Origin: Isoetes taiwanensis
Taxonomy: Eukaryota; Streptophyta; Lycopodiopsida; Isoetales; Isoetaceae
Reading direction: 5' to 3'
Assembly (NCBI GenBank): GCA_021234155.1
Contig: JAJEKV010000149.1
Coordinates: 124,001-188,000 of the forward strand
DNA length: 64,000 nt
Positions 1-64,000 of the stretch are shown here, in pieces; position 1 is the first letter of the stretch; the number at the start of each line of letters is the position of its first letter. The notes beneath the pieces were generated by a model that did no database searches, was not told where the DNA came from, and saw only the letters and a list, made by a program, of their open reading frames with translations. The position numbers were made by a program, and so were the translations under genes.

Positions 1-1250
1 TCGGGGAGGCCTTCAGCGTGCGAGGACCGGCGTAGTAGTGAACTACACCAACGAAGTGGAGCAAAACTATGGGAGCAATGAGCGACCAAGTCACCTCCAA
101 ACTACTCGGACCGGCTCAATGAGTGGATGCGTTTTAGCCTTAGGTAAGGTATGCGCATGTATTATAAGCCTTAATGTGTCTTATTGATAAGTTAAATATA
201 GACCCTAATAACTGCATAGAAATTGTTGTACGTATATGTATCATAGGGAAATAAGTTAAATAACAACGATAATGTGAAGTAGCATGTTAATTAATCGCCA
301 TAAGGATGCAATTCCTTCCAAGGATAGCTATAGGTCCTTATAAATATAAATAGAAAATAGAATTCGGATATACTTAAGTGCATCTTAGGGATATACTTCC
401 AAGGGTAATGCAGGACCCAAGGAAGAGAATAAGAAGCACATCTAATTCTTGTGTATGATAATTAAAACCCTGTCTATAATACAATAGGTCTAAATCAGGG
501 TTATTGTTTAAATAATCGCGATCTAAAAGTCGTTAAATATTGCAAAGCTTAGAGTAAATATAATTGTACTATCGGAAGTAATGTATCCGATACTATGATA
601 ATGTTAATTCATAAATATTACCTTAGGGTAATTATGTTAATCACATGCATTAAGGGAGCCAGAAAAAAAAAAAAAAATTGGCTCAGGCATGTCGATTTGT
701 GTTTAGATTAGTTTCATGTGTAGTTAAGATTAATGCGCATGCAACCTATGCTTGGTATGGATTGCATGCGCGTTATTGCAGATGATGAGACCACTACGGT
801 GATCTCTAGGGCGTGGTGTAATGTCAATGTAGGCATGACGGCGTTTCCACCTGACGAGTGGAAGGTAGATTAGAAAGTCTACGTCCCATCGGAGTAGGCG
901 ACCTCGAGAGAAAGGAGGTCATTAAGGAATGCATTGATAGGAAAGGCACCTTTAGCCCCATATATGCTTTGATAGGGAGGAATCTATCCTTCCGCCCCGC
1001 GAAGGATATCCTCCTGTTGGGCAACTAGAGGTGTAGGCATGAGCGGCATATAGGCATATAGGCGCTATCTCCACGGCCATAATGGAAGATCCACCCTCTT
1101 CCCTCCCACGGAGATTAGCCATGCATCCATGTAGATAGAAGGGGTGGTCACCATATAACCAAAATTTTTTTGTAATAATTAATAATAGGTAGTGTCGACA
1201 CTTGGGCCAATAGAGCGCCAGGAGGGCAAGGAGGTCGAACCATGAAGGCT

Positions 1251-1580
1251 TTGCAACACAAATTTTGTTATAATGTGTTGCAAGGGATGAAGGGTACCTT
1301 AGAAGTGTAAATTTTGTATGAAATTGATAAACTTTGATAAACTTAAATGTTGTATTAAGTAATTTTAATAATTACCTTTATTGGATTAAGTTATGATGTG
1401 ATAAGTTAATAGGATAACTTGAAATAGTAATGTCTTAAACATTACCTTAGAGTAATTCTAATAATTAATATAGTAAGTATGTAATTATAGATATTGTAAA
1501 ATTAATGAGGATTTTAAGGGGAAGAAGACCGCAACACAAATTTTGTTGGAATGTGTTGCAAGGAATGAAGAGTACCTTAA
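1251..1580 (+). repeat. Two direct repeats, each with a small hairpin
   Basis: About 50 bp at 1251-1302 recur at 1531-1580. Each copy holds GCAACACA and TGTGTTGC as 8-bp inverted arms around a 13-nt loop (1253-1281 and 1531-1559). They sit in the untranslated 3' part of the LTR element. Function is unknown. Confidence 0.7.
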
Positions 1581-1849
1581 ATAATAATTGTATATGAAAG
1601 TGTTAAATTGTGATAAACTAAATGTTGTGATAATAGAAACTAATAAGTACCTTATTTTAGTAGAAGTTACGAATTGACAACTTATTTGATAATGTAATGG
1701 CGTAATAATGATTTAAAAATATTATCTTAAGGTAATCGTAATAAATGTGTAAGTATTATAGTAGTATATCGTATGCATCGGGTTGATTGCGAGGTTAGGA
1801 AGATTCCAAGGTGGGGAGAACCACGATCTTTGCGAGGACGACATCATTT

Positions 1850-1864
1850 TCAAGGTGGGGAGAA
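1850..1864 (+). promoter_or_regulatory. Polypurine tract of the LTR retrotransposon
   Basis: The purine-rich run AAGGTGGGGAGAA lies directly before TGTGACG. A GGGGAGAATGT context is the usual plus-strand priming site and LTR start in plant Ty3-type elements. It fixes the element as plus strand. Confidence 0.7.
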
Positions 1865-2015
1865 TGTGACGTTCCAAAGGCAGAGATTATCGCTCCCGGG
1901 GCGTATAGTGTATCGCCACGCCACGCCGCACACGCCACCTCGACCGACGCGGTACGCCAACGCGATGTAGCCAAGTGGGTAGCCCCTAGGGGCAACTTGC
2001 TAAGAATGTGCATTA

Positions 2016-2215
2016 GTATTAATGTGCACATTTTCCAATGTACACATTAATGTGGGCACACATTTCCATGTGGCCACTTGATGCCAAGTGGGCCATACCC
2101 ATAGGTGCAATTAATGTGCACATTTTCCAATGTACACATTCATTAATGTGCACACATTTCCATGTGAGCACATTTGGGTGCACACATTTCCATGTGGGCA
2201 CATTTGGCCACCTAG
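2016..2215 (+). repeat. Tandem TGTGCACA / TTTCCATGTG motif array in the LTR U3
   Basis: The phrase TGTGCACATTTTCCAATG appears at about 2021 and about 2115. Variants of CACACATTTCCATGTG occur at about 2057, 2152 and 2181. The array lies just upstream of the LTR's TATA-like sequence, so it resembles the reiterated U3 enhancer blocks of plant LTR elements. No binding factor can be named from sequence alone. Confidence 0.65.
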
Positions 2216-2296
2216 CCCTTAAAGGCAAGTGGGCCCTTTTCCCAATTATCCCACATGCCTAAAGGGGATAATTGGAAACCCTAGCCACCCCCTTGT

Positions 2297-2304
2297 CTAT
2301 TTAA
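2297..2304 (+). promoter_or_regulatory. TATA-like element of the LTR promoter
   Basis: CTATTTAAG follows the U3 repeat array. Position and composition fit the LTR's own promoter. Weak evidence by itself. Confidence 0.4.
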
Positions 2305-3581
2305 GTAGGAGAACCCTAACTTGCCCATTTTCGTTTCTAGGGTTTTAGAGCTCGTTTTGGTCGCCTCAAGAGCCAAAACCGCCTCCCGCACTGCGTGCAG
2401 AGAGGCTGCACCATTAGTTTCCCTTGGTTCGAGCATTTCAGCAGGATGGTCGAACTCAGGTCAGGAGGAGCAACTCAAGGATCAGGTATCGGGTCAATTC
2501 AATAGCCTAAACCCTCTTTTAGCCATAGAATCAGTAGATTTAGCCTATTTAATTGCCCATAGCAGCCTTCTAGATCTCTAGATAGCAGATTCTAACTAAA
2601 GAACCTAACTCTATGATATAGATTAGATCTTGTTCTTTAGTTCTCTTATGATGTATGTGGATGATGTATCTCTATGAACTCCTTGTATTGGGAAGGGGGG
2701 TAGAGACCTAAAGCTTGGTAGTAGATGCTCCTAGATTAGCCTCTCTAGCACACTATAGATGCGGCCTGTGCACAAGAGCCACACCTGGTTGTGGGTGAAG
2801 GGGCCAGACTGGCTTATAAGGAGGTTCGTGTTCTGACTCTTGAACGATCCCTATGGTGTGTTAGTGCTACCGGGGATCATTGTGACTAGGTCCAATGGCT
2901 TGCCACTGCGTGTGGGCAAGGCATGGGCTCGACACTCGTGAGGTGGTGGATATGACCTTCCATTGAGTTCAAGTCGAATACGGGCAGTGGCCCTCTAGTC
3001 ACCTTGAGTCAGCATGTAGATCTCTGGAGGGAGAGATCCCTACCTGCCCCATCGGAACTGGGGAGATGGAACCCAGGAATAGCCCTTTTGGCTATGCATC
3101 CGGCGGGCTACAGTCAGGTCCCAACACTTTTCAGCCTACTCTGCAAAGTGTGCACAGGAGGGGCGGATGGAGTGGACAACCCTAAGCCATGTTCATATGC
3201 CAGCCAAATCCATTGCCATGAATTACTGGTGCGAATAATGAACTCGGAGGACCAAGCCGTCAGTCATCCCTTTGAGTCTGAGCCTTGGGTAGGATTCCCT
3301 ATGTGATGTGCTGATCTTTGTCTATGCAGATATGTGGAGGACCATCCTTCGTGATGGTCATATGATGTTGATGTATGTGCTACTGACATGTATGTTTACG
3401 CTTCCGCAGCTAGGTAGGCCCTGAGGGAGACGGGGTGCAATGACCCCTCCACTCTTCCCACTGGAACCCGTCACGGTTGCAGTGTCATGTGGAGGGCCCT
3501 GTATTAGCATGGAGCTGGTATGGGGGATGAACTCCTGTTTGTATACGGTGAGGGCACCGTATGCGAGTAGGGGATGTCACA

Positions 3582-4316
3582 CCGTTGCATTTATGGAAGC
3601 TGCATCCAGAGCCATCTGTTCTTGAAGCCTCATATATTTTCTTGGGCACAAAGCTTTCTCTTTAGAGCTCTCGCCCCGCCTTATGCCTGTTTATAAAGCG
3701 CATGGTAGATCACATTCTGCACTCAACGATAGATCCCCTTCGAAAGTATCTTCGCCAAAAGATTTTAAAGGTTTGCAGACAGTTGGGAAGTTGCTCAAGT
3801 CTCATTCAATGTTCTTCTATCAATTGATTTGGAGTTTTCTAATATGTCTACCTTTACAATAGTACCATGATTTTATAAAACATTTGAAAGCATCTTTTCC
3901 TTGGTTGCTTTTGCTGAAGTAGGATGCCAGAAATTGTTCTTCTATTTAATGCTTAATTGCTTTGTTTGCAGTGGAAATGGTTTAAAGTCTGAGCCTACCT
4001 TTCTTGACATACCTTTTCCCGCAAATTGACGTTAGCAAACAAGATGATTATTGTAGAATATCTAGCCTGTATACTCTCTCCGCATGGTGAGATCTGAAGA
4101 ATAGGTGTAGGGTCAGATCAGGAGAAATTGACAAAGGGTTTCTTGATAATGAAATGTCGAGGAAGAATCACGGGCAACCAAAGATAAAACAAATAAGATG
4201 AATATGAGAAGAGAGATTGGAGCTAAGATTGGAGATGAGCACCAAGCCGGATTTGCGAGCAGTTGAATTACTATGTAGACGTTCTGTGAGGTGTGGGCAG
4301 GAGCTTTAATTCACAG
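3582..4316. other. Possible 5' LTR region of a copia-like element; no gene recognised
   Basis: This lies between the Ty3-like LTR and a tRNA-Met primer-binding site at 4317. The 3' end (TTCACA, then one base, then the binding site) looks like an LTR end. I could not identify the LTR start, so only the 3' boundary is supported. Short open frames near 3600-3780 have no recognisable domain. Confidence 0.3.
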
Positions 4317-4328
4317 TGGTATCAGAGC
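4317..4328 (+). promoter_or_regulatory. tRNA-iMet primer-binding site of an LTR retrotransposon
   Basis: TGGTATCAGAGC is the canonical 12-base complement of the initiator tRNA-Met 3' end used by many plant LTR retrotransposons. It is one base after a CA dinucleotide that can close an LTR. Confidence 0.8.
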
Positions 4329-4379
4329 CCTTTTGAATCCCTTACAGGAAGGGATCATTTGCAGGGACGATCCATTTAC

Positions 4380-4856
4380 ATCAACAACGCAGAGGTTTTT
4401 GATGGAAACATCGGTTTCCATATCTAGAAAGCCAAAATCACATAGGCATTAAAATTGGACAAGCTATGGATACGGTTAATCCCAATGGAAGAGCAAAGGG
4501 AAAAGCACCAGTTGCTCTTAAAATTAAGGCGGAGAAAGGAGAGACTGAGAAGGGAGAAGAGAAGGATGAAGATACAAATGAGAAGAAAGAAGAAAGGGCA
4601 AGGGCTATGATTATGGCCAAACTCAGTGGAGGTATCATGCTGGAAATTCAGAACAAAGCGGCTACAGACATGTGGAGTTATTTGTTGAAAAGATAAGAAG
4701 GTCAAATCTCCTCCCAAATAGACGTCTTGGAAATGAAGTTGCTGGACCTTGCAGTACCGGAAAGAAGAAAAGGTACAAGATTTGTTTTGCAAATTTTGAA
4801 TTTTATTCTACGACCTTGAAGTTGCTGGAGCAACATATTCAGAGCAAGCAAAGGTA
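4380..4856 (+). pseudogene. Copia-like gag remnant
   Basis: Just downstream of the primer-binding site, the frame starting at 4466 encodes a lysine/glutamate-rich start and then residues such as ARAMIMAKLSGGIM and TDMWSYLLKR. This resembles the helical gag core of Ty1/copia elements, where a tryptophan sits in a 'mW..L...' motif. The frame breaks near 4690 and similarity continues in another frame to about 4856. No protease, integrase or reverse transcriptase follows, so only the 5' end of the element remains. Confidence 0.5.
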
Positions 4857-5700
4857 AATGTAGTTGTGAAAGCTTTTAAGGTTTTTTAAGAGATATTGCT
4901 AGAATTGTAAGGCATCATTTTCCTCCTCTATGGTAGCATCCACTAAATCATTCATACACAAAGTAGGGCACTGCAGGAAAATCCACTAAAGGAAAATATA
5001 TAAAGAATGAGATTTATAATCCATAGATTTGTTTTTGGACTTTATACGTCTGGAAAAATAATTCTGTACGTACAGAACCTATCCCTGAATGTGATATGAT
5101 AAAAAAGGAGACTGGGGTAAGTTACGGACTGGGGGGTTTAACTCCCGCCGTAGGCCGATATAGCGAGGGCACGACTCTCCAACTGGTACTCGGATCACCA
5201 AAATGACCGATTAACGGCAGAAATAAATAACATCCCGGTGGACAGCAACCGAATATCGAGTTGGTATAGATAGGGTCACCCCCGGCCAATCAACTGGGAT
5301 GGTAAGACGATGATATCTAAACGGTGAATCGAGTAATGCGTGGCGGTGGGCAGAATACAAGAGAAATAATGAGAGGAAATGAAATGAGGCAAAGGTAAAT
5401 GGTCCAAATGAGACAGAAGGAGTTAGTAAACCATGATTAATGGAGTCCAAATAGAAGAAAGCGAGCTAAAGAGCAAATATAACTACAGGCAGTAGACGAG
5501 AAAAAATATGAAGGAAATTACATAGACTCAAATACTTCAGAGAAAAAGAGCAAGAGAAAGAAATAACAACTGTGACCGGAAACTGAAGGAGAAAATGAGT
5601 CAAGAAATATCGAGCTCTTATGGCTGTATTGTCCTACCTAGATTTCTTTTCTACCTATGTACAAGTAAGTCTTATGAAATTGTCATTATGACATGGATTC
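4857..5700. other. No gene recognised
   Basis: AT-rich sequence with short open frames only. The 5090-5330 part is less AT-rich than its surroundings and may be another repeat, but nothing identifies it. Confidence 0.4.
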
Positions 5701-5930
5701 CTTCTTTGTATTAAGTCGTTGTTGGCATTGTATTTGTGAGAGAGCAGCTGTTTCGACACCTGCAAATATTTGTAGGCAGCTTACATCTGATTCTACTGAT
5801 ATTGTGATGATGGATGTGCCCATTTTGACAGCGCTTTTGCAAAGCCAAGATTCATAGTTACCATTAACAACATTCTTTTTACTTCAAATATTAAATCTAT
5901 TTTAGACATGACTCTTTGAACTTTGGCTGC

Positions 5931-6074
5931 CTATCAGGTTGTAGAGATGCCTCTATGTGTCTTACACGTATTGCAGATTTCTTTGCGAATTCGGCAGAAA
6001 GAATTGACCAACTTTGTGCTTATGATCTAATCCAGCTAATCAGAATCTCATACCAGTTTAGCAAAGCTGCTAAT
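5931..6074 (+). pseudogene. Exon-like fragment of an unrecognised gene, cut by a LINE
   Basis: After a plausible 3' splice site (CTATCAG, near 5938) an open frame reads CLTRIADFFANSAERIDQLC and onward to QFSKAANGS. Its residue composition is that of a soluble helical protein rather than noise. The frame runs straight into LINE sequence at about 6075, so a retrotransposon may have entered an exon. I do not recognise the family and find no continuation beyond the LINE's 3' tail at 8590. Confidence 0.3.
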
Positions 6075-8468
6075 GGGAGTACAGCCCACGTACTTCTCTC
6101 GAAAGAAGGGGGAGGCTTCCCCGCCGCCGCCGTGGTCAAGAACATTCCCGCGTAACCGATGGTTTGATGCGGAGTGTAAAGAACGCAAGTGGCAGCTCCG
6201 TCACATTCTGGATCCAGGTACCCGCTTGCAGGCCACCACACAGTACCGCGCCCATCTGAAGGAGACAAAGGCGCGGTACCTTGCCAGGCATCAGGGAGAG
6301 ATGTTCGGCCTGCTGGACACTCATCCTCGAACCTTTTGGTGCAGAGTGCTTCAAAGGCCAGCCCAGCCTACAGGGGACATCACACCCGGGCAGTGGGAAC
6401 AGTACTTGCAGCAGCTCTATGACTCGCCGTGGACGCCAGACGCCCATACCCCCCACGTGATGGCCCCCATTGGTTCTCGTGGAGGAGGATGTTGAGGAGG
6501 GTCCTGAACGGGCGGGCTAATGGGAAGGCAGTGACCTCGATGGTATGCGTGCCGAAGTTACTCAAATGGGCAGTGGCAGCCGCTTGTGCCGGGTCCTCAC
6601 TACCCCCGCTCAACAGAGCATTGCAGAAGGTTTCCCGACAATGGACCACAAGCGTGGTTTTTCCCATTCACAAGGCGGGCGACCCACACCGTCAGGCCAT
6701 TACCGGATGATCATGGTCAGCTCAAGATTTGCCAAACCGCTATCGGGCATTCTCGAAAGCAGAGTTGACCCACCGGGCGAGGCAAATGATGTGCGCAGCC
6801 CTCACACTGCGGGCTTTAGACCCCCGCCACTCAACGATTGACCATATCTTTACACCGGGCGGGCATCGATTGAAGACGGCCGGAATCATCGGCAGGACTT
6901 GTATTGCCGCTTTGTGGACTTCGCGAAGGCTTTTGATACTGGTTCCCCTGAAACGCCAGGCTAGATCGCATCAACCTGGGGCTCCGTACTTTTGTAGAAT
7001 GCCATATACTGAGTTGTATGAGAGTTGTTTTGGCGAGGATGCAAACGCGGGCCAAGCATTCACCAAGAGTATCGGGTCCGCAGGTTGCCCCCCTCCAACA
7101 CTTTTGGCCTCTACATTGATCGCTTAGAGCCCCCGCTTATCGAGCATGGGGGATGGCATACGCTTTTGCACCAGGTCATCCGCCACCATCTATCGACGAC
7201 GATGTTGGCCTGGCTGGCCCACACCCTTAAGCTATGCGGGCCTCACCGATGCCCTAGACACATTTTGTCGCTACGACATCGCGCGTGAATCCGCCAAGAC
7301 CGTGGTGGTTCTCATATCCTCTTCACGCCACCCCATGCCTCCTCGTGACTCACATATCGGGACACTGTGGGACGCCACGCCCACCTACAAGTATCTAGGG
7401 GTGGAGTTCCCTCCTCGCCCGGCTGGAAGGCGTTTATCCGCTTATGGTGACAAAGAGGCCGGAAAGCTTTTATGCCATGCGTAACAACAAATACCCAGCA
7501 GAGCTCTATGATTGGGGCCATCGGTCCACATCCAAGCTGCATTGGTCGAGCCCCGCCCTTCAGACGGGTCGAGGTTTGGGGCCCGGCCATCTCTTTGGCG
7601 ACATGGAATGACTTGGAACAGGTGCAGAAGGCATTTTTGGCACGGGCACTTGGGGTGAAACCTTCAGTTCCCTATCAGATTCTGCTGCAAGAAACTGGAT
7701 TCTTGCCGCTTCAGCGGGCAGCCCTTGATAGACACATCGTCTATTTTCAGAAAGTGGTTACTATGGGTGATGCTCGGCTCCCGCACCTGGCTTACATTGT
7801 GGCAATGAGTCCGCAGCGGCTTAGGGCCTGTTGGAGGGGTAAGAGAGATCGCTGGTTCGGGCCGGATGGAACGCGGGTGAGCACGCGTGCGGAGGTGGAC
7901 ACAGCGGCCGATCGCGGATGTACCATGTGGGAGTACCTAGACGCTTGTTTCTTTGGCAAGCTCGGGACCCCGGCCTAGAGCAGGTCAAAACGCCCATTAC
8001 AAGGAGCACATCAACCCGTGTTAGCTCGGGGCCCACAGCTCTACTTATGCTCCCTACCCCCTCAAAAGCACTCATTGCCTCCATTCCGACATTGTGCCCC
8101 ACCATCTTCGAGATCGACGGGCAGGTGGATTGGGAGCCCCCGCCAGACAGCTCTGTCAAGGCCGCCAAACGGGTGCCATTGAGGATGAGTCTCACACTTT
8201 CTAGAGTTGTCCAAATAAGTCAGCCAGATCTGGGGTACGCTCCCTTAGTACGGCCGGACTTGCCCTTACATTTGCTGATGAACACACCGCCAAGATGGGG
8301 CCCCGGGTCGTATATATTCGGGAGGTACCGACTGGCGAGGTCACCTTTGCCCCCGCTGGCTGCTTTTTGGTTAGGCATCGCGGGGCGTGCATGATCAGAT
8401 ATATTTGGGTGTTTCGCATTTTGTATCTTAGTTTGTCACAGGCTGATTGTCGCCACGGTTTTTCCTCG

Positions 8469-8490
8469 AAAACCCTTCGGCGGGGGTTTT
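8469..8490 (+). other. C-rich/G-rich stem in the LINE 3' UTR
   Basis: AAAACCC, a TTCGG loop and GGGGGTTTT can pair. Related TTTTTCC...GGGGGTTTT arrangements occur about 40-70 bases upstream of the hairpin box in the copies at 50840-50860 and (minus strand) 48985-49015, so the feature recurs in the family. Confidence 0.45.
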
Positions 8491-8524
8491 AATCCGGCAA
8501 GAATCCGCTTTGCTGCTTTTTATT

Positions 8525-8562
8525 GGGTCCCATAGACCGATTGGTCTCCGTGGACGATAAAA
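8525..8562 (+). other. Conserved 3'-terminal hairpin box, copy A
   Basis: GTCC-CAT-AGACC-GATT-GGTCT-CCGT-GGAC can fold as two stacked helices (GTCC/GGAC outside, AGACC/GGTCT inside) with a 4-base loop. It is directly followed by the (TTCC)n tail. Related boxes are at 27697-27730, 48875-48905 (minus), 50897-50934 and 61437-61470 (minus). Confidence 0.75.
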
Positions 8563-8590
8563 GTACCTTCCTTCCTTCCTTCCTTCCTTG
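8563..8590 (+). repeat. (TTCC)n tail
   Basis: About five TTCC units form the 3' terminus of the LINE. Some LINE families carry such simple-repeat tails, made during target-primed reverse transcription, in place of poly(A). Confidence 0.85.
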
Positions 8591-9044
8591 GACACTGTAA
8601 ACAAGCCAAAAAGTAAGATGTTTCCCATTTCTTTTAAAGTTTGCATCATCCAAGAGCTTGTCAGTCCTTTGACCTTTTATGGTTTTCCATGTCCGTGATG
8701 CAAGGCTATGTACCTTGCTACCTTATTGTATGCCATGGATGAAAAAGCAGGCAGGGGAAAAGGCTTGGATGATCCCAAAGTACTCACATTTTTTGTTGGT
8801 ATCATGGTATTCGATTTTGTAGTTCAAAGCTTGCCTGAATAGCCATTGCATCTGATAGTGTTTGGGTTTTAAAAAGATGGGCTCCTTCAGTTACTTCACA
8901 GAATACAGTCTCTCCCCTCATCTAGAATATAGAATGTGCAAAAGTGAAGCATATGGATAATGAGATATCTAACCATGAAATATTGAGACATGTTTTTAGG
9001 CTGCCTAGGACCATTTATAACAATCCATGTGATTTAGAATGAAA
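8591..9044. other. No gene recognised
   Basis: AT-rich spacer between two LINE copies of opposite orientation. No coding or repeat signal stands out. Confidence 0.4.
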
Positions 9045-9306
9045 ATAGAATAGAATAGAATAGAATACATTAGTGTCCCTTGTGCCGCGAGGCCCCTGGA
9101 CTTGTGTAGCATGGGCGAGCTCCCTAAAAGGGCGCTACTAGCACATCACGCTGATATGATGTAGCCTTTTCTGAAGGTTGACTTTTTTCTATTATTACCG
9201 GCATCCCGCTTTACCTCGGCTTCGTGGCCGTGCAGTGATGCGTCGTTATCAATCAGCTTTTAGCTGAACAATTTGTATGGGGTTTATGACCCGCTTTTTA
9301 TATGGG

Positions 9307-9993
9307 TCATATTACGAACCCTCTTTCACTGTGCACTTCTCTATGTCTGGTCAGCATTCTCTGGATCGCGTCTGCCAAATCTCGAAGCGATTTCATTATT
9401 GTCATCAGAATGTAGACCGGTTCCCCCCATCTTATAGTTCTGTATTTGTCTCTGATGTCTCCGTAAATCGGGCAATCGTTAATCATGTGATTCTCGTCCT
9501 CTATTCTTCTAGTGTCGTAGATTCTGCATATCCTGTCCTCCTTGTCTATTCCTCTCCACCTGTCTTTTTCGATTCTTAGATCATGACTTCCCATCCTGAA
9601 TCTAGCCAGAATGTCTCTTCTAGTTTTCCCCAGTATGTTATCCCGGTACATCTGGTGTCCTATCTGCTGTTCTGGGTTGAAAACTTGTATGAGCCAGGCT
9701 GTCTTGGGTCCTGTGTGTCGTTGCAGCCACGTTCTTGTGGCTCTGTCTGCCCACTCCTCATTCCACTGCCCTTCCTTTACTAGGTCGCTTAAGTTTAATC
9801 CCATGTCTCTGGTCCAGTTTGCCACATCCTTAAACCACCCACTGCCTATGAGTATGTGTGCTTTTGCTGATTCGGTGATTGCAATACTTGACAATTTCCC
9901 TTGAATGTCTCCTGCATTGTCTCTGATCAGGTACCTTATGGTTCTCTCCCATGCTCTCACCTCCAATGGTTTTTGCCCTGTTTCGAAGATCAT
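9307..9993 (-). pseudogene. LINE ORF2 C-terminal region
   Basis: The 228-residue open frame follows the reverse-transcriptase segment after a stop codon at about 10069. It includes the segment EDENHMINDCPIY, which fits the histidine-cysteine half of a zinc-knuckle-like motif found at LINE C-termini. The first half reads RICRIYDTR, where Tyr stands in place of a likely second Cys, a damaged metal site. The segment is inactive without the rest of ORF2. Confidence 0.7.
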
Positions 9994-10068
9994 GATTGTC
10001 AGTGGCGTGTTTGTCCTTACTCTAAATTCTTGTCTGTGCCACTGCCTAAGGATTCCTTCCTGCTTTTC

Positions 10069-10815
10069 CTATTTTCTGTCTGTTAGGCCTGGCCCCCAGG
10101 CCTCTGCCCCATATAATTGAGTGGTGGCTACCACTGTACTCAATAAGTAACATTTGATGTCCCAGTCAATTATTCTGCTTCTGTTGCAGAAATTCTTCAT
10201 GTTGAAATAAGTCCCTATAGCTGATTGGAACCTGGCGTCTGCCCCTTTGGCCCATTTCCCTGTGCCATGCGCATCGTACCCTAGATATCTGTATTCCGTT
10301 GCTTCCTCTATTTCTTTTTCCTTATATCTGAAGGGTCTATGCCTGTTCTTATGGCCGAAGATGACTATCTTTGTTTTTGCTAGGTTTACAGTCAGCCCTG
10401 TTTCTTCACGGAATTGTTCTAGGATTTTTAGCAATCTGTGCATACCTTTATTTTTTGTGGCCATCATACTTAGATCATCAGCATATAGCATGATTGGTAC
10501 CCTCGTACACGTCTCCTAGCGTAGGGGCATATTCGTCCCCTTGCTGTTCTGCTATGTATCCCTGCAATGCATCTATGTATATTCCAAACAGAGTTGGAGA
10601 TAACGGGCAACCCTGTTTTACGCCTGTGTCACAGTTTATTGGCTGTCCTTCTTGCTCTATCTTAGCATATACCCTATAGTATAGTCTTGCAATCGACCCT
10701 ACCATATTTATTGGAGCTTGCATGTCCATCAGTCTTTGTAATAGCTTCTCCCTTGGGACTGTGTCGAATGCTTTCTTGACTGAGCTGATTGAATAACTTT
10801 GTCCAGGGTTTCTAA
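10069..10815 (-). pseudogene. LINE reverse-transcriptase domain fragment
   Basis: Two overlapping frames (10478-10815 and 10069-10491) together cover reverse-transcriptase motifs A to E. The catalytic aspartates are present (FDTV and YADD). The segment after YADD, with SMMATKNKGMHRLLKILEQF and NLAKTKIVIFG, matches the copy at 47995-48330 almost residue for residue, so both come from one family. Confidence 0.85.
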
Positions 10816-10876
10816 AAGATAAACATTATTAGCCATTCTGCACATTCAAGAATGATTTGTTTTGACAATATCCAAA

Positions 10877-10895
10877 GCTTTGACTGCATCATTTT
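10877..10895 (+). repeat. Target-site duplication of the L1-like insertion, left copy
   Basis: GCTTTGACTGCATCATTTT here matches 11933-11951 exactly over 19 bp and borders the LINE insertion between them. Confidence 0.9.
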
Positions 10896-11932
10896 TTTTT
10901 TTGAAGAACGTGTTTTACTTCATATTATACATTCAAAATATTACAAAGTACTTTGAAGTAAGAAATGTCCCTGAAGCATCAATCACTTTTAGATGATCAC
11001 TCCATATTGGAATTTTAATACGATCAGGCCAATTGGAGATCTGAAAGCAATTATACAACTTCTTACGAATTTCTTGAAGTACCACCTGAGAAGAAATACG
11101 CTTATCATAAAAGACCTTTCTTCGCCTTCGCTTCCATACACTCCATATTAGCCAAGACTTTGCCATGTGAAATGCAATCCTTTTAGAAGCAGTCCACTAA
11201 TTTGGATAAATACCCAAAAGAAAGTGCTGACTATCCAAAGATACTCCAAAAAGAGAATGCGCCCGGGACCTAAGACTACTCAACCTCGCACACAAATATA
11301 AACAGTGCTCCAATGTTTCAATGCACCACTCACACATTGGGCAAAGTGGGCTTACTCCCGGCTTAAAGCAATGAACCATCTTATTAACTCTCAAAGAGCG
11401 ATGAATCACTTGCCAAAGTAGAACATTTACCTTTGGAGGATTATATTTAGACCAAACAAGGTCCGGATGGATTGCCATTGAGAAGGCAAAGTCCGTGAAG
11501 TGCCATTTTCGAGAAGGTGATAAAGTACTTGAGGAGGTAAGCAATCAGAAAGGTGAACTTACTAGCGTCTTGCCTTCTTTAATACCTTGAACAAAGTTCC
11601 AGCATCTCTTGTTACCCACCTTCTTAATTAGAGGAAGAGCACTTGCTACATAAGCCCATATATTGATATCTTTATCCAACAACCCATATGTCTCCTGAAA
11701 CCATTACCAAGGAGCAATGTCAATACCAAAATACCACTGTTCAATAGAAATAATACCTGCTCTCCTCCACCTCGCTTGGGAATGCACATGCATAAATTCT
11801 ACAACTGGGTGTAGTTGTCCATGAGTATACAAAGGCAACCACAGAAAGGGGGAAGATGCCTGGAGACAAGCTTCCCAATCAAATGTAATCACCAGCTGGA
11901 CTACCTTCTAGGCCCGAAGCAAGCCTTTCAGT
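10896..11932 (-). mobile_element. 5'-truncated L1-like LINE with zf-RVT domain
   Basis: On the minus strand the frame 11544-11197 carries the reverse-transcriptase zinc-binding domain typical of plant L1 elements: SKYNPPKVNVLLWQVIHRSL, then CPMCEWCIETLEHCLYLC, a CxxC...H...C arrangement. Frames on either side (11892-11704 and 11166-10933) are consistent with the ORF2 C-terminus. The minus-strand poly(A) tail is the T run at 10892-10902. A 19-bp target duplication flanks the insert, so this is one clean retrotransposition event about 1.04 kb long. Confidence 0.9.
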
Positions 11933-11951
11933 GCTTTGACTGCATCATTTT
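11933..11951 (+). repeat. Target-site duplication of the L1-like insertion, right copy
   Basis: Exact 19-bp match to 10877-10895. Confidence 0.9.
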
Positions 11952-12991
11952 GTAGAATATGCAATGCAAATTGATCCAATTGTTCCATCTCTCTCTTCTC
12001 TATTTTAAGGATGGGGCGAATGAACCCTCACAGCCTAGAAGCTTGCTGATGCAATATAGTCTTCGCAATTGAGTGTGGTCTTGCAATCCAGTACTTGCTG
12101 CTCTACTGCCTTTGAGTTCTCACATGGCTAACAAATGAAAAGACATAAACTGGTAGCAGATAAGCTAGGCCTATATCAATTTGGAAGCCTATATCAATTT
12201 AGAGGTGGTACTGCTTTGGTTCCTCTATGCCAACCTTGAAGTGCAATTCTTTTATTTTGTAATTTATCAAGGAGCTATAATATATCCTACCCTTTTTTTA
12301 TTTTCCTTAGCCCTGTCTGCTCAAATGCCTTATTCGTTGTGTGTCAAATGGTAAGAGTGAGCAACAATCTATAATGTTCTCATACAAACAAGCACTGCCA
12401 TTTGATGTTCAAATAACGGGGTTGCATCATGTTTGGGGATGCATCAAGTTTCTAGACAGGATGAAGAAAGTAATAAGCCACGTTAATTATCAAGCTATTT
12501 CTCTGGAGGCGTACTATGAGAGATAGAGTTTGCAAACTCTTGCTTAATGCTATGTTGGTTCTCACTCACTAAACTCTTGCTTAATGCTATGTTGGTCTCA
12601 CTCACTGGATCTAATTCCAAATGTTGCTTATAATGCCCTAAGGAAATATTCAATGCATGGGAATTAAACAATGTCGTCATATGTTAAACATTCTAGACAT
12701 GTTAGACATTCTAAACATGATATGAAGCCTTTGATCACATTCAGAACTTCAAATTGAAAACAGGCAAAGAACTTATTTAGCTTGACATATTTGCAAGAAT
12801 TCCCATTAAAGATGCCATATATGGATGCTCTATTATAGTATGCCATCTCAGATATTTATGGGAACTTATAAGGGAATGTAAAAGTTAAAAAGTTGCATTA
12901 TTACTACATGTTTTTTTTAATTACGACCAAAACATGTACAGGATTCCAAGTTATGCCTCATTGCGACCAAAACATTTATAGGCTCCCTTAT
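11952..12991. other. No gene recognised; upstream flank of a Helitron end
   Basis: AT-rich sequence leading to a Helitron 3' end at 13019, so some of it may be the body of a non-autonomous Helitron. A 34-bp tandem duplication (ACTCTTGCTTAATGCTATG...) lies at 12536-12605. Confidence 0.4.
12536..12605 (+). repeat. Two-copy tandem repeat, about 35 bp
   Basis: AACTCTTGCTTAATGCTATG followed by TTGGTCTCACTCACT appears twice in a row, differing by one base. Confidence 0.8.
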
Positions 12992-13019
12992 GCCCAGCAG
13001 CGCTGGGCACCATTACTAG
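12992..13019 (+). mobile_element. Helitron 3' terminus (plus strand)
   Basis: A perfect GC-rich hairpin, GCCCAGCAGCGCTGGGC, is followed 8 bases later by CTAG and then T. Helitrons end in a short hairpin plus CTRR and insert before T. Five other ends in this window share the same hairpin. The 5' end of this copy was not located. Confidence 0.8.
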
Positions 13020-13020
13020 T

Positions 13021-13650
13021 CATTCTTGAAAGTTCTAGAAAGTTCCAAATTGTTCAAGAATTTTTTAGAAAGCTCTAGAATATAAGGGAACTTATAGGAA
13101 TGTAAGGGAATCTAAGAAAATACTTCCAGGAAGTTCTAGGATGTTTTGAAAGTTTTAGAATGTTTCTGAAAGTTCTAGAAAGTTCTGGAATTTAAAAGGA
13201 GAATCTAAAGGAATCTAAGAAAATCTCATAAAATGTAAGGGAATATAAGAAAACATTCATAAGTCTAAAGGGATCTCTTAAAATCTAGGGGAATATAAGG
13301 GTACCTTCATAAAATCTAAGGGAATTTAAGAGAATCTTGATAAAGTCTTAGAGTATCTAGGGTAATCTTCATAGAATCTATTTGAATCTCATATAATGTA
13401 AGGGAACCAAGGGCAATCTCATAAAATCTAAGGGAGTCTAAGGGAATCTAAAGGAATCTTCATAGATTCTTACAGAACCCAGGGGGAATCTTAGTTCTGG
13501 GAAGTTCTAAAATATTCTAGACTGTTCTTGATTGTTCTAAAATATTATAGATAATCGTTTAGAAAGTTCTATAATCGTTTAGATGGTTCTATAATCATTC
13601 AGAATGTTCTATAATCGTTTTAGAAAATTCAATGTTCTAGATGTGCATGA
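13021..13650 (+). repeat. Degenerate repeat field rich in TTCTAGAA (heat-shock-element-like)
   Basis: The stretch is built from variants of AAGTTCTAGAA and GGGAATCTAAG. Perfect alternating nGAAn/nTTCn pentamers occur: four at 13028-13045 and five at 13168-13190, with further TTC..GAA pairs at 13053-13060 and up to 13640. It starts immediately after the Helitron end. Whether it binds heat-shock factor or is just a satellite-like decay product cannot be told from sequence. Confidence 0.7.
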
Positions 13651-15180
13651 GAGCCAAAATAAAATGTTTTGGAATGTTGTAGTATGTGCAAAGAGCCAAA
13701 ATAGAATGTTTTAAAATGTTTTACATGCTTGTGTGCATGCAAGAGATGCATGCTCGCCCATTCGAGAATGCCGATCCGATGGCTCGGATCGACGGGATTA
13801 CCAAATTGACAAAGAGAAAGATCAAATGACCAAGTAATAACTTTCTTGATATATAGGAAACCATGAAACCTTGGGTTCCCCAGCAACATAAATGTGACAG
13901 AAAGCTAAATAGCCATATAGCAAGTGGTCCTATGATTAATATCATTTGCAGATGGTTCATCTATAAGCTTTGCAGATAAGATAAACAAAATGACCAGACT
14001 GACCTGGCCTTTTGGCAGTAAACTTTCAGGTGATGGCATGGCAATTCTTAACTCTACTATTGCCCATAAATAACACAGGAATAAAAGAGGAGACAAATGC
14101 ATCATACCTCTCTGGGAACAGTGACCCAATAATGTTTAGCATCCATATTTGTTGTTTATCATGAACCTGATCGTCACATTGTTTGCAGAACCTCCTTGGA
14201 CTTTTGAATACTAACACAAGCATAACAAGCAAACACCAAGGATGAGAAATTAGAGCTCGAAGCTTACAATGCACATTCCCGGTAGCAATGCCAAAAGGAC
14301 TTTAGCTCATATGCATATGTTATGGAAAAATCTGAAGCTGTTGCAAACGTGCATAGGTGCAGTTAACTAAAGCAAGACTTAATTAAAATATGTGCCCATC
14401 CAACTGATAGATGCTGCTAAATAGAATCAAGACATGATGGCCATATCCAAAAAGATAAAAAGTTACAGGTCACCTGAAGCAAAATGCTGGCAGCCAATAG
14501 CTAAGTTGAGATGCAAATTAAGACACCTCAGATTTGCATTATTACTATGTAGATAGACTTATAGCTTTTCAAGCATGGCATGCTTAGGAAGTGTGGAAAT
14601 AATTGTCTTCTGATTAGCATGTCCCAGGTTCTAAGGGTGGACCAAACCTTCCTACACCTATCCAGTGCTCAGAACATTCAATTTGCATGGTGGTATATAA
14701 CCAGGCTACATGCAGAGAAGAATTGAACTGAACGGCAAGCTCAAAGGTAATAATATGAAAACTAAGATGGTCATATTATCTTATGAAAAAAAGAACATAC
14801 CTCACATAGGGAGTATTTGCCTAGAAGCGAAGCCCATTGTGCTTTGAATTTGTGGAGTACCATTCCCAATATTTCGTTAACAGATGGCTTTCATATAAAG
14901 TACACCATCTGTAATCTAACAAGTCTTTGAAGAGCAGATAGAATGCTCCCAAAATATAGTCATAATGAAAATCGAGCATTATAGATGCATTATGAGAAGG
15001 AAAAAAGGCATCGCAGTTGCAGTTCATGCAACTTTTCACGGCGTGCATGTAGTTGCAGCCATTTAAGACATGTTTAGGGCCTCTCTGAAGAGCACCTGAA
15101 AGAAAAATGAATCGAGTCAGACATGTTTAGGGCCTCACAATAGATGAATCTAGAAAGCATCTGAAAGAAAAATAAATCGA
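13651..15180. other. No gene assigned; weak exon-like frames on the minus strand
   Basis: Minus-strand segments near 14820-15080 and 14110-14200 are preceded by CAG- or AAG-type 3' splice sites and followed by GTATG donors, so they could be exons. I do not recognise the encoded residues. A small inverted repeat, GATCCGA/TCGGATC, lies at 13773-13790. A short tandem repeat (GACATGTTTAGGGCCTC ... AATCGAGTCA) spans 15060-15185. Confidence 0.3.
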
Positions 15181-17192
15181 GTCATATTATTGGAGTTTTG
15201 TCTACCTAATTTCACACCCAATTAGAAAAAGTCTTTTTTGATGTCTCGTGATTTAACGGCCTAAATGTAGCTTTTAAGATTTATCACAATCTTGTCCTCA
15301 ACTCATCACGCAATGCAACCAGCAGAGAATGAAGATCCAACTGCTGTCAGAAAAGGAGGATAATAATCATATCTGATCCATCACTACAGCAAGCCGATCG
15401 AGGCCATGCTTATCATACAATTGGTATCAAAAGGTTCGTGCGGCTAGAAATCTTCAATTTTAACGGCAGAGATAATTCGAAGGAAACAGGCATCAAATCG
15501 CACCATTTCATGACCTGATTTTGCAAAGGATCTGGAGAGCAGCCATCGGCATCGCATGATGCAGATGCATCCAATATGTTGCTCCAGATGATGCTGCTAG
15601 ACCATGTATTCGATCCAAGGCAAAAATCGCGGCAGGAGGAGGCAAAACTTGCAAGTTTGCATTAGAATGAAACCTAGGCGCCCAACACTCCCATTCGAAT
15701 ATTCTCCCAATCGCATACTATCACAAAGCAAAAACAAACTGCGCCAAACAAGCTGTTGAATCGAGAGAGCAAAATGGGTTTAAAAAATTCAACGGTCGAG
15801 ATCGCGCACAAACTATCATCTTATTTCGGCTTTAATACTATATATGGATTCTTAAACCTTTTTGTTTTGCGTCATCTCTAAAAATGTAGAATCATAAAAT
15901 TGCTATATTTCAAAAAAAAAGAAAAGAAAAGCAAAAGAAAAATGTGTTATCCTTCAAAAGACAAAAAAAAACAATGGTAACGTTAAAAGTTTTGGTAGTT
16001 GTTGTTCAAATTAAGTGTTAGTTGATATTCTTTGGTTGAGTTGATTGGTTAGTTGAATTGAGTATGCATGAGGACATGTAATATGATTGGGATAGGACTC
16101 ATAAGAAGAAAGTAGAAACTGTGGTTGGAGCATTTGCTTCTAGGAGGGCCATGAAATAGATTAGCAATGCATTGCCTCTCTATGACTATGACAAACAATA
16201 GATTCGTGGTTGAACATAAAGGACTGTATGGACCTTGCCAATTTCAAGATATACCATTTTATGTTCTTATAAAAGCACGTACTCGTTTGACTAATTGTGT
16301 AAAGTAGAACCATTATCAAAGGCTAATAAATATAGAATTGTGTTGACCCAACCAAGTCTTGTAATCTCTAAAAAACATCATCACACGCTTTATACAATTG
16401 CACATGTTTGAAAAGCGGGTAGATATTCAATGTGGATCGTGTGGATCTCATTAAAATTAAGTAACATTTTCCATGTTGACTGCAACACTTCTTGTAGTAT
16501 ACTTGATTGACTAATTATGTAAAGTGCTTTCATATATCAACAATGTCAAAGTCTCATAGACATATAATTTCCTAGAAACACCATGACATGCTTTATAACA
16601 TTATACATTGTCAATAGATATTGAGTGTGAATCTTGTTAAGATCAATTAACATTATCCTTACTCTTCTCATGACATGTTCTGGAACGAAAATTCGTAGTA
16701 AAAATTAGTCTTCTGTTACACGTGAAAAATGATCAAGAAAAGATCCAATCAAAGCAAATCAATAGAGACGCAGCCCTACATGACATTGAAGTAGGTGTTA
16801 ATAAAGGAATTGTAATTATGACATTGAGTATTAATTTTATTATACTACCTTTGCTTTCTGTTTTGAGATAAAATATTTATTTGTTTTCAAACCAGCACAT
16901 AGTTCCACAATAATCCAGATAGGAACGATCTATTATAATACTTATTATGTAACCACAATTCATGCCTACATGATCGTCACATCTTTACAATCCCAATTCA
17001 TCATGCATACTAAGAAATCCTTTGATAAATAGAAAATTTTAATATACATGTATGCGTTCAACAACAACATTCCCTAACATGAATATAGCCACAGTGTGTC
17101 AAAAATCTTTCTACATAAATAGAAAATTAGCACAGTTGGGGAGAAGAGAGAGGCTGGGCTTGTGAGACTATCATTTTTGAAGTAGTTGATTT
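15181..17192. other. No gene recognised
   Basis: AT-rich flank upstream of the fucosyltransferase gene. At 15424, TTGGTATCAAAAG resembles a degraded primer-binding site but no gag or LTR can be shown around it. No TATA box can be picked with confidence for the downstream gene. Confidence 0.35.
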
Positions 17193-19643
17193 TTGGATCA
17201 TAATATAGATCATTTAATGATTCAATCTAAAGAACAAAACCGTTGCAGAGGTAGATGTGGAACTCAAGAAAATGTCGTGATGCTTTATGTGATCTTTGGC
17301 TTGCTATTAGCCATTGTACTAACTTGGAATACAAAGCCTTCTTGCGCTTTATACAAAGCCATTACCAAACATTCAGGTGCATGACAGTTCTTATTGCACC
17401 ATTTCTTTATTTCCATCAAGCTTATAATTGAGCTACATCATATTAGATCAGATCCATCACTTGATTACATTAAAATTTATGTTGTGTACCTTTCTTAGGA
17501 ATAGACAAGACCTAATATGAATAATGGTTTTCTATTTGCAATAGATACAAAAGAGAAAGATATGGATATAAGAATAGCAAATACATCATGTGATCAAGCA
17601 AATCTCAAAGAAGAGCCAAGTACAGAGGACCCAAGGGTTGAAGTTATGTTGGACTTGTGGAATAGATATTATATATCACCAGATAAATCTTATTCCGAAG
17701 CTAATCTTTCAAGTGTGCCATATCCACCGTGATTTGAAAATTGCAATTTAACGTACTTACTTACTATAATAGACTAGATAATCGAAGGCCTAATGGAGAC
17801 AGACTGCCTCGGACAATTTGGAAGGGACTTCTAGGACTTGAGCTTGGAAAAAGTGTTACTACAGATGATAGTGAAGAGGAGATGCTCACCAAAAATAAAA
17901 CCCTGGTTCATGGTCCATATCCTCCATGGGTACAAATGCTTTTGATGCTTATATCGTAGCAAAACCCTAATTTTATAATCTAACTATTTCTCTTATATTT
18001 GATCTAGGTTCTTGGTGCTGATGAGGATAATATTCCTTTTACACGCCGTGTTCAACGAGATCTATGGGTACATCAACATCCAAAGAATTGCAATGATTCC
18101 TCCATAAAGTTTTTGCTTATCAATTTCACCACTCACCCTGGAATGGGAATTGGTGCTCAATTACATGTTATATTGGGCTTTTTTGCTGCTGCCATGTCTG
18201 AGAATAGAATTCTTGTGCTAGATTATTTCAACAGGGCAGATCACGAAGGATGCACAGGTATTTTGACTAATTGTTTGAAAGTTCTAGAGTTGCATTAATT
18301 TTTATGTTTCTGTTTGTTTGTTGGCAGTTCCAAACGTTTGTTGGTTGTTAGCATAATATATATCATTTATAATATAATATCTTTCCTTATGTAGGATCTA
18401 GATATGCTAGATGGGCATGCTACTTTGCGGATGAGACTTCAAAAGAGTGTCGAGCTCGCGCATTAGATCTAAGAACACAAGAAGATGCTGGGAAGAATGG
18501 GATTATTCGAGAAGAAACTGGTAATGATTGGATGCCCAGAATTGGTGCAGTGCCAGAGTGAGTATAAATGAACTTGCATAAAAGATGAAAATAAACAAAA
18601 GATAGTTAAATAGTACTTTTTACATCATAGAAGGAACAAAATTATAATCGCCCTTATGGTCATTGTTCTTCTTTAAGGCTTTGGGGCAAGCCATGGGAGT
18701 ACCTACAACCAACAGAGCAAGTAAATGGAGCAGTTTTCATCACGCATAGAGAGACTGGTGTTATGTGGTGGAGGTCACAGGTACATGTCATTAAGCATGT
18801 TGACTTTGCTTTAAATGATCGTATTATTTCATCTTTCGTGTAGGTTATTCATTATCTTACACGTTACCCTAGTGAAGGTCTTTGCTCACTACTCAATAAT
18901 GAGCGCCATAGATTGTTTGGAAGGAATGCTGCACAAATCGTCCTTGAGAATCTCCCAATTGAATGGCCGAAAGTATGGTGGCATTTAATTGTGTCTCGTA
19001 TCATTTGATAAGATTATCTAGATTATTTTTCTTATGTTATTTATAGGTTCCATTTGCAAGAAGGAACCAAACAATCTTGGACAAACTTGTTTGGAGCCAT
19101 CCTATGCATAGACCATGGGCTCCTCGGCCTCTTATTAGTGTTCATGTGAGGCAAGGAGACAAGAAGCAGGAAATGCAAATATTTGGTTTCAAATCTTATA
19201 TGCAACTTGCAGAAGATTTGCAAGGGCGATTTCCAAATGTTCGAAATATATGGTTGTCAACAGAGATGCAGGTGAACATTTGCATGTTTTATACTTGTCT
19301 TGTTGAAATCAATTTAAGAATAATAGCCTATAACTAGTATGTGATATTGCAGAATGTCATAGATGAGACAAAGGATTATCCAAATTGGAAGTTTTTCTAC
19401 ACCAACATTACTCGCCAAATTGGAGACACAAAGATGCATGACTATGAATCTAGCTTGGGACGTTTAAAAGCGAGTAACAATGCATTTGTGAATCTTATGA
19501 TGGCAGCGGATTGTGATTATTTTATTGATGCTTTAGGATCAACTTGGGCTTTTATTATTAATGGCTTGAGGGTGACAAGTGGCAAGGTGATGGCGGGAAT
19601 GCTTAGTGTCAACCCTGGCTATGGTTGGGGCATAAAGATATAA
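17193..19643 (+). CDS. GT23 (FUT8-like) fucosyltransferase-like gene, multi-exon
   Basis: The product resembles family GT23 alpha-1,6-fucosyltransferases, Golgi type II membrane enzymes using GDP-fucose. Exon 1 (17193-17376) has a cytosolic tail and one membrane span (VVMLYVIFGLLLAIVLTW). Proposed later exons: 17505-17728, 17773-17929, 18008-18257, 18395-18557, 18678-18780, 18844-18972, 19047-19271 and 19353-19643. From 17505 to the stop all junctions are GT-AG and in phase. The nucleotide-binding signature ISVHVRQGDK is in exon 8 and DCDYFIDALGSTWAFIINGL in the last exon, matching the HVRxxDK and C-terminal conserved motifs of FUT8. Two oddities: exon 1 ends in phase 1 but exon 2 needs phase 0, and one proposed intron is only 44 bp. 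The gene may be intact with a mis-modelled N-terminus, or recently damaged. Acceptor substrate is unknown. Confidence 0.75.
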
Positions 19644-19673
19644 TGTAAAGAAGGAGAATTAACTTATCTTATA

Positions 19674-19701
19674 CTAGAAATGGAGCCCAGCATTGATGGG
19701 C
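19674..19701 (-). mobile_element. Helitron 3' terminus (minus strand)
   Basis: Read on the minus strand: GCCCATCAATGCTGGGC, then eight bases ending in CTAG and T. It differs by two bases from the common hairpin. The terminus sits 31 bp past the fucosyltransferase stop codon, so the element body extends to the right from here, probably including the polypyrimidine tract. Confidence 0.65.
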
Positions 19702-19784
19702 ATAGTTAGGAACTGTAAGTGATACACTCTGGAGCAAATTGTTAAATTAATTCACGTCTAAAATCACACAGTTAATAGAATTTG

Positions 19785-20475
19785 ACCACATTTTCACTTT
19801 TCCTTCCTTTTTTCCTTTTCCTTTTGTCGTTTCATGCTTTTGTTTTTTATTTTTTTATTTTTCCTTTCCCTTTTTCCACCATTTACCTTTTTTCTTTTTC
19901 CACTATTCTATTTCTACCATCTCCCCTTTCCCTATTTCTATTTTCTCCTTTAATGTTTTTATTATTTTTCTAATTTCATATTCCCTTTTCTTCCATTTTC
20001 GGATGCCCTTTTTTCTTTTTCCTCTTTCACCCTTTCTCCATCCCTTTTTCCTTTTTTTTCTTCCTTTTCTATTTTTCTATTCCCTGCTTTTCCCTTTTTC
20101 CTTTTTCTATTTTTCCCTTCCTTTGTTCCCCTTCCCTCTCATTCCTATTTTACCCTTATTTTTCTCAAGATTCCCTTTTTTTTTCTCCTTTCCCCTTTCC
20201 CCTCCCCCTTCCCCTTCCCCTTTCATTTTCCAATGGTCTTTTTTCCTTCCCCTTTCCTCCTTTCCCCAAAATTTCCCTTTCTTCTCTTCCACTTGCACTA
20301 TTTTTCCCTTCAATTCCCCCTCTCCCCTCCCTTTTTCCTTTTTCTTTTCCCTTTTTCTATGTCCTTTTTTTTTTTTTTCTCCTTTTTTCCAAAGGTCTTT
20401 TTTCCCTTTTCCTTCATTTTCGCGGGCTTTTTTTTCCTTCCCTATCCTTCTCCTTTGTTCTTTTTCCCTTAATTT
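19785..20475 (+). repeat. Polypyrimidine tract, copy 1
   Basis: About 690 bp of almost pure C/T on the plus strand. The order of short words (for example CCACTATTCTATTTCTACC near 19900, and TTTTTCTATTCCCTGC near 20075) matches the tract at 27300-28560, so the two are homologous copies rather than independent slippage. Open frames here are artefacts of composition. Confidence 0.8.
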
Positions 20476-21590
20476 TTTGGGTTGCCCCTAGGGGGCCAAA
20501 CCCTTGTGGCAGGTTGTCCACAGTGGCTTTGGACTACCAGGTAAGTTAATTTTATGGACTAAACCTTCCCTGCTAAGTCATATTGTCAATAAGTCATGTT
20601 GTCAACTCTTTTACTTTTTGCAGGTGCAAATGCACGGGATGGTATTGCATATGCATGAGATATGGTAGACGACGGTTAATCGCCACAAAGTTGATGTATT
20701 GATCATTTGTTCCAAGATTCATAAAAGATTAGAATCAACTAAAATTGTTCTCGTAAAGGCACAACAACTATTTAACCCGCGGGTCATATGATCTACAAGG
20801 AGGACCAGGATTCTGAAAGTGGGAGGGAAGTGTTCAAATTTTGAAGTTCCTCTAAACCGCTTAAGAATTAGAATTATGATCTTTATGTTATGCCAAAGGA
20901 TAACTTAACGTGGCATCTGATGTTCAATCGTTGGATAGACTTCTCTCAGTTTTGCAAGAGCATATTCAACAAAAGAACTGCAGTGAAAGCATTTGTAAGA
21001 ACTATGTTATCAAGATGGGGGGTGTCGGGCTTGGGTGCGTCTCAAAGGTCCTCGAGGCAAAAATCTAGGATTGGTAGCGTTGAGCTATATTCAAGTTAAG
21101 GGTATTAGCACATTGCTGACATAGAAACCCCGATGGTCGGGCATCATGGATGCCGCGACGCTATGCTGGGCTTGAGGCCGCTGGCATGGCTACCCGCTTT
21201 TTATTTTTGCGGTTCTTGGAGCATGCACACAAAAATGCCACACAAAAATTTAAAATGACACAATCTATTTTTTGGGTTGCCCCTAGGGAGCAAACCCTCG
21301 TTTATTTGGGTCTATGGTATATCCAAGTATATGCCGGCATATGCTTAGGATATGCTGGTGACTGCTCCAAACTGGTTGTTGCCAGTAAACTGGCGGTCAG
21401 CCTTCAGGACTTCAGCTTTGGCTATGGCTATGCCTATCCCGCCGGGTGGTTGCTCTTCTTTTTGCTCATAGCCCATGCTCTCTTTCTTTGTTATTGCTCA
21501 CACCGATATAACTATCCCGGCCGGGCTTGGAACAAAAAATCATGTATGGTGATGCGATGATCCTTGATGATGGATGCGAGAAGGAGTTGA
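20476..21590. other. No gene recognised; short repeated motif
   Basis: The motif TTTTTTGGGTTGCCCCTAGG occurs at 20473 and again at 21266, each time leading into GGGC/GAGC and CAAACCCT. A 136-codon frame (21150-21560) crosses the second copy and shows no family features, so I do not call it. Confidence 0.4.
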
Positions 21591-21612
21591 ACATTGATGG
21601 AAATGTAACAAT

Positions 21613-22595
21613 CATTGTTGAAGAGGCTTCGAGTTTTTCAGAATTGACTTTCCAGATGCAGTAACTGAACTACCTTTAGGCCAAATGTATTTTTTCTAGA
21701 TTGAGCATTCTGTGTGCCTTCGAAACCCCAAAAGTTTTGCATTCAAAACAAAACCAGTGCTTTCCATGATATATTTGTAAGCCCTCGATGTTTTTCTTAT
21801 GTAGCCCTCAGATAAAGGATACAACTTACATTCATTTAGAATGCTCATGGTGTTAATTATATGTGTTTTAGTATTGACAAACCCCGAGCTCCCTGTGGTT
21901 ATTGAAGAGCTTTCAAACAAGCTAAAGGCTCGTGGAGTAAGTTGTTTGCCTTTGTTTGATGAGAAAGAAAATGCCATGTTAACCTCTTTGTTTCTACAGC
22001 TGGATGTTAAACTCATTTACAGCGGAGGAGCAGATCTTGATGTTTTACCTCAAGCAAACAGAAAAGGTCAAGCATTGGCATACTTGTTTCGAAGTTCACA
22101 AGTGAAGGAAGACCCCGAAAAGATGCTTGTTTGTGGTGATTCCGACAATGATGCGCAGCTTTTACCGCAAGTTGATGTATATGGCGGATTGTAAGTATGC
22201 AAACTATAAGTATTCTACATAATTATGTAAACTATGTAACATTTATTTCTTTCTTTTTCTCTTTTGAAACCGGCTTTATTTTTTCGTGTCAAAGAATGCT
22301 CTTTTGAAGAGTTAGTCCGCTGGCATGATTTGCATGCCAAAGAGAACCATAAAATATTACGCGGCAACTGAGAGATGTGCAGTGTGCAATTATCTAGGCA
22401 CCGCAAAGATTTTGGTATTGCCCCCCAAGTTTCTCCTCATGATGTTTTTGACTTGAAACATGGTCTTCGCCAAGAAAGGATGAGGTTGCGCTTATAATGC
22501 GACATTGTGATGCATCAATTGTTATGAGAAAAGTGGCTTCTTGGTGATGTTGAAAACAATGAGGAAACTTTCCAGCAACTGAAGGCATCCATGGT
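21613..22595 (+). pseudogene. SPP: Sucrose-6-phosphate phosphatase pseudogene fragment
   Basis: Sucrose-phosphatase is a HAD-type enzyme that removes phosphate from sucrose-6-phosphate in the last step of sucrose synthesis. Visible parts: a remnant IVEEASSFSEL (21622), exon 21890-21936, a 63-bp GT-AG intron (21937-21999), and exon 22000-22190 with LDVKLIYSGGADLDVLPQ, KGQALAYLF and LVCGDSDNDAQLL. After a donor at 22191 a further exon reads FEELVRWHDLHAKENHKI and later FGIAPQVSPHDVFDL; YEKWLLGDVENNEETFQQL ends near 22595. The HAD C-terminal motifs (lysine and GDSxND) survive, but the N-terminal DxD motif is absent, a TGA lies near 22371 and a frameshift near 22535. No function is expected. Confidence 0.8.
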
Positions 22596-23683
22596 ATATA
22601 AATGTTTTTCATAGATATTCTAAGAATGGTAATCAGGAGTTTAACAGACATGTTTTTCTCTAACTCTCATGCTACCACACCACCTTACAACTGTTTGAAG
22701 ACCCAATTTACGTACATGACATTTTTGTTTACCCTCTTGATGTGGAAAGAGCTTTATGTTTCAATTTTCTTGAGGAACAAGTTTAAATCCTATATTTTGA
22801 TATGTTAAAGGAAGACACTCATCCAACCAATATCTTTCAATTACCTTTTTCTGATGAGCAACATTGAGACATAACTGAAGCATGCTTTGTCAGTTTCATT
22901 CCTTCATCAGGTTATTTTCATGCTAAAAGAATACGTTATGGATATAGAGTTATTTAATTGGTCTGACCTACTTTTTAATGACCTTACATTGTATTATGGT
23001 TCTGGTATTATCGGAGTTGTTTTCATTATCTCTTGCTTCAAGGAACTCGTTCAATCGTAATAACTCCATGGGGAGTTGAAGAAAGTGTTAGAATAATTCA
23101 TGTTATAATTGGTGTTCAGTTAAGTTTGGAGACATTGTGCTAAGGTCGAGACTTGCTTTAACCTATGCAATTGATGGTGGCTTAATTCGAAAGGGGTTTT
23201 GAACCATTAAACTATAAGGTTAATGAAGGAGCATATTTTATGTGGTAACGACACCTATAATATGGATCGAAGGGGGAAAACTGGTTTAAACTTTCCTCTT
23301 TGGGTTTCACCGGATAAGCAAAGCTCGATCGGTACGCCTAGGCGGCCGGATCCTGGGCTATAACAGAAAGAAGATGTATTAAATTGATTATGAGTTGTAT
23401 TGCAGTGGATTGCAGGTGCCGGATGGGTTATTCAACCTAAGGCTTGGGCTATCGGATGCAGGTCAACCAAGCTACAGAGTTTGGTCAATACCAATGCTAC
23501 AAAGAATTTTATCAGAAAGTAAATCATAAGGTTTGATAAATCATTGTTTACATTTGAAAACCTTTGAGCACGTTGTTGAAGACACACTAAAGTAAGAAAA
23601 TTGCTAGAGATCTTGCTTGTTTCTATTCAAGTTTATCTTTGAATAGATTATCTACTAGAATCATTGTGTTTTAAAATTCTTCA
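22596..23683. other. No gene recognised; possible LTR at right end
   Basis: AT-rich. Its right end abuts a primer-binding-site-like TGGTATCG at 23685, so the last few hundred bases could be a degraded copia LTR. No boundaries can be drawn. Confidence 0.35.
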
Positions 23684-24810
23684 TTGGTATCGTTTAGATC
23701 CAAGAAGAGATAATCATGTCTAGTAGATTTGGTGCTAATTTGCTTAATGCCATTGAGGTCTTCAAAGGAGAAAGTGGTTTCCAAGTTTGGAAACAAAGCA
23801 TCCGTGAGGTTCGAATTTGAAAAGCTATGGCATTTGGTTGATCCAAATGCGTAGGGCGCTTCACGCTAATGTTAGTGTGTTCTCGCAAATGTTGCGTGAG
23901 CCAGTTCCAGCTCAAGGCAGATGGTTCCACGGTTGGTGGAGATGTGAAGCAAGGGAGGAAAGGACTCTACAACCTCCGCAAGCATTCGTAGATGATGAAC
24001 TCAAAATTAAAGAGGCTCAAGCAATTATTAGTTGTAAGGTTGGGCCCCGCTATTAAACTTAAGCCTCGTGAGGGTTAAGCCCTAGTGAAATGTGGAGTAT
24101 TAAAGGGGAAATCCCTGAAGCTTTGTGGTCAGAAAGGTTACCTAATTATGAAAGGCTTAAGGCCTATGGCTGCTTGGCATTTGTCCATGTACCTGATGAA
24201 CTGAGAAAGAAACTGGATGACAAGGCTTATATAACTTACTTGGTGGGATATGATCAACAATCTAAGGCATATAGATTGTATGATCCAAGCAAAAGGAAGA
24301 TTGTAATAAGCAGAAAGTGTTGCCTAATATTAACAGCCAAGACCTTACTGCTGATAGCAAAGAGGGAAGGAAAGAAAATATTGAGATTGCACAAACTGAA
24401 CCTAGTGATACAGTAAACGATGATGATGATGATGAAATAAATGTTAAACATTTGTTAACTGAATCTAATGATGCTGATACTCAAAGTGTGCAGGCTGAAA
24501 GTATGGAATCTGAAATTGCATCTGAGCAACCAGAAGTAAATCAAGGAGAAATGCTGAGAAGAAGACGAAGGACTGAGGCAGAAATACTTCGAGAAGGTGC
24601 AGCCAGTTTTGAATCATTAGGATGAGATAACATGGGCAGGAGCAAAAGACTTAGAGAAAATGAAGGTGAAGTACTTAGTCTCTTTGAAATTTTAATGCAT
24701 TTGGATATCTCAGTACCTAAGTCGTATGATGAAGCAATGAACTCTTCTGACTGTAAAGAATGGTTGAAGGCTATGCAAGCTGAAATGCAATCTTTTAGTA
24801 GAACTTAATA
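23684..24810 (+). mobile_element. Ty1/copia retrotransposon remnant
   Basis: A degraded primer-binding site (TTGGTATCG) is followed by a gag-like start, MSSRFGANLLNAIEVFKGE and FQVWKQSIREV (23714-23820). After a large loss, the integrase-to-reverse-transcriptase linker appears (24090-24320) with PEALWSERLPNYERLKAYGC and VGYDQQSKAYRLYDPSKRKI. After a frameshift near 24318 an acidic region follows. The beginning of the reverse transcriptase, YDEAMNSSDCKEWLKAMQAE, is at 24725-24790. No palm motifs remain, so most of pol is deleted. Confidence 0.8.
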
Positions 24811-26458
24811 CCTATGAACGGTGGATATGCCAAGTGGGGAAAAAATGTGCCGCTATTTGTTTCATGTTATTTTGGCTTTAATGACCAAGGTGTGCCATTT
24901 TGGCTTTAATAAAGGTGTGTATTTTATTAGTCAGAACTTATTATACATTGTTAACATCAGTTACAAGCTATTATCATGTCTTTTCAAGTGTTCCAGTTTT
25001 AGGGTTAAGAAATCTTATGGAATTGAATGTCTGATTATGACTTACAGTTTGGAAGCTCCACTGCTAAGGTAAATCTTCTTTAGGCAAGCATTCTTTATGT
25101 CCACTCCAAATTGCAGAGATGGAGCAACTTATGTTTTTGAAGTCTACTGATGAGGTAAATCTTCTTTAGGCAAGCATTGACTAATTGCGGTGTAATATAA
25201 ATCTTCTTTAGGCAAGCATTGACTAATTGCAAGTAATATTGACAAGTTCTTTATGTAACTCGAAATTGCAGAGATGGAGCAACTATCTTCATGTTTTACA
25301 TGTTTTGATTTGTGTAAGCCTTTAGATACAATAACTCGATTAACTTATTGATGCAAACAGTCCCGCAGACGGTAATAAAATTTGGGGCAAGCATAACTCC
25401 TAATAATCATTTGCATGCAACTTCACAACAAAGCTGATGCAAAGATGGCTCAATGCAACAAAGCTTATGTGTTCTCAGAGAATATAGTACCCGTAAAATG
25501 TAAAGGTATTAAGAGAATTGAGGAATATTATATTTGTATTTTTGCCTCTTATGATACAAAACCGATTAATGCATTGATGTAAAACAGTCATGTGGGGCAT
25601 CTAATAAATTTTGGACAATTCCTATAGATTGTTTCCATGAGAATCATAACTGGTTGATGCAAATACGGCTCAACGCATCAATTTATGTGTCTCTTCTGTA
25701 GAACATATACTACATACAAATGTAAAGATATTAAAGGATTGAGATATATTGTATTTGTATTTCTGCCTTACACTTCATATGCTACAATGAAGCATATACA
25801 CAAATTGAGATATATTGTATTTAATATGTAACGCTTTTTACATAGTTCTCATTACTGGATGCTTTTCTCATTTTCATTTAATATGATATTGTCAAATTTT
25901 AGACTTCATGTATTGCAACGAAGCATGTACACGAATTGAAATATATTATCTTTGTATGTCTGCCTTAAGACTTCATTACCTGATTAGAATACCAATATTT
26001 CTTGCCTCTGATGTGATGCCAGTGACCTGATAATGGAATCTGCAGGGAGGGCCCCTGTAAGTGGTAGTAATTATACATTCTATTTGCTTCATATGTTTAT
26101 CCCATAACTGAGATATATATTCCAATAGCTCTACTTTTCTTTGCAATTTGCCAGAGATTTGGTTTTGGATTTCAACAACATTAAATTGGCTAGGTTATAA
26201 AAATTTGACATAAGTACAGTTTCATATTGCACATGTCCAATTCTAGGGCAAGTCAACACAAAACATAGCACCTCTTGTTGTAAGGTTAGACAATATCATT
26301 TCATTATCTACCCCTATATTTATACAAAAAGTGAAAGTCGTAGGAATCCATACGACACATGGAAGAAGAAATACCTAATTATTCAAATGCAACAAGAAGC
26401 AACACCATCTAGAAATGCAAGGATTTAAATTCACTTCCTACAATAGAACCATATTTAT
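24811..26458. other. No gene; upstream flank of a Helitron end with local tandem repeats
   Basis: AT-rich sequence. AAATCTTCTTTAGGCAAGCA occurs three times (25067, 25157, 25199), twice followed by TTGACTAATTGC. Longer fuzzy duplications (TTAAGAGAATTGAGG / ATTGAGATATATTGTATTTG) run from 25500 to 25950. The stretch ends at a Helitron terminus and may be a non-autonomous Helitron body. Confidence 0.4.
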
Positions 26459-26484
26459 GCCCGGCAACGCCGGGCACCCATTAG
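26459..26484 (+). mobile_element. Helitron 3' terminus, CTRR altered to TTAG
   Basis: Perfect hairpin GCCCGGCAACGCCGGGC, then ACCCA and TTAG followed by T. The hairpin has a compensating change against the other copies: GCCCAGC...GCTGGGC becomes GCCCGGC...GCCGGGC, so pairing is retained. Confidence 0.65.
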
Positions 26485-27299
26485 TAGTAAATAATGGTTG
26501 CTTAAGTGTTTTCTTTCATTATGTTCTTGTTGTTTTGATATTATCAAAGTCTGGTAATAAGATACGGCTTAACTGCTTGAATGAACCCGCCCCTTCGTCG
26601 TTGCCGGAGGGCTGGAGCGGATGAGCAACGTGTATACCAGGTGATTGGCATGTCACAAACGATATAATGCGTGAGTTCTAAGCGAGGGATTGATCATCCC
26701 CGGATAATATTAATCGATGAAAAATTGTGTTGTGATAAGCAGCGCCTTTCCGCATTATTTGGACCTAGGTGATGGTTGCCCACTTAGTCCTTCCCTGGAC
26801 TAACCCTCATTCATTCTTATTTCTTACAGAGGTAGCTACATGACTGTCGAGCGAGAGGAGCACGAGTGATAGTAGAGATGTTGTCATGCGTAGATTCCTA
26901 TGTAGTTTAAGTTCTAACCCGAGTTTATGAGTTACAAATACTTGTTACTAAATTTTTATAATGAAAGATATTTATTATTTGAGTCCCACTTATTTCTCTA
27001 TTTGATTTCAAGTGTTAAACGCCTTTAGGATCATTTTTCAAAGAAGGCTTGATCAGGTGGACATCATTTCATTGTCCGCTGGCGCTGGTGTCATGCCTTA
27101 TTATCTCGATAGCATTGCTTTGGGCTTATCTCGTGTCATGAGATATGGCATTTTTATTGCTACTTTTAAAGGCCGAAAGTGAGCTATCTTGACAACCCCG
27201 TGATTCATATCATTTACACAACTCCACACAAAACAAACAAGATCCAACGCAAAAAAACAAAACATGAAAACACACTTTCGGGCCACCGGAGGGCAACCC
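26485..27299. other. No gene recognised
   Basis: Mixed AT-rich sequence between a Helitron end and the second polypyrimidine tract. The 26560-26900 part is less AT-rich and may be a transposon fragment I cannot name. Confidence 0.35.
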
Positions 27300-28560
27300 G
27301 TCATGCGCAGCACCTTGTTTTATTTTTTTTTATATCTTTTCCCCTTTTCCACCATACGTTTTTCTTTTTTCACTATTCTATTTCTACCATCTTTCTTTTT
27401 CCCTATTTTTGTTTTTTCTTCTTCAATGTTTATATTATTTTTCTAATTTTACATTCCTTTTTCCCCCATTTCTGTATGCCCTTTCTTTTTTTCCTCTTTC
27501 ATCCTTTCTTCATCCCTTTTTCCTTTTTTTCTTCCTTTTTTATTTTTCTATTCCCTGCTTTCCCCTTTTTTCTTTTGCTATTTTTCTATTCCTTTTTGTC
27601 CCTCTCCTCCGATTCCTATTTTACCCTTTTATTTTTTATCGTGATTCTCTTTTTTTTTCTCGCTCCTCGCTTTTCCTTTCTCTCTTTTCTTGTTTTGGGT
27701 CCCATAGGCCAATCGGTTTTCGTGGACGCTTAAAAAAATCTATTCTATTCTATATTCGTTTCTTTTCCTTTCCCTTTTTCCCTCCCTCTCCTCCCTCCCC
27801 TTCGCCTTTCCCTTTCCCCCTTCCCTCTCATTTTCCAATGGCCTTTTTCCCTTCCCCTTTCCTTTTTTTCCATCTTTTTCTCTTCCACTTGTTCCTGCTC
27901 CATTTTTTTTCTTCAATTTCCTCCTCCCCCCTCTTTTCCTTGTCATTTTCCTTTTTTTTTTCTTTCCCTTTTTCCATATCCTTTTTTTTTTTCTTCTCCT
28001 TTTTCTAGTGCCTCTTTTTTTTTTTTCCTTTTATTTTCGTGGCCTTTTTACTTCCCTTTCCTCCTCCTTTTGTTCTTTTTCTTTTTTCCTTTTTTTTCAG
28101 ACCTTTCCTTTTCCCCTTTCCTCTTCATTTTTTTCCCTTCTCTTTTTCCCCTTTCCCTCTTCCAGCTTTTCTATGTCCTTTTTTCTTCCATTCCCCACTT
28201 CCTCCATTTTTCTTTTCCCTTTCACTTTCTTTTTCCATTCCTTTTTTTTTCTTTTCCTTTTTTTTTTGCTTTTCCACTTTTTTCCTCTTCCCCTTTCTCA
28301 CGGTCCCTTTTGCTCCTTCCTCCTCCCCATTTTTTTCCCTTTCCTTTTCCCTTCCTTTCTCTACCCGCTTCCTCATCATCCCCCTTTTTCCTTTTCCTCT
28401 TTCTCTTTTTCTTAGTGTCGTTTTTACCTTCATTTTCCCTTTTTTTTTTGCCCTTTTTCTTTCTTTTCCTTTCCTTTTCCTAGTGTCTTTTTTTTTACCT
28501 TTTTATTTTTCCCTTTTCCCTTTCCTCTTCTTTTCATTTTTCATGGTTTTTCGATAAATC
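27300..28560 (+). repeat. Polypyrimidine tract, copy 2
   Basis: About 1.26 kb of C/T-rich strand, homologous to 19785-20475 over at least its first 350 bp. It is interrupted at 27690-27755 by a copy of the LINE-type hairpin box and a (TATTC)n run. Such purine/pyrimidine asymmetry can favour triplex DNA. Confidence 0.8.
27697..27730 (+). other. Conserved 3'-terminal hairpin box, copy B
   Basis: GTCC-CAT-AGGCC-AATC-GGTTT-TCGT-GGAC keeps both helices, partly with G-U pairs. It is followed by a short A run and (TATTC)n at 27740-27755 instead of TTCC. Confidence 0.65.
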
Positions 28561-29469
28561 TCGCCTTCAAATGCAATTTGATTTTCCAAATTTGGCATTT
28601 GTTCCTTCCGCATGGATGACACGGCCTTTTTTTTCAAGGAGTTTTCTTTCACTTTTCCCCTTTTCGTTAGGGGTGTAACCTCCCTTTTTTCCATTTTCCC
28701 CTTTCCTTTCTCGATCGACATTAGTGCATGGCCAATCATGGTGGTGGGAAGTCCATGGTGGACCTTCTTCAAAGGCTTTCAAATGCAATTTGATGATTCC
28801 TCTAGCCTTAATGTACTTTATTTTGTATGTTTTGTTTGGCATTATTTCATTGTACCTCTTCCATGGATGACCGTATAAGTTGCCTTTTTTCAAAGTTGTA
28901 TCGCCCTTTTAAGCATGAACTCCGGCTCCCCCCTTGCTTCTTTCAAAAATCTTGGGTGGCTTGGGTAAACACTATAAGGTGCAATTTGGTTGCTCAAACT
29001 AGCCAAATGGCTATATTTTTGATTATTTTCAAAATGAGATACTAAAGTTTAATAGGTTACTATTGAAAATAAATTAGTGCTTTTTCGCCAAAGTTTTACC
29101 ATTTAATCCTCCTTAAATTAGCCATACATTCTTAAGCTCAGATCTAGAGTTTGGAGTTGGGTCCATGGATCTAAGTATTTAGGATCATAGATTATCCCTT
29201 ACCAACATTGTAGATCAAGTAATTATTTGCTAGCTCTAGTGGACCATAGTAGAATTCAAAAAATCAACAACTACTCAAATTTTGCTAAACATAATAGGTT
29301 TTTTTAATCCTATAAGTTGTATGTGAATTGACATCTAATTTATTTATTTCACTACTTCCATTAACGCTTGGCAAGATTCGGTATAGTTTCTATGAAATAG
29401 TTCAAAGTCGAAAAAGCCCCGCTTACAAAATGAATATAGAAAGCTTATGATTCCCCTTCACCTTCTAAA
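28561..29469. other. No gene recognised
   Basis: AT-rich sequence after the polypyrimidine tract. GCAATTTG words recur (28572, 28786, 28981), hinting at a diffuse repeat, but no unit can be defined. Confidence 0.35.
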
Positions 29470-30140
29470 TCACCTATGTGGATTGGGCCACTTTAAGGGC
29501 AAGGTAAGGTGGCCAGGCATCGGGGTTTGAGGTCTCCCCCAATGTCTCCTTCCGCTCCCTCCTCCTCCTTGTTGCCGTGATTCTACCTCCACCTCTTTCA
29601 TCCTCGCCCCTCCTCGCCCCTCGTCCGCTTGCTCTTGATGAGGTTCTTCAATATGAACCATTCCCCTGGTCTATCTTGGTCCCTTTTGACCTCTTTCTTC
29701 GTTTCTCCCGTCCCTCCTTCTCTCGCTTTCCCTTCTTCCTTGCCACACTGATCTTCCAGCCACTCGCCACCTTCTCCTTCCCTTCCTTTGTTGGGGCCAA
29801 CTTTGTGCTTGATGGGGCTCTCCTCCCGTTGCCGCCCGCCTTTGCCGCACCTCCTCCTCATGCCGCCTCTTGGCTAGGTGAGGGCATGCCGAAGCTCGGG
29901 ACCGCTTTCACCCGGCCCATTGTGTAGCCTCCGGCGAGTTGTTGGTCGCCTGCTCATGGGAAGCGCGGAAGGTCTCGCCCCGGGAGCCGGGACGACCATT
30001 CCGCTTCTTCCTCCTCCCTTCTAGGCCCGAGGTGCTCGTGATCTTGCCACATCCCCCGCCGGCCCGGGCCATGGAAGGTCTCAGCCTCGGGCCTCGTGAT
30101 TTCCTTGTCGTGCATTTGGTTAGAGCCATATCTTACGGTT
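29470..30140. other. GC-rich island, no gene recognised
   Basis: This block is sharply richer in G+C than both flanks, and open frames exist on both strands (for example 29577-29927 plus). The residues are proline, serine and leucine rich with no family features. It may be part of an LTR or a promoter-type island. I cannot decide. Confidence 0.35.
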
Positions 30141-33100
30141 AAGAAAAATGGATCAGCTTAAGCCGAGATCAAGAAAGAGCTGCTTGGGGTGTGTTAGGAG
30201 AGTGGGGCTCAAGAATAGTATTTAAAAATGAAAGATGCTCTTAGGGCTAAGAATATTCCCTCACCATTAATAGCCCTATTATTTAGCCTCCTTATTAAAT
30301 ATCTTTACTATATATAATTATTCCTTATTATAATTAAAATTCGATTTTTTTTCCTAATAATTTAATGTGTTAATTATGGATTTGCGCCATTTTTTACCCG
30401 GATCTTGGATTGAGATGATTCTTCGACCAATCTTGGGTAAAATTTGATGCTCATGCAAATTTCCACTCCAATCTTACTAGAATGTCAATTTGGCTCATCA
30501 ATTTTTCCTGCATCTATAATTTAGCCTAACTTTATGATCCTACTACTTAGGAGAAAAACTTTTCCCTCATTTTTCGAGGTTCAATGCTGGAATTTCTATC
30601 CCATGCTCTATTAGGCCGGTTTGACTACTACCTCAGGGATCTGAATCAGGCTCCTATACAACGGAAGCATAACATAATGTCAGCACTAACAATGACAATA
30701 CACCTAACTACCTCGAAGGGTAGCACATCCATACATCTATAGATACAACAAAGATATCAATATGCCATAAAACATGAGAGCTCCTACCCAGGCTCAGACT
30801 CGTAAGGAAGTAGACTGATGGCTAGGCCACAAGTTAGAGCAGACCGAGATATAACAATGGTGGTGCTGGCTATAAACAATGGCTAGGGTTAACCACTCAA
30901 TTTGCGATCAAAATATATTTTAAACAATGGATGATATGACTTCAACGCCAGAGTATCCACCTTCAGCAAGCTCTCTTGTTAGATTTGTTGGAGCCTCATT
31001 TAGCTCTGCAATATAAATACCGTCTGCAACGAATTGCAATAATATATGAATAAGATCTCATGACTACAAGAATGAACCTTTTGCCATGAAGCTAGAAGCT
31101 ATGCCGCACGAAAAGTCCGGATCGAGAAAAAGGCGTAAAAACAAATCAACTGACCGCTCGACTTTTGGGTTAAACTGACTACCCAATTTAGGGCATGATG
31201 GAAAAAATGTACACACCCTAAAAATATTATCCTATATTATAAGGTTTTATCAGAAGTGTTGGACCCAGCCCTAGATTGGGGCTCATATTAATTAGGCCAT
31301 GTGGCATCATCATGCCCTTCCAACTTACCTTTCTTTCTTGAGGTTTTCGTTAGAATTTCTCTAGGGCAACGATTTTTGTATGGAGGAGCATGGTGAGCTT
31401 GCAAGAGTCGAAAGATTGTATTTTTCGGTTAGGGTGAAGGTTCTAGCTATGGCCCGGAGGTGCTTCCAGCCCGAGTGTGGTATTTTTGCTCTATATTTTA
31501 TAGGGCCGTAAACAATCAAGCACGCCATGTAGGATAAATAACTTGGCTTAGTTTGGCCCGGGGTGATATTTTGCACCTTCTTGCTAAGATGGCGCAACTA
31601 AATCAAGAAACCATGAAATTTTTATTTTTCTACATTAACAAATTGGCTACGAGCAAATTCGTGCTAGTAAAGATAGGAACATGCTTTGGTAGTGAAAATA
31701 CAACGTCTAACCTCAACCACCTAGGCATCTTTCCCAAATAATACATTCAAATTGCATTGCCTATTTAACATCACCCAATTAAGTGTCACCTATTTGACCT
31801 ATTTAGATCGCATAACCTATTTAATAACACCTAGTTAGATTGCAGCTAAACATATTTAACTAAATGAATATATCTAACCAATTTAACCTATTTTACATCA
31901 CCTAGTTAGATTGCATGTAAACATATCTAACAAGATGAATATGTCCAACCAATGTAATGTGTTTAACCGAACCATAATTCGGCGTGTTTGGGCATCAACC
32001 CCTGTTTATGTGCATCAAAACCATTCTTGCATACATGAACATGGTGAAAACTAACCCAAGTGATGAGATTAAAGCTTAGATTGGATTTAGGACAGATCTC
32101 CCTCTCAACCAAAATCGCGGAATACAAATCAAGATCTACAAGTAACAATATTAAATTCTTATTCCATTCAATATTCATATGGTTAGACATGAAAATGAAA
32201 CAAAAAATAAGGTAATGGGGTAGAATAAAGCTAAACTCAGGTGTGAAAGCACCGCCTCTCGATGATGCTAAACTTGATTAAATTAAAAAACTAATATGAA
32301 TCCCTAATAGAGGACTACAAGTGGCGCATTTCCTAGTAGCCAATGTGGTCTGAGGTGTAATATGGCTACCCCCTAACCCATTTAAATTTATTTGATGTTC
32401 TAAATGGCTACCTCGTTAATTTTTGACCACAAATAAAAATTCAATTGGCCACACCCCTACGCCTAGCAAGGCCTAGTAAATTTCAAATTGGCTACTAAAC
32501 ATGCAAAAATCACAAACTCGTGGTTTGAATCGACGATTACCCTTCTGGTCATGACATGAATGTATCCTACTCTAGCGTGAGCCGCTTGTTTCTAGAAAAA
32601 ATGTGAATATGTGGCCAACCGACTCACCGGGCCACTAAAAATACCCCGGCGCCCGGAGGTACCGAGAGAGTATATAGCTTTTGCCCTCTACCAAATGGCC
32701 GAGATGTTAGCACCGTTTCTCGATACCGAGTTGATTGGGTAGAAACTCTCGAGGCCCATGTCTTGGCGGATTTTCCCGGTATGCTATTTCTCCCGTGATC
32801 CCGGCAATACAACCCTCAAATGGCAAAGGAATCTCTCCGTGCTCGTGGTCTTATTTAACAAGATCAAGTCGCAAGAAACCGCCATGCACCAAAGATTAAT
32901 TTTGGGATCAAACTACCATCGGATACAAAATCGGGGACCCCATTAATCGCACATATTCAATAAACTCAATTATAGATGGATCTACAATGGTTTTGCTGCA
33001 AAACCCCTTCATGGTGAAATCATGGTTTTGGTGGTTGAGGCATATGATGTTGATGACGGTCGCAAGTGTAGAATGTGGAAAAAATAGCTTGAAAGTTAAC

Positions 33101-33400
33101 CTACGACATATACTAGGTCAATGCATTTATTTGTTTTGCCAAAGGACTTTATAAATTCATTCTACCCTCAAGCTCGTGATTTGATCTCGATTTTATTGAG
33201 CATCTTCAGCTTGATGTATATTCTGTGGTGGTTCCTTTCTTTTAGGTTATTGTTCTTTAGTTCTTTGGTCCGAGGAGATAAACTCATGATGCCACACATT
33301 CTCTATGGTATGAAGCAGGCTAGAGCATTTTGATGGTTGCACTTATTGTGGCCTGGATAGAAGGGCTACACTCACTACAGCTAGGGAATCAGGACTTCGC
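30141..33400. other. No gene recognised
   Basis: Long AT-rich stretch. A small direct repeat of ACATCACCTAGTTAGATTGC-type words with 'acatatttaac' occurs at 31770-31940. No coding, tRNA or terminal-repeat signal was convincing. Confidence 0.35.
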
Positions 33401-33498
33401 TTTCTCTGGCAATTCATCTATTGTCTTGGCTGATGAATGGAGGTCTTTTGAGTGGATGCCTCCATCTAACGCATTTTATATACCTGAATGGTTCAATT

Positions 33499-33895
33499 AA
33501 GGAATTAAATGAGCAATGGAAACTTCAAGATGTAGAGAGGATCGCTCTTGGAAAAGCATTTCAGGAAGCCTCAGAGGAGTGTGAAAAGCTCTTAACAGAG
33601 GTAGGTCAGAAATATAGAATGGCACATTCTTTATATAATTGGGGCTTGGCTTTGTGTTACCGAGCACAACTTATTGCAGATGAAGAAAGTGAGGTTAGGA
33701 GTTTATATCCATTCTCTTTCTAGATTTATTCAAATAGAATCGTTTTTAAGATATATTTGTGCTATCTTGCTTATTATTGCAAATCGCTTTTGTTACTGAT
33801 TGTGATTTCTTATTGAGGCATAGCAGCACAAGATGCAGACAAACTATATATGGCTGCGATTTATAAATTTGAAATAATGATGAATATTACTGGGG
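33499..33895 (+). pseudogene. Two exons of a TPR-like protein gene fragment
   Basis: Exon 1 (about 33499-33688) encodes ELNEQWKLQDVERIALGKAF and later AHSLYNWGLALCYRAQLIAD. Exon 2 (33824-33895) encodes AQDADKLYMAAIYKFEIMM. A GT at 33689 and AG at 33823 join them in frame. The pattern of W..ALx.RA and A..LY..A..KFE fits tetratricopeptide helices of plant organellar proteins, but I cannot name the gene. No start, stop or further exon was found, so this is a fragment, possibly carried by the Helitron that ends at 35139. Confidence 0.5.
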
Positions 33896-35111
33896 GTAAG
33901 AGTTCTGTTCTATAGGTTCATATAAATAATAGTCCAGAAAATGGCTAACGCAGCTTTACAGTTGTTACAGTCATTAGCTATAACCCGGTTACCATATCAG
34001 ACTATGCCTCACACAATGCAAGAAGACTTTGGCATGTTGTGAGATGAGTAAGTGTGAAGGACAAACTTTTTGCTCACGTCATATTAAAGAACTATTCCTC
34101 TGATCTTGATTTGCATCTTCATATATAGTTATTAGGCTCCGTGGGCCTATCTCAACATCTGGCAGACTTCATGGTTTTCTAAAATGATAATTCTATGTAT
34201 TTTCTGCCGATCAGCTACGATAAAATTTGTGTTGGATAAGAAGATGGTGTGCTTTATGGGATTTAACATGTGCTCCTATATTTTACAAATTCTGTTTCCT
34301 TATAGTTGCATGTACATGTAAGTATCCTAATGTCCTTTCTTTCTTCTTTTAGAAATTGTTATGTTTTATGCACTCAACTTTTCATCAATATATATGTTGC
34401 TACAATATAATGGCAACAATAGGCAAATAATGGTGTTCTGACAAACCATGAATCATTATCTGCACTCTCAAACTTTTCCATCTATGCATCTCAATAAAGC
34501 TATCACATTATAATGCAATCCCAATGATGTTATTTCACTACGAGGTCATTTTCATGAACGCCCTCCAACACTTCTATAGTGCAATCTATTTACATGCATC
34601 CTTCTATAACGCAACTTTATTTCAAACTATTATGTAAAGAAGGCTTATCAAGTAACAATGATCTATAACGCAACTTTATTGCAAACTATTACATAAAGAA
34701 GGCTTATCAAGTAACAATGGTTATGTGGACATATGTAATATATTTGCTTGCTATTCCAAATGAGCAACACTAAACTCATCAATTTACTTGCAAGTTTAGT
34801 TCACATGGCTCTCTAATAAATATGCAAATAATTTAACCTCTGCCACTTTTCAATGACGCATTGAGTAAACAAAGGAATAAATATACAACTAATTTAACCC
34901 ATGCCGAGGGGGAAGAAATAGTTACGAGTGACAAAATTGACCTACATTATTTGTTCTAATGTAAAGGCAACAAAATTATAGGTACATCAACAATGTCGAA
35001 ACTGCATCAAGGTCTCCATGATATAAAGCACTATACAAAAATTGAAGCCCAAAATGCACACCATTAATCCTACATGAATCCTACAACGTTGAACCCAACA
35101 GCTGCCTTATA
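33896..35111. other. No gene recognised; Helitron upstream flank
   Basis: AT-rich. A two-copy tandem repeat of about 59 bp lies at 34604-34720 (CTATAACGCAACTTTATT ... AAGGCTTATCAAGTAACAAT). The stretch ends at a Helitron terminus. Confidence 0.4.
34604..34720 (+). repeat. Two-copy tandem repeat, about 59 bp
   Basis: CTATAACGCAACTTTATT through AAGGCTTATCAAGTAACAAT is repeated with three or four differences. Confidence 0.8.
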
Positions 35112-35139
35112 GCTCAGCAACGCTGGGCACCACTACTAT
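35112..35139 (+). mobile_element. Helitron 3' terminus, degraded
   Basis: GCTCAGCAACGCTGGGC has one arm mismatch, then ACCACTA and CTAT in place of CTAG. It resembles the other ends, so it is probably an old copy. Confidence 0.55.
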
Positions 35140-35204
35140 ATTCATATAAAAGCAGCAAGAGAGAGTGACTATAAGAGATTATAGTAAACAACCTCAACAA
35201 CTCT

Positions 35205-36750
35205 GAAACGGACCTAGCCCCTTGGCCTAGGCCGTTGCACCAACACGTTTAACATCTAAGTTAAACATACATGAGACTTATATACATGCTCAATAAAGTA
35301 TAGTCCCATTGATCAGATAATTACATACAAGACCAAACTCCTCTGAGTCTTGGCATACTACAACTCCTTTAGCTCAACAAGTCCTCCTTATAAGTCACTG
35401 AAGACGACTCTGGAAAACGCTCCTGCTGTCGCACCCCCATCCCTAGACTCTCCATCCAATATCGCATTCTCAGCATTTCGGTGACGTACCATCTTAAACA
35501 TACACAAACAACACTGTGGGGTTAGTCCACAAGGACTAAGTGGGGAGGAACATTTCGAGCATCCACAACATCAACCACCTGTAATCTACCATAACCATCA
35601 AAGATAAGAACAACAACAATTTTACCGCGCCCACTACGCCCTTGCATTAGTTAGAACTCGGCTACAAGCATGTTTACATTCACATCAATCTCTCGTATGT
35701 ATGCACATATGCCAAAGCGTAATCCTTGGGTTCGGCACCCCAAGGAGACCACTCTCCATCTCAGACGCATGGCTAAACTCATCCAATGTGCTCCTCGCCT
35801 GGCCGGATGAGTCTACACGGCCACCCCACCCTCCGGAAGGTGGGCCGCAAATGCACAATATGCCATCCAACAAAGCCATCGGCCGGATGCGGGAGTCTCA
35901 CGGCCATTCCACCCTCCAAGGTGGTCCGCTTTGCAATGCAAGATGCAACATCATCCATCATGACTTTACAATACATCTTACGTCCAAGAACAACCACAAA
36001 ACAATGCAATACAATAGAATGAGGTTCATACCAAGATATTTCATATCCAAGTGACAACACATCATTGCACATCTCAAAGCAAGAACAGAACTCCCTTAAC
36101 ATATAAGCAACCATATCTTCCGTGTAATACCATAATTACACTAACGTCCTAGAGATAATTCACATATTCTACTAGAAGCATAACCAAGCAATACAATAGA
36201 CCAAGCACTCATCAAATCCCCAAGCACGCGCCAAATCCCCCCACCTCGGTTTCTGGATTGATTCGCTTCCTATCGACTAGATCCGCCTTTCTTGATTCTA
36301 TTTCCTCGCCTTCCCATCGCAAGCTCCTTCCGGTTTTCAAGCATCGTTTCTACAAACCGCCAGCCTCTCCTTCTCTAGAGAATAGGTAGAGGAGAACAAT
36401 AAACACGATCCTTCACCAAACCAAGGCACCCCTCTCCTTTGTTCACATCCAATATATATACACAATGACTAAATCTCAATGCATATGCATGCTAGACAAG
36501 TGTCATGCATATGCCGACATGCATGCATGCATGATGTGATGTACATGCATGCAATCTAATGCATGCTTATCATATTTTACAAGTCCACTACACATTAATC
36601 TAACACCTTCTCGCTTATATAACCTTTGCCAATATATTTCTATAGTTTTAAATACCACTACTAGCATAACCCATGGACGATATCAACAAGGTCGTTAGAT
36701 GATCTACACCCTCTTATACTGAGATAAAGTAAGCCACTAGGTTCGCTACA
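35205..36750 (-). repeat. 3' LTR of the minus-strand element
   Basis: Nearly identical to 38007-39539 with scattered substitutions and one-base indels, so the insertion is not very recent. It contains an imperfect internal duplication at about 35795-35935 (GGCCGGATGNGGAGTCTNCACGG followed by CCACCCTCCGAAGGTGG words). A TATATATA motif occurs near 36452 in the U3/R part. Confidence 0.8.
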
Positions 36751-36761
36751 TTCTCCCCTTG
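36751..36761 (-). promoter_or_regulatory. Polypurine tract
   Basis: On the minus strand CAAGGGGAGAA abuts the TG of the 3' LTR. This is the plus-strand primer site and sets the element's orientation. Confidence 0.75.
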
Positions 36762-38006
36762 TAAAATTCAACTCATGTCCTCATGAGTTACTTGAGGTAC
36801 ACATGCTTCTCCAACCTTAATATGTGGCATAACTCTACCCTATAAGGCAATCGCTTCAATGCGGGGCTAACACTGCTTCTACTACTTTTAAATGCAAAAG
36901 GCTAAGCTTTTAGCCAACTAGGGCATCTTTTATCACACTCGAAGTCTTCTCAATTGCACATTTCTGCCACAATAGCAATAGAACATGGGTATTCCCAATA
37001 CCCTTCCACATCATACAAAAACTTCGTTATTAACCCATATAGGCTTTAAGCTCCACTATTTGGCCCAAATTGGTGTAGTCCCAACTTAATCTATCACATA
37101 CTCAAGTGCATCAACCTTGCCACTAGCATGTATAAAGTTTGAAACTAGACTTAACTTCACTATTTATGCTAAAATTCCAAGCAACAAGTTTGAATTATTT
37201 ACTACAGATGTCCAAGCTAACGTAGCAAACATCTGCATTATAGGGTTAATCCACTTTTTCGTACTAAGGATAAATAGCGCACTATGAAATACTAAGCCCA
37301 CTATGGAAAGAGATACTCAGCTCGGACTAGATACATATTCATATGACACATCTTGGGTGGCCAAATCCAAGAGTGACAAATAAAACATAATCACACCCCC
37401 CACTGTGTATCTTATAGCTATACAACCCGCACAAGTAATTTCAAGGGATCCTAAAAGATTATGAACATAGTTTATTGTGATTTCTCACAAAAAGAACCTA
37501 CTCAACATAGCTAACAACTTCCTAAACCCTTGAATTTACCTCTTTAAGCACTGTTCATGAGCCCTCACAACCCTAGCATCGATTTTGTTTGAAGCCCCTA
37601 CAACTCCTACACATGGTCTAACGCTGCAACGTGGTCCACCATTAGACAATCTACCGCTTATTGAGATTTGTAGGAACATACCTTCACAATTATCATGGCC
37701 CAATTGCTCATACCTTGCATGAAAATATTCTTCTTAACATTTCATCCTGCTTTCGGCACTTTCAACCATCCTTGATGAACTGCATTCCATTAGCTTTTCT
37801 ACCTTACATAGCATAGAATAATAATCAAAACTCAAGATACTATCAATCTCTTAGATCTATGCTCGTTCCTTGTTCCTCTTAACTTATCGTGGCTGGTGCA
37901 TTTACCAAACAACAAACCGTTCTACTTTATAGTAGAATCTCTTGAACTCTTAGCCCTTAATTCCCATGGCCTCAAGGTGTCGAAACTTTCCGCCCGATAA
38001 TTAATC
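36762..38006 (-). other. Internal region of the LTR element, non-coding
   Basis: I see no open frame with gag, protease, integrase or reverse-transcriptase features in either strand. The part next to the 5' LTR (minus strand GATTAATTATCGGGCGG) does not begin with a recognisable tRNA complement. Confidence 0.6.
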
Positions 38007-39539
38007 GAAACGGACCTAGCCCTTGGCCTAGGGCCGTTTAACCAACACGCTTAACATCTAAGTTAAACATACATGAGACTTATATACATGCTCAATAAAG
38101 TATAGTCCCATTGATCAGATAATTACATACAAGACCAAACTCCTCTGAGTCTTGGCATACTACAACTCCTTTAGCTCAACAAGTCCTCCTTATAAGTCAA
38201 TCAAGACGACGAAAACGCCTCGCTGCTGCACCCCCATCCCTAGACTCTCCATCCGAATATCGCATTCATTTCCGGGGCGTTACCATCTTAAACATACACA
38301 AACAACACTGGGGGTTAGTCCACAAGGACTAAGTGGGGAGGAACATTTCGGGAGCATCCACAACATCAACCACGGGTAATCTACCATAACCATCAAAGAT
38401 AAGAACAACAACAATTTTACCTCGCTCCACACGCCTTGCATTAGTTAGAACTCGGGCTACAAGCATGTTTACATTCACATCAATCTTCTGTATGTATGCA
38501 CATATGCCAAGCGTAATCCTTGGGTTGCGACCCCAAGGAGACCACTCTCTCCATCTGTACGTACAGGGCTAAACTCATCCAACAGGCTCTCTGGCCGGAT
38601 GCGGAGTCTACACGGCCACCCCACCCCTCCGAAGGTGGGCCGCAAATGCAATATGCCATCCAACAGGCCATCTGGCCGGATGCGGAGTCTCACGGCCATT
38701 CCACCCCTCCGAAGGTGGTCCGTTTGCAATGCAAGATGCAACATCATCCATCATGACTTTACAATACATCTTACGTCCAAGAACAACCACAAAACAATGC
38801 AATACAATAGAATGAGGTTCATACCAAGATATTTCATATCCAAGTGACAACACATCATTGCACATCTCAAAGCAAGAACAGGAACTCCCTTAACATATAA
38901 GCAACCATATCTTCCAGGTAATACCATAATTACACTAACGTCCTAGAGATAATTCACATATTCTACTAGAAGCATAACCAAGCAATACAATAGACCAAGC
39001 ACTCATCAAATCCCCAAGCACGCGTCAAATCCCCACCTCGGGCCGGATTGATTCGGCTTCCTATCGACTAGATCTGCCTTTCTTGATTCTATTTCCTCGC
39101 CTTCCCATCCGCAAGCTCCTTCCGGTTTCTCGCTCTTTGTTTCTACAATTCGCCAGCCTCTCCTTCTCTAGAGAATAGGTAGAGGAGAACAATAAACACG
39201 ATCCTTCACCAAACCAAGGCACCCTCTCCTTTGTTCACATCCAATATATATACACAATGACTAAATCTCAATGCATATGCATGCTAGACAAGTGTCATGC
39301 ATGTGCGACATACATGCATGCGATGTGATGTACATGCATGCAATCTAATGCATGCTTATCATATTTTACAAGTCCACTACACATTAATCTAACACCTTCT
39401 GCTTATATAACCTTTGCCAATATATTTCTATAGTTTTAAATACCACTACTAGCATAACCCATGGACGCATATCAACAAGGTCGTTAGATGATCTACACCC
39501 TCTTATACTGAGATAAAGTAAGCCACTAGGTTCGTTACA
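38007..39539 (-). repeat. 5' LTR of the minus-strand element
   Basis: Partner of 35205-36750. The outer edge (TGTAACGAACC on the minus strand) is followed by unrelated flanking DNA. The internal duplication near 38595-38720 is clearer here: GGCCGGATGCGGAGTCT occurs twice. Confidence 0.8.
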
Positions 39540-39689
39540 TTCATAGACATGGCCACTTGCATTCTACAAGATCACAACATAATCCAAGGGCCAAGAAGTT
39601 ACTCTACAAGTTTTGAAAATGATCCAAAGGCGCAGAAGATACTCTACGCAAATGCACAAGTTAACAACATTTACAGGTTCCCAAATTAT

Positions 39690-39717
39690 GCCCAGCAGCG
39701 CTGGGCACTATTACTAG
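39690..39717 (+). mobile_element. Helitron 3' terminus (plus strand)
   Basis: GCCCAGCAGCGCTGGGC, then ACTATTA and CTAG followed by T. Its hairpin is identical to the end at 12992. It is oriented tail to tail with the minus-strand end at 39985. Confidence 0.8.
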
Positions 39718-39984
39718 TTATAGAAGAAGATAATAAATGTATGACTCTGGAGAAGCTACGGACCACGATAATATGGCATCTCTTAAAAACATTTAATTTC
39801 TTGACTTTGGGTGGACTTAGCATCTTTGAAAAATGAAAGCGATGGAGTGATGTGGATGTCTAATCTAAAATTGAGGACAAGTAGGTTTCTTGGCCTAAGT
39901 TCATGAATAGAGACAACTCATGCTATTACGGATATTCAACAATGCCGATCTCAACAATAATTAGTGGGATCCTTTTATGATATA
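39718..39984. other. Spacer between two tail-to-tail Helitron ends
   Basis: 267 bp, AT-rich, no gene seen. Confidence 0.5.
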
Positions 39985-40012
39985 CTAGTAACGGTGCCCA
40001 GCGTTGCTGGGC
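39985..40012 (-). mobile_element. 3' terminus of the Rep-Hel Helitron
   Basis: Perfect 17-base hairpin and CTAG/T end on the minus strand, about 120 bp past the helicase stop codon. Because this copy is attached to coding sequence, it identifies the other five hairpin ends as members of the same Helitron lineage. Confidence 0.85.
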
Positions 40013-40132
40013 ATAAGTTCAGGCTGTAAATGACACCAAGATGGTATTTATGTTTGAATCTATGTTATTCACATAAACAGAAGTACAGATTGCAGACCTA
40101 GGGCATAGTTCAGTATAAGAGATATCTAAGAA

Positions 40133-40562
40133 CTAAGAGGCTATTTCATCCCATAGATTTTCTTTGTAGACTACATTTGGAGTGAACCTCCTATTGTTTT
40201 TTAGTAGAGCTCCTTGTCTTGAGGTGTCTTGAATGTATATCTTCACTCCGTGTTGTGTGGTGCACCGTGAGAATGCGACATAGAGCTGGCCCTGGGCAAA
40301 AACTGGCGTTGGTAGGTAGATGCCAACGGAGGTCATGGACTGGCCTTGTGACTTGTTTATGGTCATTGAGAATGCAAGTCGTACGGGGAACTGCCTTCGC
40401 TTGAAGGGGAGGAGGTCGTTGTCTGATGGCTCCAAGGTTATCCTTGGTGTGAGGACGTGTTCCTTTGTAGGTGCCTGTGATTATCTCTGCATCTATGATT
40501 CTTGGATGTGCTTTTATTACGCGAAGGCGGGTGCCATTGCAAAGACCGGACTTTGGGTTCAT
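40133..40562 (-). pseudogene. Helitron helicase, C-terminal motifs
   Basis: Overlapping frames read MNPKSGLCNGTRLRV, then [26 protein letters not shown] and [11 protein letters not shown]. These are motifs V and VI of PIF1-like helicases (the CNGTRL, KSQGQT and Y-V-A-x-SR blocks). A one-base frameshift near 40440 separates the two frames. Confidence 0.85.
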
Positions 40563-40731
40563 GTTTCTGAGTAGGATGATGATGGCAACGTCCTTGATGT
40601 GCAGTTTATACGTGGCATGCCAGAAGGGGTCAGGTGGTTGATGAACTCAATTGGGAAGTCTCTTGTAGCATCTTCACCTTCTGCAATGATGGCATCCATG
40701 CTCGTACATGTGCTGAGTTGCCCGTGTAATC

Positions 40732-41124
40732 TTAGGAGGACTTATTGTTGATTTTCAGTGTGTCTTCATTTTTTGGTGTCAGGATGGCTTTGTCATATAA
40801 CAGGTGCACATTTGCCTCTGTTATTTCCTTGCGGAAGATGCTATCAATCAAGTCATCTTCCACAATGCATTCTTCGGGTATCTCAACCAAGTCGTAGTCG
40901 AGCCCTGGCTCATTGTTCATCCGTTCCCTGTTACTGAGACGTAGCAGCCAATTTGAGAAGGCTTGCTCGTCTCTTCCGACCCGCATATTTTGTGTCAGCT
41001 TGTGGGTCTTGAAGTTAGTCCACAATGGGTTCCTCTTGACACACTTCGAAATGACTTCCGTCCTTGTTGCACGCTTGACCACAGGCAGCTGTTGTCGAAA
41101 ATCGTCGTTGATGAGCATTATCAT
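40732..41124 (-). pseudogene. Helitron helicase, middle motifs
   Basis: INDDFRQQLPVVKRATRTEV, LWTNFKTHKLTQNMRV and a segment ending near ILTPKNEDT correspond to the 'GGDFRQ.LPV' and 'L..NMRV' blocks of PIF1-like helicases. The frame stops at 40732, before the C-terminal motifs. Confidence 0.85.
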
Positions 41125-41145
41125 TCCCCCAAACGGCCTGTCATC

Positions 41146-41460
41146 CTAGCGTATCTCACGTAAAAGCCTGTCAACGGCAGTTAGTGCGTGCGTGTATGTC
41201 ATCCCCATTTCGTCCCAAACCATGCTGCTTGCCTTTCTAAGTACCTCTGCTTGTTGGCTTGTTGCACGTAGTGCGGAGGTTGCCTCTTGTGTCAGGTTGA
41301 GTGGTAACTTGAACGTTGAATGGATTGTTTGTGCTCCCTTCAAGAGGAGGCTGGCAATACCTGTCCAAGCTACTGATACAATGCCAACACTGCATCCTCT
41401 TAGTATACTGATTAGACTGTTGAAGAGGAATGTCTTGCTTATACCTCCCGGACCGTCCAC
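41146..41460 (-). pseudogene. Helitron helicase, ATP-binding motifs
   Basis: DGPGGISKTFLFN is the Walker A loop, in which the usual GTGKT reads GISKT (glycine replaced by serine). WDEMGMTYTHALTAVDRLL covers the Walker B acidic pair (DE). Helicase activity is doubtful even without the frameshifts. Confidence 0.85.
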
Positions 41461-41523
41461 ATTGATACATGGGGCTTGATGCTGGTTGATTGCATCAAGG
41501 ATAATGTCGGCTATGTGCTTTTA

Positions 41524-41991
41524 CTATCTGTTGAGCTTGCCATAGTTTTCTTGCCCTTCTTTCATTTCCTTTTCTACATCAAAGGTCAGTTCATTTGGGA
41601 AGTTGCCTAGAATATCTAGCCGTGGTTCTGGCAGGCCAAATTGTTGGCATGTGCAGCCGCTCATCTGGAAGATGTCGTCGATGTCCCTCAATGCGTTGTT
41701 ATAAGCTTGCTCTTGTGGCATCTGCCATTGGTAATCTTCTGTTAGGCTGTCCTTGTAGAGCTCCCATAGCCACATTGGATCTTGTGGGTCATTGTATAGG
41801 CAAATGAATGCGAATGTCTGATGTAGCTGCATTGGCATCTGGAAGATGGTCGCATCTTCGAGTGTCTTCTCCCACTCAACATCATCTTCCAGTAAGCCGA
41901 GTTCTTTGGCAGCTTCCTTGAAAGTTGAACATAGTTTTTCATTGACAGTGCGCATGTCTTCGAAGCTAGTTGCACCTTTGTTATGTAGCAA
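41524..41991 (-). pseudogene. Helitron linker between Rep and helicase
   Basis: The frame has ATSFEDMRTVNEKLCSTFKE, ELGLLEDDVEW and FAFICLYNDPQDPMWLWELY, matching the conserved linker of plant Helitron proteins (GA.SFE.LRTV, A...LGLL..D.EW, LR..FA.IL..C.P..P..LW). The 42000-42325 part before it is the same region in broken frame. Confidence 0.75.
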
Positions 41992-42325
41992 CAGGAGATG
42001 GAGATAATAGCGACGCCTCCTTAGGGCTCACATTGTACATCCGTGTGATGAGCTTGAACTTCCTCCCACTTTCTCCATGATTTTCGCACATGAATGTGTA
42101 GTGTTGGGGATTTCTGGATAAGTCTATTCACGTGCGGCTGGGTTGTTCTTGTTGAGCTCAAATCATGCAGTCAGCATTGTTCGCTTTTGCATCCTGCCGC
42201 CGATGGCTTCTCCTTCGTGGCCTTCCCGATAATAGATGACTTGGTTGTTTGGGTGATGAACGTAGTCTCAGGTAATCGTATGGGAGTTACCATGCATCTT
42301 AAACCCATATAGCCTCCACATGGCT

Positions 42326-42583
42326 TCACCTGCAGAGGCGTATTCGGTCAAGGTACCGCTCCACCTCGCCCCAATTTAATGTGGATGTGGATTCCCATAT
42401 TGGTTCTGTAGTGACCTTGATGGATGCTCGATCATGCCCTTTGTGGATGTTATTGTAGATATACTTCGTGGTGCCAACACTGAAACGCTGCTCTACATTG
42501 ATATGCGCCTCGTACTTTTCAAGCAGCCACTGATTATGCGGAACTATCCATCTGTTGTCAATAGGCGTGCTGCCCCTCATCAA
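42326..42583 (-). pseudogene. Helitron Rep, tyrosine-motif region
   Basis: STPIDNRWIVPHNQWLLEKY, EAHINVEQRF and TTKYIYNNIHKGHDRASI align with the block carrying the two catalytic tyrosines of Helitron Rep (usually KYLYKYIYKGHD). The second catalytic position is asparagine here (AAC instead of TAC), so strand transfer would be impaired. Confidence 0.85.
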
Positions 42584-42604
42584 ATGGCCTGTATCTCGTC
42601 TTCT

Positions 42605-43135
42605 CTACTCTGGATAGCCATTTGCATTGACTTTGGTATTGTCATTAAATGGCTTTGGAAATCCCTTTGTGTATTCCTTCGTTGGACTACTTTCCTTGGC
42701 TTTCATGCAGGGAGCATTTGGGTTGAGAGGCCCACATGTGCCATGAACCATATGCTCAGCACTCGTGATGTTGTCAATGGCATCACTGTCTCGAATCTTG
42801 TCTTCTTGTTCGAGAATTATGAGGAGGTGGCAGTGTCGCAAGCCTCGCTTCTGGAACTCTATTGTGTACATATGTGCCTTCACCTTGCGCAAGATATAAT
42901 TTTCAAAGAGGTTATGGAAGAACACTTTGAGCTTTGTGTGGAATACACGTGCAATCAAATATGGCCTATCATGCGGTTGTTGTCTAGGTAGCAGGTTGTG
43001 TTTAATCTCCATCCAATTTGGGTTGGATGTAAATGTTACAAAGAGGTCTGCTTTGCTAAATCTTTGAATCAAGGTCATTGAATCTTGGTAGTTCTGTTGC
43101 ATTGTGCTAGGGCTCCCAATGTGTGAAGAAGGCAA
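42605..43135 (-). pseudogene. Helitron Rep, HUH motif region
   Basis: LFVTFTSNPNWMEIKHNLLP is the first Rep motif. QKRGLRHCHLLIILEQED contains the H-x-H metal-binding motif (HCH). The order and spacing fit the Helitron_like_N/Rep domain. The open frame covers 176 residues. Confidence 0.85.
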
Positions 43136-43878
43136 GATGACCCTTGCCAGATCTTAAGCCTCTTTGCTCTGCTTCGTGGTCCATGTAGTCAATGAAGCCT
43201 TGGTACAACTCGACTCGCAACTTCCTTTGGTTTTGCTTGATCCAGTTTAGTTCGTTTGCCTCCACTCTCGAGTAGGCATCAACAATGAATTGTTGTGTTA
43301 GCTTGCCCGCCCAAAACAGTGGGTTGCAAACTGGACTCCTTATTGTGAGCCGATAATTGTAGAATTGGAGCATACACATTCTCCTGTTTCCTTGAAGACG
43401 TTGATGTGGAAGATATTTCTACTTTCTTGATTCCTATCCTCCAACCCTGGTCGCCAAAATGAGAAGAGCATGAGGTAAACTAAGGGATCGAGATTTGGAT
43501 CTGTGATTGGGATCTTCTTAAGGCCACCACCCTTTTGGTGTATGTAGATGTCCCTGTCGAATGGTGGCTCTCCATCTGCGTTGACAAATATCACTGGAAC
43601 TTCATTTGAGCATGCTTGGTTGTACCTCCTAAGGTCCAAGTTTCAAGCAGTGTTAAAGTACATCCTAATGTCTCTCACGTCTTCGCCGGACCGTTGTGCA
43701 TGCTCCTCTCATGCATCATCATAAGGGCTGCTGCATAGGGGTTGATGTTGTATACTGCGGCATTCAGTTCTTTGAGGAGGTGCTTGTCGCAATTTTCATT
43801 CTGGGGGTTTTGAGCTCGTGTCTCATGTGCAAAGTCGACATCTAGAATGTAGAGCTGAAAATATATTGCGGCTTGCAT
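43107..43878 (-). pseudogene. Helitron N-terminal domain fragments
   Basis: Three frames (43675-43878, 43340-43639, 43107-43379) read NPYAAALMMMHE, DLRRYNQACSNEVPVIFVNA, LDPLVYLMLFSFW and LTIRSPVCNPLFWAGKLTQQFIVDAYSRVE (given here in parts). These match the YN.P...EVA.I, hP.Y.PL.YPLLFP.G and R.LFQQY.VD.Y conserved blocks of Helitron proteins. Confidence 0.75.
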
Positions 43879-43947
43879 ACCATCGGCATATGCTGGACCT
43901 ACCCTATGGTAGGTTTGTCCTTGGATCTTGAAACAATATGGTCCATG

Positions 43948-44625
43948 TCATTCGAACTGCTCGATGTTGACACCAAAGGAAGCAAAGGCAAGCGCATAGG
44001 CCCTGATGTGCTGGTGGAAGTTGGTGCTTTTTGGGTGTTGGTGGCTTAGCGATATCTGGATTAGATGGGACATTGGTTGTAAGGGCTCTAACTTGATTTG
44101 TCCATCATGGCAGCATTTTGTACCATCATCCTTGAATGATAATGCCTGACAATGTATGCACTCTCTATTGAATGGGCCGTAGTGGTTCCCTTCTACCCGT
44201 GTGACTCCAAGCATCCTTGCTATTCTGTACGTAGGTGAACAGGCTCTCCATTGACGTTGATATTGTGCAAGTTCGTCGAGTCTCTCTTGATGATCTTCTT
44301 CCATTTCTGTGGTAGCTTGTTGGGCTCTCCTTTGGCATTGATATTGGGCATGTTCAGCTAATCTTTGTTGATGCTCTTCTTCTGTTTCTGTAGCAACTCG
44401 TTGGGCTCTCCATTGGCGTTGATATTGGGTGCGACATTGGGTGCGCTCGACCAATCCTTGTCGATGCTGATGTTTTGATTCTATAGCCTATTGCAACTTT
44501 CTTCACTTGTAATTCTCTCTTTGTTTCTCCAATCGAACTTCACGTTCCAGTGCAGTCTCTGCAGCACATTTTTTCTTGTGCCTCGCACGCACAGCTGCAA
44601 GCCTTCTTTCTCGTTCTTTCGTCAT
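43948..44625 (-). pseudogene. Helitron protein N-terminus with 26-residue repeats
   Basis: The likely start is the ATG at 44625 (MTKERERRLAAVRARHKKKC). An in-frame stop follows about 40 codons later, then the frame continues from 44454. It holds two tandem units like YQRQWRAQRVATETEEEHQQ and then CIHCQALSFKDD, matching the conserved 'C..C.A..F' segment in front of Helitron Rep domains. The Q/R/E-rich repeats probably form coiled coil. Confidence 0.7.
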
Positions 44626-44854
44626 TACAAATTAAGTGTTACAAGAATGTTAGTTGTGTGAGTTCTTACTCCATGAATCTTTAAAATTGTCTAAAAGATC
44701 AAAGGCAAAATGTATTGTCCTTTTTAAAAAGGCATCTTTTTGAAAAAGGGTAATAAATGTGTCGTCCATTGCCTTTTTTTTATCTTTGCCTTTTTTCATG
44801 TACAATATTTTACGTTTGGGGAGAAGTGAGTTGCATAAATAGATACCACTATAG
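44626..44854. other. Helitron upstream untranslated region
   Basis: Low-complexity AT-rich stretch between the Helitron start codon and the UBA1 fragment. No gene. Confidence 0.4.
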
Positions 44855-45260
44855 CAACAACAGCACCCACAACAAATACTTTAGCATCAAGAAGATTCTA
44901 CTACAATTGTCTTCCAAAGATTGATATCTGTCTTCCAAAGACTGATATCTGTGCATCATATCGGCTACTCAACGGTTTAACATCCTCGGGAGACAATGGT
45001 TCCACGCGAAGAGATTCCACTGAATCAAAATAGAAAAATTGCAAAAGATGGTGGTAGAAATCTTTGAATAAGGAACTTTGCGAACTACAAAAACTGACAT
45101 GATATAAACATCAATTGAAAAAAATGAACTCAAAAGGGGATGAAACTTTCAAGAGCAGACTTTCACAACTTCTTCTCCAACAATTCCTCCAAAGGTTGCA
45201 GCCGTTGGATTAAGAATAGCTCGTGATCCACTTGGAAACTGCTTCAGCAGTCTCTTCTAT
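44855..45260 (-). pseudogene. UBA1: UBA1 (ubiquitin-activating enzyme E1) gene fragment, two exons
   Basis: E1 activates ubiquitin by adenylation and thioester formation. Minus strand, first exon (about 45245-45125): [34 protein letters not shown], stop, KFHPL. Second exon (about 45040-44855): [35 protein letters not shown] and, after a small duplication, LLDAKVFVVG. These are consecutive residues of the conserved E1 region that precedes the second adenylation domain. The intron is retained, so the copy came through DNA, not mRNA. Faults: a TGA in place of a glycine codon, no AG at the second exon's 3' splice site, and a 21-bp tandem duplication (44926-44967). Confidence 0.85.
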
Positions 45261-45751
45261 TGTCTAATTTGCAGTTCCCTGCATTTCATAATATTCTCAC
45301 AATGGCTATTATGGCCATGTTTAGAAAACAGCTAATCCAGGGCTTTGGAAAGCAAGATGGAGCAAGGGTGGTGATCATTTGACAAATGATCAGTAATATG
45401 GAAGCTTAGATGATTCAAATTTGTGACATTAAATGTTAAAGATGCAATGCTTGCTTCTTGCATCTACATTTGCTGGAGTGTTTGAACTGCCTTCCACTGC
45501 GTGCATGTCCCACTGGGTATAATCATTGACCAACACATGGAAGTACCCCCATCTGCACGTGCATTTTCAAGTGCATACAATTAGAATTCACATTGGACCT
45601 TCTGAGAATTGCAGAGGTATGCATCCAAAAGATGTAAATTTACACAGATCCACCAAAGTATTTTAATCTGTCATCATCTGCAATACATCATTTGCAAAAC
45701 TGTCATCCTCAGAAGCACCGCTAGCATTTTTTGAATAACATACCTCTGCTT
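45261..45751. other. No gene recognised
   Basis: Between the UBA1 and KEG fragments. A minus-strand frame near 45480-45600 (NARADGGTSMCWSMI) looks coding-like but is unrecognised and could be a further captured piece. Confidence 0.35.
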
Positions 45752-46441
45752 TTATACCTTAAATGGTTCAGCGGCTTCAACTTCTTCTGATTCACACTGC
45801 CACGGACTTTGTAACCAACTCAAGTCAAGAAGCAGACTATTGTCTGGCCTTATGCTATATACAACGCCAATGCTACCTGGAGTTACTGGACCCAACCCAT
45901 GCTTTGCTGAAGTAAGAGAGGGGCGTATTCTAACCCAGTCTCCAACCTTAAATTCTTCCATTCTTTCCATTTCTACAGGATCTGTCTTCCAATCCCTTGA
46001 AGCTCCAGGAAAACCCACTCGTAAAATACCATCATCATCAATACACTGCACCGTCCCAATGCTGTCACGTGACTGCCCTCTCCATCCAAACTTGCATTAG
46101 GTCCAAGGCCAACTGTCACAACTCTTACCAACATCCATACAAATACATGGACATATGATTGACATATATTTTGCCCCCATTCTTGGAGCTTCCTGCTTAT
46201 ATTATGAAATAAAGAAATTAGTTACGCCTCATTTCATGATTACCTTGGCTGCTTGATGTCATATTTGAGCCGTACCGACTAACCTCGATCCAAAGGAACA
46301 ACTTTTACCAGTTCTTCTCCCAACGCCTTCACCTCACCAGTACAGAATGCAATAATGAGCTCATTCTTATCCAGAATTGCCTGGACAAAGCCCACGCTTC
46401 CATGATTTGCACCCTGCCAACCATACTTTGGGGCATGCATA
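45752..46441 (-). pseudogene. KEG: KEG (RING E3 ubiquitin ligase) gene fragment, two exons
   Basis: KEEP ON GOING is a plant multi-domain E3 ligase (RING, kinase, ankyrin, HERC2-like repeats) acting in abscisic-acid signalling. Only two HERC2-like repeat exons are present. Exon a (about 46441-46280): APKYGWQGANHGSVGFVQAI and EELVKVVPLDRG, ending at a GTTAG donor. Exon b (about 46096-45755): FGWRGQSRDSIGTVQCIDDD, GILRVGFPGASRDWKTDPVE, EEFKVGDWVRIRPSLTSAKH and SIGVVYSIRPDNSLLLDLSW. Repeat signatures (P.YGW, SVG.V, F.VGDWV) are intact, but the end of exon a and the rest of the gene are missing. Same strand as the neighbouring Helitron. Confidence 0.85.
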
Positions 46442-46682
46442 ATTTTGTCTTCCGACAAAGATTATCAACAGCCTTTTGGCCAGATGAGCAGCATAAAGGG
46501 CACTCAAAGGGGTAAGTATGGCTATTTCAAATTCAAATTCATAATTAACGATGCTTTCGAATAAGAGACCGTTTAAAGGCAGAATATATATATAATATGG
46601 ATGAGATCTGTACCACTCCCTTGAGTAAGAATTCTATTGCAGTGACCTATACAAGAATTGCAGCTGCATACTGTATCCAGGA

Positions 46683-46995
46683 GTGATGGCGAAGAATACC
46701 GGCCTCAGCCAACAAAGGAAAGCAGATATGGCAAGAGCACCAGTAAGCCAGCAGGATCTCAAAGATTTCCTGGCCCAAATGAACAAACAGCTGGAATCTA
46801 GAATCCCGAACATGGATGCACTCAACACACTGGCGGAGACGGCCAACCGCAACAAAATAGCCATCTCCAGCATGGATATAAGGATAGGAAGGATCGAGAG
46901 GACGAGCGAGGAGATGCAGTGAAGGATGAATGAGATTGAAGAAGAAAAGGCTAGGATCATACAGAGGTTGGTTGAGTTAGAAAAAAGCAAAGGTT
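46683..46995 (+). pseudogene. LINE ORF1-like coiled-coil fragment
   Basis: About 100 residues with heptad-like spacing (LKDFLAQMNKQLESRI, MDIRIGRIERTSEEM, a stop at 46920, then NEIEEEKARIIQRLVELEK). ORF1 proteins of many LINEs are coiled-coil RNA-binding proteins. Assignment rests on position 5' of the endonuclease and on composition. Confidence 0.5.
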
Positions 46996-47847
46996 GATAT
47001 AGATGCATGGGAATCATTTGATAGAATAAAGCCGCATATCATGGAATTTGAGGAGCAGAATAGAATTAAGCATGATGTTAGGCTGATAAGGGTAGCAGAG
47101 AAACCTAACGTACAAGACACATATCGAAGCTTACCAAAAGTAAATAATAGAGACAGTTTTTAAAGAATATCGGAGCATCATCGTCAGGCCAATGGAGGGG
47201 TCGGTCGAGGCATATAAACCTGACACTTAGGGACATGACAGCCAAGGAGAGGATATCGCGATGGGATCCGCATTAAGGAATGGATCAAAGCACACGGGCA
47301 TTGACGCATCATGCAACGCCGGGGCTATATGCAGAACTCCGCCGGCCGTGGAATTGAACCAAGCAGGGATACATGCGGAAGTCAGGAACGGCAAAGTGTA
47401 CTTGCACAAGAGGATCAGAGAGCAAACACTCCTAAGACAAGAACAGAATATGGAGAGACCGGAGGCCATAAAGTCAATAGAGCTGGAGAAGGAGAATATC
47501 AACCCCTTGGCGATTATGGCACAAGGGCAGGAAAGGAGAGCCTTGGGGGGAGCACTGACGGAGATGGCCCTAGAAGCGATACAGCCCAGAGTAGCAGAAA
47601 GAAACGGAAGTGGGGCCGGTGAAGCCCGAATGCCCCAAACCGGAATCATGGGCCCAACCTCGATCACAAAAACCAAAGGGCGACCGAGAAGGGTAGGCAA
47701 CGGGCGTAACATCTGAGAAAGGGGCGAGGAGCTTCAAGGGAAGAGATTTTTAACAATATGGTAATCGGAACCCTTTGGATACACTTGGGATGATGGAGAG
47801 AGGCTTGAAGGAGCCCACAGCTGTGACAGGGCTGCGACATAATATGT

Positions 47848-48336
47848 TTGGTAGAGACATGGGAACACAATATCAAGCGGTTGTTAGAGGAAAACATAGA
47901 TGCATTACAAGGTTTCATAGCAGAACAGCAAGGGGATACGGACGCCCCCACGCTAGGAGACACCAAAGTACCCATTATACTATATGCTGATGACCTAAGC
48001 ATGATGGCCACAAAGAATAAGGGGATGCATAGATTACTAAAGCTACTAGAGATCTTCTGGGAAAGAACAGGGCTACCGGTGAACCTTGCAAAAACCAAAA
48101 TAGTCATTTTCGGTAACAGGAACAGACACAGACCTTTCAGATATATGGGGACAGAATTAGAGGAATCAACAGAATACATGTATCTGGGATATGACGCACA
48201 CGGCACGGGGAAATGGGCTAAAGGGGCGGATGTCAGGTTTCAATCAGCCATTGGGAGCTACTTCAGTATGAAAAATTTCTGTAATAAAAGCAGAATAATC
48301 GACTGGGAGATCAAGTGCTACTTGTTCGCCAAGTAA
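47848..48336 (+). pseudogene. Endonuclease-start / reverse-transcriptase fusion frame
   Basis: Open for 162 codons. The segment VETWEHNIKRLLEENIDALQ joins the endonuclease start to the reverse transcriptase just before GFIAEQQGD. YADDLSMMATKNKGMHRLLK and NLAKTKIVIFGNRNRHRPF follow. The frame is preserved across the deletion, probably by chance. Confidence 0.75.
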
Positions 48337-48836
48337 ATGGTCGGCCTTAACTATATGGGGGCGAGGCATGGGGACCGGGCCCAATGATAAGAAATGGGAC
48401 AAAGAGGAAGGGATCCTCGACAACATGGCATAAACAGTAAATTCAAGGTGCAGGCAAACACACCCTTGGGAGTCATGATATATGAGACAGGCATACATGA
48501 GAAGAAACTATGCAAAATATTTATGGTTAATAGACTTAACTACTAGGTATTCATGATAAGAAACAATGTAGTCATAGAACAAATGCATTCATGTATATAA
48601 TTAGTAAGTCTATTGTTGTTTCCATTCATTAACCAAAAGTGCTTTAGATCATAGAAGTATAGTAATTTGTCATCATCATTGCATGTATGATAGAAGAACT
48701 ATTAGATTTTGAGTGCAAAGGTCGCCATTGTAATTCAAGAATTTTAAGATTAGAAACTATTGGTGGTTTACCAGCCTTCAACTACATCTCGAGTGGAAAG
48801 ACCACCATTCTTTGCATCAGTTTAAATGCTTTAGAA

Positions 48837-49380
48837 GGAAGGAAGGAAGGAAGGAAGGAAGGAAGTATATTTTAACGTCCACGGAGACCAACTGGCCTAT
48901 GAGACGGTTTTACAATATAGCGGAAAGTTTCCAAACACAAAATAAAACCACAGAAATCTTGTACAATGTGTCTCTACCACTGGGATGAAAAAACCCCCCG
49001 TGTGGGAGGAAAAACCCTTGTAGTAGGCGTTGAGAGGCCCTATTTGGGCGCTAAAATTCCTTGTCTTTGTGAGGGACTCCACGATGGTGGAGACTTGCGG
49101 AATGTAGGGGCATAAGGCGTGCCACCATTAGCGAAAGCAATGAGTTGGTGAATTGCTATTTCAGAGCATCTGAGATCGGCATGAGCTGCTTGGATGTGTG
49201 CAACACCATTCAATGCTTGGAGGAAACTTTGCACTGTGTAGATATGGAAGATTTGAAGGTCTCCTTGAAGCAATGCAGGGTCTTCCGTGGTACATGAACT
49301 CGATGCGAGCTCTCTTCATAAGACACAATAACACACTGGACCGTCTTGAGAGGCTATACTTTCACACTATGCAGGCCTAA
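48837..49380 (-). mobile_element. Short retroposon with hairpin box and (TTCC)n tail
   Basis: On the minus strand the sequence ends in the hairpin box (48905-48875) followed by (TTCC)n (48865-48837). Upstream is the TTTTTCCTCC...GGGGGGTTTTTT stem also seen in the copies at 8469 and 50840. An open frame (49273-49040) has no recognised domain. The left/5' limit near 49380 is a guess. Confidence 0.55.
48875..48905 (-). other. Conserved 3'-terminal hairpin box, copy C
   Basis: Minus strand: GTCT-CAT-AGGCC-AGTT-GGTCT-CCGT-GGAC. Both helices can form, using G-U pairs. Confidence 0.7.
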
Positions 49381-49389
49381 CATGGCTAT

Positions 49390-50118
49390 AAGAACTCATG
49401 TGAATCTGTTTTAGCTCTTACTTGCTGTTGGGTTTCTGGTTTTTGTATGTATAGAGCTTGTGTATATGCTGCTTGCTTATGAATCTTGTTGTTGAGGCTT
49501 CTTTGTGAAGCTACTTATCTACTTTATCAATGCAAACGTTTTAGGTTTCTATATGTAACTTGGACTTCGTACATGTAATTTCATGTCTCTCTTGCAAATC
49601 TGTGCATGTACTATTTGTTGTAAAGAATGTGCTTTGTTGGTTAAGTTCTTTTTGCAATGTGGGTGCAATTTAATTTTGGTCCACTCAATATATATTCTTT
49701 TCTATTTGTCTTCTATATATATGTATACATGTATGAATATATGCATGGGGAGCACTGGCTTCTACATGGGTCTGATGTGGAAATTGGACAGTCCTTCGTT
49801 GGCATATTCGTGGAATTATCTCTGGATCCAATGATCCAGAGTGAGCAATAAGGGATCTTTCAGGGTTTGGATATTCCTCTGCGAGTTGTCCCGAGGGCCG
49901 CTACAAGCTAGAATCGCTAAGGCCTACCATTGTTCTTCGCTTGCTCCTGCCAAGCGACAGTTGATATTTGAGTCCTATTTGAGTGTGTTGTCTTATGCAT
50001 AGGTTGGTGGTTCTACTCAGTGGATCATGATTATCCTCTGAGATTTCATTCCCGCCTCTGCATTTGTATCTGGCTTTTGGCTTGGAGTTTCAATAAAGTT
50101 TGTCGTTCAAAAAAAAAG
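49390..50118 (+). other. Retroposon-like stretch ending in AATAAA and poly(A)
   Basis: The signal AATAAA at 50091 is followed 13 bases later by an A run (50109-50117). That is the layout of a retrotransposed transcript end (LINE or processed RNA). The upstream sequence has no reading frame I can identify. Confidence 0.4.
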
Positions 50119-50145
50119 GGGGGAAGAAATAAGGAGTCCATCCAC

Positions 50146-50188
50146 GGTATTGTAATGCATAATCATGAATCTTATGCATTACAATACC
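50146..50188. repeat. Perfect 17-bp inverted repeat with 9-base loop
   Basis: GGTATTGTAATGCATAA (50146-50162) and TTATGCATTACAATACC (50172-50188) flank TCATGAATC. It is a perfect hairpin with low G+C, next to a poly(A) end. Confidence 0.85.
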
Positions 50189-50519
50189 ATGCACATTTGG
50201 AACAAAAAGTTGAATCTAAGATTTATAAACACAATAACCTAAACAGTTTGACCGATAAATGGTGGTTTATTGCATATAACACATTGTGAACCGTGTGCAT
50301 TTACCATGAAAATTAGCCATGCTAGTTTACCACAATAACAAACCATAATAACCACCACACTATAAAATCCCATGAATAGAGCACTACATGAAACCACATC
50401 CACAATCATCATCTTATACCATATGGACAAACTGTACCTATAAAACATTATAATACACCACATCCATTTAGCAATATATAATACCATTTTGACAAATACC
50501 ACAAAGAAGCCATTACAAT

Positions 50520-50963
50520 TACCCCCCTCTCGGTGGGTTGGAGAGCCGCGCCAGGACAGGCTTTGTCAGTGTTGCCCATTGGGGGTTGTTGAGGATGAAA
50601 GCCATGCCTTCGATTTGTCCGACCTATAGTCGATTCGAGATTTCGCTACATTCTCTTGGTGCGACACAGTGGTCCCTACCGACGAGCTTCTCGAAGACGT
50701 CGATTCGATCCCTTGGCTCCTACCTCCGGAGGTTTTGATCCGGACTCACCTCGCCCGAGCCTACCGAGGTGCGGGAAATTCATATGTATATGTATATTTT
50801 ACAATTTGCCCGGTAGGCTTGTTCTGTGACGGTTTTTTCCCTCCTAAGGGGGTTTTTAATCGGGGTAGCAACGGGCTTGCTGCACCCGTGTAATTTGGGT
50901 CCCATAGGCCGATTGGCCTCCGCGGACGATAAAAGAACCTTTCTTCCTTCCTTCCTTCCTAAC
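50520..50963 (+). mobile_element. 444-bp retroposon with target-site duplication
   Basis: AAGCCATTACAAT (50507-50519) and AAGCCTTACAAT (50964-50975) flank the insert, a target duplication with one base lost. The 3' end has the CCCTCCTAAGGGGGTTTTT stem, the hairpin box at 50897 and (TTCC)n. It is either a 5'-truncated family-1 LINE or a SINE using the same tail. A 12-base A/T palindromic run (CATATGTATATG) lies at about 50791. Confidence 0.75.
50897..50934 (+). other. Conserved 3'-terminal hairpin box, copy D
   Basis: GTCC-CAT-AGGCC-GATT-GGCCT-CCGC-GGAC. Compared with copy A, an A-T pair of the inner helix has become G-C on both sides, so pairing is kept. Confidence 0.8.
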
Positions 50964-51085
50964 AAGCCTTACAATATAACCAAGTGGTTTAGCCACATAT
51001 GGTTTTTAATGAAATTAACCCACAAAGACTCATTGGATTTGTAGTATGGTTTTTTAGTTATAACCACAGAAAAAACCATGTAGTG

Positions 51086-51349
51086 TTTTAATTTTGGGGG
51101 CCTTGTGTCAGCAATCGTCTAGACCATGGATTCACATTAGATATATTCTTAAAGGATTGCTAAATAAGCAAATGAAGTCCAAATGTGCCAAATCCTTTAG
51201 CATGTAGTGACTACCAAAAACCCTTTTAGAAAAACTACTTTGTAGTTATGAAATACACACCCGAAGGTTATTCAAACTCATAGGGCGTACAAAGTAATAC
51301 AATAAGCTGCCAAGTTTCCATTTTTATAGCTTCCTTAACTTCTTATTTT
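51086..51349. other. No gene recognised
   Basis: AT-rich spacer before the L1 remnant. Confidence 0.4.
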
Positions 51350-52060
51350 ATAATAAGCTTTTGACACAGTTAGATGGTATTTTGTTGAATATCCTCTCAA
51401 AAGCATTGGATTCACTAATAAGCTGGTTCATTTGATCCTAGATCACAACTTGAGGGATAACTCTTCTGTGTTAATTAATGGTACTCCTAGCACTTTCTTC
51501 TCTTTAGCTAGAGGTGTGAGACAAGGGTGTCCCCTTGCTCCTTATTTATTCATTGCGGTGATCAATCAACAAGGGCAATTTCCTATCATCAACAAATGAG
51601 TAAATGGGTAATATTATTAGCCTCAAACTTCCTGACAATGTTTCATATTTGAGCGTCTTGCAATATGCAGATAAAAAACTCTATTTCTTCCAGATGCCAT
51701 AGCCGTGCTTGTTGCTCCGAAAAAATCAAGAAATAGAAGATAATGGTTGCCATACCTAGAATAGGCAGAACACATATCTTGTATTGTTGATATGAAAGAT
51801 TACTGTCGAAAAGGTTATCTTGTATTGCAGCTCTAAAGAACTTTTATGGATTTGGGTGCTCTTGAAGTTGAAGTCTCTATTGTGCCTCGGTGATACACTA
51901 GGCAAAAGTTAAAAATGAGGTATTCCCCAAAGGCATGTTCAGATATTTTTCTGGGCCATTTATTTCTTTAGATCAAGATCTTCTACTTCACGGCCCAAGA
52001 TTTGTTATGGCATAGAAAATCCAGAAGAGAGAAGGCCTGAGGCTACAAAATAATTCTCTA
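51350..52060 (+). pseudogene. L1-like LINE reverse-transcriptase remnant
   Basis: Frames read FDTVRWYFVEYPLKSIGFTN (motif A side), NGTPSTFFSLARGVRQGCPL and APYLFIAVI (motif B), then LQYADKKLYFFQMP near 51660, where the catalytic YADD has become YADK. Near 51930-52060, FPKGMFRYFSGPFISLDQDL and later QKREGLRLQNN fit the plant L1 C-terminal region. Several deletions and stops lie between. Confidence 0.8.
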
Positions 52061-52065
52061 TCCAC

Positions 52066-52067
<2 letters not shown>

Positions 52068-52103
<36 letters not shown>
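52068..52103 (+). repeat. Poly(T), 36 bases
   Basis: Uninterrupted T36, i.e. a poly(A) on the minus strand. It may be the tail of a minus-strand retroposon lying to the right. Confidence 0.9.
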
Positions 52104-52720
52104 CGCTCATAGAAAAAGAGGTGATTGCTTGAAAACACTGAGACATCAGCTCCATTTTTAAGACGTTTTAAGCAAATGTTTTTCTATTTCTCTAGACGTT
52201 CAAAATCTGACATTCTTTTCCAGGTTCGACTCATTTTTGTAAACATATGGATAGACTAGGCTTCAAGATATGGTGCCACTTGAGGTTAGGCTATTGCGCT
52301 AAAAAACAATAATAAGCTTGTGAACACACCAAAATTCCTAGAGGCTAATGTGCAAATATTGAAGCAACCCTTTAGCAGACCTTGCATTGGAATATATTAA
52401 ATGGAACGAATATTATTTTGAACATCCACAGGAGGATTGAAAAATATATAGCTCTTTTCCTTTCGGAGGCAATCACGGCCATTGATTGCCTGTGATAGGG
52501 CATACGGGCAAGTGGAAAGCGGGGAAGAAGAAGCGGCAGCGTTGCAACTTTGCCACGGATTGACTTCGGGAGGATTTTTTGCCACGGATTGACTTGGGAT
52601 GCGATAATCCGGGCTGGGACTTGATATTAAGCTACGGACTCCGATAACCGATCTTTGGCCCTTTAAAAGAGCTATGGGCTTCGGATCCTAGGGTATGGAT
52701 GAGGCTTTTGCGGGTTAAAG
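52104..52720. other. No gene recognised
   Basis: Possible body of the minus-strand retroposon tailed at 52068. TTGCCACGGATTGACTT occurs twice (about 52552 and 52580). Confidence 0.35.
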
Positions 52721-52805
52721 GGATAAACACCCTGCTCGCCCATTACCTCGGATAAATGGGCTCGCCCCTCGGGCGAGGGTAATGGGCTCTCGTGGGTGTT
52801 TATCC
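52721..52805. repeat. Nested 85-bp hairpin (foldback element)
   Basis: Three nested perfect arms: GGATAAACACCC/GGGTGTTTATCC (52721-52732 and 52794-52805), GCCCATTACC/GGTAATGGGC (52738-52747 and 52778-52787), CTCGCCC/GGGCGAG (52761-52767 and 52771-52777). Small internal loops separate them. Confidence 0.85.
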
Positions 52806-53358
52806 TCTTCTTCTTGCTAGAATTACCACATAGTCTCCATTTGCATGCAACTTGTGTAACAAGCATAACCATTGGTCTTATAAGGAACTATGTCAAGACT
52901 AATGATGCAATACAAGGAACACGACGAAATGTTAATGAATAAAAGATGCAAACGAATGGATTTTGTATACCTAAGAAGCGAAGAGTTGCATTATGCATAT
53001 TATGAACTGCTTTTGGAAAGACTACAAGAATAAACAAAAAGTGGGATTTAGGGGAATTAAAACATAGAAGGAACATCACATAATTGACCAAAATTTCTTG
53101 AGCATATCATACTCACATTTTCATAATTGATATACACTTAGCCTAGATAGAAAATGTTCTCACTTACAATAACAAACTATACTTCATGCTATACATTTCA
53201 TGGTTGATTGGGCAAGCTACCACCAAATGAATTTGGCGCTCCAGAAACAACGATAGGAACACTTCCAATTCGGAAGATCGCCACTACTACTAGGGACGGC
53301 CTGGTATTGTTCCTCCAACGATGGGGGAGCTACCATAGGAGCAAAGGGGAGAACCAAA
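52806..53358. other. No gene recognised; 3' flank of the proline-rich gene
   Basis: AT-rich up to about 53230, then a C/G-rising region that would be the 3' UTR of the minus-strand gene. No clear polyadenylation signal was chosen. Confidence 0.4.
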
Positions 53359-54076
53359 TCACGATCGCCAATTAGGGACAAAGGGAACGAGGGGTTGGAG
53401 GGGGGGGGGTGATGAGGAGGAGGAGGAGGGGGCTAGGAGGGGAGAAGCCATGGTGCAACCACCAAATAGAAAGCCAAAGAAACTGCACACAACCTTGGGC
53501 TTTGGAGGAGGGGGGGAGGGGGTCTTTGGGGGGCTAGGGCTACTAGTGATGATCACCGGCGTGGTGGAACCGGAAGGTGGAGATCCGACCACCACGACGG
53601 GAACGGTGGAAGGCGGGTGCTTCTCGGGGGGGATAAAGGGAATGTAGGCGGCAGGGCCGGGGGGATGTAACGGGGAGGGGGCGAAGGTGGGGCAGAAAAT
53701 GGGGCGTCGGGGAACCCTTGAGGGGGCTGGGGGGAACTGTAGGCGGGGATCGGGCGGGGGGATGCTGGGAACCCTTGGAGGAGGACTCGGGAGGATAACT
53801 GGGACGGTGGAAGGCGGGGATCGAACCGGAGGTGGTGGTGGGAGGGCAACATAGGGAGGAGGCAGTCTGAAAGGGGAGGGCGGATCACGGGGTCAGGATC
53901 ACCACAGGAGTGCCTGGGCATGGTTTGATTTTGGGCCTACGGCCATGCCGGCCACGACTCCCTGCCGGAGCAGAGCCTCCGTAATACGACTTCACGCCAT
54001 AGCCGCGAGCTTCAGAACCTGCAACTGAGATGAAAAACAGCAGGGACAGAATCAAAACAAACAGGCGCAGTGCCAT
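53359..54076 (-). CDS. Secreted proline-rich (cell-wall type) protein, one frameshift
   Basis: I place the start at the ATG at 54076, giving MALRLFVLILSLLFFISVAG, a signal peptide with likely cleavage after SEA. Two earlier in-frame ATGs (54106, 54091) lie only 8-28 bp from a TATA box, so they are probably not transcribed. A short basic Gly/Tyr part (YGVKSYYGGSAPAGSRGRHG) precedes a long proline-rich region with PPSTVPV twice, PPPPPV and SPSPPKTPSPPPPKPK. The C-terminus holds CSFFGFLFGGC. A one-base shift in the G run at 53889-53892 separates the signal-peptide frame from the proline frame; otherwise the frame is open for about 238 residues to the stop at 53359. The type is a hydroxyproline-rich or PRP-like wall protein. 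The frameshift may be a sequencing error in a homopolymer or real decay. Confidence 0.65.
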
Positions 54077-54112
54077 AGCTTCTTCGCTCATTTTTCCGGC
54101 GCCCATGCTGCC

Positions 54113-54120
54113 CTTTATAG
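54113..54120 (-). promoter_or_regulatory. TATA box of the proline-rich gene
   Basis: CTATAAAG on the minus strand, 38-44 bp upstream of the chosen ATG at 54076. Typical TATA-to-start spacing would put transcription start near 54085-54090. Confidence 0.6.
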
Positions 54121-55305
54121 TCTTTCATCTGTGAAATTTCTTGGCATTGGCCCCCGCTGGGTAGGTGCCCCTATTCAATGGATTTTGCGACCCCAGAAGA
54201 CGTCCGCAGAGCCCATAGCTTCGATTTTGGGTGAATTTGGTGGGTGATTGAGGTTTCATATTAAGTTGGCGCTTTCTCCAAAGACTGTGCATTGATTCGT
54301 TGGTTTTGCCATTGCCAGAAAAATATCAACATCGTTCTCCACACCAGCCTAGCTATCCACGTCATTGGCCCACCTCAGCCAAGTTCCATGTGGCATGAAA
54401 TAAGCGGTTGAATAGATCAACGGCTAGGGAAATTAAGCCAAGATGTCTTTCATAACATTTGAAATGGAGCACCCTTCAAAATTGAGCACTTTTCTTATAT
54501 GCACTTGGTTTGGTTCTATTCACCAGCAACAACAGGCCAGTATTAAGACTAGCAAGAGGCCAAACTCTTATTACCCTTCTTATGGATGTCACTATGAAGT
54601 TACTCTCGATTATCATCTCGGTGGAGTCCTATGTATTTCTTTTTGAAAATTGTGAAGGGCATATCGGAGAGAGTATGGAAGAGAGTATGTATTTGTGTAT
54701 GTGTAGGGAGAGAATATTATTTGCATATGTGCATAGGTAAATATTTTTCAAGTTGCTACAAAGAATCAGACACCAAACATTGATGTTTAATGGTTTCTAT
54801 TGCTGCTGAAGTATTTAACACTTCAATTTCTATGCGATAAAAACAAATATATTTGCTAACACGCTCGATGGGAGATTTAAGAACTTCAATTACTACAGAT
54901 TATACAAAAACAACCTTATTATATAAAATTTCAAGGATTAAATGAATTATTCATGAAATAAGAGGCTAGTCATGTAACCTCTTAAAATTGTTCTCAAATG
55001 CTTAACCTCCTCTTGCCGGGTCACATATTTCATGCTCATGGAGTCTCTTATTGATCAAATCTTACATCTAAATCACTCAAGTTACCATTGATGCATAACC
55101 TTGTCAAACATCTTGATGCACCTCACAAACAATACGATTATTTCTAACAAACCTAGTGCTACTGACCATGGCTATCAGTCGCATGGTAACCTATTAAACC
55201 TCATCTATGTCATTTTTTGGATTTTTGGTTCTTGCTCCTGGCTCCTGCTCCCAAGTGACATGGCGGAAAAATTGATCCTCCTCCTCCTCCCATTCGCTCC
55301 TCCCT
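54121..55305. other. No gene recognised; upstream region of the proline-rich gene
   Basis: AT-rich. The first 300 bp would contain the minus-strand promoter. Nothing further identified. Confidence 0.4.
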
Positions 55306-55476
55306 CCCTAAACACACCTTATTATCTCTTTGATCATTTTGAGCATGAATCAAGCGTATTATCCAAGTATGGAAACTTCTTGCATGGTGATCCCTAAACA
55401 CACCTTATTATCTCTTTGATCATTTTGAGCGTGAATCAAGCATATTATCCAAGTATGGAAACTTCTTGCATGGTGA
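55306..55476 (+). repeat. Recent tandem duplication, 86-bp unit
   Basis: CCCTAAACACACCTTATTAT through ACTTCTTGCATGGTGA occurs at 55306-55391 and 55392-55476 with only about two substitutions. Confidence 0.9.
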
Positions 55477-57171
55477 ATTACTAGTTAAGTTGATTTGTCC
55501 ATATGAGTGGTATGGTCTTTTGTGGGGTGTTTTAATGGAGGGCATGAGTTTGAGTAGTATTATGGTGGCAGGACCTAGCCCTGACATAGAACGACAGAGG
55601 TATGTTTGATTACTGCGGATGAGAATGGAGAGCCCCAAAAGGTCATGGAATGTCATGATTGGGGGGTCAAAGCGCCCCCCTTGGCTTGCTTACATGGCAT
55701 CCTTATCCCCTTAGTGGAAGTACATGTAGAGGTGATGTCCTACTTCCTCCTGAGGTTCCTAGAACCGTGGTTAGGCTAGGACTTGCCAAGGTAGATGCCG
55801 GAAGCTCCTTGGCCTTTGTGAGACATCATTATGAGCTCACGGTGTAAGCATTGTGGTTTCCAAGCCTAAAGTCTCGCCTCCATTAGCTCATCCCCAAGGA
55901 GCTTGGGAGAGAGGTGGATGGAAGTGGGACCTTAATATATTGTATCGATTAGCTAACATCGTCTTAGTAAAAACTCTTGTCTTATGAAAGGTCCTAAGCC
56001 TCAACATCTCCTTAGAAAATCTCTATATGTAAGTATGGGATTATCATCAATCATGGCAAGGCGGTGTTTCTTAATCCTCTATAGTAATGAAGTTCATGTA
56101 TGAAAAGTAAGATGCTTTATCCATCGATATATCTTTACGTGTTTTAGATTTGGTTATTGAAGGGTTCGAGCACACCCCATCTTTTCCATCGGATAAATGC
56201 CATTATGTGTGTGGAAGGGTTTGGGTGTGTTTCAATAACCTCTTATATAACCCTCGTGGTGTTGTTAGTATTCCCATAAGGGGCATTTTCAGGCATCAAA
56301 AGCGGTTGGATAGGCATATTTCGAGTTTTCTTTTGGACTTGGCATTCGATATCTTCACTTGTGGGTTGTGCTCCCACAAGCTGGGGTATATCTATAGCTA
56401 GACTAGTAACATACACTAAAGTTTCAAGTAAGAATAAATAATGGTGTTCATTTCGAACATGTTATACATTGGAAAGGGACCCTCATTGCCCTATACAATC
56501 CCTCCTGTGAATATGCATCCAATAAAAGGGGATTTTAGGGGGAATTATAATATTACATAGTCATGTTTTATAAAAATAATTTCGGTCCTATTAGGCATCA
56601 TAAATGGATGATTAAAAGAAATTTGAAATAACATTCCATCAATACCATTGTTCCTCAAGTCCCTCTTTCTATTCCTCTATCATTCCTCAAGTTCATATCC
56701 CATCAGTTGTTTCCCAAGTTCCAATTCATGTTCCTTCAGTTGCTTCTAATCCATCAGTTGTTCCTCAAATACCTATTTCACATGTTTCCCATATTCCTCT
56801 TCTATTTATTCTATTCTATTCTATTCTATTCTATTCTATTCTTCTATTAGCCCCGGTTTCTCTTCCATTACCAAGTGCTTCTATTTTCAAGGATTTGCCA
56901 GATGCATTGCAACAAATAGAAGAGCAATTTGAGCAATTTGAGAAAGAGAAGTAGTGGTAACAAGTACAATTGTTCATGCAAGTGTCAGAAAGGTGGTCCT
57001 ACTGGTACTTGACATCCTCCTGTTGTTGATGCTCCTTAAGGAGGCTACATGATGGAGACTGGCGAGGCTTTGAATTAGGTTTTTGTTCTTTGGGTGGATG
57101 GCAGTTATGTAAAGCTCAAAGGAATGGAAATTCTATAGAAACGGAAGAAGAAAGTTTATTTTCGTCCAAGT
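55477..57171. other. No gene recognised
   Basis: AT-rich with short frames. A (TATTC)n microsatellite lies at 56806-56841, preceded by a degenerate CCTCAAGTTC/TTCCTCAA repeat (56650-56800). A Pro/Leu-rich open frame at 55659-55847 has no family features. Confidence 0.35.
56806..56841 (+). repeat. (TATTC)n microsatellite
   Basis: About seven pentamer units. The same pentamer forms the tails at 9045 (as TTCTA on the minus strand) and 27740, so it may mark a decayed retroposon end. Confidence 0.85.
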
Positions 57172-57485
57172 TATTAAGCTTTATTGGCTGGGCACTGCGG
57201 GTCACCTGCCTTATAGATGGGAACAACTCTGCTACTGGTCCACTGCAGCGGGAAGCCTTCCTGTAATGCCTTGTTGAACAAGGCGGTCATCACTGGTACT
57301 ATAGATGGCCCTGCCCACTTAAGCAATTCTGCCTGCATACCATCAAGGTCTGGGGCTTTCCCATTGGCAAGACACTGTAAGCCTTGTTCCACGTCCGAAT
57401 CTATGATTTCCAGCACTGGGCCTTCTTGCAGGGGAAATGCTGCACCTTGAGGGTCGTATAGCTGTTGCAAGTATTGCCTCCACTA
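57172..57485 (-). pseudogene. LINE (family 1) reverse-transcriptase N-terminal fragment
   Basis: Minus strand: WRQYLQQLYDPQGAAFPLQE, GLQCLANGKAPDLDGMQAEL, LKWAGPSIVP and PLQWTSSRVVPIYKAGDPQC. NGKAPDLDG is the conserved start of LINE reverse transcriptases (xGKAPGxDG). The matching part of the 6075-8590 element is badly broken, so this short copy shows the family's protein best. It has no 3' tail, so it is an internal fragment moved by rearrangement. Confidence 0.85.
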
Positions 57486-57649
57486 AAGCACATGTTGAAG
57501 TTTATCACAATAGAGTTGAAGCAGGATAATTATATTGTTATGATTAATGGCTTTACCTAAATTGCTACACTTTTTACTAGATTTGATGTATACCTGTTGT
57601 ACTTGCTAATTACCTAAATTTTTTAATAATATATAGAAATAAATTTCAA

Positions 57650-57812
57650 TGGATCGTGTTGGTGAGCCCCAAACATTTGAAGAATTAAAGCGCCAGGCTA
57701 TAAAAGATGGAGTTTCAGTTGTGGAATGCCCATGTACAAAATGCAATGGAAACAGATTGAAGTCACTTGATGACATTCATCATCATATGAAATGTAATGG
57801 TTGGAGTCGATA
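57650..57812 (+). pseudogene. CACTA transposase-associated zinc-binding domain
   Basis: MDRVGEPQTFEELKRQAIKD, then CPCTKCNGNRLKSLDDIHHH and MKCNGW. This is the N-terminal module of plant CACTA transposases, ending at a TAA near 57811. Confidence 0.75.
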
Positions 57813-58525
57813 ATTAAAAGAGGTGAGAGACCCTTTAAAGTTCCTTATTTATCTTTTAGCGTACGTCTGGTTTAAAATTACAATTTTGCAGGACACTAGA
57901 TGTGAAGGTACTGTGTCTCAAACAATTCAAGATACCTTCATGATAATTGATAATGATTATAAAAGTCACGTACCTTTGGAAGTTGTTAGGGATGATTTTC
58001 TAAGTAGCAATGTAAGGGGAAGTCAACTAGGTGATAGAGATCAAATAACTAATGGAGATCAGATAACAGATGGAGATCCATTATGTGATAGCACTAGTAA
58101 TCCATAAAAGCCATTATATGATGGAAGCTCATTGAACATATTATCTGCTATACTTTTGATTCTTGATTTGAAGACTATGCATGGATGGTCAAATGTTAGT
58201 CTTATGACCTTCTAAAAGTTCTGGGAGGACATTTGATACCCAAGGAAAACGTACTGCCATGTTCATTTGATTATGAACAAAAGTTGATTGGAATATGAAT
58301 CTATCCATGCTTGCCCAAATAATTGTGTTCTTTACAGAGGGGAGTATGCTAATCTTGAGTCTCGCCTTAATAAAAAATGCCAAGAAAGCCAATGGAGCAA
58401 AAAAGGCAAATCTAGTGCACGTAAAGTTGTGCGTTACTTCCCTGTCATACCTTGACTATTAAAACTATATGAATGCCCATCAATGGCAAGACACATGACA
58501 TGGCATGCCAACAATGTAAGCACAG

Positions 58526-59125
58526 ATGGCATTTGTAGGTATGTCACTACCAGCATGGCAGCACATCAGCAACATGTGGTCTAACTTTGCTGAAGACCCT
58601 GGCAACATCAGGTTTGGTTTGGCATTTGATGGTGTAAGCCCGTTTAGTGAAATGAGATCTAACTGGAGTACTTGGCATGTTATGTTGGTCAATTACAATA
58701 TTGAACCATTGTTAGCCACAAAGCCACATTTTATTATGTCGATATTATTGATTCTTGGACCACAACAGGTACCTTCTTCAAAAATTGACGTCTACATGAG
58801 TCTTATTGTGGAAGAGTTTCATAAGCTTTGGGAAGGAGTATAGACATTTGACTTCAGCAAGCCAACTTTGGAAAGGGAATTTACCTTGCATTCAATGATC
58901 ATGTGGACTATACATGACTTTCCTGCATATGGTTTATTGACAGGGTGTGTAACCCATGGATATCGAGCATGTCCCCATTGTGGACCTGATATTCATGTTC
59001 GCAAGTCTAGCAGTCTTAAAAAATTTATTTATGCAGGCCATCGCCGATATCTCCCTATTGATCATAATTTTCGGAAAATGAAAGCATTTGACGGGAAAAT
59101 TGAAGTTGGAAGCTCCAAATTTTGT
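58526..59125 (+). pseudogene. TNP2-type transposase core fragments
   Basis: Two frames separated by one TAG at about 58841 carry the DPxNxRLGLAxDGxxPF, GPxxPxxxIDVYL and W.I.DFPAYG..SG...G conserved blocks of the TNP2 family. The frame ends near 59125 while similarity should continue. Confidence 0.85.
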
Positions 59126-59394
59126 TAAGCCTACTGACATACAAAACTAGATAATGGAAAAGGAAGAATGGGATAGAAAGGAGTTATTTCGAAAAGAATT
59201 GAAAACAAAAAGGAAAGTTGATGATGCATATGATGATTCAACGAGGAGGACAGAATGGAAACATCTTTCTATATTTTACGAGCTTCCTTATTGGGAGGTA
59301 TGTCGTGCTTGTATATGTACTTAGGAACTTATGTTTTTATGTGTAATTATCTTATTTCCTATTACATGTTACAACATCTTCTTATTCGAAACAC

Positions 59395-60725
59395 ATGGAT
59401 GCGATGCACATGGAGAAAAATGCTGCAGAAAATATAATTAAGACAATACTTGGAGATGCTGACAAAGTCAGTGAAAAGGTACGAGAAGACATGAGGGAGC
59501 TTGGAATTCGAGAGTCGCTTTGGCCTCAATCACAAAATGGCAAAGTGAATTTACCTCATGTTCCATATGTCCTTACAAAAGAAGAAAAAAGAGCTTTCTT
59601 TGCTGTTATACAAAGTGTGAAACCTCCTACGGGATTGTCCTCTAAAATGTGTTGCAAATGGAAAGCTCAAATCCATGAAATCACATGATTATCATATTCT
59701 TCTTTAGCAGTTCCTTCCTTTGGCTATACGTGGTTGCCTAGGGGAAGGAGAAAGAATGTCAATATTAAGACTCAGTGCTTTGTTTAAGCAAATTAAATTA
59801 CTGCAAAAGAGATTCATTTGAGTGAGATGGGTAACTTGAAGAGGGAAGCTCTGAATGTGTTATGCTTGCTTGAAAAGCATTTTCCACCATCTTTTTTCAC
59901 GATCATGATGCATCTCATCATATATCTAGTAGAAGAGCTAGCTATTTGTGGGCTTGTGACTGCACGATGGATGTATCCCATTGAGAGATTCTTGAAACAT
60001 CTCAAAAAATATGTTCGCAATATGGCATATCTAGAGGGATCCATTACTAAAGGATATATAAATTAATAAAGCAATGACTCTAATTACCATGAAGAGGATA
60101 GAAATTTTGTGAATTTTTAGGTGAATATGATGGTGATTTGGAGCGTAACACATCTAAGGTCTTGGAAGGTAAAGGTACTTTGATAAAGTTGGATTATCAT
60201 TGCAACAACAAGCACATGAATGCATTCTAGCAAATTCAACCATCATTGACACATGGAGATTGTAAGTATTTCAGTTTTATAATTTAGATGGTGATGTGTT
60301 CTTTAATGTAGAAAGTTGACTTTCAATTTGTTTATAACAGAAAATATGAATAATCACAACATGATATCTTGTTTGGGCGCAAGTGGCCAAGGGAGCAAGT
60401 TATGAACTTTCCAGAGTGGCTTAAAATTGAAGTTCAGCGTATGGTTCAGAATAAGGAGCAAGTAGATCCGCTGTTGCTTGATCTTGCTTTTGGAGTTGAA
60501 GAATATGCTACGAGTTATAAAAGTATATGGGCATATGGTTGGCATTTACGAGTGCAAGACTTAGATGCAAAGCAAGTGACACAAGATTCAGGCATTTCCG
60601 CAATATTCCAATCTACGAGTCGTAGTAGTGCTAAAGACAAGCATCCAATTGAAGTAGAGATAGAATATCTTGGCAAAATTCAACAGATTTTACAGGTTCT
60701 ATTAGTGCTTGTAAATATGTTGTAA
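59395..60725 (+). pseudogene. CACTA transposase C-terminal fragments
   Basis: KNAAENIIKTILGDADKVSE, LRELGIRESL-type residues (MRELGIRESLWP) and KEEKRAFFAVIQSVKPPTGL are typical of the region after TNP2. CLLEKHFPPSFFTIMMHLII and YPIERFLKHLKKYVRN follow at 59860-60030. The 60369-60720 piece (FPEWLKIEVQRM) matches the next domain. All are in different frames. Confidence 0.75.
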
Positions 60726-60779
60726 CACACTCACCCCAAGTTTTGGTCCACTGTTGAAAAGTATAGTTTTCTTAGGTCC

Positions 60780-61260
60780 ACATGTTCTTTATTCGGAGAT
60801 TTCAAAAAAACTTACATGTAGATCGTGGAGGTGTGGTCTTACTAGCTAGCGGTGTTGTTTTTAAGTGGACAAGGAACTTCCACTATTATTTTTTAAGGGT
60901 TTTGTGGTTTTTTTTTTTTAGGGCGTGTGGTTTTTTAAGGAGGTATGTTTTTGTTAAAAAGAATTGTGGTTTTTCTTTTTGAGGTAGTGGTGTTTTTAAG
61001 GAGGTGTAGTTTTTGGAGGTGTGGTTTATAAGTAAGTGTAGTTTTTTTTTAAGGAGTTGTGGTCTTTGTTTTTTAGGGCGTGTGGTTTTTAAGGAGGTAT
61101 GTTTTTGTTAAAAGGCTGTGGTTTTTCTTTTGAGGTGGTGATGTTTCTAAGGAGGTGTAGTACTTGGAGGTGCGGTTTATAAGTAAGTGTAGTTTTAAAG
61201 GAGGTTTTTCTAAAGGATGTATGGTTCTCTAAAGGGGTGTGGTATTTTAAGGTTCTTTAT
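60780..61260 (+). repeat. GGTGTGGTTTT repeat array, likely CACTA subterminal repeats
   Basis: Short units such as GTGTGGTTTTTAAGGAGG recur, and a larger unit of about 155 bp is duplicated (60921-61075 and 61076-61200). Location right after the transposase remnant and the unit length fit the subterminal repeats that CACTA proteins bind, but no TIR closes the array. Confidence 0.6.
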
Positions 61261-61436
61261 AGCCAATTTTGTAAGCATCATTATACAATCATTTACCTTT
61301 GCTCCCATCCATGTTGTCATTACATGCCATGTGTAAAATGCAATATCTCATCTATTGTCCCTCTACACCTCATGCTTATAGAAAACTAGAATGCAAAGGC
61401 ATTATGAAGATCCCAATGAATTGAATCAATTTAACT
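61261..61436. other. No gene recognised
   Basis: Short AT-rich spacer. Confidence 0.4.
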
Positions 61437-61470
61437 TTAACGTCCATGGAGACCAACAAGCCTATCAGAT
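61437..61470 (-). other. Conserved 3'-terminal hairpin box, copy E
   Basis: Minus strand: ATAGGCT-TGTT-GGTCTCC-ATGGACG. The inner helix can form with G-U pairs; the outer helix is weakened. Unlike the other copies, the microsatellite lies on the 5' side (in the element's direction). Confidence 0.55.
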
Positions 61471-61581
<111 letters not shown>

Positions 61582-61689
61582 ACAAAGATCCTTAGGACAT
61601 AGAGAGAGACGCTATTTTTTCAAGGAGCACCACCCTACAAGGATCCCTTAGGACATCAAAGGTCCCCTGGGAGGCCAGATCCCCTAGAG

Positions 61690-61710
61690 AGATAGAGAGA
61701 GAGAGAGTCC

Positions 61711-61761
<51 letters not shown>
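61690..61761 (+). repeat. (GA)n microsatellite
   Basis: Two GA runs separated by TCCTAG (61695-61707 and 61714-61761). Confidence 0.95.
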
Positions 61762-61767
<6 letters not shown>

Positions 61768-62085
61768 CTTTTTTATGCCTCAAATCCATTTTTGAGCATA
61801 TGCACACGATCTCAGTCCCGATTCTTGCTTGCGGGGAGTTGAAAGCACACAATAAAAACCTTATAGAAATCATCTTGGGTTTTTTCTTCACAGGTTCATT
61901 GAGAGAAAAATATATCCAATTTCTCTCTGTCACCTTAGTTCCAAACCAAGCCAAATTTCTTTCCACATGTTCCTACAAGTTCAGTGATAGTCATTTCAAA
62001 TATCAGCCAAAAATATTAAAAAACACTCAAGATATCATCATTTGAGTGTACATATCTTTTACGCCATAGGGATGTGCAATGGACA
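61762..62085. other. No gene recognised
   Basis: Spacer between the microsatellites and the satellite array. No coding signal. Confidence 0.4.
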
Positions 62086-64000
62086 AATTTTTGTCACTTG
62101 GCTCCAAACATGCCACCTAGGCTCAAACATGCCAAGGTGACTCAAACATGCCACCAAGGTGGCTCAAACATACCAAGGTGGCTCAAACATGCCACCAAGG
62201 TGGCTCCAACATGCCATGGCGGCTCTAACATGCCATCTACGGGCTCCAACATGCCAAAGTAAGCGCCAAACATGCCACGTGGGCTCCCACTATGCCACCT
62301 AGGCTCCAACATGCCAAGGTGGCTCACAACATACCACCTAGGCTTAAATATGCCAAGGTGGCTCAACACATGCCACCCTAGGCTCCAACATGCCCAGTGG
62401 CTCTAACATGCCACCTAGGCTCAAACATGCCAAGGTGGCTCAAACATGCCACGTGGGCTCCAACATGCCACCTAGGCTCCAAAATGCCAAGGTGGCTCAA
62501 ACATGCCACCTAGGCTCCAACATGACAAGGTGGCTCAAACATGCCACGTGTTGCTTCAACATGCCACCTAGGCTCCAACATGCCAAGGTGGCTCAAACAT
62601 GCCATATGGGCTCTAACATGCCACCCAGGCTCCAACATGCCATCTAGGCTCCAACATGCCAAGGTGTCTCAAACATGCCACGTGGGCTCCAACATGCCAA
62701 GGTGGCTTTAACATGCCACCTAGGCTCAAACATGTCAAGGTGGCTCCAACATGCCACCTAGGCTCCAACATGACAAAATGGCTCAAACATGCCACCTAGG
62801 CTCCAGCGTGCTCAAACATGCCGTGGGCTCCAACATGCCACCTATGCTCCAACTTGCCAAGGTGGCTCAAATATGCCACGTGGGCTCCAACATGCCACCT
62901 AGGCTCCAAGATGCCAAGGTGGCTCAAACATGCCACCTAGGGCTCAAACATGCCATGCAGGGCTCACTTAGGCTCCAACATGCCACCGGGTTTCAACATG
63001 CCACCAAGGTGGCTCCAACATGCCCTGCCCGGCTCCTAACATGCCATCGCGGGCTCCAACATGCCAAGGTAAGCGCAAACATGCCACGTGGGCTCCACCA
63101 TGCCACCTAGGCTCCAACATGCCAAGGTGGCTCACAACATGCCACCTAGGCTTAAATATGCCAAGGTGGCTCAACACATGCCACCTGGGCTCCAACATGC
63201 CACAGTGGCTCAAACATGCCACCTAGGCACAAACATGCGGGTGGCTCAAACATGCCACCTAGGCTCCAATATGCCAAGGTGGCTCAAACATGCCACCTAG
63301 GCTCCAACATGACAAGGTGGCTCAAACATGCCACGTGTGCTTCAACATGCCACCTAGGCTCCAATATGCCAAGGTGGCTCAAACATGCCACATGGGCTCT
63401 AACATGCCTAGGCTCCAACACGGGGTGTCTCAAACATGCCACGTGGGCTCCAACATGCCAAGGTGGCTTTAACATGCCACCTAGGCTCAAACATGTCAAG
63501 GTGGCTCCAACATGCCACCTAGGCTCCAACATGACAAAATGGCTCAAACATGCCACCTGGGCTCCAGCGTGCTCAAACATGCCACGTGGGCTCCAACATG
63601 CCACCTATGCTCCAACATGCCAAGGTGGCTCAAACATGCCACATGGGCTCCAACATGCCACCTAGGCTACAACATGCCAAGGTGGCTCAAACATGCCACC
63701 TAGGCTCAAACATGCCATCTTGGGCTCACTTAGGCTCCAACATGCCACCTGGGCTTCAACATGCCACCTAGGCTCCAACATGCCAAGGTGGCTCAAACAT
63801 GCCACGTGGGCTCCAACATGCCACCTAGGCTCCAACATGCCACCTAGGCTCCAACATGCCATCTAGGCTCCAACATGCCAAGGTGTCTCAAACATGCCAC
63901 GTGGGTGGCTCCAACATGCCACCCTAGGCTCAAACATGCCAAGGTGCCGCCAACATGCCACCTAGGCTCCAACATGACAAAATGGCTCCAAACATGCCAC
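62086..64000 (+). repeat. 19-bp / 38-bp satellite with higher-order repeats
   Basis: The array is built from 19-bp monomers alternating mainly between CTCCAACATGCCAAGGTGG and CTCAAACATGCCACCTAGG, i.e. a 38-bp dimer, with CATGCC in nearly every monomer. Variant monomers hold CCACGTGG. Blocks repeat at longer range: 62220-62400 matches 63030-63205 (offset about 810 bp), and 62700-62990 matches 63460-63760 (offset about 760 bp). The array continues past the window end. Open frames in it (up to 149 codons) are by-products. Confidence 0.95.

Follow-up and report, generated by a model that had tools for sequence, protein, structure and literature searches.

Pack-MULE and CACTA transposons carry gene fragments, and the locus described here resembles these carriers in holding unspliced host gene pieces within a DNA transposon, whereas its ends are of the Helitron type. 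The closest described systems are Helitrons of maize. The cited part of one report describes stepwise capture in the HelA family, from ZmhelA3 to ZmhelA2, and a case in which a single inserted gene fragment sets two elements apart (Dong et al., 2011; PMC3288121). The same source presents ZmhelA1 as a putative autonomous maize Helitron with eight predicted gene fragments (PMC3288121). As in maize HelA, so far as described there, the difference between related elements in Isoetes taiwanensis is one gene fragment inserted internally, pieces of different genes appear to have been gained in sequential steps, internal sequence has also been lost, and the 3' end is CTAG. In contrast to maize HelA, these elements occur in another plant lineage and have other ends, two captured genes are traced, and the captured unit abuts a broken Rep-Hel gene. 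The co-occurrence of Rep-Hel sequence and gene fragments recalls ZmhelA1 as reported. Unlike ZmhelA1, however, the locus has a broken Rep-Hel gene and lacks its 5' end, and that all parts belong to one element is only a candidate reading.

The sequence under study lies in a window of 64,000 nucleotides (contig C962, positions 124001-188000), which was compared with the whole genome of 1,658,258,908 bases in 1110 contigs. The consulted part of the genome paper gives the assembly as 1658.30 Mb in 204 scaffolds and 909 contigs, built from Nanopore and Illumina data and optical maps (PMC8566536). In the main text of that paper, as available, the word Helitron occurs 0 times (PMC8566536), and a literature search combining Helitron and Isoetes returned none about Helitrons by title. 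The pieces of the ubiquitin-pathway genes UBA1 and KEG in this window lie in the remains of rolling-circle transposons, whose parts are as follows.

39985..40012, minus strand: Helitron 3' end (motif scan; flank 39718-39985 present at C1034:628222)
40133..44631, minus strand: degenerate Rep-Hel transposase gene (PF14214 and PF05970; open reading frame fragments)
44843..44862, minus strand: upstream sequence of the Rep-Hel Helitron, abutting UBA1 (shared with the copy at C1034:12.229M)
44863..45430, upper border approximate, minus strand: captured unspliced UBA1 piece (DNA and tblastn matches to C1037)
45431..45741, border with UBA1 approximate, minus strand: body of the family that carries UBA1 (joined without a break to 46434-46512 at C1078, C1040, C1057 and C1089)
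45742..46433, minus strand: captured unspliced KEG piece, inserted in the Helitron body (match to C974; junctions against empty copies)
46434..46512, minus strand: Helitron body, continued, cut off at 46512 (same four loci)
46513..48500, end approximate, plus strand: repeat abutting the Helitron body (match starts; RVT_1, E 4e-8)

The original prediction placed unspliced UBA1 and KEG fragments side by side at 44855-46441, in the orientation of a Helitron transposase. Both fragments are real, with narrower borders: UBA1 runs from 44863 to about 45430 and KEG from 45742 to 46433, whereas about 45431-45741 and 46434-46512 are Helitron body and not UBA1. The two pieces share the interval, but KEG sits inside the Helitron body and does not adjoin UBA1. 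Their orientation is that of the Rep-Hel gene, on the minus strand and upstream of its degenerate copy, and each retains one intron, in agreement with the predicted movement as DNA. The suggested comparison with parental genes located likely donors, UBA1 on C1037 and KEG on C974. Searched against the whole genome, the interval 44855-46441 gave at least 55 matches (40/68 first-look candidates scored), with E values of 1e-137 against the UBA1 gene and 1e-303 against KEG, far beyond chance. UBA1 copy counts are lower bounds for the same 40/68 scored candidates. A plasmid search gave no match and was uninformative.

The KEG piece comprises two exons and one intron. Positions 45742-46434 align with C974:20118794-20119466 at 93.2% over 693 columns (646/673 ungapped positions), and the minus-strand frame 45752-46096 matches the Mind bomb SH3 repeat (PF18346, E 5e-20). 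Seven of the eight SH3_15 matches in the genome are on C974, the remaining one being in the window. At C974, ankyrin repeats lie upstream of the SH3_15 repeats, a combination that forms part of the KEG architecture. On that part of the architecture the name KEG rests, and the locus would be the likely donor. The KEG piece matched, with 7/7 candidates scored, the window, C974, C930, C1070, C1094, C1076 and C325, and C974 is the only KEG locus detected in this search. At C1078, C1040, C1057 and C1089, KEG is absent from the same position and the sequence up to 45740 and from 46434 is contiguous; the piece is therefore an insertion, which brought no target-site duplication and almost no loss of body. 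A nested Helitron was excluded by eye, as the borders of the piece do not have TC...CTRR ends. The C974 locus is without 19 bases that the captured piece has (window about 46260-46290), and the gene there reads TGA in the first KEG exon frame, two codons before the TAG of the window. The captured piece may thus preserve an older exon, the difference at C974 reflecting assembly error, an allele or decay.

Shorter KEG matches were also observed. At C1076:4010150-4011180, 63-69 bp of KEG exon precede another Rep-Hel copy by about 0.7 kb and share its orientation, and C325:126466-126528 matches the same 63 KEG bases as C1076 at 97%. C1094 has a KEG exon piece at 4736-4916, 88% identical to the gene; no Helitron 3' end was recognised in the 9.9 kb scanned there.

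The UBA1 piece spans one intron, flanked by the end of the exon before it and the start of the exon after it. Its segments 44863-45311 (83.9%) and 45315-45371 (82.5%) match an E1 gene at about 13258.3-13260.2k of C1037, and tblastn with an exon of that gene extends the match to 45430. The C1037 gene encodes UBA_E1_SCCH within a 704-codon open stretch, together with ThiF, E1_FCCH and E1_4HB domains, and its top PDB matches are named 'Ubiquitin-activating enzyme E1 1'. Three more loci have SCCH matches, all three absent from the DNA search list, and the C1037 gene is the likely donor. The window piece has stops in its first exon frame and two tandem copies of a 21-base unit with one difference between them. 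Elsewhere, UBA1 pieces are 77 to 90% like the donor, and those in C1040 and C1057 have an identical 3' breakpoint, which argues for a single capture that then spread; the window piece ends earlier than in these two copies. A further match of 85 bases lies at C1060:6936-7022.

The elements that carry UBA1 form a non-autonomous family with ends of its own. Its 5' end, derived from C1057, C1089 and C1078, is A followed by TC(C/T)TATAT(A/T)ATAA, and its 3' end is a hairpin and TTACTAG, followed by T. A motif scan of the window and the scanned loci found 18 ends of the form GCCCAG..CTGGGC..CTAG, at least two duplicate pairs among them (window/C930 and L060/L061), with T after each. The UBA1 part matches at least 10 non-gene loci (40/68 candidates scored), nine of which were examined. 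Both Helitron ends surround the piece at three of these (C1057, C1089 and C1078), where an unspliced piece thus lies between the ends and its donor elsewhere, bearing out the proposal that gene pieces had been captured by a Helitron. The 5' end alone was found at one (C1040:11.7M, starting TT rather than TC), the 3' end alone at three (window, C1050 and C1040:2.06M) and neither end at two (C930 and C1070). A scan of six loci, confined to the sense strand, showed A before the recognised 5' end in 4/4 cases and T after the recognised 3' end in 5/5. The window copy of the element has only one end left. A search with the 5' body of C1057 returned at least 40 places (best 40 of 417 candidates), and 0/40 of these lay within 20 kb of any of 39 Rep-Hel places, counting scored places only. 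The body is therefore a mark of non-autonomous elements and not a regular part of Rep-Hel Helitrons, so that its position beside Rep-Hel in the window favours either a fusion or a chance neighbourhood.

The Rep-Hel gene combines a Rep (HUH) domain (Helitron_like_N, PF14214, E 2e-39) with PIF1 helicase (PF05970, E 7e-29 and 8e-15), and its frame is broken and split over many frames. Its 5' part matches at least 38 other loci (40 of 264 candidates scored). The catalytic-tyrosine region reads NQWLLEKYEAHIN, in which, compared with the usual motif, one Tyr is presumably replaced. Downstream, the minus-strand 3' end at 39985 consists of the hairpin GCCCAGC-AAC-GCTGGGC, then TTACTAG as its CTRR terminus, then a host T. 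Another 3' end of this Helitron type was observed at window position 13019 (plus strand).

The 5' side of this gene bears on whether the parts belong together. At 44843 an A is followed by TC, the same letters stand at the homologous place in C1076, and homology to the C1076 Rep-Hel copy stops nearby. The Rep-Hel copy at C1034:12.229M shares 26/29 bases with the window from 44834 to 44862 (E 8e-4; read from only 121 bases), resumes the match at 44836 and below beyond an insertion, and diverges from the window at 44862, exactly where the UBA1 match starts. A 5' end at 44843 was set aside on two grounds: homology to C1034 crosses the position by 20 bases, and the family end is TC(C/T)TATAT; the TC is probably not a 5' end. 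If the UBA1/KEG stretch and Rep-Hel are one element, its 5' end is expected to read A followed by TCCTATAT. The family 5' end, allowing up to two mismatches, had no match on the minus strand of 44.6-54.9 kb. The original prediction would have been contradicted by a 5' end at 44.63-44.85 kb, and none of the family type lies between the pieces and Rep-Hel; the 5' end that it placed upstream of 46.5 kb was not found either, the body being cut at 46512, where another repeat starts. A host A with 5' TC was not found for the minus-strand element at 44.6-54.9 kb, whereas C1057, C1089 and C1078 have it and C1040 has TT. At best, the window copy is a 5'-truncated relic and not a complete Helitron.

A match to the 5' core with one mismatch occurs at 54928 (minus strand) and another, also with one mismatch, at 51341 (plus strand). 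This pair exceeds expectation from composition, because a resampling control of 100 runs averaged 0.17 such matches for the two strands together and never exceeded 1. Position 54928 was not accepted as a 5' end, as no flank or copy backs it and the continuation of C1034:628222 is absent there. The repeat at 46513..48500, where 22/41 listed matches start at 46513, is probably a retrotransposon, taking this start and the reverse transcriptase fragment at 47827-48333 together. At 48839-50960, two repeat ends have (TTCC)n tails facing outwards, and the right-hand family has 2169 first-look candidates.

The two captures differ in apparent age. By the same BLAST measure, the window is 93.2% identical to the KEG donor and 83.9% to the UBA1 donor, a divergence ratio UBA1/KEG of about 2.4, which is rough given that coding content differs and the donors may have changed. 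Higher donor identity, together with four copies without KEG, indicates that KEG was captured later than UBA1. To judge from these comparisons, the two are separate captures and were not taken together. C1070 holds a shrunken remnant of KEG, body and UBA1 in the same order as the window, its KEG part identical to the gene at 204/206 ungapped positions. It has two deletions, one with 4 and the other with 2 bases of microhomology. That C1070 might be a retrocopy of a spliced chimeric transcript was rejected, since the gaps do not have intron ends (by eye) and microhomologies are present. The neighbourhood of C1070 contains exon-like sequence that gave no Pfam hit and may resemble a nucleoside transporter.

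These observations make it probable that the window holds a fused relic of Helitron parts in which UBA1 and then KEG were captured stepwise. A Helitron would first have copied an unspliced stretch of UBA1, about 0.6-0.7 kb long, and multiplied as a non-autonomous family; the body of one descendant would then have received an unspliced KEG stretch of about 690 bp. This insertion may represent filler copied during repair or replication, a route expected from the lack of target-site duplication and the almost complete retention of body at the site. Part of the KEG/UBA1 element would then have fused directly, in a manner that can only be surmised, to a Rep-Hel Helitron with the same 3' end type. 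The 5' end would have been lost at 46512, from a cause likewise surmised, and the transposase would have decayed. A block including the whole relic would also have been duplicated on C930, unless C930 represents a second haplotype. The fused stretch may at some time have transposed as one unit, and the UBA1 and KEG pieces most likely do nothing for the host.

The main rival to this fusion holds that a truncated non-autonomous UBA1/KEG Helitron merely adjoins an independent Rep-Hel Helitron and that the two were never one element. UBA1 and the body are indeed parts of a non-autonomous family that has ends of its own, the 5' body was near Rep-Hel in 0/40 scored places, the UBA1 piece ends sooner than those of C1040 and C1057, and A followed by TC stands at 44843 and at the homologous place in C1076. 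However, the Rep-Hel homology of C1034 runs past 44843 to 44862, the TC at 44843 is unlike the family 5' end, and neither a hairpin-CTAG end nor a family 5' end intervenes between the two parts. The predicted unity with Rep-Hel is thus supported by continuity at the junction and weakened by the absence of such pairs among the scored places elsewhere. The fused relic is favoured over a separate neighbouring element, which is unlikely though a fair rival. A joint arrival of both pieces by segmental duplication or repair unrelated to Helitrons could appeal to the duplication of window 25549-51000 on C930, but that duplicate has the unit already formed, and UBA1 copies elsewhere lie between Helitron ends, four of them without KEG (C1078, C1040, C1057 and C1089); the chance of such an origin is next to negligible.

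The original prediction also raised a chimeric E1-E3 transcript, and the cited part of one report credits maize Helitrons with the ability to produce chimeric transcripts (PMC4528327). An expressed and selected chimeric RNA or protein would be in keeping with the KEG exon frame 45752-46096, open over 114 codons, and with both pieces being in sense with the Helitron. Against it stand the stops in the UBA1 exon frame, the broken Rep-Hel transposase and the putative KEG acceptor, which reads GCAGGTTT in the gene and GCAAGTTT in the window, its AG moved by one base. In addition, the second KEG exon has 2 synonymous changes over 77 sites and 9 non-synonymous changes over 259 sites, counts that give no sign of constraint and are pairwise, few and inclusive of changes in the gene lineage. 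Little weight falls on the TAG in the frame of the first KEG exon, because the C974 gene reads TGA two codons earlier and is without the 19 bases. With separate captures in addition, the chimera is unsupported, and a selected product of this stretch would be very improbable. The original prediction allowed that the shared ubiquitin pathway might be chance, which is indeed the best reading because UBA1 and KEG were captured separately. A preference of this family for taking up gene pieces just upstream of Rep-Hel is improbable; such pieces could provide the transposase with 5' untranslated or promoter sequence, so that the element itself would favour capture there, a reading suggested by the KEG exon upstream of Rep-Hel at C1076 besides that in the window.

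A second Helitron with the same end type occupies 31230-39717 on the plus strand, tail to tail with the minus-strand one and with 268 bases between the 3' ends. C1034:628222 is an empty-site paralog for 31230-39717 in which both flanks are joined (left, 80 bases, 92.5% to C930; right, 268 columns, 86.2%), supporting A/T insertion without target-site duplication for this element. On its other side, the right-hand flank shared with C1034:628222 is bounded by the minus-strand 3' end at 39985. For the minus-strand element this gives one flank only, as the continuation of C1034:628222 is absent from the window and from 37 kb of C930.

Window 25549-51000 has a second copy at C930:19061720-19085000, 92-94% alike, the left limit being that of the fetched sequence; about 4.3 kb are extra in the window and about 2 kb in C930. 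The block represents either a recent duplication or an unevenly polished haplotype that was left uncollapsed. A stretch of about 4.3 kb inside the plus-strand Helitron (window 35204-39540) is without counterpart in C930 and has no clear target-site duplication. Interpretation of the 39541-51000 match as a transposed 11.5-kb Helitron was rejected, as the match to C930 spans 25549-51000. A 178-bp mini-Helitron from 39541 was likewise dismissed, as C930 and the aligned copies run on upstream and the border is a window indel. Differences between window and C930 are enriched near CAG/CTG in all four blocks compared, most at 44-51 kb (13.2 vs 4.7%) and 25-28 kb (14.1 vs 8.0%) and weakly in the other two (8.1 vs 6.3%; 6.9 vs 6.0%), and assembly errors likely lie behind them. 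Because such errors are likely and private differences in the KEG stretch are lopsided (50 in C930 vs 2 in the window), C930 is unusable as a clock.

The locus is a clear but ordinary example of Helitron gene-fragment shuffling, stepwise capture having already been published for maize, and the relic in the window leaves knowledge of the Helitron mechanism unchanged. Its value lies in an ordered record of two gene-fragment captures in one genome, with likely donors, copies without the second capture and a derived copy. It adds a lycophyte, I. taiwanensis, to the carriers of Helitron-borne gene fragments and helps to separate genuine UBA1 and KEG genes from pieces carried by transposons.
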